Assembly: GCF_036711975.1 (NCBI RefSeq)
Contig: NC_091976.1
Span: 23,932,001-23,996,000 of the forward strand
Reading direction: 5' to 3'
Source of the DNA: Onthophagus taurus
Taxonomy: Eukaryota; Arthropoda; Insecta; Coleoptera; Scarabaeidae
DNA length: 64,000 bases
Below, piece by piece: positions 1 to 64,000 of this stretch. Made by a program: the position numbers and the translations under genes. Position 1 is the stretch's first letter, and each line of letters starts with the position of its first letter. Below the pieces are notes generated by a model, which did no database searches, had not been told where the DNA came from, and saw only the letters and a list, made by a program, of their open reading frames with translations.

Positions 1-1606
1 AGAGCATTCCTTAGTTTTCTGAACACATAAAAGATTTCGTGTGCTGCGAAATATCCCAAATTAGAGCAGACTTAAGGATAAAGTTATGGCTATGGTTATA
101 TCCTAACCAAACAACCGCTGTAATCTTACAGAGACTAAAGTCTTACTGTAAGTCAGCTAATCCTTGGCAGCAGATGTATTGTCATTGGAAAAGAACTCCT
201 TTTCGCCTAATGACATGGAATGGCACAAATGAATTCTTTCATCTATCCGAGCCATTTGGTATTCTCGCCTTATAGCGACTTTCTTTGAAAGATTGATCTG
301 GAGCCTTCTTCACGTGATTTTTTCCCAAGTCCATCTATCTCAATAGTGTTTGATCCTGCATGATGAATTCAGATCCGACTTGAAAACAATTTGGAAATTT
401 TCTACGTCTTCCTGCTCATGTTGTTATGGGATTGTAGTTTAAGCAGCCATCCTCCTTCGTAGATTTAAGTACCTGTTGACCTTCCAGGTATTGTTCTTCG
501 TGGGTAAGTATCTATATCTGTGCGGAACGATCCATACATATCATCTTGTCGCCTCGTACAACTACGGAGTGCGGTGTTTTCAGAAATGCACAGCTCAGGC
601 GTATCCAGATAACCAAATCTTTGAAGATAAAGTGACTTTATTTATTTACTTTGCGAACTCATTGTATTTGCGATATGATGTATTTATCAAATATTGTCAC
701 AGTTCTTAAACGAAGTAGGTTGAATATCCAAATAGTGCTACTTCTAATCGCAGCATTGTGTTCCTTGAAAAGCTTACTCCGAGGTGATTCGCAACGACAT
801 TACGAATCGAGAAATGCATTCGACGATAATTTGATATGGGTAAAGTTTCAAATAATTCGAACTTTGCACATAAAGGAATAAATTTGCCACAATTCATCGT
901 ACGTGAAATTCAATCTTTTTAGCATCTTGGGTCTTCAATATATATTTTCAAACATAACATAGACTTAAACGCATTTTTAGCGATCCCGTATCATTGCAAA
1001 TTCAATCGTAGAAAATTCCAGCAAGCAGTAGTCTTAGAATTGTATGAAAATAATGATTTACATCCGTTTGTGGCGTGATTTAGCCATTTATACTCAACCA
1101 GCGGATCAGTTTCTCCATAAATTTATCGTACTTTCCCGTCGGTGAAGCGTTGGATCGAATGTTCCACACTTCAGTCCAGCATTTTGAATGTAATGTATTC
1201 ACCACGAAGTTGCTCTTCGTTTCAAAGCGGTGAACTATCTCAAAGCAAACTGAGTTTTGATATTCAAAAAGATTGTTTTATTACAACAGTTGTTGGTCAA
1301 TTAGCAAGTCGAGATTTCAAACAACATTTTGATTAATTAAAAGTATATTTCCAAATTAATGTTGACCTCGACAGCTAAAAAAATAATTTATTTTTACAAA
1401 TAAATATGTTGTATTTAACTGGCTCCTTCACCAAAAATATTAATCTAAAATGTATTTCTGTTTTGTTAATTAACATTTTATTTAATTTGTTTTTCTTTCT
1501 TTTTTGTTTTGTTTTTTAATCTTTAATAGCGGCACTTCATTACACCAAACATAAAAACCATAATCACTCATTAAAACCGGAAGGAGTAAACCATTTCCAC
1601 GCTTAG
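1..1606. other. Upstream intron or intergenic sequence, no gene recognised
   Basis: This stretch precedes the first visible exon of the guanylate cyclase gene, so it is probably the 3' part of a large intron of that gene. Open frames on both strands are short and none matches a family I recognise. The base composition around 1-1330 is less AT-rich than the sequence just after it, which hints at old inserted DNA, but I cannot name an element. Confidence 0.4.
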
Positions 1607-2814
1607 GTTGAAACAATCGGAGATGCTTACATGGTCGTTTCTGGGGCACCCGAAAAAGAAGTAAATCACGCTGAGAAAGTTTGTAATATGGCTTTAGATA
1701 TGGTGAATGCAATCACAGACTTAAAAGATCCATCAACGGGTATAATAAAATATCTCAAATACTAAATAACTTTAGTTTTAATGTTAATTATTTAATTTTA
1801 GGTCAACATCTACGCATAAGAGTTGGAGTACATTCAGGCGCTGTAGTTGCAGGAATCGTAGGATTGAAAATGCCAAGATATTGTCTTTTCGGTGATAGTG
1901 TTAACACAGCTTCAAGAATGGAATCGACGAGCGAAGCGATGAAAGTACATATATCAGAATCAACGAAAGATTTATTATCGGATTCTTATAAAGTTCAGGA
2001 AAGAGGTGAAATCCAAGTGAAGGGTAAAGGAGAGATGAAAACTTTTTGGTTAGAAGGAAGGTCATCGAGAAATTCCCCCCTCATATCATCACCAATACCA
2101 AAGAACGACTTTAAAACATCACAAATTGATATCGCAACTAGACCAAAAGATGGAAAAAGTGTTGCATATTCACCGATAACTTTTCAGGATGTTGCTAGGA
2201 GGAGCATTGTGAGTTCTCCGGTAAAAACGATAAGTTCAAGAGAATCTAGATCGAATTCTGAAGGAACTGTTATGACCGGTAATGATCCTGGTGATATTTT
2301 TGGTTCGGTTATCAATGTAGCTTTAACAACTTTAGGAAATCATGTTGAAAGTAAATTAAATGAATCAATAAGAAATGAAACAATAAAAAATGAATCAATA
2401 AAGAATGAATCAAAAAAGAACGAAAAGAAAGAAGAAAGTTGGGAAAATGTTGCAAAATTTGTAAAAAAAAATAAAATTCATAAAGAGACTTGTTTATATT
2501 ACAAAAAAGATGAGAAAGCAAATGGAAAATCGATTGAGAAACCCAAATTTGAAACAAAATCGGTTTTAAAAGAAGAAAAAGAGAAAAGTGTGGTGAAAAA
2601 ATCGCCAAATTTTGGTTTGAAAAGTTCGACTAAATCGAAAAATTCGCTTAGCGAAGGGAACATCGCGGTCTGTATGATAAACTCTGCATTACCAAACAGT
2701 CAAAGTCAACCTTTTGATACAAATAGCAATAATAGTCAAGTTCAGGATCAGTGTTGTTCATTCGGAGGTGGAAATAGACATAAATTCCATACGAATGCTT
2801 GTAATGTTATGTAG
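1607..2814 (+). CDS. Gyc88E: Atypical soluble guanylate cyclase (Gyc88E-like), C-terminal part
   Basis: Two exons are visible: 1607-1739 and 1802-2814 (stop TAG), joined in frame across a 62 bp intron; they encode the last 381 residues. The 5' exons (haem-NO-binding, PAS-like and first half of the cyclase domain) lie before the window. The catalytic domain is visible as [14 protein letters not shown], then [10 protein letters not shown] and [20 protein letters not shown], with the Asn and Arg expected in the cyclase active site. Known atypical cyclases of this group respond to oxygen or NO and make cGMP; that role is inferred. After about residue 131 comes a tail of about 250 residues that is Lys/Asn/Glu/Ser-rich with short KNES-type repeats, ending [20 protein letters not shown]. 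The wording of the catalytic segment fits Gyc88E better than the classical beta-1 subunit. The assignment to one subunit type is inferred from memory of the family. Confidence 0.83.
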
Positions 2815-2870
2815 ATACAAATTTATAAACATTTTTTGTAAATAGTGTTTCTAATTTCTTTTGTTTGTTG

Positions 2871-3355
2871 TACAGGGTGAGGCAGAATGCAGTCTATGAT
2901 TTGAAATAAAATCGTAGTATTAAGTCTTTCAAAAAAGTTTTCAGCCACTCTTCTCAGTATATCTTGCGAAATTCCAGCAAAAACATCATCAAAGCTTCAA
3001 GGTCGAACTTTGTATACCTCAGCTTTGACGTATCTCCACAGAAAAGTTACACAGATTCAAATCTTGGGAAGTGAAACATCCATGAAACATCCCAGTAACA
3101 CATCTTGTTAAACCCAGAAGGCTTTTGTGTCGTGCTCCATTTTGAGGCTCAAAAAGCTCTCCAACATGTCAAAATAACAAGCCGAATTCACTGTAACAGC
3201 TAATCCTTAGGGCCAAATAATGGCTATAGATGACACATCGCACCAAACTGTTGCTTTGAGGCTGTAAAGTTCTTTGATGCATTACAGGGTTATCAGATGC
3301 CCAGTATCTGTATGGTGAATACAGAGAACGATATTGCATTTTGTCCCACCCTGTA
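2871..3355 (-). mobile_element. Internally deleted mariner-like element
   Basis: The ends are imperfect inverted repeats of about 20 bp: TACAGGGTGAGGCAGAATGC on the left, and the reverse complement of GCATTTTGTCCCACCCTGTA on the right. Both sit at TA, as mariner insertions do. Read on the minus strand, the interior gives scattered mariner transposase phrases (YW.SDNP, then a FLWRYVKAEVY-like segment and RRVAENFFERL near the end). The reading is broken in several places and the element is under 500 bp, so it is a dead remnant. Confidence 0.65.
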
Positions 3356-3795
3356 TAATGAGTGTTCGTGATTTATATTCATCAAAATCATCTAAAAAAA
3401 TAAGTATAATTCAAGAACGTTCATATTTTTGATGAATCGATGTCAATTTGGAAATAAATAGGAAGGTTTAAAAATGTTGTTTGGTGATATTCTTAAATTA
3501 ATTAGTTTAATCGATTTATTTATTTGAAAAATGCGTTTAACCATGAATTATTTTATTTACTTACATGTAACATATCAAGGCATTTCAACAGAAAATAAAA
3601 TAAATATATGTTTAGTAAATACTAAAAAGTATCTTATCTAATCCTTTTTTCAATGATGACGTAAGTTTATCTTTTTTTTTTAATGAAAGAAAAACTGTTG
3701 TAGAGAAAATATAAAAATAATTTAATATATAAAAGATTATAATAGTATAATAAATTAAAATGATTGCTTATTGTAAAATAAACAATAAATATTGA
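3356..3795. other. AT-rich intergenic spacer
   Basis: This spacer lies between the mariner relic and the 3' end of the ETS gene. It holds long A/T runs and no reading frame of note. It must contain the polyadenylation region of the minus-strand ETS gene. I see no repeat or RNA gene. Confidence 0.5.
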
Positions 3796-4423
3796 CTAAA
3801 TTTTTAACATTCCATCTTTCCAACCTTTCGCATTCGGCCCAAATTTGTAAACTAATTTCTTTTCAGGGACAGCTTCGAAATTTCCTTGACTATAATGATA
3901 TCTAATTGCTCGAGAAAATTTCCCAAAATCCATTTCTTTTTCTCTATATGTTTTCGGAGTTCTTTTACCCCACAATTTACTTACTTCCTCCGGTTTTATA
4001 AACTTAAATAATCCCCGATCTATATCTTCCCAACGAATCAATTTTGGATTTGTTTTGGGATTGTGTAAAAGGTCAACGATAAAATTTACAATTGCTGGGT
4101 TATGAGCTAATAATAAACAAATATAATAATAAAGTATACATTAATAAAAATGTCTACCTTTATGAAGAATTTTCTTTTCTTTTTTAATCGGAATCTCAAC
4201 TTCCGATTCAGAACCCGTTGATTTCTCTACAAAATCATAACATGAAATATTATAATCTTCGTCTTCACTTCGAGTGAATGTGTATACTTCAGCGAAGGGA
4301 TCATTGTAAAAATCATCACATTGATACACCTAGCACAAATTATTATTACTATTATTATATTCCATTTTAATTATTTAATTTTCTTACCGGAGAAAATTCT
4401 TCTCTAAAAAAACTGGGCAACAT
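3796..4423 (-). CDS. Small divergent ETS-domain transcription factor
   Basis: Three exons on the minus strand, 4388-4423, 4158-4329 and 3796-4106, join in phase to 172 residues. The ETS winged-helix DNA-binding domain fills about residues 71-160: VNFIVDLLHNPKTNPKLIRW, then FKFIKPEEVSKLWGKR, the recognition-helix segment KFSRAIRYHY with both DNA-contact arginines, and KLVYKFGPNAKGW. The NPKTNPKLIRW and FGPNAKGW wording is closest to the ESE/ELF3-EHF branch as I remember it. Oddities are loss of the usual Leu-Trp at helix 1, an altered loop before the recognition helix (TPKTYREKEMDFG), and a very short acidic N-terminal part with no Pointed domain. Residues 13-70 are rich in Asp, Glu and Ser. 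The start chosen is the first ATG of the most 5' exon I can join; further upstream coding exons cannot be excluded. Confidence 0.8.
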
Positions 4424-5049
4424 TTCAAACCGTGTGGTAAAACCTAAATGACACACCGCGAATATCGGAAGTTGCCTTACGCAAATATTATACTGAAAAT
4501 CAAATATTTAGATTTTCAAAGCGACTTATCACCGTTTTACTTTATTTTTTCTATAGTACATTTAATAAGAATTTATTTTGGGATAATAAACGCATACAAC
4601 ATAAAATTTAAGGATAGTCACCGCCGTTAGAACAATACAGTTTATTCACTTCTTATTTACGTCGACATAAATGTTTATATTATTAGTATTATTACGTTTC
4701 CGTACATTTTGCGGTTTTTGTTAAAGATGATAAGATGTGGTTCAAAGAATTTGTATTAATAATTTGTGAAAAAGAGTCAGCACTAAAAAATTAACTCAAA
4801 TTTTTGAAAATAATCTTTAGTTTTTAAGATATTCAAAATCTTTTTGAATCATTTCGGTTATTAAAAAGTAACTTTTTAAGGTTAATATTCTTTTAATCTT
4901 TTTTTTTTTTAATTTTTATTTGTTAAATTTCTACGAAATGGCGTTTGTTTATAGTAAATTTAAATGTAAACATTACATGTAAAGTATTTAAAATAGCGCA
5001 ATATAAAATATTTGATTTAATTTGAATTTAAATTTATTTTTGTTGATTA

Positions 5050-5059
5050 GCGCCATCTA
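5050..5059 (-). promoter_or_regulatory. TAGATGGCGC motif
   Basis: GCGCCATCTA on the plus strand. The core resembles the insulator-type AGRTGGCGC core described for insect CTCF; binding is inference. A weaker relative lies about 40 bp downstream. Confidence 0.35.
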
Positions 5060-5471
5060 CCAACAAACGTTTTTTCTAATTCTAGTGTCAATTAAAAGAT
5101 GGCGTTGCTAACATTAATTTGTTAGATGAGTTAAAAATAATAATTATTAAAATATAACAAAGTTAATTGTATAACTCCACTCACCGTAACCGACGAACAT
5201 GCTACTTTAATCTTCGGAAACGCAGGAATCACTGAAAATCAAATTAATTAATTAATCACTGAAATCCAGTTATTTAAATTTTTTCCATACCCAAATCAGA
5301 TCCAACCTAATAAAACACCTGACTTTCCAAATCTAACTTATTCACATTGAAACTTAACCAAACTACACTTTTAAAGTATTAGAATTAGATTAAAACTTAA
5401 AAATATTAAATTTGTACTTAGGAGCCATGTTGACATGTAACGTGAGTACGGCACAAACTATTTGTAGTCAC

Positions 5472-5481
5472 TAGATGGCGC
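5472..5481 (+). promoter_or_regulatory. TAGATGGCGC motif
   Basis: An exact ten-base match to the reverse complement of the 5050 site, in the same intergenic region. Possible CTCF-like or other zinc-finger protein site. Confidence 0.35.
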
Positions 5482-5651
5482 TATCCACAATTAATGAATT
5501 GAAATTTTGCATCTAATTCTTTATTTTGTTCATCAGTATAGTGTTTGATAGTTGTTAAATGATTCTTGTAAATTTTTGATATTTTTAAAAGTAAATCAAT
5601 AATTAAGTTGCTTTAATTAATAATTGTATGAAGTTTTTAGTAAGTACCAAG

Positions 5652-5660
5652 AGATGGCGC
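5652..5660 (+). promoter_or_regulatory. AGATGGCGC motif
   Basis: Third exact nine-base copy in this spacer, followed by CAGAG. Same interpretation and same uncertainty as the other copies. Confidence 0.35.
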
Positions 5661-5865
5661 CAGAGAGGAATTGTCAATAAATTTTCAGATTGAAATTTTC
5701 AACAACCCAATTACTTTTTAATTATTTATTAAACATCTACTTAAAGTATTTTAACCGAACAATATACATTGAATATATCACCGTTTATCAGTCAGAAATA
5801 ACTATCAAGTTTGAAACCAATAGAGTTGAACAAAACTAGTCATTATTATTATTAACTTAAGCCCT

Positions 5866-6108
5866 TCGAAGGGTTAGGGTAAATATAGGTCCTTGATGAA
5901 CCTTAGTATTGTGTAAGACTGAATTGCCGTTAGGACGGCCCGACTGTCCGTGAAAATGTTTATCGATGCACCTTTCTGTCCCTTTTTCTAGGTTCAAAAC
6001 GATGCAGAAGTTTGTAGAAAGAATTTCTGATTGAAAAATGGTTATGTCCGAGCTGAGGAGCCATTTAATGCGGCTATTTGGTCCACTGATGCCCATACCT
6101 ACTCCGGA
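5866..6108 (-). mobile_element. LINE fragment, RNase H region
   Basis: On the minus strand the sequence from about 6108 reads GSGVGMGISGPNSRIKWLL and then a FQSEIL phrase. This pattern matches the RNase H domain at the end of ORF2 in I/R1/Jockey-type LINEs (usual form TDGS...GAG.....VFQAE). After about 35 further residues the similarity continues in other frames (a DS-rich segment). Only about 240 bp survive and the frame is broken, so it is a fragment. The clade cannot be fixed from this much. Confidence 0.55.
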
Positions 6109-6456
6109 TCCAACTGTCTCTACATAATTATCTACAAACTGTACCTACTCTTCTACGTCTTCAACAAGCATCATCAAGTCTTCCATTAGCAGTGTCTAAT
6201 CATTTGCGAGCAGTAGCAGCTTTTACAAACAGCCAGTAACCTTCTACAAACTGTATATAGTCTTTGAAAAGCTGTTTTTAGCCTTTTAAAAATAGTACTT
6301 TTAGTTCTTTAAAGCTATATATTGTCGTGTTAGTCTTGTATTGGTTGATGATTGGTTGTAAATGTAGCACTCAACATATTAACTAAACATTACAACCATA
6401 GCAACTTAATTTTTTTTCAATAAATATTTGTCACTTCAAATTACCATAAAAAAAAA
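6109..6456. other. Spacer with degenerate CTTCT/AGCAGT-type repeats
   Basis: The first 200 bp contain loosely repeated words such as TCTTCTAC, AGTCTTCCATTAGCAGT and CTTCTACAAACTGTA at irregular spacing. Similar words recur near 38.7-38.9 kb. The rest is AT-rich and must contain the promoter and 5' UTR of the channel-like gene. A run of A's directly precedes its ATG. Confidence 0.4.
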
Positions 6457-9400
6457 ATGAGTGAATCTGAATATTCAAGAAATATAAAAGGATCATATGA
6501 TTTTCAACCTCAATATGTAAAAGAAGCAGCTTCAATATGGAAAAGAGCGTTAATGATCTCTTGTGAATCAGTTTGGTGTACAATTATAATAGCGGGAAGT
6601 GTTTTTAGCGTCTTAGAAAGTCTTTATCGATCAATACGTAGTGCTTGTTATGAAAGAGACGTTCGTAAGTACTCAATTATATCTTCTCATAACTCCAATA
6701 ATAATTACTTTGTATTGTTTTAGCTTTATTCATCGTAATTGACGTAATATTCGGCATTGATATTGTTTTGTACCTTTCGTGCTTATGCGTTCCAAAATTG
6801 AATATTCCCGAGGTGAATTTGGGGTTCCGATCAAAATTAACGGTAATTTTCGAAATCATATCGTTACTACCGGTGCATCTTATTATCCCAACTGAAACTC
6901 AACGAGAACGAAACGTTTATTGCGTTTTTCGGGTTACCAGGTCGTTAAAAGTCGTTCGTGTGTTTAGTTTTATCTCATCAACGGGGAAATATTTAACAAA
7001 ACCTGGATTAGTTGTTGCGATACAATTGCTTTTTACAGCTTTTTTTGTTACAACGTTAACTCAAGCGTTATATTACAACTGCAGATTGCTTATTTATGAG
7101 ATCAAAATTGGCCCGTATGATGCTTCGGTTCTTTTTGAAAATATAACGTTAAATTTAATAAGTGGAGGAAAAAGTGATGTTCCTGGAGATGTTACTTGGG
7201 AATTATTTATGTTGATAGGAGTTATTGTTTCGTTGTATTTTGCTAATGCGCGCATGGCTGCTTTTGTGGTGGGAGCCGTTAATGGTTATACTCAAAGGGT
7301 TGAGTTTAGGCAGCGTTATTCAACGGCTATGCAAAGATTTTTAAGTTATGGAAATATGAGTTGGTTGGTGAATAACACAAATGATATCTTTGAGGAATTT
7401 TGGAAGCAAAGGGGTGGGTATGAAAGTACTACGGATTGTTTAAAAATTTTACCCCCAACTATAGGGAGCTTTATTCAGTGCAATATAGCTTACCCCGCTT
7501 TTATACATTCAAGGATGTTTAGGAGGATGAATTACGTTTTTTTGAGACATATCTCCCAAGCGATTGAAGTGAGATATTATTTTCCGGGGGAATATGTTTA
7601 TAGATTAAATCAACACAAAAATAAAATGATGTATTTAGTTCGAGGTGTAATCCAAGTCTTATCGGACGTGGATGGTATCACGCCACTTTTTCAATTTACT
7701 TCCGGTACATGCATCGGTGATAGCACGTTGTTTACCAGTTATAAATCGACGACCGTTGTCCAATGTAAAACTTATTGCGAATTTTACGTGTTAAAAATGA
7801 AACATTTTCAAAGGGAATTATCTAAATTTACACAAGAACAAACGTTTATGAGAAAATTGGTGCGAAAACGATACAGAAACGCAATGGAATTGAAATCTTT
7901 GTGGGAAAACCACGATGGAAATAGCAAGGATAGGCAAAGTAGATACGTTTCAACGAGTTGGTTAAAAAACACTCTCCACCGATTGATGTCTTCCAATAAA
8001 AATTCGGTTTTACAACACGAATTTCAAAATATTCATTTAGTTAATGAATTTAAATTGAAATATTTTGATATGAAAATATTTACGGCTTTGTATCTCGATA
8101 CTTTAGCGATTGATGATAGGTTGTCGACACATAAAGAAAGGTTGTTTATAAAACGTACCTTTCCAATGTTAATTCAACCAAATTCTATTGGGGCTTATAT
8201 TTGGGAAGGAGTCGTAATGACATTTACGATTTTATTATTAATTGCAATGCCTTATACGGCTTTTGTGTTAGAAAAGATGTCATCTTGGTATATGCCGTTA
8301 AAAAATATTGCGACAGCAATTTTTTGGTTCGATATTCTTGTTATTTTGAGTACGAGCATTAAAAATCGAAGTGGGTATTGTTATAATTATAAAGATAATG
8401 TTATTGCTCGGTTTCAAACTGTTTCTTTTTGGTTAGCGGTGATAGCTTCGTTCCCAATGGAGATTTTTACACCAATTTTTTTATTTAAGTTAAATAATAA
8501 AAGTATCGTTTTGATGCACGTTAATCGGCTGCTGAAAATAATAAGATTAGTTAGATACGTTACTGATCAACAAAAAAATTATAAATCTAATTTATTACTA
8601 TCGTGGTTATTAATTTTAACTTTAACTCGATTTTATTGGATTTACCTGCTTTATTTTATAATGAGTTATTATTGTGATGATACTTTGAAGGTGAATCCAA
8701 TAGAAATTTTTGTTAATGCTTTCTTTTATGCAAGTAGTGTGCCCGGGATAACATCGCCAGATCATTGGATTTTTATTATATCGAAATATGTTATTGTAGG
8801 ATTGTGGGTTTGGATAACTTCAGGAATTTGCGCATCAATAATTTTGTATGAGAAAAACATCTTGGATGTGCAAGAGATTAGTTTCCAATTGATGCAACTT
8901 GTTAGCGAACACAAACTTAATTTAACCTACGATAGATTGCAAAATTATTTAACAGCCCAATTTTTAGATAACGCAACTCTTCATTTCTACGATTCGAAAT
9001 TTAATATCTATTACTCAAAACACTTCAAAGGTGATGTTATTTGCAGTTTAGTTTTAGATAATATCGAAAAAGCGACGTGTTTGTCGATTTTCGATGAAGA
9101 TGTTTTGTTGGAAATTTCAAGAAACGCACATATAAGACTTTATCCTTCCGATGAAATTATAATTCAAGCTGGAGATGTCGCCGACGCGATTTATATCCTT
9201 AAAGAGGGAAGTTGCGATGTGTTCCACCGTGATGGGGATTTTATGAAATATATTGATGTCCCATCGGAGCTAAATTTAATAGAAAATATTTTTAAGACGC
9301 CTTCAATACACACCGTTATATGTAGAGCGAATTGTGTGGTTATTATAATATTGAAGAGTGATTTTCTTTCGATTTTAAAGCGAAAATGGGATAAATGGTT

Positions 9401-12400
9401 AGAAATTAACGAGATTATTAATAATTCCAACGATATTAAATCAGGTTTATATAATCTCGGCGAGTTTAATCATCAAGAAATAAGAATTAAATCAATGCTC
9501 ATTAATATTACTAAACCTTGGAGTTTTAAAGTATTTAGAAATGTCAATGTGATTGGGAGCTTTGAAGAATATGATTATTATCATCCGTTCGATTCGTTAT
9601 TAATGTTTAGTTTTATACGATTTTTTTTAATGAAAGTAACTTTTCACCCGGAAGGTAAATTTTTGTATTTTTGGGAATCACAAAGGATTTTTTTCGCTGT
9701 CTTATCATGTTTGGGATCATTTTGTGTCCCCATACTAAAATCGAAGTCAAAATTTTATCTTATTTTCCTCGATGTAACCGCATTAATTGATGTTTATGTC
9801 CGCTTGCACGTTGGTTATTATCAAGAAAATGGTGTTTTAGTAACGCACCCATTAAAAACATCGGTTCATTATATAACTCACGGATTATTAATCGATTTAT
9901 TAGGAATACTACCAGTTAGATATTTTTATAAATATTCCGTTATTACGGAAGTTTTTTTTAATTCATCGCGATTGCTTCAATTACACCGTTACATCCAATT
10001 TTTGAATTATTGCAAAAATGATATATTAAAACCCACGAATCGAAAAACAACGATCTTGTACATCCCATTAATTTTGATTTTAACCAACATCCTAGCTTGC
10101 ACGTTATTTTTGTTAGAATGTAACATAACTGAAAATGAAAATAATTATCTCACAAACAACTTAACATTAATTGGATTTAAATGTAACGATCATTCTTTAT
10201 TGGCCTCATCACACTACAAAAATAAAATAACCTTATTCGACGCCCATTGGTACCTACTTTGGGTTTTAACTTCTTTAATGACCGATCGACACTTTATTGG
10301 GTACTCGATAAAATCGACTCATTCTTTTATGGTTCTAGCTTTGGTGAAGGTGTTTTCGCTTTACATAAACGTAATGATTTTTTGTAGGATTTTTACTTAC
10401 TTTTCGTTTCGCGATACCGATTTAATCGAAACCCAAATTTCAATGCAACATTTGAAACGTTGGTTAAATCAAACCGTACGCAGCCCGAAACTAACGAAAA
10501 CGATGATTGATACGCAAAAGTTACGCTGGGAACGAAGAAATCACATGAGAATGTCGAAATTCGTCGCGCCGTTTAACCCCGTTTTAAAAGCCGACGTTTT
10601 GGAGGAATATTTTTCGAAATTTTTTTATAATGAAAAAAGTCTTTTTGGTAAAGATTTTAAGAAGTTTTATCGAAGTATGTTGAAACACGTTTCGATCGAT
10701 GTTGTGATTAAAAAAGGATTTCTTCAAACTATAAACGATATTGATGATGAGTTGTATATTCTTCTTGATGGGATGGGGGAGGTTATCGCCGCTGATGGGA
10801 CTAAGTTGGCTTCGCTTGGTAATTCGAGTTTATATGGAAATTTAACCGATGAAGATTTCACCAGGTTAAAAGTTAGCGTAATCGCAGTGACTAACGTACA
10901 AATTTTGAAGGTAAAAACGAAAATTTGGAATCAAAAGATTATGTTTTATCCCGATTTAGAAAAGGAATACAAAAAATATCGCAATAGATGTTTGTTTTAT
11001 ATTAAAATGAATCCTGAGGAAGCGTTTTTAAAGAAATTAAAGAGGATGAAAGAAATTAGTAGTGCTACTGTACCACTTATGATGGGGACAACGTCGATAA
11101 ATACGCGTTTATCGAATATAATCGCAAAAACTTATTTATTTTTTCCTTGTTATATCGGAGTTTTAACAGATATGTATCAATTAACAGTCATGGATTTTTC
11201 AACTTGGGTTTATTCGATTCAATGTTTTTGTGATGTCGCTTTCGCCGTTGAAATAATAATGTTGGATCGTACATCGGTATTAAATAAATACGGATTTAAA
11301 ATACGCGATTTAACGGCCATTAGGAAGAAAAATAGAAAGAATACATTTTCGAATTGGATTCGATTATTTACTGTATGGCCTTTTGATCTAATTGTTTTTC
11401 ACATACCCACAGCTAGATATCCAACAATGATAATTTTCCTTATTTTGAGGTTTCCAAAATTGTTAAGAATCTTTTTATTCAACGATTATTTATTAAAAAT
11501 ACGAACGGGATTCCTCCCAAATTTATTTTGGTACCGGATGGTTCATATTTTTGGTTGGTTAATTACGTTTCTTCAATGTTGCGTTTTTATGATGAGTTTT
11601 ATGTGCTATATGGAGGTAAACATCAACGTGCATGTACCGAGTTGTCGAGAAATCTTCGATTTACCCCCAAACAAAAAATTTTCTCTTTATATACGCTACA
11701 TGTTTATATTAGTAAAAACTTACGCGCAAATGCTACAATATTTATATTACCCAATTTGCGCTAATACTTATGTAATGTTCACGATAATGATGTTGGTGAT
11801 GAACTATTTATTTTGCGTTTTATCCGCACGAACTTTCTCAACATTTTACGAATGGTTTGTTATTAAATGTAGGTATTTCCACCTGTATGATCACCTACAC
11901 AAATTCTTAAACTACGAAAATGCATCCGTTGCAATAAAAGATCAAGCTTTAAATTATGTAAAAACGTTTTGGTTTATACATCAAGGAGAATACTTCCCAA
12001 ATTTAGTAAAAAATGCAACGCCGTATTTAAAAGACGCTCTTTATAACCACGCTTACGCCTTTCTTCTTTATAAATCGGATGTATTTGGTTCATGCCATGA
12101 AGATTTCCTTCGACAAGTTGTTCAAAAATTGGATAGTCGCGTTTATTTAGGCGGACAATTTATACAATACGCTGGAGCTATTGATTCTTGTATGTATTTT
12201 TTGTATCATGGGCAAGTAACCGTTTTGGATGATAACAAAATTGGAAAAGATGCCAATATAATTTGGTTGAAAAAAGGAGCATCTTTTGGAATTGAAGCTG
12301 GGTTATTAAGAGGAACACGACATAAATATTCTTATCGGTGTGTTATAAGATGTGTCATTCTCAGTTTATGTCTCAACGATTGGGAATATTTGTTAGAATA

Positions 12401-12458
12401 CTTCCCAGCTAGTAAAGAATTTATTTATACTACCATTAAAAGTTATAACGGAGTATAA
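6457..12458 (+). CDS. Four-repeat cyclic-nucleotide-gated-channel-like protein with degenerate pores
   Basis: Exons 6457-6664 and 6724-12458 join in phase to 1,980 residues; the second exon alone is 5.7 kb. Four units of six membrane segments plus a C-terminal cyclic-nucleotide-binding-like domain (CNBD) follow each other. Approximate membrane blocks are residues 33-245, 555-785, 1045-1295 and 1535-1775; CNBD-like folds are near 350-435, 865-955, 1395-1475 and 1880-1975. The S4 of repeat 1 keeps spaced basic residues (FRVTRSLKVVRVF), and its C-linker has FEEFWKQRGG. The layout recalls the single-chain four-repeat CNGK channels known from sea urchin and some insects. None of the four pore loops has GYG or the usual CNG GET-type filter: they read LISGGKSDVPGD, ASSVPGITSPD, TSLMTDRHFIGYS and KTYAQMLQYLYYP. 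The CNBD phosphate cassettes also lack the normal GE...RxA pattern (repeat 1 has GTCIGDSTLFTSYKSTTV). The long frame is uninterrupted, so selection appears to maintain it; what it conducts, if anything, is unknown. Confidence 0.85.
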
Positions 12459-12759
12459 TTAATAAATATAAATCATTTCAAAACTTACTTATTTTCTAAT
12501 AAATCTCTTAAGAGTACAACAAAAAAATAGTAGTGTGGATTAAAGAGAAAACAAAATTAAAATTAAAACCAACTCTCCAACAAAAAAATACAAATAAAAA
12601 GCATATAAAAATTATTGTTACTTATTTAAACAACAATACAAAACATTAACGAAGTAGCCAAAGAAACATTAAAAATATCGATATCTTTCCTACAATAAGA
12701 GTCATGCGCAAATTCTATACTCATTTCTGATTATAATATAAGTGACAACTCTTCAAAGA

Positions 12760-13146
12760 GATCTCCTAAGAAGTTTTTCCATGTTAAAAAGATCGATGTT
12801 ATTAATTTCAATGTACCTATTCACAGATAAAGAGATCAACATTTTTAACTTACGCCACAAATTTGCTTTCCCTAGGAAGATTAATAATGTGAGCTGGCAA
12901 TCACTTTAGAGTCACAGATTCACAGAGATTTACCTCTTGTTAATGATATTCATAGAGACTTCACTAATATCATTCCAATAGCTAATAAAATTTCCAAAAA
13001 TAGAACTTCAGTCACTTTGAAGGATGTTAAAATTTTAAAACAAAAAGTTAATAATAAAGATTTGATTGCAGGTTTGGTTATTATCCCTAAAGAGGCTTAT
13101 ATCTCCAAAACCTATGAATTTTTTAAACAGAACATCAAACACAAAT
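12760..13146 (+). mobile_element. Penelope-like retroelement fragment
   Basis: On the plus strand, IFNLRHKFAFPRKINNV is followed in another frame by LAITLESQIHRDLP and then VTLKDVKILKQKVNNKDLIA with VIIPKEAYISKTYEFFKQN. These phrases match the segment before and into the reverse transcriptase of Penelope-like elements (usual sense: L..GLKFA.PR.IN, then L..NKDI...KADKG..VVI....YI.K...FL). The KADKG heart is lost and the frame shifts once or more. It is a 5'- and 3'-truncated relic of about 390 bp lying exactly where copy A of the duplication lost the CYTH exon. Confidence 0.55.
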
Positions 13147-13151
13147 TTCTA

Positions 13152-13293
13152 ATTTTAATCTTCATTGGGAAACTTTAAAAAACGTATCATGTTGATGTAT
13201 TAAAACACCATCTGAATCGGTTAGTTTTTTAATTTTTTCTTTTAAACCTTTTAAATCGCGTAATTTCGCTTTAATTTCCACGTTTCTTAACAT
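13152..13293 (-). pseudogene. Partial copy of CYTH-gene exon 1
   Basis: This is a near-identical copy of the first exon of the CYTH gene (working copy 14076-14231), beginning with ATG at 13293 and encoding MLRNVEIKAKLRDLKGLKEK and onward. A stop codon replaces the Gly after KVSQ, and the copy then loses similarity before the splice donor. No second exon follows. It is a broken by-product of the tandem duplication. Confidence 0.8.
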
Positions 13294-13420
13294 TTTAATT
13301 AATTCCCGCGTAAAAAGTTAACCTAAAAATTAACATGTGACAGATGTCAAAATAAATTAACCTCAACGAAAAAATTCTAACCTTAATTTATCAAAGTGCA
13401 AAGACGAAAATAGTTTCAAA

Positions 13421-13495
13421 ATGAAATTATCGAATATATTTAATTATTCGCGTCGAACGAAGAATTTGTATCAACATTTTACCTCTTTAGAACCT
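13421..13495 (+). pseudogene. Truncated 5' copy of the FASTK-domain gene
   Basis: ATG at 13421 opens MKLSNIFNYSRRTKNLYQHF, matching the true gene start at 14359 except for Asn in place of Cys. After about 24 codons the sequence jumps at 13495/13496 into a copy of the channel gene 3' end. With the duplicated promoter still in front, this short frame could be transcribed but would give only a short chimeric peptide. Confidence 0.8.
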
Positions 13496-13640
13496 GACAT
13501 AAAGATTCCTATTGGTGTGTTATAAGATGTGTCATTCTCAGTTTATGTCTCAAGGATTGGGAATATTTGTTAGAAAACTTCCGGGCTAGTAAATAATTTA
13601 TTTATACAACCATTAAAAGTTATAATGGAGTATAATTAAT
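13496..13640 (+). pseudogene. Duplicated 3' end of the channel-like gene
   Basis: The sequence copies 12317-12461, the last codons and stop of the four-repeat channel gene, with several substitutions. One of them creates an early stop in the segment equivalent to ASKEFIY. It has no 5' exon. It marks the left edge of the right-hand copy (B) of the duplication and runs into the intact 3' end of the CYTH gene. Confidence 0.8.
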
Positions 13641-13661
13641 AAATATAAATCATTTCAAAAC

Positions 13662-14231
13662 TTACTTATTTTCTAATAAATCTCTATAAGCCCCTTTGAG
13701 CAAATCACCATCTTCAATCCCCAATTTCCCCATCAAATCGTTACAAATTAAATTTCCCTCTTCAAGGGATTGTTCCGGTTTCAAAACCACCTCTAATTCA
13801 ACGAAATTCCCCAATTCATCAACACTATCTAAATGAATTCTAGTTTGTCCCACTAAATACAATTCTCGAGTTTTCTTAACCACTCCAAAAACACCCAAAG
13901 CATGAGATAAAACGATTTTTAAACCATCCACATTTTCAGCTTTAATATCACACTTTTCAAACGAAGATAATTTTGGACCTTCATCATCGGGGCGATTGTA
14001 AGAAATTATCTCAGCATCACCATTCTAAAATGTAATTTTAAAATAAAAATTCACCAAAAATTTGTTTATTTTAACCTGAAATTGTCGCAATTTTAATCTT
14101 CCTTGGGAAACTTTAAAAAACGTATCATGTTGATGTATTAAAACACCATCTGAATCGGTTAACTTTTTAATTTTTTCTTTTAAACCTTTTAAATCGCGTA
14201 ATTTCGCTTTAATTTCCACGTTTCTTAACAT
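13662..14231 (-). CDS. CYTH-domain (CyaB/triphosphatase-like) protein
   Basis: Exons 14076-14231 and 13662-14024 join in phase 0 across a 51 bp intron to 172 residues. The whole protein is one CYTH fold: N-terminal RNVEIKAKL, then TFFKVSQGRLKLRQF, YNRPDDEGPKLS, GVVKKTRELYLVGQTRIHLD, FVELEVVL and a C-terminal GAYRDLL. CYTH proteins bind triphosphates in a tunnel with metal and act as triphosphatases or class IV adenylate cyclases; the substrate here is unknown. The opening signature is usually ExExK; here the first acidic position is Asn (N-V-E-I-K), as I recall for the CyaB-like animal branch. The gene lies head to head with the FASTK-domain gene, 127 bp apart, and its stop is about 1.2 kb from the channel gene end. 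A broken copy of exon 1 lies at 13152-13293. Confidence 0.85.
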
Positions 14232-14358
14232 TTTAATTAATTCCCGCGCAAAAAGTTAACCTAGAAATTAACATGTGACAGATGTCAAAATAAACTAACC
14301 TCAACGAAAAAATTCTAACCTTAATTTATCAAAGTGCAAAGATGAAAATAGTTTCAAA
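14232..14358. promoter_or_regulatory. Bidirectional promoter between CYTH and FASTK-domain genes
   Basis: Only 127 bp separate the two divergent start codons, so both genes must share this promoter and short 5' UTRs. No TATA box at a convincing spacing is seen. The same block is duplicated at 13294-13420 with few differences, where it faces two truncated gene copies. Confidence 0.65.
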
Positions 14359-17300
14359 ATGAAATTATCGAATATATTTAATTATTCGCGTCGAACGAAG
14401 TGTTTGTATCAACATTTTACCTCTTTAGAAGTTCCGAAGTTACAATTAATCCAAAAAAGGCACGTTTTCATCGATGGTCTTGTCACAAAGAGTAGTTTTG
14501 TAACTAATAAACTATCTTCAATCAATAATAATAATACAATTAGTAATAAACGATACACTCATGATGATTACGAGTTTGATTTCGAAACGGAATTAAAAAT
14601 ATCAAACGAAGTTTATGAAGAAATATATCAACAACCCGATTATGAGAGGCAAATTTTGTATCCCGATTTAAAGGATGAGTTAATGAAACAGATTAATGAA
14701 TGTGCGTCGATTGGGGCTGCTTTAAGTATTGTAAAAAATGATAAAGATCAACTTATGGTGAGTCATTTAACTCAGTTGGTTGTAACGTTTTGGGATTTAC
14801 AACGAATGTATCATCATGTTAATATCTCAAGAAATAATGCGTATGTGGATGAAACGATTTTTTTACAAATGAATAATGATTATACGAATTTGTTGTTTGA
14901 AAATGATGTTTTTAAAGAATTTGTGATGTTGATTAATGATAATAGGAGTAAGTTTAACGTGGAGCAGTTGAGTTATTTAGTTTATTTTTTGAATAAAATC
15001 GGTTTCTGCATTAAAAGCGAAATGTTTCAGAATTTAATTATTGAGTTTAATAAGAAGTTTTTTACCGAAAACTTTTCTATGGACAATTTATCAAGATTTA
15101 TGTCTGGATTATATAAAAAGGATGATTTATCTTTTTATTATGCTACTCAACAATATATTCCTATTATTTATAAAGAAATTGATAACATTGTTACTGTTGA
15201 TGACTTAGTAAATATAAATAAATGTTTAGCTACAATAGCAGTTCTTGTACCAAATGAAATTCTTTTAAAATACAAGAAAAAAGTGTATGAACTTATCATT
15301 AAAGGACATTTAAATCATAATAATTATAAATGTATCATTAGAACTGCAACATTTTTAAACTTTCCTTTCTGGAAACATGAAAATCTTCAATTATTAGTAG
15401 ATTGTTTAAAATTGTTAAAAGGCCACGTGCATTTATTAAACGTCCAAGAATTATTAATGGTTTATGATGTTTTTAATAAATTACATGAACCCGGTGATAT
15501 ATTAAATGAACTACAAAGAACAGCGAGTAAATATTTACTACAACTAGAAGAAGATTTATCCCCACTCTTAGATATAAGATTAAGATTATTAGCCTGCGTT
15601 ATGTATTTTACATCCCCATCTCAACGATTAAACATTCGCAAAACCATCCGAAAATACCTAGATTATGATTTAGATGGATGCACAATGTTGGAGTTACAAA
15701 AAATCATGTTAATCGCCAAATCGAACGATCTTAATTTATGTAAAACAGTTTGGAATAAAATTTTAATCTGTTTAGATGACGAAAATTTTGTCAAATCGAA
15801 TTTATTAAGAGTTTGTCACAGTTATCTTAATTTTGAAGAAATAACCGATAATTTTCGACACGTTGAATGCGAAAGAAAACTTTTAAGTCTTTTAAAAACG
15901 GAATTTAACGAAGGATTAATCGGACATACACCTTGTTATTTTTCAAGTATCGCTTCGTTTCATTTAATTTACTGTCGTGACATTGAAATGATCAATAAAG
16001 TTATCGATCGCATGGAAGAATTTAAAGATCAATTTAACCCAATCGACTGTATAAATATTTCACAAAGCTTAGAATACGCTAAAGAAGAAAATGTATTGTT
16101 AACGAAACATTTAGTGGAAAGGATTAATAACGTTTTGGATCACGTTACAAATAATTTCAAGGAAAACGCTAATAGTTCGGAATCTATTTTACTGTTAAAA
16201 GCAGCTATGGCTCGAGAAAATATCCAAAATTATACTGATTTATGGAAAAAATTCGATGAAAATGTATCTTCACAAACTATTTTAGGACTATGTTATTGCT
16301 TATACACAACAGGTACTTTATTACCGAATATTATGGATATAATGACGGATTATGTTGTTAAAAATGGAATGAATCTTCTTGGATTCAACGTCGAAAGAAT
16401 TTTGTTTTTATGTTATTTTTTAGGATATATTCCCAAGAATTCAGAAAAGTTTTTTGAGGCAACCACCAACGTTTTAATAAGGTAATTTTTTTTCAAATTT
16501 AAGAAATTTTAATATTAAGGGCTATGCCACCTATAAATTAAAAAAAAAATGTTGTTTCTTTTTGTTTAAAATGTATTTTAGACTGTGTATAATGAGAATC
16601 CATTGACAGAAAATAATTGCAATGAAAAATGTATTTAAAATGAAATCAGTTATAAAATTTAAAGGTTTTTTATGACATAATAAAAAAGTTTTATTGTGGA
16701 CACCTGTATAGCATTGATCCCGTGGTTGCCTACTTTCAAAAGTCATTTTAAAGGATTTCTCATCATAACATTGCATTATTTGCCAAATTTTATTTTTAAG
16801 ACAAACAATGTTGAAAATATTTAAGAGAATCTTAAGCATTTATGGGTTTAGACCAAAAATGTTTACACGAATCATCATTTTATTAAAATTATGCCACGAC
16901 TTACAGAAACACCTGTATATATACATATAGGTATTTTGACATTAGTTTGACATCAGTTTGACATTAGTTAGACATTTAGTTTGCTTTTCGTACATTTTAA
17001 CCGCGAAAGTTAAAAACGAGTAGTGTTTACGAAGTGCATAAAATATATTTGCAAGTATAGATGATAAAAAATAGTGGTGGAACGGATATCCGGTAACTAT
17101 CCGGCCATTTTTTTAAAATCCGGTCGGATAGCGTATGGTTACCAAATATCCGGCTTTGACCGGATATTATCCCATTAACTGCCACGATCCGCATTTGGGG
17201 ATTTTAAATTTTAACGTAACCACTTGATAAACTACAATTTAAAAAAAAATGGCAGTCAATGGGTTAAAAACATTGATATTACTATTACTTAGTACTCCAC

Positions 17301-19155
17301 CATTCACAGGAATTTAGTATCTCTTTTAGGTGTTGGACACTGCAGATAATAATCAAGTTCAACTCCAATAGCACTTTTTTTATTGAATACAACTTTATTT
17401 ATATCAGGTTTGTCTTTAGCAACCTCATTGTAACAATCAAAGTTACAATCAAAGCATTAAAAACAGGATCTTTTTTACTCCATGACCAATGAGAAGAAGA
17501 GAATAACCATCAGAAAGGACAAATGTGCAGGAATCGCTGATTAAAACGTCTCTTTCTAAAAATTACATTGTTCCAATTTGTGCGCACAACTCCCACAAAA
17601 ATTTTTTTTTTATGAATTTGTATCTTACTCTAGGGAAGTACGTAGCCTTTTTTCCATATACTTAAACTTGTCTCTCTTACAACCATTTTTACAATAAGTT
17701 TTTATCAATAAATATGACATTTCAGGTAAAATCGGCACCATTTTGCCAAAAATGAACATTTTTTGAAAATTCTAGTTCCCTAGTTTTTGAGTTTAGAAAG
17801 TAATTGTTCTCGAAATTTGATTATTCGACTTCCAGTTTAGGAGAAATTCTGCACACCAATTGACCCATCACACGATTTGCAAGCTAAAGTCGGTTCATGA
17901 CGCTTGTTTTCGAGCCAAAATGGCGGTTGACAACTTGTCACTGCATCTCACCACGTATTTACAAAAATATTGCCGTCTTGTTGCCTTTGGAATTGCAAAA
18001 ATAGCAGTAACAAGGGCTCTTAAGAGTACCACGAGAAAAAAGAAAGGAGGTTTGGCGTAATGTTATCAATAGAACGACATAGTTTTAAATTTCCCGCTTG
18101 ACTTTCAAGCCAAAATGGCGGCAAACCGCGGTGCTTTGTAAATCTAGGGACTTTATTGCAAGCTTAACATTGCCGACATCTAGCGGGTGTAATTTTAATT
18201 ACTGTTAATAAATAAAATACGTTTTTAAAACTAAAAAAAACTGCTTATAAAAATCCCACAACCCGAATTAATATGAATTTAATTTTGTTTTATTAAATTT
18301 TATAATTTTTAGAGACCAAGAAAGATTGGGCGGACTCTCCTATTTACAAGCATGTTTAGCTTTAGCCTTTTTTAATGCTTTACCTCAATCATTTATCAAA
18401 CAAATTTTTAACGAACAATTTTTAGAGAAAATCGATATCGAATTAGAAACTTGTTATTTTAAGGTGAGATTAACCCTTTTTATTAACAGTTATAATAATG
18501 TTCTAGTTCTTAGTCAAATTTTAAGGATACATACCCATTGAGAGTTCGACAGTGTATGATGCGATTAAATCGATCTGTTTGCCTTGATTATCCCGAAGCA
18601 AACGTCCCGTGGTTTCATCAAAAATACGTCCAATTAAGAAATGAGAAACGTAAAAAATTAAGTTTATTACAAACGCATGATTTAATGAATTAATTTTATA
18701 GGTGATAATGATCGTGTTTATCATAAAACCGTAATGGACAGCCTTTTTCAATTAGCGAATTACAAAGACATCATAAGCAGTAATGTTACACTTCCATATG
18801 GGTATAGAGCTGATTTTGTGGTGTATTTAGATAATAAAAGGCAATTAACAAACGTTGAAAACTCAACTACAAGGTATAAAGTTAATTTAAAATTAAGTTA
18901 AGTTAAAAAAAATTGTTTTTTAGAGTTGCAATTTTTATTTTACAACCTCGCGCTTATACCAAAGGCGTTGTTCAATTCCGAGGAAGCGCACAAATGAAGA
19001 TTCGTCACTTAGAAATGTTAGGCTATAAAGTCGCAATTGTGAATCTCAACGAATGGAAGGCATTGATTTATGGAGAGGAAAGATTAGAGTATTTAAATGA
19101 TGTGTTAGGTGTGAAAGACGTTGATTTAAATACAGGGTTTTTAACAAACAGGTGA
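14359..19155 (+). CDS. FASTK-domain protein with RAP domain, mitochondrial RNA metabolism
   Basis: Five exons, 14359-16481, 18313-18463, 18526-18649, 18702-18873 and 18924-19155, join in phase to 933 residues. The N-terminus (MKLSNIFNYSRRTKCLYQHF) is basic and hydroxyl-rich, fitting a mitochondrial presequence. The long first exon holds helical-repeat sequence typical of FASTKD proteins; the FAST domains continue into exons 2-3 (DTYPLRVRQCMMRLNRS, CLDYPEANVPWFHQKY). The last exon carries the RAP domain (ILQPRAYTKGVVQFRGS, then RHLEMLGYKVAIVNL and EW). Vertebrate FASTKD1-5 process or stabilise mitochondrial RNAs; the same role is inferred, but I cannot tell which member this is. Its promoter is shared with the CYTH gene, and its first 24 codons are duplicated at 13421. 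Intron 1 is 1.8 kb and full of repeats. Confidence 0.87.
16482..18312. other. Repeat-rich intron 1 of the FASTK-domain gene
   Basis: The intron holds no convincing exon. About 16930-16980 has GACATTAGTTTGACATCAGTTT-like short direct repeats. Near 17072 the phrase AGTGGTGGAACGGATATCCGG begins a patch rich in TATCCGG words; the reverse complement of this phrase closes the tandem array near 40.98 kb. Around 17860-18060 and 18110 the words CGAGCCAAAATGGCGG and AAGCCAAAATGGCGG recur. These look like remains of inserted elements that I cannot classify. Confidence 0.45.
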
Positions 19156-19374
19156 TGTTTAGAAAAAACGCTTAAAAATTAAAATTAAATGATTGTATAA
19201 ATAAATAAAGACTGTTTAGATTAAATTTTTTATCATTAAAATGGTTTTATTTGTTGACCCTGAAAGATAAAGTGCTGAACTTTGTATGTAATGAACTGAA
19301 TTGGATAACTATCTGATGTAATTTTGTGATTTGTAAGACATAGTGTAAAAAAGAAGTTTTTTTTTAAGTAAAAT

Positions 19375-20454
19375 ATGAAATATTTAAGTCTTTATTGCGG
19401 CAAAACAATGCCTGCTTTGGGATTAGGAACATGGCAGGTAATTTTTTAGTAATTTTAAATGTTAATTCATTAATAATTTATTTGTAGGCAACTGAAGATG
19501 TATTAGAAAAAGCGTTAAATTTAGCATTAAACATTGGATATCGCCATTTAGACACTGCTTTATTATATGATAATGAGAAAATAATAGGAAAAGTTTTAAA
19601 CGAATGGTTATCAAGTGATAAAATAAATCGTAATGATTTATTTGTGACAACAAAATTGCCACCTATAGCTATGTACAAAGAAAAAGTGTTTAATTATTTT
19701 CAAAAATCTTTAACAAATTTGAATTTATCATACGTTGATCTTTATTTATTACATTCCCCATTGGGGATAAAAAATGTACCGCAAAATAAGGAAGATGTTG
19801 TCATGGATCCAAATGTTAATCATTTAGAAATATGGAAGGTGAAAATGTTTTTGATAAAAACTGTCGATTACTTATTTAGTTTATTTAAAGGAAATGGAAA
19901 AAATTTACGAGAAAGGTTTATCAAAATCGATTGGAGTATCCAATTTTAATAAAGAACAAATAATTAACATATTAAAAAATTGTAAAATACAACCGTCTTG
20001 TTTACAATTAGAACTTCATTTGTACCAACAACAAAAAGAATTGGTCGAATTTTGCAAAAGAAATAACATAGTTGTTGTTGCTTATTGCCCATTAGGATCA
20101 CCGGGATTAAAAACTTATTATGAAGAAAATAACAAGAAGTAAAAAAATTATTTATTGTTCACCCAGTTTCATATTGTTGATTTTTTTAGGATCGAAATTC
20201 CAAATTTGTTCGAAAATGAAGCTGTTAAAGAAATGGCTTTGAAGTACAAGAAGTCTCCAGCTCAGATTTTATTAAGACATGCCATTGATAAAGGAATTGG
20301 AGCAATTCCAAAAAGCTCAAATGAAAATCGTTTGCAAGAAAACCTTGATATTTTCGATTTCTCTTTAGAAGAAAAAGATGTTATTGTGTTAAATGGCTTA
20401 GATATGGGAGAGAAAGGATCTTTAACAGAATGGGAACCTTGGGGGTGGTTATGA
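19375..20454 (+). CDS. Aldo-keto reductase
   Basis: Four exons, 19375-19437, 19488-19838, 19891-20138 and 20190-20454, join to 308 residues, the usual AKR length. The beta/alpha barrel motifs are in order: MPALGLGTWQ, GYRHLDTALLYDNE with catalytic Asp and Tyr, FVTTKLPP with catalytic Lys, DLYLLHSP with catalytic His, IGVSNFN, CQLELHL-type segment (here LQLELHLYQQQKELVEFC), YCPLGSPG and IPKSSNENRLQENL for NADPH binding. It should reduce carbonyls with NADPH in the cytosol; the substrate is not predictable. The first exon is short and the ATG is the first in frame before the conserved barrel strand. It begins about 220 bp after the stop of the FASTK-domain gene on the same strand, as an independent gene. 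Confidence 0.9.
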
Positions 20455-20798
20455 ATAACTCAAAAATATTTTTTTATTGTGATGTATATGCAACCAAGTA
20501 TACACATTAATATTATTATTACAATTTTATGTTTTGTGAATGTTAAATCAAAATTTCAAAGCAATTTGTTTATATTAAATAATATTTTTAATAATTTATA
20601 AAAATTTTAAATAAATTTTAATAATTAAAAAATCTAGGGATTTTCACCTTTGACATTTTATGACATTTACCCAACTTCATATTATTTCAGTCCTTCCTCA
20701 CCAAGTTGACATGTACGACGTAGAAGGATCCTACTCCATCACATAAATCCAATTTTACGTTAAATTTTATTCTTTAAAACCTTACTTTGACCTCAATC

Positions 20799-23107
20799 AT
20801 GGACTTTGGCGAAGTCCTACAAACAGCGAAACAAAATGGGTCCTCAAAACAGCAGGTATTGTCATTAATTGTACCCTTATCACTACCAGATTGGCTTCTA
20901 GAAATTTCATAATTACCGAATTTATTTTAGATTCAATATTACTCGACGAAATTCGCCCCGCCGAAAAAGGAACAACGCAACAAGACGGTGTCGGTGAATG
21001 TGCAAAAATTTTTAGCTAGAAAAGAGGCGGAAGAAAAGCAAAAAATGGAAGAAGCTCGTCGACGGAAAGAAAAATTATTGGAGTTACGTTCGCATGATAA
21101 AAAAGCAACAAGACGCGTTAGTGTAATGCTTAAAAGAACAAAATCTGCTAATAAAGCGGTTATTGAGGATGCTAAAGATGCGGATAACACCGCGGTGACT
21201 TTAGTGGGGCCCAGTCAGCCTGATGAAGACGATTACGGGTATGTTTCAAAAGAATCTGAAGCTTTGTATAATAAAATGATGGAAAAATATAATAAAATGC
21301 CGGAGGAGGATAAATTTGCGATGGGAAAACGAAAAGTTAGCACAAATTTAAGCAATACTAAAGAAAAAGTAATGGCTGCATTGGAAAGGGAGCGTTTAGA
21401 AGCTAGTTTACCACATAGGCGGAAAAGAAAACATCAATCAAGTGAATCCTTGGAACCTGAAAGAAGTGAAGTTTCTCCTAAATACGAAAATGAAAAGAAG
21501 AAAGAAAAAACTAAGTTTAAAGCTGCACCTCCTGTTAATTTTGATGGTAATTTTAATTTCCTTTTTTTAATAATTTTTTTATTTTATTAAATTAATGTTG
21601 TTTAAGATTTATTGAAATTGGCTGCCAAAAAACAACATGAACCAATAATAATAGAACCCAAAAAAGTAGAAGAAGAACGCCTCTTAACCAAAAAGCAGAA
21701 AAAAGAGATGGAAAAAGAAAAAGAATGGAGAGATAGAAAAGAATCTCGGGGAAAACCTCAACCTGAAAATCGAAATACTATCTTAAAACCGCCTCAAGCG
21801 GTCAATGGGGCTCCAACAAACGATATCAAAAACATAAAAAAACCAGAATTCAAAGTGCCTATTGCAAAACCATCGTTGCCTTCTTCAAATCCACCTAAAA
21901 TCCAATCAGAAAAGAATCCTATAGCCAAAGATATTAATAAACGCGTTGAAAAGTTGCCTCAAAAAATTAATGATAAAGAACGAATTGAAAGAGAAAAGTT
22001 ATTAATGAAAAATCCGAATTTACCAAGTCTTAATAGAAACGGCGAAAAAAAACCAATTCAAAGTTTAACAAATGGAAAACGAAAAGAATTAAATTCTAAA
22101 GATTTACAAAAACGCCCATTGGATGTTCGACCTCAAAAAATGCAAGATATTAAACCAAAAGAATTTCCTCCTAAAGATTTAAAACCTAAACAATTTCACC
22201 CTTCGGATTTAAAACCGAAACAATTCCCACCACCGGACGTTAAAAAGAAACAATTTCCATCGAAAGATGTTAAAAGAAAACCATTGGTTGTTAATAAAGG
22301 TGAGTTATTAACAAGGTTGCCAAGTCTCACGATTTATTGTGAGATCTCATGATATTACCTTTAATCTCACGATTTGACATGTACTTCTCACGATTTTATT
22401 ACAAAAATAATATAATAATTAGTGTTAATAAAATCAAAGTAAAATCATAGCATTTTCAACTCGAATTGTAGGTTACTGTAAATTTCTCTATTAGTTACAT
22501 GTATTCGCCGCTAGATGGCGCAAAGAAAGCACTTAAACTGTAATATTTTATTTCCTTTTAATTATATCACTTTAAACTGATTTCTAAACAAATTTCAACA
22601 TCTCACGATTTTTTATGACATGGCTCACGACATTCTATGTGTATAACCCTGGTTATTAATAAAAATTAAAAAAATAAATACAAAAATTTTTTTTTAGGTC
22701 GGATTTTGGATGATGATGATGATTACGATTCAGAAATGGATGATTTTATTGATGATGGTCCAGATGAAGAGCAAGATTACTCGAGTATAATTGGACAGAT
22801 TTTTGGTTATGATAAACGGAGATATAAACAATATGATGATGATGATGATACTGATAATATGGAAAGTACTTTTGCTCAGCAAATGCGAGAAGAATGTATA
22901 AGTACTAAAATCGGTGAGATTAATGCTAAAAATAAATAAATATTAATAATTTATAAATAATAATTAATATAAATAATATTAATATATAGATATTAATAAA
23001 TTTTTATTAAATTATTAGGTATAAAAGAAGATTTAGAAGATATGCAACGTGAAGAAGAAGAAAAGAAATTGAAAGCTCAAAGGATGAAGAAATTAAGAAG
23101 AGTTTAG
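20799..23107 (+). CDS. Spt2: Histone chaperone SPT2 homologue
   Basis: Five exons, 20799-20855, 20931-21546, 21607-22299, 22698-22913 and 23019-23107, join to 556 residues. The N-terminal part has FGEVLQTAK and the conserved FLARKEAEEKQ coiled segment. The middle is Lys/Pro-rich with a short tandem motif of the type K(Q/E)F-P-P-x-D-(L/V)-K repeated about six times near the end of exon 3. The C-terminal SPT2 domain reads DYDSEMDDFIDDGPDEEQDY, IGQIFGYDKRRY, then FAQQMREE and a basic end KKLRRV. In yeast and human SPT2 this domain binds H3-H4 during transcription; the same role is inferred in the nucleus. Intron 3 carries a MITE. A decayed copy of part of exon 3 lies downstream at about 23.53 kb. 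Confidence 0.88.
22312..22652. mobile_element. MITE in SPT2 intron 3
   Basis: A 341 bp insert is flanked on both sides by TTATTAA (22305-22311 and 22653-22659), a likely 7 bp target duplication. Its ends, CAAGGTTGCC on the left and the reverse complement of AACCCTGG on the right, are weak inverted repeats. The interior repeats the word TCTCACGATTT four times in about 290 bp and contains one TAGATGGCGC motif. It sits just after the splice donor, which is intact. The superfamily is not clear. Confidence 0.5.
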
Positions 23108-23531
23108 ATTTACGTTTTCGTAAAATTTTTTTTTTAAATTTTTACAGAGTATTTTCAAGATTTTGTTTTTCTTTGTTCTGGGATAAGATTTAAATGTGAT
23201 ACCGGAGTATTTGTTAAGTTTAGAACGTTTAAACACTTTTTATGTATACATTTTTATATACAGGTGTAACAAATAACCTTTTTTTCACTCTGTATATTAT
23301 TTTTATTGTGTTTTCCATATTACTGGAAAAGTTTAAACGAAATGAAAACAACACACAATTTAATAACTTATATTAATTAAATATTTCTTTTCTTTTTGTA
23401 TATATATTATATAAATTCACCATTGTATAACAAGTATGGTATTTTTATTAAAAACTTATTGAAGGAATTAATAAAATAAAATTGGCTAGTGCAAAATTTT
23501 GGTTGCATTCTTCAAATCCATATTAAATTTA
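23108..23531. other. SPT2 3' UTR and AT-rich spacer
   Basis: Downstream of the SPT2 stop the sequence is AT-rich, with a fragment ACAGGTGTAACAAATAACC...CACTCTGTATA near 23262-23300 that looks like a decayed transposon end. At about 23461-23500 the words GGAATTAATAAAATAAAA and TGGCTAGTGCAAAA occur, shared with 26647-26684. Confidence 0.4.
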
Positions 23532-23664
23532 ATCAAAAAGAATCCTATAGCCAAAGATATTAATAAACGCATTGAAAAATTGCTTCAAAAAATTTATGAT
23601 AAAGAGTGAATTGAAAAAGAAAAGTTATTAATTGAAATTCCGAATTTACCAAGTCTTACTATAA
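23532..23664 (+). pseudogene. Decayed copy of part of SPT2 exon 3
   Basis: From AAAAAGAATCCTATAGCCAAAG onward this stretch matches 21912-22037 of the SPT2 coding exon at roughly 85-90% by eye, covering KNPIAKDINKRVEK to NPNLPSL. It carries an in-frame stop where the gene has an Arg codon in KERIE. There is no intron sequence or flanking exon, so it is an isolated fragment copied about 1.6 kb downstream. Confidence 0.75.
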
Positions 23665-23782
23665 AATCAAGAACTTAATCGAGTTTAGCTGTGCCTTTCT
23701 TAAGATGGCTAAACTCGAATATTTCTAGTTCAATAAAAATATACAACAATGTAGCGCTGAATAACCATTACATAAATTATAC

Positions 23783-24422
23783 AGGCTGGTTCAGTTCTTG
23801 GGGAAACTTTACTAGGACACTACTACTATAATATTTCACTTTTTAGGTGCAAAAATGAAGAAATCATATTAGGAAATTTTTTACAAAATGTCTGAGTACA
23901 CCACTCCATTAAGCGCCCTTTGAAATGGGAATATCTAATTTCATCAAAAATGGTTAGAAATTAAAATCGTTACAGATAATTGAAAAATATCATTTTTTAT
24001 GAATTTATTTGATCCGATCCTAGTAAACCATGACAAAAAAGGCAATAAAATACAGACAATAATACAAAAACTATTTACATTTGCTACAGATGAAATTAAT
24101 TGATCAAATATTATATTTTTCATTATCTGTAACGGTGTTAAGTTGTAACCATTTTTGATGAAATTTGGTATATGCCCATTTCAAACGGCGCTTAATGCAG
24201 TGGTGTACTCAGATTTTTTGTAAAAAATTTCCTAATATGATTTCTTAATTTTTAGCACCTAAAAAGTGAAATAGTAGGCCTTGATTTTTTTAAGAAAAAC
24301 ATGACTCTTTGTCCTAACGTACAGTTTTTTACTCTCTACAATTCAAAAAAAAATTATCGAAATCGGATAATAAATACAAATTTTACGAGGGTGTTCCGCT
24401 TTCACATGGGTCACACTGTATA
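23783..24422. repeat. Foldback-type repeat with about 170 bp inverted arms
   Basis: Arms at about 23809-23985 and 24106-24281 are inverted copies (about 90% by eye), both containing TTTCACTTTTTAGGTGC and GAGTACACCACT. The spacer is about 120 bp. The outer edges read TACAGGCTGGTTCAG on the left and CATGGGTCACACTGTA on the right, which are not mirror images, so the true boundaries are unsure. No coding capacity is present. Confidence 0.6.
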
Positions 24423-26204
24423 AATAGTATAATAGGGTCGCAACACTTTTGTTTTCTAGCTATGAGCTATCAAAGTTGAGCCAAAAATTTACATTTTATC
24501 TTTTATTTCGGGTATATGTAAACCGCAGAATTAAAATTTTAAGAATTAAATTTTGTATGTAAAAACATGGGTTGTAAAGCTTATTCATTATTGGTACTTT
24601 TTTGTCTCTTTAGCTTTTTCCTTAAAGATAATAGTTTTAACGTAAAAAAATAAAATATGTTATATTGTACTGTAAAACGCTATTATTAAAAAAAAAATTT
24701 TTCTTTATAGCTGGCTATGGAAGTTGTGTACAGGCTGGTTTAAATTCGATGTCCGAATAGGCTATCTTGGAAACTATAAGAGTTAAAAAAAAAGTAGCTT
24801 ACATGTCATGATCTCGTTTTTCGACAAACTGCTAATGCCAAAAACCTCAAACCGCTATCGTCTTTTATTTTTCCCCTAGAGGCCAAAATTAAAAATATCG
24901 TAAAACCAACAAGTGCAATTATCTTGGTTATTATTATAGGTGGAGTATTATAACTAAGACATTATATGGACACTTTTTTTACAAAGAATTTGATGACGTA
25001 GTCAAAAAAAATTTTTCGGTTTTATATTTTGAGATATGACAATTTTCGTTTGTTTTAAATGGAAACAACCACTGATTATTCGTTATTTTCTTCTGATTAC
25101 AAAAATATGGGGTTAGATAGGTCTATTTCTTATTGTTTTAGAATAAAGCTAAAAATAAGCTTTTTTTTAGTGTTGTCAAAGAAATTAAATTTACAGTGTC
25201 CTGTAAATTACAATACTATAACTAAAAATGTATATAAAATTTACTTTATTTTCTAATATGTAACATTCTAACATGTTAAAGTTTTCGTAATTTTCGTAAT
25301 CCATCTTAAAAAACAGGATTTTTAATTTGACACTTCAGAAAATTTTTGAATACAAACAAATGTTGCTATGTTTATTTGAATTAAAAAATATGTATATATA
25401 CATATGGAACATACATTGATAGGATACAATTATTGATAACATACAATAATTTATTAAGTCATTTAATAATAATATTAAATATTAATAAAAAATGTGAAAT
25501 AATGCAATCTATTCCAACTTTTGTGTAAAACAAATATAAATTAAATAGTTTTACAAATGTATTTGTTTCAAATATTAGAAATATGTTTTTTTAATTTTTA
25601 GTTATAATTTACAGAAAACTGTAAATTTAATTTGTTTGACTACACTAAAAAAAAGTTTATTTTTATTTATTTTATATTGTTTATTAATAAAAATATCCAT
25701 GTCAAGTGGTATATCATTAGAATCGTTGAGAGGCTTTTTTTTTATAAAGTCATGGCTAACTATGGTTTCCATTAAAAAATTCTAACGAAAACTATTAAAG
25801 TTAGACATAATATATGACATACTTATCATTAATTAAAGGCAACTTGATGAGCAATTCAACTAGCACACAATACACAGGATGTTCCGTTTAAAAAACTTAA
25901 GAAAAAGCCATTTGAAAAACATCAAAAGTAGCTAAGCTTTATGATATTTATGCTTTTGCTGTAACTATTTCCCTAGACTACCAGAAAAACACTTCGTGAC
26001 CTCAATTTATAATAATTATTTGCATGACAAGTTCAGCCTTGCTATTTGCGAGGAAAACATTAGAGTCGGGATCGGAATAGAAACATTCATCATGAATACA
26101 TCTAGTACACATCGATTGCATAGCTTCTGCCGAGGATTCAACACTTTGTAACATTGATCCGCAATAATTATTTGCTTCTGCAAGGAAAATACTAAACGAA
26201 TGGC
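24423..26204. other. Intergenic DNA with fragments of non-coding transposons
   Basis: No host gene is seen in 1.8 kb. At about 24731 TACAGGCTGGTTTAAAT repeats the opening of the preceding foldback element and leads into a non-coding stretch resembling the long termini of insect DNA transposons. Near 25873 CACAGGATGTTCCGTTT may be another end. The remainder is A/T-rich with many near-homopolymer runs. Confidence 0.4.
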
Positions 26205-26386
26205 GATTGGCGCAATTTAGCTAAAATTCTCGGTGTTGCAAAAAGAACAGCGTTTGGATGGGTAAAAAATCAAGAAGGAAAACCAAGAGGGGGGAAACGT
26301 AAAATACAAATTACAGATGAACATCGCCGTTTCTTTGAACATAAAATTGAGGAAAATCCTAAAATCACACTTAAGCAGTTGCAAGA
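26205..26386 (+). mobile_element. Transposase N-terminal fragment (HTH, IS630/Tc-type)
   Basis: The frame gives DWRNLAKILGVAKRTAFGWV, then KPRGGKRKIQITDEHRRFFE and PKITLKQLQ. This is the helix-turn-helix layout that precedes the DDE domain in IS630/Tc1-mariner relatives (ALGV...TA..WV, a RGG linker, then ITLKQ). No DDE domain follows, and the frame ends within about 60 bp. It is a short relic with no visible ends. Confidence 0.6.
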
Positions 26387-26873
26387 ACCAAGGAGTGTAT
26401 TTGACAACACCTTGATGGCCTCATGTTTACATTAAAACAAATATGTTTTGATGTTGATTAATGCTAATTTGATTATGACAGTTACCAAATTGGTTTTATT
26501 TAATGCTATTTTGAATTTGATTAGTGCCAATTCGAACTTGAAAAGGTATAGTTCTAATTCAATAAACACATACAACACACTAGCACTAGAACTAACACTA
26601 GGCCTAGAACTAGAAACATTCTGGATTAGCTGTGCATCTCTTATTAAAGGAATTAATAAAATAAAAGTGGCTAGTGCAAAAAAGTATTTATTATTGTTCT
26701 TATTTTAATACAAGTCCCTAAAACTAATACAACATCAATAACAATTACAAATATCACAGGGATAAAGTTTATAGAAAGATAAATTTAAAAACATAATAAA
26801 TCTATACACTTATAAAAATAAAATATTTAGTAGAATTTATTTCAAGTTACTTAACTTTATTATATTAAAATTA
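26387..26873. other. Spacer downstream of RNF141-like gene
   Basis: It includes an odd patch at about 26570-26625 built from the words CACTAGAACTAACACTAGGCCTAGAAC, and the GGAATTAATAAAATAAAA...TGGCTAGTGCAAAA phrase shared with 23.46 kb. The rest is the 3' flank of the minus-strand RING gene. No gene is seen. Confidence 0.4.
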
Positions 26874-27715
26874 TTACTTTGAAACAAGATTCATCAAAGT
26901 CTTTTTAATTTCTTCACTGATCTCCTCAGCCTTTGGTACTTCAGAAAGTACCCAAGTGTCATCAGTACTTTCTAAATTTTCTCTACAAATTGGACAAGTA
27001 TCGTTTTTTTCATTCCTACAAAAAATAAACATAACCAATTTAATTCATTTAATCACTATAAATTTCAAATTCTCACCATTCTTCAATGCAATTTGAACAA
27101 TAACTGTGTGTGCAAGGTAACAATACATCAATTTCTTTATCAAAACAGATACAACACAAATTTCTGCTGTCAAAACTGTTTTCTTCAATTTCGTTATTTA
27201 CAAAATTAAAAACGGTTGATGCATTTAAACTAGATCTATAAAAACAAACTCTAAGAAAACGAACGAGACGATTTAATCGATTTCATTACGTTTTACAATC
27301 CTCAACGGCTGCAAATTGACACTTTAAAGTTTGAAAAACTTGTAAAAATTCTTTGAGGCTTAAAAGTCTGTACGTATTAACTTGATTCGTTGAAGGGTCG
27401 ATTTTAATACAAGCAATTTGTACAAACGCCTTCCAGAGTATCGTTGAATCGGTGTTGCTTTTTACAGCAAATAAAAGTTGTTTTCCTTCCGAATCTAAAT
27501 ACTTACGCGATCTACAATTTTAATTAATTATTATTTCGAACGAATAAGATTTTTTTAGTTTACAATGTATTTAGTTCTCCGAGTTTTGCGGTAAACTCCT
27601 CATAAGAAATCGTAATTATTTCGTCGATAACAATCGGGGGCGATTCATCAACCAAAACTTTAGCAAAAGACGACGATACAAAATCGTGAACGTGATTTGA
27701 TGTGTTTTGACCCAT
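26874..27715 (-). CDS. RNF141: RING finger protein 141 homologue
   Basis: Four exons on the minus strand, 27564-27715, 27290-27511, 27077-27235 and 26874-27015, join in phase to 224 residues (human RNF141 is about 230). MGQNTSNHV gives an N-terminal Gly suited to myristoylation, as in the vertebrate protein. The middle has ISYEEFTAKLGELNTL and ILWKAFVQIACIKIDPSTNQ, matching the conserved region of the family. The C3HC4 RING is near residues 152-192: CCICFDKEIDVLLPCTHSYC, CIEEW, then CPICRENL. A short TWVLSEVP tail follows, again family-like. It should be a membrane-attached E3 ubiquitin ligase; its substrates are unknown. It ends tail-side toward transposon debris and starts 244 bp from the end of the SLC6 gene, both on the minus strand. 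Confidence 0.9.
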
Positions 27716-27871
27716 TTTGCACGAAATACGATTTAAATTAATAAATAGTTTTTAATAAATCACTAAAGTCTTTTATTTATGATTAATTTTTTGATAAACA
27801 TCGGTAAACGTCACATTTAATATAACCTAAAATTTTAATGTCGGAATTAACTGTCAATTTTATTGGTGATA

Positions 27872-27880
27872 GCGCCATCT
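27872..27880 (-). promoter_or_regulatory. AGATGGCGC motif upstream of RNF141-like gene
   Basis: GCGCCATCT on the plus strand lies about 157 bp upstream of the RNF141-like start codon and 80 bp from the end of the SLC6 gene. Same nine-base word as the sites in the 5 kb intergenic region. Confidence 0.35.
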
Positions 27881-27959
27881 GTGAATTAAATATTTAATTT
27901 AAATTAAGTCAAAAAAATTTTTAAAAACTTTTAATTAATTCGGCAACTTTTTTATGATT

Positions 27960-30900
27960 TCATTTCTCTACATGTTTAGCTTTAGTAAATTGTTGAATTT
28001 CCCTTAAAATCATCTCTGTTTCTTCTGTAGCTTTTTGCGATTCAATTTTGGTTTGTAACTTTTCCAAATTGATGGTTCCGTAATGATTTATTTCTTCTAA
28101 ACTGTTCTCGTGTAATAAACAATTATGGGCGCATTTAGTAAGTTTGGTTTGGTGGTAAATTTCATCCCTTTTAGAGTAATATTTTTTCCGAGCTTTTTTT
28201 GCCAAGACATCCAAAGGCCCCCAAGCTTTTGAAGGGGAAACGGCTTCAGTCATTTTTGCTAAACACTAAAAATAATTGTTATTTAATCTGTTTATTTCAA
28301 ACATTGTTTACTTACTGACTGTTTTTTCTTTGGTTTTGACGAGGTGTAACATTGATACATCAGTATTAATATCATTGGGAGAATGAAAGCTATATTTTTA
28401 AGAAGCGCTAAATATGCTAATCGTGGTGTTAAGTTTTGAATTGTGTACGATTTAAAATAGAGTAACATATAAAGGAAGATGCACTAAAATAAATTGATTA
28501 AGTTAAATTATTTTATTTAAATTTGTTTAAAACTTACTAAAGCAGAACCAGCCGCAAATTTTAAAGCTGATATAAAATAGGGGCTTGGGTAATAATTGCA
28601 AAACTTGAAATCCTCAACAACTTTTTGAATCGTGTATATAAAAATTAAACCAATAACAACAGACAAAGTAGATATGATAATTAAAAATGCTTCGGTGAAA
28701 TAATGAAAATGATAAAAAATAAACATCGCAAAATTGGTACAAAAGAAAAAATTGAAACAGAACGCTATAAAACACAGAATAGCGTAAAGAATTATTCGAC
28801 AATTTCGTAAACGTCCAAAGTATTCAAGTAAAGCATTTACAATACTAATAAGGGTGTAAATTACGACGTGGAAGGCGGTATAACTTAAAGAAAAGTACCA
28901 GAAAAGGTTTAAATAAACACCAAATTCTGTTCGATACAAAACGTCCGGAAGAAAAGCAAAAACAATATCATAACCCGTCACTAAAAGGCACTCTTTATCT
29001 GTGTATTTATAGTGGTCAAAAACTAATTGGGAACATCTCCTACTGAGGAATATTACTAATAAAAACACCGAGGTTTTTAATGATCCCAAAACACAACCGG
29101 CAATATTTACTGAAAGAGATTTCGGTTTCATCTTTCCAGCCCAAATAACATCGGAGATTATAAAAATATCGGTTGCGTGTAAATAGATATAAACCCAATT
29201 ATTGAACTAAAAAGATAATAAATTTAATAATAAAAGTAATATAACGTAAAACCTGGATATAACGGACTGAAGTAATATGGGGAATTTAGCCTTTAAACTG
29301 TTTGCTATGCGTCTGAGAGCAAAAGTCAAAGAGAGCAATATTGTTAAGAATAAAATTTGCCACAACTTTTGTTCTGAAAGTTTTTTTGGAGCATGCTTCG
29401 AATCCCAAGTGTTACCATTAACTTGTGAAAGTACGAATTTTACAAATTTTCACATATTCGTATTTTTCTCGATATTTTCGCATCTGAGAGCAAAAATGAA
29501 AGAGAGCAATATTGGTAAGAATAAAATTTGCTATAACTTTTGTTTTAAAAGTTTTTCTGTAATGTGCTCCGAATCTCGAGTGTTACCATTAACTTGTAAA
29601 ACTACGAATTTATCGAATTTTCACATATTCGTATTTTTCCCGGTATTTTCGCATCTGAGAGCAAAAGTGAAAGAGAGCAATATTGTTAAGAATAAAGTTT
29701 GCTACAACTTTTGTACTGAAAGTTTTTTTGTAATATTCTTCGAATCCCAAGTATTACCATTAACTTGTAAAAACTATGAATTTATCAAATTTTCACATAT
29801 TCGTATTTTTCTCGATATTCTCGCATCTGAGAGCAAAAGGGAAAGAGGGCAATATTGTTAAGAATAAAGTTTGCTACAACTTTTGTACTGAAAGTTTTTT
29901 TGTAATATTCTTCGAATCCCAAGTATTACCATTAACTTGTAAAAACGATGAATTTATCAAATTTTCACATATTCGTATTTTTCTCGATATTCTCGCATCT
30001 GAGAGCAAAAGTGAAAGAGAGCAATATTGTTAAGAACAAAGTTTGCTACAACTTTTGTACTGAAAGTTTTTTTGTAATATTCTTCGAATCCCAAGTATTA
30101 CCATTAACTTGTAAAAACTATGAATTTATCAAATTTTCACATATTCGTATTTTTCTCGATATTCTCGCATCTGAGAGCAAAAGTGGAAGAGAGCAATATT
30201 GCTAAGAATAAAATTTGCTATAAGTTTTGTTCTGAAAGCTTTTTTGTAACTTGGTTAAAATTCGAAATGTTACCATTAATTTGTAAAACTGCGAAATTCA
30301 TCAAATTCTCATATTTTCGTACTTTTCTCGATATTTTGGCATGTGGGACCAAAAGTGAAAGAGAGCAATATTCTTAAGGATAACATTTGCTACAACTTTT
30401 GTTTTAAAAGTTTTTTTGTAATATGCTCCGAATTCCAAATGTTACCATTAACTTGTAAAACTACGAATTTATCAAATTTTCACATATACGTATTTTTCTC
30501 GATATTTTCGCATCTGAGAGCAAAAGTGAAAGAGAGCAATATTATTAAGAATAAAATTTGCTACAACTTTTGATCTAATAGTTCTTTTGTAATATGCCCC
30601 GAATTCCAAATGTTACCATTAACTTGTAAAACTACGAATTTATCAAATTTTCACATATTCGTATTTTTCTTGATATTTTGACACCTGAGAGCAAAAGTGA
30701 AAGAGAGCAATATTGTTAAGAATAAAGTTTGCTACAACTTTTGTACTGAAAGTTCTTTTCTAATATGCTCCGAATTCCAAATGTTACCATTAGCAACTTA
30801 TAAAGCTATAAATTCATCAAATTTTCATATTTTCGTATTTTTCTCGATATTTTCAAATCTGAGAGCAAATATGAAAGAGAGCAATATTGTTAAGAATAAA

Positions 30901-32960
30901 ATTTGCTACAACTATTGTACTGAAAGTTCTTTTCTAATATGCTCCGAATTCCAAATGTTACCATTAGCAACTTATAAAGCTATAAATTCATCAAAATTTC
31001 ATATTTTCGTATTTTTCGCGATATTTTCAAATCTGAGAGCAAATATGAAAGAGAGCAATATTGTTAAGAATAAAATTTGCTACAACTTTTGTTCTAAAAG
31101 TTCTTTTGTAATATGCTCCGAATTCCAAATGTTACCATTAACTTGTAAAACTACGAATTTATCAAATTTTCACATATTCGTATTTTTCTTGATATTTTGA
31201 CATCTGAGAGCAAAAGTGAAAGAGAGCAATATTGTTAAGAATAAAGTTTGCTACAACTTTTGTACTGAAAGTTCTTTTCTAATATGCTCCGAATTCCAAA
31301 TGTTACCATTAGCAACTTATAAAGCTATAAATTCATCAAATTTTCATATTTTCGTATTTTTCTCGATATTTTCAAATCTGAGAGCAAATATGAAAGAGAG
31401 CAATATTGTTAAGAACAAAATTTGCTACTACTTTTGTGCTGAAAGTTTTTTGTAATATTTCCTGAATCCCGGAATAGATAATACTAATAGTATGAGTATA
31501 TAGGAAATCCTTCCTAACGAGGTCCGTTATATCAAGGTTTTACTATAACACTATTTTAATCTTACGTTCATTGTTGATGTTGATGTCACCATACTATAAT
31601 CATTTGTAATCTCAAAATTACTAAACATCGCAATAACAATGATAAAAAGCATAGCAAAATCGCAAAAGAACTGAATTTTCTGTAACGTCGTTTTTATTCT
31701 TCTTGCACCGAGGATACAGATAAAAAAAGTTGCTAACCAAGTAAAAAACGCCGTCAAAACTAAGCTGTAATTAACGGATATTTCGTTATCATGCAAAGGG
31801 TCGTATTGTAGTATGTGATATCTAAAACGAGGCATTTTTAATTTTATTTTAACCAATTAATTCATATATGAGTTTAAGTATTGCATGAAATTTTTGGTGG
31901 AGGAGCCGGGTTAATAATAAACTCAATTTCCTGCAATAGTTACGTGCATAAGTTGAAATAAAAACCTGAAATGGTGTTGAGTCGAAAAAAAAACTTTTTT
32001 AGCAGTTAAATTTGTGCTTCTAAAAGCTGTTAATAAATCAAATTGACCACTCTCCGAGAATTGTTTGCAGTGTAACGTGTTATTGACTTTGGGGAACATC
32101 GGTAAACACGTGCTTTTATCGGCGAAAGCACAACTTTGAATCGATTTTGTAATATCGGGGTGCATAAGGATGTCTAGTGCGCATTCTGTAGCAACAGCAC
32201 TGAAAAGAATTAAATGAAGACAGTAGAGGAATCTTGCTAATAAGATTGCGTATCCAATTCCTAGAAAAAAATAATAATTAAATTAATGTATTTTAATAAA
32301 TGAAACGTAAAAGAGTAAATAAAATAAGGATAAAGCAACACTACCATTAAATTCATGGAATTTTATTTACATTTTGATGTTAGTATTAAAAATAGAGAAA
32401 AATATAATTCAAAAAATTGATAAGATTAATTGGTATGTTGTAAAATCAAAGTGTAAATGTAAGAGAGTATTGATTGGGAGGAGAAGAATTAAAATTACCT
32501 CTAAAAATAGGAATACAATCCCAAAACTTTAAAAATCCTTTCCCGGAGTAACTACTCATAAAAACCAATAAAATTAGTAAAGGAACTCCAATAACCAGTT
32601 GTAAGAAAAAAACTGATATAAAAACTGTCACTGAAACAAACATAATTACAAATATGTCTTAATTTTTTATAAAATTGAGTTGTTACTTCCAGGTAGAAGT
32701 TTTAATATCTCCATTAATTGAATTGTGTAGTACATATTCGTTTGGTAACATAACGAAATCGTAAAATATTCCCTATAAGTTAACACAGCAAGATTTATTT
32801 CCTAAAATAAGTTAAAAAAGTGTTAAATTTAAGATTGCATTAAATTTACCTCTTCGATTTGACTCCCAACAATCGATTGAATAAACAATTTCTTTTTAAT
32901 ATTGTAAAGAGGTACTTTCGATAACCGAGTTGGAAACCAAACTCTTTTTAAATCTGGCAT
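27960..32960 (-). CDS. Divergent SLC6-family (neurotransmitter:sodium symporter-like) protein
   Basis: Eight exons on the minus strand, 32850-32960, 32687-32801, 32499-32630, 31966-32260, 31566-31821, 28538-29206, 28316-28483 and 27960-28265, join with consistent phases to 683 residues, a normal SLC6 length. Family marks are KFWDCIPIFRGIGYAILL (TM2-TM3 region), a Cys-rich extracellular loop with an N-glycosylation site, TAFFTWLATFFICILGARR (TM5), FNNWVYIYLHATDIF and a C-terminal PSKAWGPL like the conserved W-G-P tail. The NxWRFPY signature of TM1, which binds Na+ and substrate, is absent: that region reads YFTISLCYQTNMYYTIQLME. It is therefore probably not an ordinary Na+-coupled transporter, although the frame is intact. 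The intron 29207-31565 carries a 2.3 kb satellite-filled transposon. The first exon lies right beside the 190 bp tandem array. The start ATG is the first in the most upstream exon I could join and is less sure than the rest. Confidence 0.78.
29243..31547. mobile_element. Pogo-type non-autonomous element filled with a 172 bp tandem array
   Basis: The ends are inverted repeats: GTAAAACCTGGATATAACGG on the left at 29246, and its mirror GTCCGTTATATCAAGG-TTTTAC at 31522-31543, about one mismatch in 22. They match in type the end of the Tigger relics at 51.2 and 57.6 kb (GTTATATCGCGGTTTTACTG). Between them lie about 12.5 direct copies of a unit of about 172 bp, recognisable by GAGAGCAATATTGTTAAGAA (29331, 29502, and so on to about 31395). 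The units differ by substitutions only and stay open in one frame for long stretches, but the peptide is repetitive and shows no coding sign. The whole lies in an SLC6 intron. Confidence 0.75.
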
Positions 32961-33000
32961 TTGTACGATTTGACTTTTATTTTAACCCTTTGTGTCCCAA

Positions 33001-35495
33001 GAAAACTAATTTAAAAATTCCTGGAAACCGTATTTATTGAAATTAAGGAATGAGACTTGTTCTAAGTTAAAGCTCAAAGCTTTCTCTTTAAAATGATGTA
33101 TAATAATTGTTGGGTTGGATTGGAAAAATATTGAGAAAAAATATTTTGAAATAAAACTTACATTTTCGTATAACCTAAAAGTGTCAAAAAAGATGCTAAT
33201 TTAAAAATTCCTGGAAGCCGTATTTATTGAAATTAAGGAATGAGACTTGTTCTAAATTAAAGCTCAAAGCTTTCTCTTTAAAATGATGTATAATAATTGT
33301 TGGGTTGGATTGGAAAAATATTGAGAAAAAAATTTTGAAATGAAACTTACATTTTCGTATAACCTAAAAGTGTCAAAAAAGATGCTAATTTAAAAATTCC
33401 TGGAAGCCGTATTTATTGAAATTAAGGAATGAGACTTGATTTAAATTAAAGCTCAAAGCTTTCTCTTTAAGATGATGTATAATAATTGTTGGGCTGGATT
33501 AGAAAAATATTGAGAAAAAAAGTGTTGAAAGAAAACTTACATTTTCGTATAACCTAAAAGTGTCAAAAAAGATGCTAATTTAAAAATTCCTGGAAGCCGC
33601 ATTTATTGAAATTAAGGAATGAGACTTGATTTAAATTAAAGCTCAAAGCTTTCTCTTTAAAATCATGTATTATAATTGTTGGGTTGGATTGGAAAGATAT
33701 TGAGAAAAAAAATGTTGAAACAAAACTTACATTTTCGTATAACCTAAAAGTGTCAAAAAAGATGCTAATTTAAAAATTCCTGGAAGCCGCATTTATTGAA
33801 ATTAAGGAATGAGACTTGATTTAAATTAAAGCTCAAAGCTTTCTCTTTAAGATGATGTATAATAATTGTTGGGCTGGATTAGAAAAATATTGAGAAAAAA
33901 AGTGTTGAAAGAAAACTTACATTTTCGTATAACCTAAAAGTGTCAAAAAAGATGCTAATTTAAAAATTCCTGGATGCCGTATTTATTGAAATTAAGGAAT
34001 GAGACTTATTCTAAGTTAAAGCTCAAAGCTTTCTCTTTAAAATGATGTATAATAATTGTTGGGTTGGATTGGAAAAATATTGAGAAAAAAAATGTTGAAA
34101 CAAAACTTACATTTTCGTATAACCTAAAAGTGTCAAAAAAGATGCTAATTTAAAAATTCCTGGAAGCCGTATTTATTGAAATTAAGGAATGAGACTTATT
34201 CTAAATTAAAGCTCAAAGCTTTCTCTTTAAAATCATGTATTATAATTGTTGGGTTGGATTGGAAAAATATTGAGAAAAAAAATGTTGAAACAAAACTTAC
34301 ATTTTCGTATAACCTAAAAGTGTCAAAAAAGATACTAATTTAAAAATTCCTGGATGCCATATTTATTGAAATTAAGGAATAAAACCGATTTTAAACAAAA
34401 GCTCAAAGCTTTCTCTTTAAAATGATGTATAATAATTGTTGGGTTGGATTGGAAAAATATTGAGAAAAAAAAAAGTTGAAATAAAACGTACATTTTCGTA
34501 TAACCTAAAAGTGTCAAAAAAGATGCTAATTTAAAAATTCCTGGAAGCCGTATTTCTTGAAATTAAGGAATGACACTTGTTCTAAATTAAAGCTCAAAGC
34601 TTTCTCTTTAAAATAATGTATAATAATTGTTGAGTTAGATTGGAAAGATATTGAGAAAAAAAATGTTGAAACAAAACTTACATTTTCGTATAACCTAAAA
34701 GTGTCAAAAAAGATGCTAATTTAAAAATTCCTGGAAGCCGCATTTATTGAAATTAAGGAATGAGACTTGATTTAAATTAAAGCTCAAAGCTTTCTCTTTA
34801 AGATGATGTATAATAATTGTTGGGCTGGATTAGAAAAATATTGAGAAAAAAAGTGTTGAAAGAAAACTTACATTTTCGTATAATCTAAAAGTGTCAAAAA
34901 AGATGCTAATTTAAAAATTTCTGGAAGCCACATTTATTGAAATTAAGGAATGAGACTTGTTCTAAATTAAAGCTCAAAGCTTTCTCTTTAAAGTGATGTA
35001 TAATAATTGTTGGGTTGGATTAGAAAAATATTGGGAAAAAAAGTGTTGAAAGAAAACTTACATTTTCGTATAACCTAAAAGTGTCAAAAAAAATACTAAT
35101 TTAAAAATTCCTGGAAGCCGTATTTATTGAAATTAAAGAATGAGACTTGTTCTAAATTAAAGCTCAAAGCTTTCTCTTTAAAATGATGTATAATAATAGT
35201 TGAGTTGGATTAGAAAAATATTGGGAAAAAAAGTGTTGAAAGAAAACTTACATTTTCGTATAATCTAAAAGTGTCAAAAAAGATACTAATTTAAAAATTC
35301 CTGGAAGCCGTATTTATTGAAATTAAAGAATGAGACTTGTTCTAAATTAAAGCTCAAAGCTTTCTCTTTAAAATGATGTATAATAATAGTTGAGTTGGAT
35401 TGGAAAAATATTGAGAAAAAAATGTTGAAACAAAACTTACATTTTCGTATAACCTAAAAGTGTCAAAAAAGATACTAATTTAAAAATTCCTGATT
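33001..35495. repeat. Tandem array, about 13 copies of a 190 bp unit
   Basis: Copies start with AAAAATTCCTGGAAGCCG at about 33013, 33202, 33392 and every 189-190 bp to 35482. Each contains AAGCTCAAAGCTTTCTCTTT and ACTTACATTTTCGTATAACC. On the minus strand, toward the SLC6 first exon only 40 bp away, nearly every unit has a pyrimidine-rich tract, AG, a 13-nt stretch GTTATACGAAAAT, and GTAAGT, that is, consensus splice sites around a potential micro-exon. No inverted terminal repeats flank the array. Confidence 0.85.
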
Positions 35496-35799
35496 TGATT
35501 GAAAAACAACAAATTGAATAAAAATTATTATTATTATTACGTATTACAAATTAAAATCTATTTGTACAATAGAAACGCGTATTCCACGTGTAAATCGTCA
35601 CGATATAGATAAAATATTTATAGTAATATATCTTAGCATCAACAAGATAAATCCGCAAGGGCAGAAGCACGAGTGAATTATTATTTTTATTTTTAAGCAT
35701 TTTTTCGAGCACCATAACGCACTAAATATAAAACGTCTTCAAGTTTTTACACTTTCACCAAAAATGTTTTATTTAAAGTCTTATTTTTTTAAATGTAAA

Positions 35800-36807
35800 C
35801 TATGACAAAGAATCGGATCGATAAATTCCTCTTCTTCGAATTTGTCTTATCCTTTTATCCATGATCGTTGATATTAAGATACCCAGTGAAATTCCAACGA
35901 AAAAAATAACAACGATTAAAATTTTCATCGTTAAAGATGTAACTGAAACTAAAACATCCTTTTCTTTCCTTAATTCTTGATAATAAATTTTTTCCATTTT
36001 TAAAATTTCCTCCAACGATTTAATCCCATTTATTAAAGAGTCGTTGTTGTGTTTTTCGCAGTTTAATCGTTTCGAAATTGGGCCATTTTTACCATAAATC
36101 GCTTCGATTCGATTTTCGCGATAACAATTAATATCGTTATCAATTTTAAATAGATTTTCTTCGGTTAATTTTTTAAACATCTTAATCGTTTCGCAATTAC
36201 AAGCCCAGCTGTTAAAGTTTAAATTAACGGAAGAAAACGATTTCGGCAATTTAAAAATCTCCGGATTTACATGAATCAAATTGTTCGCGTTTAAACTTAA
36301 CGTTTTTAAATTTGGTAATCCCACAATGTTCTCTTCGGTGAAATAAGAAATTTTGGTCCAAGATAAATCTAAATTCTCCAAACTCGATGAATACAAAGAG
36401 GGTGTTCTTGAGCTGAATAAATTGTTGGATAAATTTAGTGTTATTATTTTTTTGTTTGTTGAAATTAGCTCATCGGGGACTTCTTCTAAAATGTTTTTGG
36501 ATAAATCCAACGATTCTAGTTGAATTAAATTTTCGAATGTGTTATCTTCGACGTAAACGATGTTGTTGAAGTTTAAACGTAGTTGTTTTAAATTTGTGAA
36601 GTTATAAAAATTCGCTTTATATAACTCTTCAATTTCGTTGTCGCAAAAATCGAGAATTTCTATATTTCCGGTGTTTTGAAACATTGGGATTTTGTTTAAA
36701 TCGTTTCCCGAACAATTTATTTCGCGCGATGTTAATTTGCATCTTTGAGCTATTATTGGACTCAAAAAGGTGAGAAGGAGGATGTGGTAAAGTTTTATTC
36801 GCCCCAT
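35800..36807 (-). CDS. Single-exon membrane leucine-rich-repeat protein
   Basis: One uninterrupted frame encodes 335 residues. Residues 1-20 (GRIKLYHILLLTFLSPIIAQ) are a signal peptide. A small Cys-containing N-cap (CKLTSREINCSGNDLNKIP) leads into about six LRRs of the LxxLxLxxN type, e.g. LKQLRLNFNNIVYVEDNTF and LESLDLSKNILEEVP. A C-terminal cap with WACNCETIKMF and two later cysteines resembles an LRRCT. A juxtamembrane charged helix (LEEILKMEKIYYQELRKEKD) is followed by one membrane segment near 292-315 and a basic cytoplasmic tail. It should be a type I surface protein; ligand and signalling are unknown. Such small insect LRR receptors are common and often single-exon. Its 3' end faces the 190 bp array. 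Confidence 0.88.
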   Translation of the reverse strand: MGRIKLYHILLLTFLSPIIAQRCKLTSREINCSGNDLNKIPMFQNTGNIEILDFCDNEIEELYKANFYNFTNLKQLRLNFNNIVYVEDNTFENLIQLESLDLSKNILEEVPDELISTNKKIITLNLSNNLFSSRTPSLYSSSLENLDLSWTKISYFTEENIVGLPNLKTLSLNANNLIHVNPEIFKLPKSFSSVNLNFNSWACNCETIKMFKKLTEENLFKIDNDINCYRENRIEAIYGKNGPISKRLNCEKHNNDSLINGIKSLEEILKMEKIYYQELRKEKDVLVSVTSLTMKILIVVIFFVGISLGILISTIMDKRIRQIRRRGIYRSDSLS

Positions 36808-38719
36808 AACTAAAAAAATAATATGAAACTAAATTAGTCGTAGAACTTAACGAAATATAACTTAATACTAAATAAAAATTGTTTTAGCGGTGAAAGTTGC
36901 TCGATTAGTTAATTTTTGAACTTAATATCTTTTTAATTAGATTAGTTTTTTATAAAAAGAGAAAGTGTTTATTTTCTAAACAAATGTTACGTATTATCTA
37001 CGTAATATTGCACCGATTAATCTAACTTGTTTAGATAAAATTACTCAAACAATATTGTAAATACAAATTGATTTGTTTAAATACGAATTAATCCTAAAAA
37101 AATCTCGAAATATGACAACGACACAAAAATTTATTAAGTTTTTTATCGAAATAATGAATAAACATTGATGTCGATGATCTGTCTTTTTTAACTAAGCCGA
37201 TTTCAAAACACTCGAGTTCGACATAAATAAGATACATTCTTATAGATATATTCAAGTGGACGCTTACATTGAAATTAAAAATAATGTTAAAAAGAACATG
37301 TGATTAAAACAAATTTTTGTGGTGAAACACGATTTAATAAAGGATGTCGTAAAAATTCCTTACATATTTTTCATAAAAAAAACGATTTTATCTTTGTTGT
37401 GATTACTTTTATTTTAAAAAGTTTATTCCGTTTAAACAAATTATTATTTTTTTAACTTACCGGTTTAATTCACGTTTTTCAAATGTGAAAAAAAAATCAA
37501 AACTGTTGTATCATTTAATGTGTCGCCTCACAGACTGAAATTATAAGAATCTCTGTTTCTTATCTCTGCGCTTATCACATTTTTCAATATTCGATATCTA
37601 TTAAGGTAGTAGTACAAACAGGTTAATATAGGCAGGACGAGACGTGTATTTACACGTTTTTTAAACATTCTTTAAAAGATTTGAATGCACTAACTATATA
37701 TATAATTACAAATTTTTTTTTAAGAGGGAATAAGATGCACTTTATCAGAAATGGTGATTACACCAGGAAATGTCTCATATAGGAGGAATTAAAAATAATG
37801 ATAGTTTATCTCCAAAAAATTTTATATTTTAAATTCATCTCTAATCGAATCGCATAACATATCTTAGTGTTATCAAACGGTAAATATTTCGTAACGGTTT
37901 TAAGTACATATAGAGAGAATTTTTCTTAATGGCAAATCTACGCTGTTAGGTTCCTTTAAGTACATTTGTCTTATGTATAAGGTGTTTCAAAAATAGTGGA
38001 TCAAACAAAAGATAAAATAACAATTCTTTTTTATTAGGAAAGAAGTTGACGAGAACTTTGTATAACTGAAATCATCATGTTGCAAAAGGATTTTAATTAT
38101 TATTAGATAAGTGCAGAAATGTTAGGAAATTTATTTTTAAAGAGGCGCAAAGCGGATATAAAGAAACATCAAATTAACAAACCATCACGAATTAGCAAGT
38201 CCTGTTCATTTTATTGTTAGCAAGTATTGGGATCAATATCAGGCAGATCGACTTGGAAAAAATTTTACAAAATTATTAAAACTACTGACTTGTTTGAATT
38301 AGAACGTAAAATGTTTCATGTTTTGTTTGAAATAACTTATGATTATCAAAACATGACTTTACTATACAGTTAGGTGATGATATTGATGGAGTTTTGGTGA
38401 TACGGATTATTTACTATCTGAAATTGTATTGTACCACCAAATATTGTACCAATGATAACAGAGCATGCAACCACGTAACATAAGACTTGTAATCAAAATC
38501 ACGAAAAAAGAAACGATCTGCTAACTTTAAAATCCAAATTACTGCTTTGACGTAAGGGACTTGGTTCAAAATCATTTTCAGGTGACGATATAAAACAACG
38601 CATTCAGTAAGAATCCCAGTAAGTAAGTAAGTTGCGCCACATCACATGCTTAATAACAAGTAGATAATTAGTTCATCTATTCACCCTACAAGTTTGGACT
38701 TTATCAATCCCTCATTCTA
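36808..38719. other. Intergenic region, no gene recognised
   Basis: The first few hundred bases should hold the LRR gene promoter. The rest is AT-rich, with poly-T/poly-A tracts and no coding frame or repeat structure that I can support. Confidence 0.45.
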
Positions 38720-38930
38720 TTAGCAGGATATAGTTGTCTCAGTATCAAGTCTTCTGTAACTTCTGTCTAGCTTTCTGGCAGCAATATTTAATGGTTTCCA
38801 TGCAGTAGCCAGTCTTCTGCTAGCAGTATCTAGTCTTCTGTAAGTAATATATAGTTTTCTGGCAACAAAATCTAATGGTTTATTATCAATCAAGTAGTCT
38901 TTTGCAAGCAATATAATAAAACAAAGGTTC
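38720..38930. repeat. Short degenerate TCTAGTCTTCTG...AGCAGT-type repeats
   Basis: Words of the form TCTAGTCTTCTGTAAG, CTAGCTTTCTGGCAGCAAT, AGTCTTCTGCTAGCAGTAT and AGTTTTCTGGCAACAAAAT follow each other about every 30-40 bp. Similar words occur at 6130-6290. The minus-strand frame through them is a by-product of the repeat. Nature of the repeat unknown. Confidence 0.45.
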
Positions 38931-39079
38931 CTTAATCCTAACATTGATATTCGTTCTCTCGTCTGAATGGAGAAGAACTTTGCGTTAGGTTGTGTCTTTT
39001 TTTCTATACTATGATGAGGATGTTTTGCACATGTCTGCAAAACCGTTGATCCTCTTAAGGCTTAGTTAATGTAACCCGG

Positions 39080-39255
39080 ATGTCTTTTTGGGCACACTCA
39101 ATGCTATCCTAAGGGAATTGGACAAAAATTGATGTTTGTAAACAAGAAAAAAGAAAGTCGCCAACCACGTATTTACTACGACTGAATAACTATTAATACA
39201 ACCTTGTTCTAATACGAATAACGTACCTGAAAAGAATCTTTTTTGGTGTTTCATG
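39080..39255 (-). pseudogene. Possible relic of an SLC6-like exon
   Basis: On the minus strand, after a TTTTCAG acceptor-like site, one frame reads YVIRIRTRLY and the next reads INSYSVVVNTWLATFFFLVY. These parallel RYHILQYDPLHD and VNYSLVLTAFFTWLATFFIC in the TM5 exon of the SLC6-like gene 7 kb away. A frame change between them suggests a decayed paralogous exon. No other exon of such a gene was found nearby, so the call is tentative. Confidence 0.35.
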
Positions 39256-39339
39256 TCTTGCTGAAAAGTCACTCCTCTTCATTATTGAAATCATCTCTTC
39301 ACTCAGCGATTAATTTCGTTTCTGAAGCACTTGAAATTT

Positions 39340-40975
39340 TTATACTCATATTTCGAGAACTGGATTTTATACGAATTTTTAAAACTTAATCGGCTAAAAT
39401 TTCAAAATTTGAAAAAATTGTCGATCATTTCAAATATTTATTTTTCAAAAACTTTTTCAAAACGGCTTGTTGCATTAAAAAGAGAATATTTTAATTAATA
39501 ATAGTTAATATTTCCACAAGGATCCTTCAAGAAATAAATTTTATAGCGAAGTTTGAAAGTTATCGATGAAAATTGCAACATCGAAAATTTTATCAAAATT
39601 TCAAATATTGTTTTCTCAAAAACCAAAAGCTATTTTGAAAAACGGGTTGGTTCATTGGAAAGAAGACACTTTTATTAACACTTTTGGAAATTTTTATACT
39701 AATATTCCAAGAACTGGATTTTATATGAATTTTTAAAACTTAATCGGCAAAAATTGCAAAATTCGAAAAAATTTTCGATCATTTCAAAAATTTATTTCTC
39801 AAAAACTAAAAGCTATTTTTCAAAACGGATTGGTTCATTGGAAAGAAGACACTTTTATTAACACTTTGGGAAACTTTCATACTCATATTCCAAGAACTGA
39901 ATTTTATACGAATTTTTAAAACTAAATCGGCGAAAATTGCAGATTGCGACAAAATTGTTGATCATTTCAAAAATTTATTTCTCAAGAACTAAAAGTGATT
40001 TTTTAAAACGGCTTGTTGCATTAAAAAGAGGATACTTTAATTAATAATTGGCAATATTTCCACAAGGATCCTTCAAGAAATGAATTTTATACCGAATTTT
40101 GAAACTTATCGATGAAAATTGCAACATCGAAAATTTTATCAACATTTCAAATATTGTTTTATCAAAAACTAAAAGCTATTTTTTAAAACGGGTTGGTTCA
40201 TTGGAAAGAAGACACTTTTATTGACACTTTGGGAAATTTTCATACTCATATTCTAAGAACTGGATTTTATACGAATTTTTAAAGCTTAATCGGCGAAAAT
40301 TGCAAAATTCGAAAAAATTGTCGATCATTTCAAAAATTTATTTCTCAAGAACTAAAAGCGATTTTTCAAAACGGCTTGTTGCATTAATAATTGGTGATAT
40401 TTCCACAAGGATTCTTCAAGAAATGAATTTTATAACGAATTTTGAAAGTTATCGATGAAAATTGCAACATCGAAAATGTTATTAAAACTTCAAATATTGT
40501 TTTCTCAAAAACTAAAAGTTATTTGTCAAAACGGGTTGGTTCATTGGAAAGAGGACACTTTTATTAACACTTTTGGAAATTTTCATACTCATATTCCAAG
40601 AACTGGATTTTATATGAATTTTTAAAACTTAATCGGCGAAAAATGCAAAATTCGAATAAATTGTCGATCATTTCGAAAATTTATTTCTCAAGAACTAAAA
40701 GCGATTTTTCAAAACGGCTTGTTGCATCAAAAAAAGAATATTTTAATTAATAATTGGTGATATTTCCACAAAGATCCTTCAAGAAATGAATTTTATACCG
40801 AATTTTGAAACTTATCGATGAAAATTGTATCAAAACTTCAAATATTATTTTCTCAAAAACTAAACGCTATTTTTCAAAACGGGTTGGTCCATTGGAAAGA
40901 AGACACTTTTATTAACACTTTGGGAAATTTTTATACTCATATTCCGAGAACTGGATTTTATACGAATTTTTAGTT
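39340..40975. repeat. Tandem array of two alternating units of about 180 bp
   Basis: About nine monomers of two related types alternate. Type A has ACTTAATCGGCGAAAATTGC, CGATCATTTC and TTTCCACAAGGATCCTTCAAG; type B has TTATCGATGAAAATTGCAAC and ATTGGAAAGAAGACACTTTT. The A+B dimer is about 350 bp, with one or two monomers missing. At the right edge the array ends in TTGCCGGATATCCGATCCACCACT, whose first part mirrors a phrase in the FASTK-gene intron (17.07 kb). No coding role. Confidence 0.75.
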
Positions 40976-42492
40976 GCCGGATATCCGATCCACCACTAGT
41001 AAATACGCATTTTTGTATACTTACAAGTCTCTTAACAGGGCACTGTATGATAAATATGCTTCTTTATAACATGAAGTGTCTAATTCCACTCCTTATCAAG
41101 CCTACAAATAAGACAACGAGACAGTAAAGCTCATTTTTATAAACACAGCTGATATCAGACCCACATTTCTAAGTGACATCCCTGGGCTGGTTGATGTGGC
41201 TAGGAGTGATGGTAGAAGTGATGGTATATTTACATACATTGCAATCACCTAGTGTGTAAACTCTGCTCTTTTGACACTTAACATTAGAAGCATCTTTAAT
41301 AAGCATGATGAGACAACATCCTTTTCAAGAAATAACTTCATTAATGCTTAACTGAGGTTACAATTTTCACCTACAACGAAGGTAAAGGTCGACAAAGATA
41401 ATATTTCATATTGCGCTGGGTTACATAGCTGGATCATATTTTTCGATATCGAGGATATACCTGGTAGAATCTTTTCGCCATTATCCTGGATAGAGATCTA
41501 CTTGACTTACCAATAAAAATTAAAATTAGCAGAGTAATGAGATATTCTAACATGGTCGATCAGCTGAGTAGATGGCACTGGCTGCAAAGAAAAGTATTCG
41601 ACTCGATTGATTAAATGCTGTTAGCATCTAAACGGAAATTATGGTAATGTCTGGTCATGACGTATTCATAATGGACAGTGTATTTCCTATTGCCTTAATG
41701 GACCTGGACTGGATGTGGAATTTATGTGATACAACCAGTACAGTAGAGGCAAGGGAGAATAAAGGTAATATATCGAAATATGGCAGAACACATAGGATTA
41801 CAAGCAAAAGAATGTAAAGACAGCGGAGAAGGAAAATTATTACCCCAGCCATTCCTCACTGGCTGTAGATATTTTAATGAATACCCTAACAACATAGCCA
41901 AACGCAAAAGCTTTTTATGTCGATGCTTGGATTGAGCATTATGGTATAGGTGAAGCCGATGTGGAAAGTTAAGGGAAAAATAAACACAACATATTGCTCA
42001 ATATTGACAAACCTTTTTTAGAATTGCTAAAGAAATATTGGAGTAAAATTGGAGCATTAGATTACTTAAAACTAGATAAGAATATTTATATTGAAATCTT
42101 TGCTCGACGAATTAAAAAGTGATTTTAACAAAAAATACAGATGAAGGAAGAAAACAAATGTGTAAATAAAACTAGGAAAAGAATAGAGAAGATAAATTAT
42201 GAGATACATTTGAAGAATTTGGAGGCAGTGAGAAATAGAAATTATAATATGATAGAAAATAAAATGTTTTGTTTATTCCATGTATGAACAAAAAAAAACA
42301 CCAAACAAAATTAAAATACCGTAAAAGTAGGTAACTGCTGACGCTATCTAATCAAAAAAGAAACATTGATAACACACCTACCCAATGTTTAGTTTTAGTC
42401 ATTACGTGATACCTGTTTCTGTGTTTTGGCCCGTTTTAAACTTGAATAAGCGAACTTTGTTGTATTTTTAAATAAAAACACCACAAAAAATC
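40976..42492. other. Intergenic region with possible decayed DNA transposon
   Basis: Around 41530-41660 the plus strand reads NMVDQLSRWHWLQRKVFDS with a broken frame, faintly like the GVDxxDQ...Y....R..KW segment of piggyBac transposases, but too little remains to claim it. The last 150 bp should include the TRAF gene promoter. Nothing else is recognised. Confidence 0.35.
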
Positions 42493-44255
42493 ATGAATGG
42501 AACTCGTTTGCAAAAACCTACGTGCTATTTTTGTAATAAAGTGCTAGAAAATGAAACGGAGGAGGTAAGTTTACAAATTAATTATGACATCATCGATATC
42601 ATTATTCCGACAAATACAAATTTTTATTTTTATTTTAGGGTCACTTAACAACTTGTGGATCAGTTTTAGAGCCGTGCGAATTCAAATGCGGGGCTTATTG
42701 CCAAAGAAAAATGAGAGATAAACATTTAAAAGAGTGCACAAATCGACCACAAACGCAAACTTTACCGAGAATTACTAAACAACACAAAAATATGCAATTT
42801 GAACATGTTCCAATACAAAATGTTCAATATCAAAGTGCGTTTCAAAAAAATCCAATTCAAAATGTTCCAATACAAAATTTCCCGGTTCAGAATATTTCAC
42901 CACAAAATTATTATCCAACAACATCACGAATTGATTCAACACCTCAAAAAACGATTAGTATTGATGTTTTAAAATTACAAACAAAACTTGGTTCGATTGA
43001 GGGACAATTAATTCAAACGCAAAAAAATTTGGAAGCTTTAAAATTAAGGCAAGATAAATTATCAGCAATGCAAACAACAATAAATCCACAAATTTCAAGT
43101 CAATTAGAAAATTTAAGTTATCAAAATCATAATTTCGTTGAATGGAGAAAAACCATGGATTCAGATGTAAACAATTTAAAATATGATTTAGTCCAATCGG
43201 ATCGTTTAAAATTGGATTTAAACAAAAAAATAAAAATGTTAGAAGATAAATTATCTCTATTTAACAGTTTAATGCCCGAAATAAATAGTTTTAAAGAAAA
43301 TGTTATGAAAGAACAAATTATTTCAAATGAAGTAATAAGGGAGGTTAAATCGAAATTGGAAAAGCTCGAAGATTTTCATGCTCATGAAAATGCGGCCATC
43401 GGCGGGTTATGGGACGATCAACGAAAACGATTGGAAGAAATCAAAGGGGATGTTGTTGGGTGTTCAAAAAATATTGAAGAGCAAAAATTGAAATATAGCA
43501 CCGTCGTTTTTGATTTGCGAGCAATCACACAAATTGCGACCGAAAATGCAGAAAAAGTAGAAATCCAGGAGAAAGAATTAATTTCAATTCGAAAAAATTT
43601 AACACAATTAAAACTCGACATGGAAATTTTGGAGGATACGCAAATTTCTAGATTTTTCACGAAACCCGGACATTTAATTTGGAAAATGAACGAGTTTAAA
43701 ATGAAAATGGAAAGTGCTAAAAGTACGGATTTAGTTTTAAGAAGCCCTATTTTTTATACTCACGAATATGGATATAAAATTCGGGTAAATTTAGTTGTAT
43801 TTATTAAATTAGTCAATTTTAATTAATTTATTTTTTTTTGGGTTTATTAAAGTTAATTGTTTATTTAAATGGAATTAAAAAATGGAAAGGGAGGCACATG
43901 ATAGCTTGTATACACGTTTTAAAAGGCGAATATGATTTAATGCTACCTTGGCCTTGTTTAATCGAAGGAAATGTTACTATAAGGGATCTTTATGATTATT
44001 CAGATGTAAGTACAAAAATTTGATGGATCAATTAACTAAAATTTTTGATTTTAGCCGAGACACACCACGAAATTTATTAGTGCCAAACGAGAACATGGCG
44101 ATGAAGTCAACGATGACCCCCAAGAGTCTTCAACTCAATACATTTTTATCCCCCACACCACATTAACCAAATACAATCATATCAGAGATGACACGTTATT
44201 TTTAGAAGTAAAAATCGGGCGATATATGAAACATCAAGATGAAACAAGTCTTTAA
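42493..44255 (+). CDS. TRAF-family protein (zinc finger, coiled coil, MATH domain; no RING)
   Basis: Four exons, 42493-42564, 42639-43784, 43853-44005 and 44055-44255, join in phase 0 to 523 residues. The N-terminal 60 residues contain paired Cys/His (CYFCNK, HLTTC, CEFKCGAYC, HLKEC) as in a TRAF-type zinc finger. Residues about 65-110 are Gln/Asn/Pro-rich with a repeated (I/V)QN(V/F)P phrase. A long heptad region of about 200 residues follows. The MATH/TRAF-C domain occupies the last 150: GHLIWKMNEF, LRSPIFYTHEYGYKIR, VYLNG, KGEYDLMLPWPC and DDTLFLEVKI. TRAFs trimerise and couple receptors to NF-kB or JNK signalling. The usual RING for ubiquitin ligase activity is absent from the visible gene, so an adaptor role is more likely. 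The 3' end faces the NRF-6-like gene tail to tail, about 120 bp apart. Confidence 0.86.
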
Positions 44256-44377
44256 AAAGGATAAAAAAGTTTTAAAAAATTAAGTACATATTTATTATTT
44301 TTTTGTACGGTTCGATTAATTTATAAGATTTGAAAAAATAAATATTTAATATCAACAAAAAGGAAAAAAAAATCTTT

Positions 44378-47300
44378 TTAAGCTTCTACTTTTGGCGCTG
44401 ATGCTCCATTAGTTGCCGCTGGGCGGGCTAAAATAAATCAAAATTAATTAAATAATTATTAAATCAAAAAAAATGTTACACTTACGTCTTCTTTTAGCAC
44501 CACCACCAAAGATAATTTTCTCAATAACAGTCATCGGTGATTCAAACAAAACGTACCAAATCAAAGCGATCGTAACAACTTGTAATAAATCACCCAAAAA
44601 CATATGGATCAATTCAAAATCACCAAATTGTCCTTCATATTGCATCTTAGCAACGCTTAATAACAACGAGCTTATATGCACCAAATACATCGAATAAGTC
44701 AGCTTTGAAAGTGTTTGGAAGATACCGATTGATAAAACCCAATTGAAAATACCCCCGCGACCTTTCATACAAGCGAAAACAACCCAAGTTAACCCAATCG
44801 CCCAAGCTGGGCGATGAAAAGCTAAATAAAAAGCGCTCGTTACTCGGTTATAATCGTAAGTTTCGGTATTTCCTGGAAATACGCAAGCTATCATTCCAAC
44901 GACGACACAAGCCCAAATAAATAAATTTAACCACCAAGGAATTGTTAATTTAGCATCTCTAAATTCGTGAAGTAAAGTGCCGGCTATTATTCCAACTAAC
45001 CAAGCTGAAAGTCTTGTGTGCATTGGGTAATAAGAATAATCGTAGTAAGGTTGTGAGAATCTAAAAAATAAATTGTTATTGATAAATCGTACATCAAAAT
45101 TAATAACTTACATTGGAGTGTCGTAAACGTAAGGAATCACCCAAGCAACAATCATACTAGCTGCTAAAAGAATTGGAAGAATAATTTTTAACATGATTTT
45201 TCGATATTTAACTAATGGTATTAAAACAATAGGTGAAAGAATGAATATTTGCATGTCCATAGATAAGTACCAAGTATGCAAAAGACACTAAAAGAAAAAA
45301 AATCAATTAAAAATACGGTTATATCATATTATTAGTAAAATATGACGTTTGTTAGAAGTGAGGTTCATTATTAAAGTTGTTTTCTACAAAAACGGTTTGG
45401 AATTAAGAAATGAAACTTTATCCAGTTATTAAGGAAAGTTTAAGGTTGGATTGTGCCCAATTATGTGTTTCTAGGAATTTTTTAATTAAGAATCTTCAAA
45501 AGTTGAGAATTTGAATTTGACGTTTATTGAAAGTGAGGTTAAAAAAAAATTGTTTTCTCCAAAACGGTTTGGAATTAAGAAATGAAACTTTATCCAGTTA
45601 TTAAGGAAAGTTTAAGCTTAGGTTGTGCCAAATTTTGTGTTTCTAGGATGAACAGCTTTTTTATTACAAATTTTCAAAAGTTCAGAATTTGAATTTGACG
45701 TTTATTGAAAGTGAGGTTAAAGAAAAAATTGTTTTCTCCAAAACGGTTTGGAATTAAGAAATGAAACTTTATCCAGTTATTAAGAAAAGCTCAAGCTTAG
45801 GTTGTGCCAAATTTTGTGTTTCTAGGATGAACAGCTTTTTTATTACAAATTTTCAAAAGTTGAGAATTTGAATTTGACGTTTATTGAAAATGAGGTTAAA
45901 CAAAAAGTTGTTTTCTCTAAAACAGTTTGGAAATAAGAAATGAAACTTTATCCAGTTATTAAGGAAAGTTCAAGCTTAGGTTGTGCCAAATTTTGTGTTT
46001 CTAGGATGAACAATTTTTGTATTACAAATCTACAAAAGTTGTGAATTTGAATTTGACGTTTATTGAAAGTGAGGTTAAAGAAAGAATTGTATTCTCCAAA
46101 ACGGTTTGGAATTAAGAAATGAAACTTCATCCAGTTATTAAGGAAGCTTTAAGCTTAGGTTGTATCAAATTTTGTATTTCTACGATGAATAATTTTTTAA
46201 TTAAAAATCTTCAAAAGTTGTGGATTTGAATTTGACGCTATTGAAAGTGAGGTTAAAGAAAAAATTGTTTTCTCCAAAACAGTTCGGAATTTAATAATGA
46301 AACTTTATCCAGTTATTAATTAAAGTTTAAGCTTAAGTTGTGCCAAATTTTGTGTTTCTAGGATGAACAGCTTTTTTATTACAAATTTTCAAAAGTTAAA
46401 GATTCAAGGATCAACAATTTTTTTATTACAAATCAACAAAAGTTGTGAATTTGAAGTTTATTGAATGAGAGGTTAAAGAAAAAATTGTATTCTCCAAAAC
46501 GGTTATTTTTTATTACAAATTTTCAAATGTTGTGAATTTGAATTTGACATTTATTGAAAGCGAGGTTAAACAAAAAGTTGTTTTCCCAAAACAGTTTGGA
46601 AATAAGAAATGAAACTTTATCCAGTTATTAAGGAAAGTTCAAGCTTAGGTTGTGCCAAATTTTGTGTTTCTAGGATGAACAATTTTTGTATTACAAATCT
46701 ACAAAAGTTGTGAATTTGAATTTGACGTTTATTGAAAGTGAGGTTAAAGAAAAAATTGTTTTCTCCAAAACGGTTTGGAATTAAGAAATGAAACTTTATC
46801 CAGTCATTAAAGAAACTTTATTATGTGATTCAAGGATCAACAATTTTTTTATTACAAATCAACAAAAGTTGTGAATTTGAAGTTTATTGAATGAGAGGTT
46901 AAAGAAAAAATTGTATTCTCCAAAACGGTTATTTTTTATTACAAATTTTCAAATGTTGTGAATTTGAATTTGACATTTATTGAAAGCGAGGTTAAACAAA
47001 AAGTTGTTTTCCCAAAACAGTTTGGAAATAAGAAATGAAACTTTATCCAGTTATTAAGGAAAGTTCAAGCTTAGGTTGTGCCAAATTTTGTGTTTCTAGG
47101 ATGAACAATTTTTGTATTACAAATCTACAAAAGTTGTGAATTTGAATTTGACGTTTATTGAAAGTGAGGTTAAAGAAAAAATTGTTTTCACCAAAACGGT
47201 TTGGAATTAAGAAATGAAACTTTATCCAGTTATTAAGGAAACTTTAATCTTAGGTTGTATCAAATTTTGTGTTCCTACGATGAATGATTTTGTTATTAAG

Positions 47301-49390
47301 AATTTTCAAAAGTTGTGAATTTGAATTTGACGTTTATCGAAAGTGAGGTTAAAGAAAAAATTGTATTCTCCAAAACGGTTTAGAATTAAGAAATGAAACT
47401 TTAGACAGTTATTAAGGAAACTTTAAGCTTTGGTTATACCAAATTTTGTGTTTCTAGGATCAACAATTTTTTTATTACAAATTTTCAAATGCTGTAAATT
47501 TGAATTTGATGTTTATTGAAAGTGAGATTAGAGAAAAAATTGTTTTCTCCAAAACGGTTTGGAATTAAGAAATGAAACTTTACCCAGTTATTAAGTAAAC
47601 TTTAAGCTTAGGTTGTACCAAATTTTGTGTATCTAGGATCAATAATTTTTTGATTAAGAATTTTCAAAAGTTGTGAATTTGAATTTGACGTTTATTGAAA
47701 GTGTGGTCAAAGAAAAAACTTTTAGAAGCTTTATCCAGTTATTAAGGAAAGTTTGTACTTAAAGCTATAAAAAACTCACCATTCCATTTGAATCTAAATA
47801 ATTTTGATAATAAAAGAAAAATGATGCCCATCGTTCCAAACATTTATCCCTTAAATTATGTACAAACATTGGCCATACTGGTCCAGATCCGAAATGAACA
47901 TAAACAGAAACGTGAAGGAAATAAACAATAGCTAAAGCAGGAGTAAGTCTAAAAATAAAAAGTTATACACATATTAAATCAATTCTCTTTTTTACCTCAA
48001 ATATCGATGAACCCAAAACATAATAATATTAAACTTAGCATTTGGTCTACTTTGCGATTTGATGAATAACATTGCTGATAATAATCCGCTGAGGAATAAG
48101 AAAGAGTCGACTGCGGAACCTGCTCCTTGAGCATATTGAGAGTACATCCTATGTGCCCAAACCCAAACGTAATCGGCGTTTACATACGGTAAAACTTGGG
48201 CGATTGAAAATCTATGGCCCAAAATAACCCAGAAAATACTAAAAACTCTCAAACCATCGAGACAGGAAATTCTGTTTGCGCTAGTTGAAACATTGTGAAG
48301 TTCTTTGAAATTTCGTACGAATGAGAAGGCTAAAAACCATTGAGATGGTTCTTTTCCTTTCCTTGTCATTTGGACATCGTATAAGGTGCCACATACGTTT
48401 AATAAGATGATAACACCAATGAAGATACTAAAAATAAATAAAATAAACATTTACATCTGTAAATTTTGAATACTTAATTACCAAAAAGCTAAATCAACAT
48501 TGCTAAATCCTTCCATAGTAGGTTCACTTTGACACAAAGCGTCATCGTTAGGAGCAACTAATTGATTAAAAATATTTTGTACATCTAAGGGTAATTGTAA
48601 AGAAAAATAACCATGAACTTCACTTGGTGTACAAGCATCCGGGATACAAATCGAAAAAGTAACATATCCTCCTTTTGTGTCTTCAATGGGATACCCAGAT
48701 CTTGAGTTAATCTTGGTTTTGTTAATATTAATATAATTTTGAAAGACACTTCTAGGTCCAAGAGAGTTCTAAAAAAAAAATTTGTTAAATACGTATTTAT
48801 TATTTTAATGATTTTTATCTACCCCAACGGTTTTGATTGAAGATGACTTTTCATTTTGTACCGTAATATCTGGTACTGCTGAAACTAATCCTGCCAAACA
48901 ATGTTTACCATAAATTTCAACTCCATCTTTTTTATACTCAACCCGCATACATTGCGGGAAATTTCCCAAAAGATTTCTGTTTCCATCGAAAACACCCACG
49001 GGAAATTTAGCAGAGGCATCAAATACTAAATAAATTAATGATTATTTCAAAATAATATTCGTTAAATTATCATTGTTAAAGGTTTTGTGATAACATTCAA
49101 TAGAAACAATTAAAAGTGTACTTAAAACGGATTGTAAATCCCTGTTTCAATTTGTTTTAAATTAGTGATAAAAATGTATTAAATTAAATTAAAATAAAGA
49201 TTCTTTTCTTACAATTCCAAGCCCACGCTTCCATCTTCGTAAGCGCAATGTAATAAATATCTAATTGCTTTTTACATTCCGAGCTGATATCCACCTCTCG
49301 TTCCGAATTGATTTTAACATTTTGAGAATTGAAAATGTCTTGAGCACCGATTAATGGCACCAAAAAAACGAGAATTAAAAACCGAACCAT
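44378..49390 (-). CDS. NRF-6-like / acyltransferase-3 membrane protein, complete copy
   Basis: Eight exons on the minus strand, 49213-49390, 48823-49025, 48482-48768, 47996-48427, 47780-47948, 45112-45287, 44486-45060 and 44378-44427, join with consistent phases to 689 residues. A signal peptide (FLILVFLVPLIGAQ) precedes the Cys-containing NRF domain (LFDASAKFPVGVFDG, NFPQCMRV, CIPDACTPSEVHGY). The acyltransferase-3 part starts ISCLDGLRVFSIFWVILGHR with the family's conserved His, and continues with about ten membrane segments (VDSFLFLSGLLSAM, TWYLSMDMQIFILSP, MHTRLSAWLVGIIAGTLL, KLTYSMYLVH). C. elegans NRF-6 and relatives affect lipid or drug transport across epithelia; a similar role is inferred. 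The intron 45288-47779 is mostly a tandem array. A truncated second copy lies upstream at 51501-55779. Confidence 0.88.
45330..47760. repeat. Intronic tandem array, about 178 bp unit (left copy)
   Basis: About 13 imperfect copies of a unit with GAATTTGACGTTTATTGAAA, GTTTGGAATTAAGAAATGAA and CTTTATCCAGTTATTAAGGA fill the large intron of the NRF-6-like gene. Some units are shortened, and one 380 bp block with TTCAAGGATCAACAA is itself repeated, showing a second level of duplication. There are no terminal inverted repeats. Confidence 0.85.
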
Positions 49391-50489
49391 TTTGGATGGT
49401 TCTCGCTGTAAAACTGAACAAAAAGGGGATTGTTTCGACGATGTTAATCGAGATTATAGGATCGTTAGTGGTCCGAAAAAGATAAACATTGAGTGGTTTT
49501 GATTTGTGCATCAGATTACAAACCAAAAAGTACTTCTAATGATAATCGAACTGCGTATACACTTTTTAAATTAAATTAGGACTAGAAAAAAATAATATCT
49601 TAAATTGTACCCAATTCAGTTATGCGAACAAAAACGGACTTTGTTAAGTAAGTTTTATGAGTAATTTTATATCTTGGGATAAATAAAGAAAACAATTTGA
49701 TTGATTATAATCCAAATCATTTTGTTTTCTTACACCTAAATGGAATGTTAGATATACCTTGACCTCCATGTTGATACAGTGACTTGAACAATCACTTTGA
49801 TAAGAGTTGAGTGCCATCATTTTCATTACTAATCAAAATTAATAATCAAAGTTATTTATAATTTGAAAGATGTTTAATTGTTTCCCTGATAACGAACTGA
49901 GTTTGTGACATCACTTTATTTTTTACATTTCAAAATTGTTTCAAGTACTGATGACAACCTTGAAATCACTTATAATTAACAAATCGAAAATTTATTAACA
50001 TTAATTTATAACTCAAGAGGTTTAACAAATTAAAAAAAAAAACATTGGAATTAATTATTTGTGAAATAAAGCTTTTTGCTTTTTTATGCACGACTTGAAT
50101 TAGAAAGTTGAGCTTTTTTGAGTTAATATGAGTTCAGATTTGTGAAAATATCACTACGGCATTAATTTAGAATAAATTTAGTATAAATTTGGGTTTAGGT
50201 CCCAATAATAAGTATAAAGTGTTGAAGTTTTTGTTTTTTTTAAGGTATAAATAACTATTACCCCTTAAATATTATATGACACTACCACTTTGATAAGAAT
50301 TGAATGCCAACATTTTTATTACTAATCAAAATCAATAATCAAAGTTATTATATTTATAATTTGAAAGATGTATAATTGATAACCAGCTGAGTTTGTGACA
50401 TCACATTACTTTTTACATTTCAAAATTGTTTCGAGTACTGATGACAACCTTAAAATCACTAATAATTATCAAATTTATTAATATTAATT
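49391..50489. other. Upstream region of the complete NRF-6-like gene
   Basis: This holds the promoter side of the minus-strand gene and AT-rich spacer. An internal near-repeat exists: 49788-49935 and 50281-50425 both contain CACTTTGATAAGA, TAATCAAAGTTAT and GAGTTTGTGACATCAC. No coding sequence is recognised. Confidence 0.5.
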
Positions 50490-51254
50490 TATAAGTCAAT
50501 CTCATCAAAGTCATTGAACACAGTTGAGATTCAGAATATAATACCTTCATAATATATCCTCCTCAGCATCTTTTTCGCCAATGTTGTTTTGTAGAGCAGT
50601 GCAAAAATAAGGAGCTTATAATCCTTAAAAATCAATATTAATATCTTCATCAAATAAATTCGCCTAGATATTTTATAACTTCTTTCCATGCAGCCACAAA
50701 ATTAAAACTCGTCGATTTTAAATTGTAAATTTTTTAAATTTTCCTTCTTCATCCTTCAATACCACCATTAAGTTCGTCTAAAAATTCGTTACATTCGTTT
50801 AGTAGCTGAAAAACATTCAAGTTTGCCATCTTCTGAACGAAAAATGTTTATAGATGGGTGATCAAAAAAGTTGTCTAAAAGCAATAAACATTTCACATCA
50901 TCTGGTGGTATCAAGCTGATTCTCTTGAAATTTCTTGACTGCAGGTATAAATTCTGTAAAAGAACAATTTTTGAAAATTGTATTTGTTGTAAACCATGCC
51001 TTTTGGAAATTATAACATGAAACTGGAAGACTATTCATTGTGTCTTTTAAAATTCGAGGTTTACAAGATTTCCCAATAGAGCAACTTGGGGAATAACCCG
51101 TACCTCTATCTATGAGCGCTAACATTTATATTTAACTATACTATTTATAAACTACTGATGTATTAAATAGATAACATTCAATAGTGTCTTAAAAATATTT
51201 ATCCATTATATCCGAAGTCCGTTCGAACGCGGTCGATTATATCGCGGTTTTATT
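50490..51254 (-). mobile_element. Tigger/pogo-like transposase relic (left copy)
   Basis: On the minus strand from 51125 the reading gives MLALIDRGTGYSPSCSIGKS, then KPRILKDTMNSLPVSCYNF, FKNCSFTEFIPAVKKFQE, LLLLDNFFDHPSINIFRSED and further broken phrases to about 50490. This is the DDE domain of Tigger/jerky-type pogo elements, including the second catalytic Asp (LLLLDN). The right end carries the terminal phrase GTTCGAACGCGG...TATATCGCGGTTTTA. The frame is broken several times. The left end is not identified. Confidence 0.75.
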
Positions 51255-51277
51255 GTAATTGTAAATCAATTAATATA

Positions 51278-51449
51278 CAGGTGTGCCAAATGTCTGGAAT
51301 ATTGTCAATAACTTCGCCATTTGTGTAACCTACTTTGATTGTAATTTGCTGATTTAATATTTTCAGAGAATAAATTTTTTCTCGATTTTTTTCTAATACA
51401 TATGATTTGATATGTTCATCGCGTAGAGGGATTTATCCTCTATTAAAAT
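51278..51449. mobile_element. MITE fragment cut by the duplication breakpoint
   Basis: CAGGTGTGCCAAATGTCTGG and the next 150 bp match the left part of the complete MITE at 57665-58034. The sequence stops matching at 51449, where the right copy of the tandem duplication begins. The duplication therefore happened after this MITE inserted. Confidence 0.75.
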
Positions 51450-51500
51450 AATAAAAATAAATTGTTATTGATAAATCGTACATCAAAATTAATAACTTAC

Positions 51501-54500
51501 ATTGGAGTGTCGTAAACGTAAGGAATCACCCAAGCAACAATCATACTAGCTGCTAAAAGAATTGGAAGAATAATTTTTAACATGATTTTTCGATATTTAA
51601 CTAATGGTATTAAAACAATAGGTGAAAGAATGAATATTTGCATGTCCATAGATAAGTACCAAGTATGCAAAAGACACTAAAAGAAAAAAAATCAATTAAA
51701 AATACGGTTATATCATATTATTAGTAAAATATGACGTTTGTTAGAAGTGAGGTTCATTATTAAAGTTGTTTTCTACAAAAACGGTTTGGAATTAAGAAAT
51801 GAAACTTTATCCAGTTATTAAGGAAAGTTTAAGGTTGGATTGTGCCCAATTATGTGTTTCTAGGAATTTTTTAATTAAGAATCTTCAAAAGTTGAGAATT
51901 TGAATTTGACGTTTATTGAAAGTGAGGTTAAAAAAAAATTGTTTTCTCCAAAACGGTTTGGAATTAAGAAATGAAACTTTATCCAGTTATTAAGGAAAGT
52001 TTAAGCTTAGGTTGTGCCAAATTTTGTGTTTCTAGGATGAACAGCTTTTTTATTACAAATTTTCAAAAGTTCAGAATTTGAATTTGACGTTTATTGAAAG
52101 TGAGGTTAAAGAAAAAATTGTTTTCTCCAAAACGGTTTGGAATTAAGAAATGAAACTTTATCCAGTTATTAAGAAAAGCTCAAGCTTAGGTTGTGCCAAA
52201 TTTTGTGTTTCTAGGATGAACAGCTTTTTTATTACAAATTTTCAAAAGTTGAGAATTTGAATTTGACGTTTATTGAAAATGAGGTTAAACAAAAAGTTGT
52301 TTTCTCTAAAACAGTTTGGAAATAAGAAATGAAACTTTATCCAGTTATTAAGGAAAGTTCAAGCTTAGGTTGTGCCAAATTTTGTGTTTCTAGGATGAAC
52401 AATTTTTGTATTACAAATCTACAAAAGTTGTGAATTTGAATTTGACGTTTATTGAAAGTAAGGTTAAAGAAAGAATTGTATTCTCCAAAACGGTTTGGAA
52501 TTAAGAAATGAAACTTCATCCAGTTATTAAGGAAGCTTTAAGCTTAGGTTGTATCAAATTTTGTATTTCTACGATGAATAATTTTTTAATTAAAAATCTT
52601 CAAAAGTTGTGGATTTGAATTTGACGCTATTGAAAGTGAGGTTAAAGAAAAAATTGTTTTCTCCAAAACAGTTCGGAATTTAATAATGAAACTTTATCCA
52701 GTTATTAATTAAAGTTTAAGCTTAAGTTGTGCCAAATTTTGTGTTTCTAGGATGAACAGCTTTTTTATTACAAATTTTCAAAAGTTAAAGATTCAAGGAT
52801 CAACAATTTTTTTATTACAAATCAACAAAAGTTGTGAATTTGAAGTTTATTGAATGAGAGGTTAAAGAAAAAATTGTATTCTCCAAAACGGTTATTTTTT
52901 ATTACAAATTTTCAAATGTTGTGAATTTGAATTTGACATTTATTGAAAGCGAGGTTAAACAAAAAGTTGTTTTCCCAAAACAGTTTGGAAATAAGAAATG
53001 AAACTTTATCCAGTTATTAAGGAAAGTTCAAGCTTAGGTTGTGCCAAATTTTGTGTTTCTAGGATGAACAATTTTTGTATTACAAATCTACAAAAGTTGT
53101 GAATTTGAATTTGACGTTTATTGAAAGTGAGGTTAAAGAAAAAATTGTTTTCTCCAAAACGGTTTGGAATTAAGAAATGAAACTTTATCCAGTCATTAAA
53201 GAAACTTTATTATGTGATTCAAGGATCAACAATTTTTTTATTACAAATCAACAAAAGTTGTGAATTTGAAGTTTATTGAATGAGAGGTTAAAGAAAAAAT
53301 TGTATTCTCCAAAACGGTTATTTTTTATTACAAATTTTCAAATGTTGTGAATTTGAATTTGACATTTATTGAAAGCGAGGTTAAACAAAAAGTTGTTTTC
53401 CCAAAACAGTTTGGAAATAAGAAATGAAACTTTATCCAGTTATTAAGGAAAGTTCAAGCTTAGGTTGTGCCAAATTTTGTGTTTCTAGGATGAACAATTT
53501 TTGTATTACAAATCTACAAAAGTTGTGAATTTGAATTTGACGTTTATTGAAAGTGAGGTTAAAGAAAAAATTGTTTTCACCAAAACGGTTTGGAATTAAG
53601 AAATGAAACTTTATCCAGTTATTAAGGAAACTTTAATCTTAGGTTGTATCAAATTTTGTGTTCCTACGATGAATGATTTTGTTATTAAGAATTTTCAAAA
53701 GTTGTGAATTTGAATTTGACGTTTATCGAAAGTGAGGTTAAAGAAAAAATTGTATTCTCCAAAACGGTTTAGAATTAAGAAATGAAACTTTAGACAGTTA
53801 TTAAGGAAACTTTAAGCTTTGGTTATACCAAATTTTGTGTTTCTAGGATCAACAATTTTTTTATTACAAATTTTCAAATGCTGTAAATTTGAATTTGATG
53901 TTTATTGAAAGTGAGATTAGAGAAAAAATTGTTTTCTCCAAAACGGTTTGGAATTAAGAAATGAAACTTTACCCAGTTATTAAGTAAACTTTAAGCTTAG
54001 GTTGTACCAAATTTTGTGTATCTAGGATCAATAATTTTTTGATTAAGAATTTTCAAAAGTTGTGAATTTGAATTTGACGTTTATTGAAAGTGTGGTCAAA
54101 GAAAAAACTTTTAGAAGCTTTATCCAGTTATTAAGGAAAGTTTGTACTTAAAGCTATAAAAAACTCACCATTCCATTTGAATCTAAATAATTTTGATAAT
54201 AAAAGAAAAATGATGCCCATCGTTCCAAACATTTATCCCTTAAATTATGTACAAACATTGGCCATACTGGTCCAGATCCGAAATGAACATAAACAGAAAC
54301 GTGAAGGAAATAAACAATAGCTAAAGCAGGAGTAAGTCTAAAAATAAAAAGTTATACACATATTAAATCAATTCTCTTTTTTACCTCAAATATCGATGAA
54401 CCCAAAACATAATAATATTAAACTTAGCATTTGGTCTACTTTGCGATTTGATGAATAACATTGCTGATAATAATCCGCTGAGGAATAAGAAAGAGTCGAC

Positions 54501-55779
54501 TGCGGAACCTGCTCCTTGAGCATATTGAGAGTACATCCTATGTGCCCAAACCCAAACGTAATCGGCGTTTACATACGGTAAAACTTGGGCGATTGAAAAT
54601 CTATGGCCCAAAATAACCCAGAAAATACTAAAAACTCTCAAACCATCGAGACAGGAAATTCTGTTTGCGCTAGTTGAAACATTGTGAAGTTCTTTGAAAT
54701 TTCGTACGAATGAGAAGGCTAAAAACCATTGAGATGGTTCTTTTCCTTTCCTTGTCATTTGGACATCGTATAAGGTGCCACATACGTTTAATAAGATGAT
54801 AACACCAATGAAGATACTAAAAATAAATAAAATAAACATTTACATCTGTAAATTTTGAATACTTAATTACCAAAAAGCTAAATCAACATTGCTAAATCCT
54901 TCCATAGTAGGTTCACTTTGACACAAAGCGTCATCGTTAGGAGCAACTAATTGATTAAAAATATTTTGTACATCTAAGGGTAATTGTAAAGAAAAATAAC
55001 CATGAACTTCACTTGGTGTACAAGCATCCGGGATACAAATCGAAAAAGTAACATATCCTCCTTTTGTGTCTTCAATGGGATACCCAGATCTTGAGTTAAT
55101 CTTGGTTTTGTTAATATTAATATAATTTTGAAAGACACTTCTAGGTCCAAGAGAGTTCTAAAAAAAAAATTTGTTAAATACGTATTTATTATTTTAATGA
55201 TTTTTATCTACCCCAACGGTTTTGATTGAAGATGACTTTTCATTTTGTACCGTAATATCTGGTACTGCTGAAACTAATCCTGCCAAACAATGTTTACCAT
55301 AAATTTCAACTCCATCTTTTTTATACTCAACCCGCATACATTGCGGGAAATTTCCCAAAAGATTTCTGTTTCCATCGAAAACACCCACGGGAAATTTAGC
55401 AGAGGCATCAAATACTAAATAAATTAATGATTATTTCAAAATAATATTCGTTAAATTATCATTGTTAAAGGTTTTGTGATAACATTCAATAGAAACAATT
55501 AAAAGTGTACTTAAAACGGATTGTAAATCCCTGTTTCAATTTGTTTTAAATTAGTGATAAAAATGTATTAAATTAAATTAAAATAAAGATTCTTTTCTTA
55601 CAATTCCAAGCCCACGCTTCCATCTTCGTAAGCGCAATGTAATAAATATCTAATTGCTTTTTACATTCCGAGCTGATATCCACCTCTCGTTCCGAATTGA
55701 TTTTAACATTTTGAGAATTGAAAATGTCTTGAGCACCGATTAATGGCACCAAAAAAACGAGAATTAAAAACCGAACCAT
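51501..55779 (-). pseudogene. NRF-6-like gene, 3'-truncated duplicate (exons 1-6)
   Basis: Exons 55602-55779, 55212-55414, 54871-55157, 54385-54816, 54169-54337 and 51501-51676 are copies of exons 1-6 of the complete gene, with no coding difference noticed. The last two exons, encoding about the last 208 residues and several membrane segments, are missing because the duplication breakpoint lies in intron 6. All six splice donors are kept. Exon 6 ends in phase 2, which fits exon 7 of the downstream copy (45060), so a read-through transcript could still make a full-length protein; splicing to downstream exons 2 or 3 would be out of frame. Without that, the product stops in the intron. I label it pseudogene, but an alternative 5' module is equally possible. 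Confidence 0.7.
51719..54149. repeat. Intronic tandem array, about 178 bp unit (right copy)
   Basis: Almost base-for-base copy of the array at 45330-47760, with one G/A difference seen at 52459 against 46070. That unit number and order are identical shows the whole array was copied once and has not been reshuffled since. Confidence 0.85.
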
Positions 55780-56879
55780 TTTGGATGGTTCTCGCTGTAA
55801 AACTGAACAAAAAGGGGATTGTTTCGACGATGTTAATCGAGATTATAGGATCGTTAGTGGTCCGAAAAAGATAAACATTGAGTGGTTTTGATTTGTGCAT
55901 CAGATTACAAACCAAAAAGTACTTCTAATGATAATCGAACTGCGTATACACTTTTTAAATTAAATTAGGACTAGAAAAAAATAATATCTTAAATTGTACC
56001 CAATTCAGTTATGCGAACAAAAACGGACTTTGTTAAGTAAGTTTTATGAGTAATTTTATATCTTGGGATAAATAAAGAAAACAATTTGATTGATTATAAT
56101 CCAAATCATTTTGTTTTCTTACACCTAAATGGAATGTTAGATATACCTTGACCTCCATGTTGATACAGTGACTTGAACAATCACTTTGATAAGAGTTGAG
56201 TGCCATCATTTTCATTACTAATCAAAATTAATAATCAAAGTTATTTATAATTTGAAAGATGTTTAATTGTTTCCCTGATAACGAACTGAGTTTGTGACAT
56301 CACTTTATTTTTTACATTTCAAAATTGTTTCAAGTACTGATGACAACCTTGAAATCACTTATAATTAACAAATCGAAAATTTATTAACATTAATTTATAA
56401 CTCAAGAGGTTTAACAAATTAATAAAAAAACATTGGAATTAATTATTTTTTAAATAAAGCTTTTTGCTTTTTTATGCACTACTTGAACTAGAAAGTTGAA
56501 CTTTTTTGAGTTAATATGAGTTCAGATTTGTACGAAACGATTTGTGAAGATATCACTACGGCATTAATTGAGAATAAATTTAGTATAAATTTGGGTTTGG
56601 GTCCTAATAATAACTATAAAGTGTTGAAGTTTTTTTTAAGGTATAAATAACTATTACTCCTTAAATATTATATGAAACTACCACTTTGATAAGAATTGAG
56701 TGCCAACATTTTTATTACTAATCAAAATCAATAATCAAAGTTATTATATTTATAATTTGAAAGATGTATAATTGATAACCAGCTGAGTTTGTGACATCAC
56801 TTTACTTTTTACATTTCAAAATTGTTTCGAGTGTTGATGACAACCTTAAAATCACTAATAATTATCAAATTTATTAACA
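55780..56879. other. Upstream region of the truncated NRF-6-like copy
   Basis: Counterpart of 49391-50489. It is identical to that region up to about 56419, then clearly diverged, with substitutions and small indels. No coding sequence is seen. Confidence 0.5.
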
Positions 56880-57643
56880 TTAATTTATAAGTCAATCTCA
56901 TCAAAGTCATTAAACACAGTTGAGATTCAGAATATAATACCTTCATAATATATCCTCCTCAGCATCTTTTTCGCCAATGTTGTTTTGTAGAGCAGTGCAA
57001 AAATAAGGAGCTTATAATCCTTCAAAATCAATATTAATATCTTCATCAAATAAATTCGCCACGTATTTTATAACTTCTTTCCATGCAGCCACAAAATTAA
57101 AACTCGTCGATTTTAAATTGTAATTTTTTTAAATTTTCCTTCTTCATCCTCCAATACCACCATTACTTCGTCTAAAAATTCGTTACATTCGTTTAGTAGC
57201 TGAAAAACATTCAAGTTTGCCATCTTCTGAACGGAAAATGTTTATAGATCTGGAAAGTTGTCTAAAAGCAATAAACGTTTCATATCATCTGGTGGTATCA
57301 AGCATCTTCTCTTGAAATTTCTTGACTGCAGGTATAAATTCTGTAAAAGAACAATTTTTGAAAATTGTATTTGTTGTAAACCATGCCTTTTGGAAATTAT
57401 AACATGAAACTGGAAGACTATTCATTGTGTCTTTTAAAATTCGAGGTTTACAAGATTTTCCAATAGAGCAACTTGGGGAATAACCCGTAACTCTATCTAT
57501 GAGCGCTAACATTTATATTTAACTATACTATTTATAAACTACTGATGTATTAAATAGATAACATTCAATAGTGTCTTAAAAATATTTATCCATTATATCC
57601 GAAGTCCGTTCGAACGCGGTCGGTTATATCGCGGTTTTACTGT
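56880..57643 (-). mobile_element. Tigger/pogo-like transposase relic (right copy)
   Basis: Duplicate of the relic at 50490-51254, with the same MLALIDR...TGYSPSCSIGKS and MNSLPVSCYNF phrases and scattered differences. Its terminal phrase reads GTTATATCGCGGTTTTACTG followed by TA, a better match to the ends of the 29.2-31.5 kb element than the left copy. Confidence 0.75.
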
Positions 57644-57664
57644 AATTGTAAATCAATTAATATA

Positions 57665-58034
57665 CAGGGTGTGCCAAATGTCTGGAATATTGTCAATAAC
57701 TTCGCCATTTGTGTAACCCACTTTGATTGTAATTTGCTGATTTAATATTTTCAGAGAACACATTTTTTCTCGATTTTTTTCTAATACATATGATTTGATA
57801 TGTTCATCGCGTAGAGGGATTTATCCTCTATTAAAATGTGCAAAAAAACATATGCATCCTATTTAAAATAACAATGTTGGTTGCCATAGCAACGAAACAA
57901 AGAACAATGTAAACAAGCAAGTATCGCGAAAAAATGCGCCACAATTAATAAAAATTTTTTTATTTGAAACATTTTTCTTTAAAACCACAAATGGCGAAGT
58001 TATTGGCTATATTCCAAACATTTGACACACCCTG
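57665..58034. mobile_element. Complete MITE with about 50 bp inverted ends
   Basis: The left end CAGGGTGTGCCAAATGTCTG and the right end, reverse complement of AACATTTGACACACCCTG, continue as inverted repeats through ATTGTCAATAACTTCGCCAT. TA flanks both sides, indicating a Tc1/mariner-type target. The 370 bp element has no coding capacity. A truncated copy is at 51278. Confidence 0.75.
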
Positions 58035-58049
58035 TATGTCTTTAATGAA

Positions 58050-59475
58050 GTAAATTGCAGAGGCTCGGCCGCAAGCAACCTCGGTTTCTACTTCTTTGAC
58101 GTTGTAGTAAATCAACTAATATATCTCTTTGACGGAGTAAATTGTAGTGCCTCGGTCACAAACGACCTTGGCTTCTACCTATATGAGGTTGTAGTAAATC
58201 AACAAAGATATCTCTTTAACACAGTAAATTATAAAGCCACAGCCGCAAGCGACCTCGGCTTCTGTCTTTATAGCATTAATAAATTAGCTGATACTTCGTT
58301 ATTAAGTAGATAACGCAGCCGCAAGCGACCTTGGCGCTACCTCGTTGACATTGTAGTATCAATTAATATATGTATATATCTCTAACGCAGTAAATTGTAG
58401 AGCCTCGGAAGCAAACGACCTTGACTACTGTTTTTATAGCACTGTAATAACTTTGCTGACACTTCGTTATTAAGTCTCCGGCCGCCAGCGACCTCGGCGC
58501 TACCTCGTTAACATTGTAGTAAATCAAGAGATTACCTAAGTCTGACGTCACAGAGGTGGGCAGAGCTTATACTGACTCCAAGCAATTTCGTTGCTAACCA
58601 CAGTTGCTAAGATAAATCGCCAAAAAATGTCATTTGAAATGTCATCACTTAGTTTATTTTAACACTAATGGAAAATTGCATATGGTGATTTACCGTTAGC
58701 AACGAAAATGTTTGGAGTCAGTATAAGCTCCTCCCCTGTGACGTCAAGGCTTAGGTTGTCTATTAATATATGTATATCTTTAACGAAGTAAATTGTAGAG
58801 CCTCGGCCGCAAGCGACCTCGGCTTCTGTCTTTATAACACTGTAATAAAGTAACTGATACTACTTTATTAGGTAGAATACAAAGCCTCTTTGACATTATA
58901 GCAAATAAATTAATATATCTCTTTAATGGAGTAAATTGTACAGCCTCGGCCGCAAGCGACTTCGGCTTCTACCTCTATAAGGTTGTAGAAAATCCACGCA
59001 TGTTTATTAAAAAGTTTTTGCTTATTTTAGTCTATACTATTACCTCTTTATGTGTTTTGGATTCTTTTTTTAACACCCTGTATATCTTTAACGGAGTAAA
59101 TTGTAGAGCCTCGGCCGCAAGCGACCTCGGCTTCTGTCTTTATAACACTGTAATAAATTAACTGATACTTCGTTATTAGGTAGATTACAGAGCCTCGGCC
59201 GCAAGCGACCTCGGCTTCTACCTCTTTGACATTGTAGTAAATCAGCTAATATATCTCCTTGACGTAGTAAATTGTAGATCCTCGGCTGCAAGCGACCTTG
59301 GCTTCTACCTCTTTGACATTGTAGTAAATCAACTAAAATATCTTTTTAACACAGTAAATTGTAAAACCTCGGCCGCAAGCGTCCTCGGGCTTCTGTCTTT
59401 ATAACACTAATAAATTAGCTGACACTTCTTCATTGAAATGGATTACTGAGCCTCGGCCGCAAGCTATCTGGGCTT
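58050..59475. repeat. Satellite-like array of about 84 bp units with CCGCAAGCGACC core
   Basis: About 13 copies of GCCTCGGCCGCAAGCGACCT occur at roughly 84 bp spacing. Two unit types alternate irregularly: one with TTGACATTGTAGTAAATCAA and TCTCTTTAACGGAGTAAATT, the other with TGTCTTTATAACACTGTAAT and GATACTTCGTTATTAGGTAG. The core is GC-rich against an AT-rich background. It is interrupted by a MITE at 58534-58756. Open frames in it (RGRLRPRLYNLL) are by-products of the repeat. Confidence 0.82.
58534..58756. mobile_element. MITE inserted in the 84 bp satellite
   Basis: A 223 bp insert has inverted ends of about 45 bp: ACCTAAGTCTGACGTCACAG on the left, mirrored by CTGTGACGTCAAGGCTTAGGT on the right, followed inward by AGCTTATACTGACTCCA and its mirror. 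The target duplication is not clear. The palindromic TGACGTCA word in each end is a CRE-type site by sequence. Confidence 0.7.
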
Positions 59476-59584
59476 GTTGAGTCTAGCAAATCTTATTAGA
59501 AGGTAAAGACCCCTAGAAAATTAATTAAAACACAGTGCGTAAGGCTAGTTCTTTTTTGTAATGTTAATTATAAAGTGAAGGAAT

Positions 59585-60246
59585 ATTAGGTAAGGTTTTG
59601 TGCCGCAATCGGCTCCGCAGCTCAATTATTAAACACCAAATTCCTTGGCGTGGTGTTTACGGAAACCATGAGTTGCACCACGAAATGTGTATTTCGCATA
59701 CTTCCACAGCATGGCGGTGTATGGCATAACAATATGGGGTGCTTTCAGTGACCTAAAAGAAGTTTTTAAACTCCAAAAGAAAGCGATAAGAACGCTAGTA
59801 GGTCTGAAACAAAATCAGAGTTATAGAGGTAATTTAAAAGCTCAAAAAACGTTTCTCACGCGTACTTACCAATAGATTCGACACGCAAAGAGAAATAAAC
59901 TTTTTTCGCGAATCAAAATCGTCTGTTATTCGACAAAAGCGGAGAATTTAAAACGAAAAAAATTTATTAGAAAAATTTCTTCAGAATAATGCATCCTTCA
60001 ACCGTATAATGCTCTGATGCCGAAGATACGGGATACCTGTATATCTATAAAGTTATACAGTGAATTATCACCCCATTTCAAAATATTGAATATGAAGAAT
60101 GAATTCTACTCCATAGATGAATATTTTGCAGCAATGAAGATAAGCTAATGAATACCTGTTTTCTTTGCCATTATTATTACGACTTTTATTTGACGAGAAT
60201 ATTGTACGTTTTGATGCATATTCAATAAACTTATTATTATTAAAAT
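59585..60246 (+). mobile_element. 5'-truncated LINE, end of ORF2 and 3' tail
   Basis: NTKFLGVVFTETMS, then YFHSMAVYGITIWGAFSD and VFKLQKKAIRTLVGLKQNQS match the segment after the reverse transcriptase in Jockey/CR1-like LINEs. Further on, KIRDTCISIKLYSELSPHFK and NEFYSIDEYFAAMKIS match the typical ORF2 end. Frames change a few times. After the stop come about 95 bp ending AATAAACTTATTATTATTAA, a short repeat tail typical of such elements. Truncated at the 5' end and dead. Confidence 0.72.
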
Positions 60247-60440
60247 TTATACTTTCTTTTTGTTAATTAAGGCAAGGTCGCTTGCGGTCCAGGTACTGCA
60301 ATATGATAACTAGGTTCACATAGATATGATATTAATCAGTGAGCATCGGTAGCAACTGGCTTAATTAGTCAAAAGATCACTTGCAACCGAGGTACTACGA
60401 TATGATAACCTGTTAATATATCACTTACAAGGGAAGTGTC
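60247..60440. repeat. Inverted relics of the 84 bp satellite
   Basis: GGCAAGGTCGCTTGCGGTCC and, about 110 bp later, AGATCACTTGCAACCGAGGT are reverse-oriented versions of the CCGCAAGCGACC core, each followed by ACTGCAATATGATAAC or ACTACGATATGATAAC. The LINE lies between these and the forward array. Confidence 0.5.
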
Positions 60441-61199
60441 ACAACTGTGTCTCACCGATTTCGATGCAATTTGGTACAGTCATAGAATGGGCCAAAATAA
60501 GGTTCGTACATTTTTTTATACGTGCGGTAAAAGCCCCTGGGGCGAGTTATAGGGGTTGAAAGTTTGGAGAAAAAGTACGTTTTCACTTATATTTTAAAAA
60601 TGAAAAGTGCTATCAAAATTTGGTAAATTGTAACTGATATTCATTTTAAAAGAGCTTTCTTTTGATGTATCACACATATACCAGAGGGTTAAGAAGGGCG
60701 AACTACCCCTATTTTTTTGGAATTATTTAAAAACCACCCTATCGATTTTGGCGGCATTAAGTATACTTCCAGCACGTTCAAAAATATTAGTTAAGGGTTT
60801 TTTCCCATTCGCTCTAGATCATCCCCAGCGAAGTTACGGGGGTTAACATGTAACCACTTTTCGTAAGAATGATGTGATAAAATTGTCAGGTATTTTGAAA
60901 ATACTTTAACAAAACCGTAAATTAGTCGCACAATAAAATGTTTAATGTAAAATAAGGCATAATACACCATTTAGGGGTGGTTGGGGTTAACCACCCCCTT
61001 AAAAATTAATTCTATCCCGGGCATTACTTGTTGATTACGGCGAAATTTGGTACTGTGTTTGTTTTATATTTGAAGTAAAAATTTTTGAAAATGGTTATAA
61101 GGGTTACAAATTAGGGGTAGTTTTTTGTTTATACCTCGAAGATGAAAACTGCCATCGTAACTGTGGTATTGTTTTTTAAAAATCTATCTATCGATGTTC
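60441..61199. other. Non-coding DNA, probably terminal part of a DNA transposon
   Basis: Phrases such as CACCGATTTCGATGCAATTT, AAGCCCCTGGGGCGAGTTAT and TTAGGGGTGGTTGGGGTTAA recur in style (free-standing GGGGT/ACCCC words in AT-rich DNA) and resemble the long non-coding ends of insect DNA transposons. It runs without a break into the palindrome arm, so it may be the outer part of the Tigger-like element. No gene. Confidence 0.4.
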
Positions 61200-61665
61200 C
61201 ACGAGGTAAACTACCCTCATTTTCTTTAAATAATAAATATAAAACTACTAGATAAATAAGATATTTTATTTATTTATGAGTTAAAAAGCAACTGACAAAA
61301 AAAAATAGTTCAATATACCAAAGAAGTTTATTCTACATTACTAATTGACGTTTTTTATGTTCAATGTTAAATTTATTCTTTCATTAATTTAACACTTTTT
61401 TCCTATCTTCTATAAAATTCCTTTATTAATAAAGGAAAATTAATGAAAGAATAAATAGAAATTCTCTATCACATCATTAACATTGTTAAGTTTATTTTTA
61501 TTCTACATAATGTTGCCAAAAATACACCTACCAAAAAAATTTTGGCACAATATTTGTTTTTTTAGTGCCGCTTGCTAAAGGTCATTTCTCAAAATAGTTT
61601 TTTCTAGTATAAAAGAACGTGTGCCCAGTGGGTAGATTTTAGTTTCAGAGCAACTGACAGAAGCA

Positions 61666-62901
61666 ATGGTTACAATAAACCCAATAAACGTTTTAAATTT
61701 GCTAATGACAGTTTTTACTGTTATGAATATTCCCCAGACTCCTGTAAATGAAGCAGAAGTTAGTTTAAAAGAAAATATACAGCGTATTTTAATGGAAAGT
61801 ATGGAAGACTACAATATGCAAATTGAAGACGAAACTGTATTAATTTTCGATTCATCCAATGGCATCAATGACGGTCAGCAAATTATTGAAGACCAGGATA
61901 CAACTGACAGGTTTGTAGAAGATACTGATGCTCATTGTCCATTGAAGGATGACATCGACTACGAGTACAAATTAGAGGCGGTAAATTACTGGACAAGTGG
62001 GAAGAAAGGTTATTTGAAACTAGAAACCGTAAAAAACAAATACCGAAAAGTAACGTCAAAGACCCAATTGCACAGATGGTCTAAATATATTGAAGAAAGA
62101 GGGACATACAAAGAAAAATTAGCAGAAATTACCGAATTTGTAATTAATCAAGCGAGAGCCGCCGTAGATAATAAATTGCCACTACATGATATTGATATAC
62201 GCAGATGGGCTATACAAGCTAGAAATGAAAAGAATTTATCTCCTCAACTGTTCAAAGCATCTCATAGCTGGGTGCAACGTTTTAAGAAAGCAAATCGGTT
62301 AGTAAGCCGAAAAATAACAAAATTTCTATCCCAAAAACAAATTGGAAATGTTGATCGAGTAAAAACTTTAGCAAAAGATTTCGTTAAAGAGGCAAAGCTA
62401 CAAATCCAAATATATGGACCTGAAAACACCTACAATTCGGATCAGAGCGGTTTTAACTTGGAATTCCATTCGGGAAGAACATTAAGCGATTTAGGAGTTA
62501 AAACCGTAGAAAGTGTGGTCCAGTCGGTGTCATCTACAACGCACAGTTACACAATTCAACCCGTAATATCTGCTGATGGGAAACTTCTTTCTCCACTTTT
62601 TATTGTTTTAAAAGAACCCTCTGGCAGCTTTGGACCGAGGGTAGCAAATACAATGTTTAAAGCAGACAATATATACGTTTTGGCATCAAAATCTGGAAAG
62701 TTAACTTCAGAACACATGAAAAATTGGCTCCAAAATGTATATTTTCCAAATACTGGTTCTAAATCATTATTATTATTAGATTCTTGGAGTGGCCATTGTC
62801 CTGAAGTTATTAGTGAAATAACTCCATCAGGTACTAATTTTAAACATTTATCTATACCTGCAGGGACAACAGGTCAAATACAGCCTTACTCGGCTTACTA
62901 A
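61666..62901 (+). mobile_element. Pogo/Tigger-like transposase gene, truncated at the palindrome junction
   Basis: A 411-codon open frame begins with ATG at 61666. An acidic N-terminal part is followed by an HTH/CENP-B-like region (EAVNYWTSGKKGYLKLETVK, HRWSKYIEERGTYKEKL, IRRWAIQARNE, SHSWVQRFKKANRLVSR). The DDE domain follows: NSDQSGFNLEF with the first catalytic Asp, then LLLLDSWSGHCP with the second. The frame ends right after GQIQP, where relatives have the third catalytic Asp within a few residues; here the sequence turns into the inverted arm. The reading is otherwise clean, so the element was recently intact or still has intact copies elsewhere. Confidence 0.85.
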
Positions 62902-63534
62902 CCGATTTGCTTTCTTAAAACGTTGCACCCAGCTATGAGATGCTTTGAACAGTTGAGGAGATAAATTCTTTTCATTTCTAGCTTGTATAGCCCATCTGCG
63001 TATATCAATATCATGTAGTGGCAATTTATTATCTACGGCGGCTCTCGCTTGATTAATTACAAATTCGGTAATTTCTGCTAATTTTTCTTTGTATGTCCCT
63101 CTTTCTTCAATATATTTAGACCATCTGTGCAATTGGGTCTTTGACGTTACTTTTCGGTATTTGTTTTTTACGGTTTCTAGTTTCAAATAACCTTTCTTCC
63201 CACTTGTCCAGTAATTTACCGCCTCTAATTTGTACTCGTAGTCGATGTCATCCTTCAATGGACAATGAGCATCAGTATCTTCTACAAACCTGTCAGTTGT
63301 ATCCTGGTCTTCAATAATTTGCTGACCGTCATTGATGCCATTGGATGAATCGAAAATTAATACAGTTTCGTCTTCAATTTGCATATTGTAGTCTTCCATA
63401 CTTTCCATTAAAATACGCTGTATATTTTCTTTTAAACTAACTTCTGCTTCATTTACAGGAGTCTGGGGAATATTCATAACAGTAAAAACTGTCATTAGCA
63501 AATTTAAAACGTTTATTGGGTTTATTGTAACCAT
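62890..63534 (-). mobile_element. Inverted copy of the 5' half of the same transposase gene
   Basis: Reverse complement of 61666-62310: it encodes the same N-terminal 215 residues from ATG at 63534 down to KKANRLVSR, then runs into the junction. The DDE domain is absent. Upstream non-coding sequence (63535-64000) also mirrors the left arm, including its small internal hairpin. Confidence 0.88.
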
Positions 63535-64000
63535 TGCTTCTGTCAGTTGCTCTGAAACTAAAATCTACCCACTGGGCACACGTTCTTTTATACTAGAAAA
63601 AACTATTTTGAGAAATGACCTTTAGCAAGCGGCACTAAAAAAACAAATATTGTGCCAAAATTTTTTTGGTAGGTGTATTTTTGGCAACATTATGTAGAAT
63701 AAAAATAAACTTAACAATGTTAATGATGTGATAGAGAATTTCTATTTATTCTTTCATTAATTTTCCTTTATTAATAAAGGAATTTTATAGAAGATAGGAA
63801 AAAAGTGTTAAATTAATGAAAGAATAAATTTAACATTGAACATAAAAAACGTCAATTAGTAATGTAGAATAAACTTCTTTGGTATATTGAACTATTTTTT
63901 TTTGTCAGTTGCTTTTTAACTCATAAATAAATAAAATATCTTATTTATCTAGTAGTTTTATATTTATTATTTAAAGAAAATGAGGGTAGTTTACCTCGTG

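Follow-up and report, generated by a model that had tools for sequence, protein, structure and literature searches.

A predicted single-chain, four-repeat relative of CNBD channels in Onthophagus taurus with non-canonical pore loops

The closest described counterpart of the gene reported here is CNGK (tetraKCNG), a sperm K+ channel with four repeats found in marine invertebrates, choanoflagellates and fish. Excerpts of the literature describe its repeats as nearly identical (PMC6259924), with repeats 1 and 3 and repeats 2 and 4 as sisters (PMC7576140), and its pores as carrying GYG or GFG (PMC4749565). In the CNGK members studied, some or all of the CNBDs go unused: in sea urchin cGMP binds to the third alone, and the zebrafish channel is gated by pH (PMC4749565, excerpt). 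The four-repeat CNBD channels are portrayed as K+ channels whose repeats show no obvious specialisation (PMC6259924, excerpt), and strong filter deviations in the CNBD superfamily as rare, individual cases, with metazoan CNG as the exception (PMC7576140, excerpt). The species listed in the excerpt of PMC4749565 include no arthropod, and the excerpts of PMC4749565, PMC6259924, PMC7576140, PMC6660944 and PMC10651576 report no four-repeat CNBD channel from this group; unannotated database entries may well exist. The window, which is the whole stretch of 64,000 nucleotides of Onthophagus taurus DNA that was analysed, contains a predicted gene with the same build, a single chain of four 6TM-CNBD repeats. 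Unlike those of CNGK, its repeats are mutually ~16-20% identical, and GYG or GFG occurs in none of the four.

The first-pass annotation placed the four units in one open frame of 1,980 residues. This had to be corrected, because a predicted 59-nt intron divides two exons (Table 1), and the 1,980 residues are obtained solely from the predicted spliced reading. The same reading supplies S1 of repeat 1, which is encoded in exon 1, so that absence of this segment was ruled out. A chance origin of the long ORF was also ruled out, since a run of 1,912 sense codons has a log10 P of ~ -72 under the chance expectation for the window composition. The locus lies in a repeat-rich region with local duplications.

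Table 1. Positions in the window of the predicted gene, its repeats and the neighbouring duplicate
Feature	Position	Strand	Basis or remark
Exon 1	6457..6664	+	ATG at 6457; N-terminus and S1 of repeat 1 (hydrophobic peak aa 39-51)
Predicted intron, 59 nt	6665..6723	+	GTAAGT...TTTTAG; consensus at donor and acceptor; ORFs 6457-6723 and 6768-12458 lie in different frames
Exon 2, 5,735 nt	6724..12458	+	S2 of repeat 1 through TAA stop; open to 12458; four CNBD stretches
Repeat 1, exon-2 part (aa 71-480)	6726..7955	+	Best PDB match SthK, E 6e-15; Pfam CNBD 5.4e-8 (exon-2 part); weak Ion_trans 7e-4, under cut-off
Repeat 1 pore filter stretch LNLISGGKSDVPG (aa 212-224)	7149..7187	+	HMMER alignment to SthK TTIGYGDI; MAFFT; registers ~1 residue apart
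Repeat 1 CNBD (aa 353-436)	7572..7823	+	Cassette Gly kept, Glu to Asp, Arg lost
Repeat 2 (aa 481-985)	7956..9470	+	PDB PKA regulatory subunit 4.7e-5, SthK 9.3e-5
Repeat 2 pore filter stretch YASSVPGITSP (aa 738-748)	8727..8759	+	By-eye placement against HCN/SthK; MAFFT puts it elsewhere
Repeat 2 CNBD (aa 874-956)	9135..9383	+	Pfam 5.5e-10; cassette Gly, Glu, Arg lost (residues by eye)
Repeat 3 (aa 986-1500)	9471..11015	+	Best PDB match KCNH CNBHD 3ukn, E 1.5e-4
Repeat 3 pore filter stretch TSLMTDRHFIGYSIKS (aa 1252-1267)	10269..10316	+	MAFFT sets IGYS on IGYG; by eye against HCN1
Repeat 3 CNBD (aa 1406-1473)	10731..10934	+	Weakest of four; Pfam 0.0027, under Pfam's cut-off; KCNH CNBHD alignment
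Repeat 4 (aa 1501-1980)	11016..12455	+	PDB SthK 1.5e-10, CNGA1 8.1e-10, HCN1 1.4e-9
Repeat 4 pore filter stretch MLQYLYYPICAN (aa 1739-1750)	11730..11765	+	HMMER alignment to SthK TTIGYGDIT
Repeat 4 CNBD (aa 1875-1961)	12138..12398	+	Pfam 1e-6; cassette Glu lost, Arg apparently kept (HMMER aligns an Arg there)
AATAAA	12461..12466	+	Sequence; directly past stop codon
Dead duplicate of the gene's 3' end (final 47 sense codons and stop codon) and 3' flank	13490..13690	+	93.5% identical to 12313-12512

The presence of four channel-type units in a single gene was confirmed by Pfam cNMP_binding, by matches of a profile made from the four repeats and by hydropathy, with the CNBD of repeat 3 weak. The Pfam family covered four stretches of the exon-2 ORF at E 2.5e-32, while Pfam Ion_trans was listed for none of repeats 2-4 taken singly. 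Hydropathy of each repeat gave peaks read as S1, S2, S3, S5 and S6 and an S4-like stretch, and the predicted 6TM per repeat comes from this pattern together with alignment. In the PDB, the four-repeat profile matched 169 distinct sequences at E<=1e-4, with CNGA1 as the best (3.8e-28); no entry named CNGK was among the matches listed for the repeats or the profile. For repeat 2, the match to PKG (E 5.6e-8) is a sum over four weak stretches, the best single one being 0.073, and its TM part searched alone found no match in the PDB. Matches of repeat 3 to CNGA4, CNGA1 and hERG fall within S1-S5. The homology of the VSD, C-linker and CNBD places the predicted protein in the CNBD-channel superfamily (CNG/HCN/KCNH). 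Over 316 columns, the three quartet topologies of the repeats were indistinguishable (p-AU 0.52, 0.58 and 0.21, the second being the CNGK one with repeats 1/3 and 2/4 as sisters).

The S4-like basic residues that had been noted in repeat 1 were found at every third position (R-R-K-R), and also in repeat 2 ((H)-R-K-R-R), repeat 4 (R-K-R) and partly in repeat 3, which has only R-Q-R-Q. The S4 of the repeats is similar to that of the CNG type, whose voltage dependence is only weak. The CNBDs had been said to lack the Gly-Glu and Arg signature of the phosphate cassette. On the alignment reading this holds for Glu, which is missing in all four repeats, and for Arg in repeats 1-3; it does not hold for Gly in repeat 1 or, apparently, for Arg in repeat 4. 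The predicted protein does not appear to carry the cassette Gly-Glu plus Arg of a functional cyclic-nucleotide receptor.

The strings GYG, GFG and TIGE are absent anywhere in the 1,980 residues. Together with a P-loop/S6 model made from K+, HCN and CNG sequences, this string search upheld the earlier claim that none of the four pore loops has GYG, GFG or a CNG-type filter. The register of repeat 2 is supported by no tool alignment. The filter of repeat 3 is best read as FIGYS, a change of GYG to GYS that would leave it one residue from GYG. A by-eye, CNGA1-like ungapped register gives LTSLMT instead; MAFFT and the HCN1 pattern favour FIGYS, and both registers are without statistical support. 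The filter stretch of repeat 1 keeps Gly-Gly (SGGKSD). Because repeat 3 keeps IGY-S and repeat 1 Gly-Gly, a non-selective pore would be possible. The objection that the pore loops had been placed wrongly was checked with the P-loop/S6 model, which is independent of pore placement. The model found nothing above the shuffled level in the S5-C-linker stretches of repeats 1, 3 and 4, and repeat 2 was marginal (2.1 bits, equalled by 8 of 189 shuffles); the IGY-S of repeat 3 is a caveat to this result.

Our best reading is a CNGK-like four-repeat chain that would no longer conduct K+, and would probably no longer be gated by cyclic nucleotides, while keeping the voltage-sensor/CNBD scaffold. The voltage-sensor, C-linker and CNBD parts can still be recognised, in contrast to the pore modules, and most ligand-cassette residues are changed. 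We consider it reasonably probable that the product is a non-K+, degenerate-pore pseudo-channel under selection, because all eight left-out real channels, CNGA1 and HCN1 included, scored 31.9-77.9 bits against the P-loop/S6 model, whereas the four repeats scored from -0.1 to 2.1 bits, near the shuffled level (whole protein, 0.5 bits), and because the profile match to CNGA1 spans S1-S5 (E 4.6e-9) and the C-linker/CNBD (5.6e-17) and leaves the intervening pore unaligned. Also in favour are the S3 Pro and two S4 Arg, invariant across the repeats, the S2 acidic residue, kept in all four, and the absence of stops discussed below. HCNL1 offers a published precedent (PMC10651576, excerpt). Counted against a degenerate pore are several alignments that run through this region: HCN1, CNGA3, SKOR, TAX-4 and KCNH chains align with the repeat profile in one stretch, pore included, and repeat 4 alone aligns with CNGA1 and HCN1 over nearly its whole length, again with the pore. 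The pore region is thus still alignable in whole-repeat matches but not recognisable alone. The lower identity to SthK of pore-S6 than of the CNBD (18.6 v 25.2% in repeat 1, 15.4 v 23.0% in repeat 4) is not significant (p 0.36 and 0.32), and the residues kept in the pores of repeats 1 and 3 and the CNG-like S4 also count on this side.

AF2 was run on repeats 1 and 4 using an alignment of just the four repeats, and the models were poor (mean pLDDT 46.9 and 45.8), with nearly all of the TM part under 50. The CNBD roll was the sole usable part (42-77 by ten-residue block), and the two models establish neither a pore geometry nor a 6-TM fold. Foldseek matched the models to SthK with E 3.1e-13 and 3.0e-14; these values were rejected as proof of fold, since TM-scores were ~0.3 and rmsd ~20-30 A, and the values partly reflect sequence. 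Searches for relatives covered prokaryotic and viral collections, which are uninformative on animals: the exon-2 protein found no relative in viral or genome contigs, and no match was confirmed by tblastn for an alignment of an SthK fragment with parts of repeats 1 and 4 (prokaryotic genome and viral contigs) or for the SthK fragment alone (viral contigs). Repeats 1 and 4 had no match in plasmids, a collection that says nothing about animals.

The first-pass annotation had proposed a fast-evolving branch acting as a pseudo-channel, as a regulator or as a channel of new selectivity. This is partly supported, and it is consistent with the findings. New selectivity is unlikely in our view, although it is the likeliest of the alternatives: the protein would go on conducting ions through its centre, with a novel non-K+ filter to which four dissimilar loops contribute (Gly-Lys, Pro-Gly, Gly-Tyr-Ser and Tyr-Tyr), for example weakly selective or anion-tolerant. 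Nav, Cav and NALCN have an asymmetric four-domain architecture (PMC6259924, excerpt), and the kept IGY-S and SGGKSD, the HCN, CNG and SKOR chains aligned through the pore and a low-confidence helix-loop-helix at the pore in the AF2 model of repeat 1 are in line with such a channel. The bulky Leu-Tyr-Tyr in repeat 4 and the Pro in repeat 2 argue against it, as do the near-shuffled P-loop scores, which cover the pore helix and S6 and so extend beyond the filter.

It is improbable that the gene is a pseudogene, whether young or decaying, or a copy whose constraint is relaxed and whose intact relative lies elsewhere in the genome. The strong divergence of the repeats and the repeat-rich surroundings with their local duplications would fit such an origin, but a dead 3' fragment next to the gene served as an internal yardstick of decay. 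Compared with the gene, this fragment has 12 substitutions in 144 nt of codons and none in the 50 nt past the stop (p 0.039), with one gap further on in the flank; its 11 changed codons comprise four synonymous and five nonsynonymous changes and two stops. Pseudogene status, which had been raised as an objection, is disfavoured because the gene is intact over 1,980 codons while the fragment already has two in-frame stops in 47 sense codons. With neutral change at 5% per site, the chance of zero stops in the gene would be ~2e-8, counting substitutions alone, and consensus splice sites and an AATAAA past the stop also speak against decay. Very improbable is a regulator that would assemble with and modify other channel subunits and have no pore of its own: the C-linker and CNBD, which are assembly surfaces in the CNBD superfamily, are the strongest-scoring parts of the CNGA1 match, but a four-repeat chain already fills the tetramer and would presumably leave no obvious partner slot.

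On the degenerate-pore reading, the product would be a 24-transmembrane single chain of CNGK-like build, with four voltage-sensor domains, four pore modules and four C-linker/CNBDs. The voltage sensors and the CNBD ring would then be its working parts, responding to voltage or to another ligand, and its output would be VSD conduction as in HCNL1, or a scaffold or regulator role. An intact gene whose conducting and messenger-binding parts are altered beyond recognition may be something other than an ordinary channel. If the gene is maintained, with its sensors kept but all four pores and most of the ligand pockets changed, the architecture can serve beyond K+ conduction, and the gene would be a natural test of the roles of voltage sensor and CNBD in the absence of a pore.

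CNGA, CNGB, HCN and KCNH channels are homologous to the repeats in S1-S5, C-linker and CNBD; they differ in that each chain has a single repeat and its P-loop can be recognised, that of CNGA1 with TIGE included. SthK, a bacterial CNG K+ channel, was the best PDB match of repeats 1 and 4; it differs in being a homotetramer with the filter TTIGYGD. SLC9C1 (sNHE) resembles the predicted protein in using a VSD and a CNBD without a channel pore (PMC10620092 and PMC6052114, excerpts); it carries an exchanger domain, whereas a Pfam search at E up to 1 lists no such domain here. HCNL1, the zebrafish sperm proton channel, is a CNBD-channel relative with a filter-changed, inactive pore and a CNBD without the essential Arg, similar to the situation here, and protons pass through its VSD (PMC10651576, excerpt). 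Judging from its likeness to HCN, HCNL1 has one 6TM unit per subunit, whereas four are fused here; its S4 has an Arg replaced by Met at the third position. S4 of repeat 3 reads R-Q-R-Q, with no Met equivalent identified. By this analogy there is a slim chance that the chain has abandoned its central pore and works through its four voltage sensors, for example by a proton or gating-pore path in the atypical repeat 3. If so, it would be a tandem, asymmetric counterpart of HCNL1 and a new class of pseudo-tetrameric sensor.

The channel-like gene at 6457-12458 on the forward strand encodes four CNG/HCN-type repeats (R1-R4), each with a voltage-sensor domain (VSD, S1-S4), a pore module (S5-P-loop-S6) and a C-linker with a cyclic nucleotide-binding domain (CNBD). 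The first-pass annotation had described one open frame of 1,980 residues. The single frame was an error, as an ORF scan of the window gave two ORFs in different frames, 6457-6723 and 6768-12458, with a 59-nt intron between them. The length was right: the predicted splice of 6457-6664 to 6724-12458 yields precisely 1,980 codons followed by TAA. Exon 1 is required because S1 of R1 lies there (hydrophobic peak at aa 39-51 in the hydropathy plot). A single 5.7-kb exon (6724-12458) holds all except the N-terminus and this S1; the gene may have lost many introns or may descend from a retrocopy. At window composition, 1,912 sense codons in a row have a log10 probability of about -72.

A duplicate of the gene's 3' end lies at 13490-13690 (93.5% identity) and comprises the final 47 sense codons, the stop codon and some 50 nt of 3' flanking sequence. 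Eleven of the 48 codons compared (stop included) have changed, with 4 synonymous changes, 5 nonsynonymous changes and 2 stops in the copy. In-frame stops therefore number 2 in 47 codons of the duplicate versus 0 in 1,980 codons of the gene (p 5e-4). Since 6% of single-base changes create a stop, the gene would stay open at 5% neutral change with a probability of about 2e-8. The data support selection on the parent gene since duplication, on a yardstick that is short, is not a dN/dS test and has all of its 12 substitutions in coding sequence, with 0/50 in the 3' flank (p 0.039). The copy belongs to a local tandem duplication (12313-14430), in which 12313-12512 corresponds to 13490-13690 and 13151-13492 matches 14089-14430 (97.4%). 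As a result, two copies exist of the channel-like gene's 3' end and of the 5' end of the ORF that follows it (14359-16485).

Pfam found four cyclic nucleotide-binding stretches, with single-repeat E-values of 5.4e-8 (R1, exon-2 part), 5.5e-10 (R2), 0.0027 (R3, short of Pfam's cut-off) and 1e-6 (R4). Ion_trans matched R1 alone, across S2-S5 and short of the cut-off (7e-4), and was absent from R2-R4 at E up to 10. Identity between the repeats is about 16-20%. The nearest PDB match of R1 is SthK (6e-15), and R4 is matched by SthK (1.5e-10) and, over almost the entire repeat, by CNGA1 (8.1e-10) and HCN1 (1.4e-9). R3 is nearest to a KCNH CNBHD (1.5e-4); its S1-S5 is also matched by CNGA4, CNGA1 and hERG, and its membrane part alone by hERG (0.0026). 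The top PDB row for R2, PKG (5.6e-8), is the sum of four weak stretches (best single 0.073), and better single stretches come from a PKA regulatory subunit (4.7e-5) and SthK (9.3e-5). The membrane part of R2 had no PDB match at E up to 10 when searched alone, and its assignment depends on the R2 CNBD, hydropathy, the S3 proline with S4, and the four-repeat alignment. A four-repeat profile detected 169 different sequences in the PDB at E<=1e-4, CNGA1 among them at 3.8e-28. AF2 models from four sequences had mean pLDDT of 45.8 (R4) and 46.9 (R1 without S1), the CNBD roll being the sole moderately confident part. Foldseek ranked SthK first for both models and placed CNG and HCN chains high in the list, but TM-scores were about 0.3 and the ranking adds little.

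All four aligned repeats share the S3 proline and two arginines of S4. The S4 basic pattern is R-R-K-R in R1, H-R-K-R-R in R2, R-Q-R-Q in R3 and R-K-R in R4; all four repeats have the S2 acidic residue, and R2 and R4 only have that of S3. The phosphate cassette of the CNBD had been said to lack its Gly-Glu and Arg signature. The Glu is indeed missing from all four repeats (Asp replaces it in R1) and the Arg from R1-R3, but R4 apparently retains the Arg, as HMMER pairs TRH with PRT.

The claim that no pore has GYG, GFG or a CNG filter was borne out. The 1,980-aa protein contains no GYG, GFG or TIGE. The likely filter registers are SGGKSD in R1 and QYLYYP in R4 (HMMER alignment to SthK), FIGYS in R3 (MAFFT and by-eye comparison with HCN1) and SSVPG in R2 (by eye alone; MAFFT disagrees). 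The R3 filter, one residue short of GYG, had been missed. In the displayed alignments of the four-repeat profile, CNGA1 matched at S1-S5 (4.6e-9) and C-linker/CNBD (5.6e-17) with the intervening pore unaligned, and SthK at C-linker/CNBD and nothing else. However, the listed profile matches to HCN1, CNGA3, SKOR, TAX-4 and KCNH chains each span the pore in a single stretch, as do CNGA1 and HCN1 with R4 alone, which counts against the pore being unalignable. Identity to SthK in pore-S6 versus CNBD (R1, 11/59 vs 35/139; R4, 8/52 vs 32/139) was not significantly lower for either repeat.

So that the result should not hang on one pore placement, a P-loop-to-S6 model was built from eight channels (SthK, its letters taken from search output, and seven others). 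All eight channels, each left out in turn, scored 31.9 to 77.9 bits; the highest two were the close relatives hERG and EAG, the lowest was HCN1 (31.9), and CNGA1, with a TIGE filter, reached 43.6. R1-R4 scored -0.0, 2.1, -0.1 and 0.4 bits, and the entire protein 0.5. Among 200 shuffles of each stretch (denominators are scored cases), 116/198, 8/189, 63/181 and 41/193, respectively, equalled or exceeded the repeat. R2 lies slightly over its shuffles, by the S6 end of the model. The pores are non-canonical irrespective of loop placement, at no more than 2.1 bits versus 31.9-77.9 for real channels.

The guanylate cyclase gene, which is similar to an atypical soluble cyclase, sits on the same strand as the channel-like gene and about 3.6 kb upstream of it; a cGMP-making cyclase near a CNBD protein may be a chance neighbourhood. 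The inverted repeat overlies a DDE_1/Tc5-HTH transposase ORF and represents either two copies placed head to head or a fold-back introduced in assembly. The acyltransferase-3 match is weak (4.7e-6, short of the cut-off). The satellite-like arrays, with periods of 171-174, 190, ~183, 179 and 87 nt, all lie inside about 30 kb.

Features of the window
Feature	Position	Strand	Remarks
Guanylate cyclase catalytic domain gene, C-terminal part	1687-2814	+	Pfam Guanylate_cyc 7e-34
Predicted intron, 59 nt	6665-6723	+	GTAAGT donor at 6665, TTTTAG acceptor ending 6723; predicted from sequence
AATAAA	12461-12466	+	sequence
Satellite-like arrays	29249-31439, 32946-35525, 39333-41030, 45382-47768, 51771-54157, 58033-59388		
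Near-identical tandem duplication, ~6.39 kb	45064-57546		exons with acyltransferase-3 match
Perfect inverted repeat, 1,111-nt arms, 579 nt between	61200-64000		reaches window edge

At the sequence level, the scaffold is recognisable, the pore modules are unrecognisable on their own, the cassette is mostly altered and the gene is intact. The protein shares its four-repeat architecture with CNGK, the sperm K+ channel, but it is not classified as CNGK because it has neither the GYG nor the GFG filter of that channel. CNGK ancestry is plausible. An excerpt of PMC7576140 reports CNGK repeats 1+3 and 2+4 as sister pairs; in our data, over 316 columns, this topology was indistinguishable from the two other quartets, at p-AU 0.58 (R1-R3/R2-R4) versus 0.52 and 0.21. 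The CNGK species in an excerpt of PMC4749565 include no arthropod, and genes of this kind may be common yet unannotated. Unused CNBDs already occur in the CNGKs of that excerpt: the sea urchin channel uses the third alone, and that of zebrafish is pH-gated. The protein would form a pseudotetramer that does not conduct K+, and could act by conduction via the VSD, as a silent sensor or through a new central filter. The nearest functional precedent is HCNL1, the zebrafish sperm proton channel, in which, according to an excerpt of PMC10651576, altered filter residues have put the pore out of action, the Arg needed for binding is missing from the CNBD, and the VSD is the route taken by protons.
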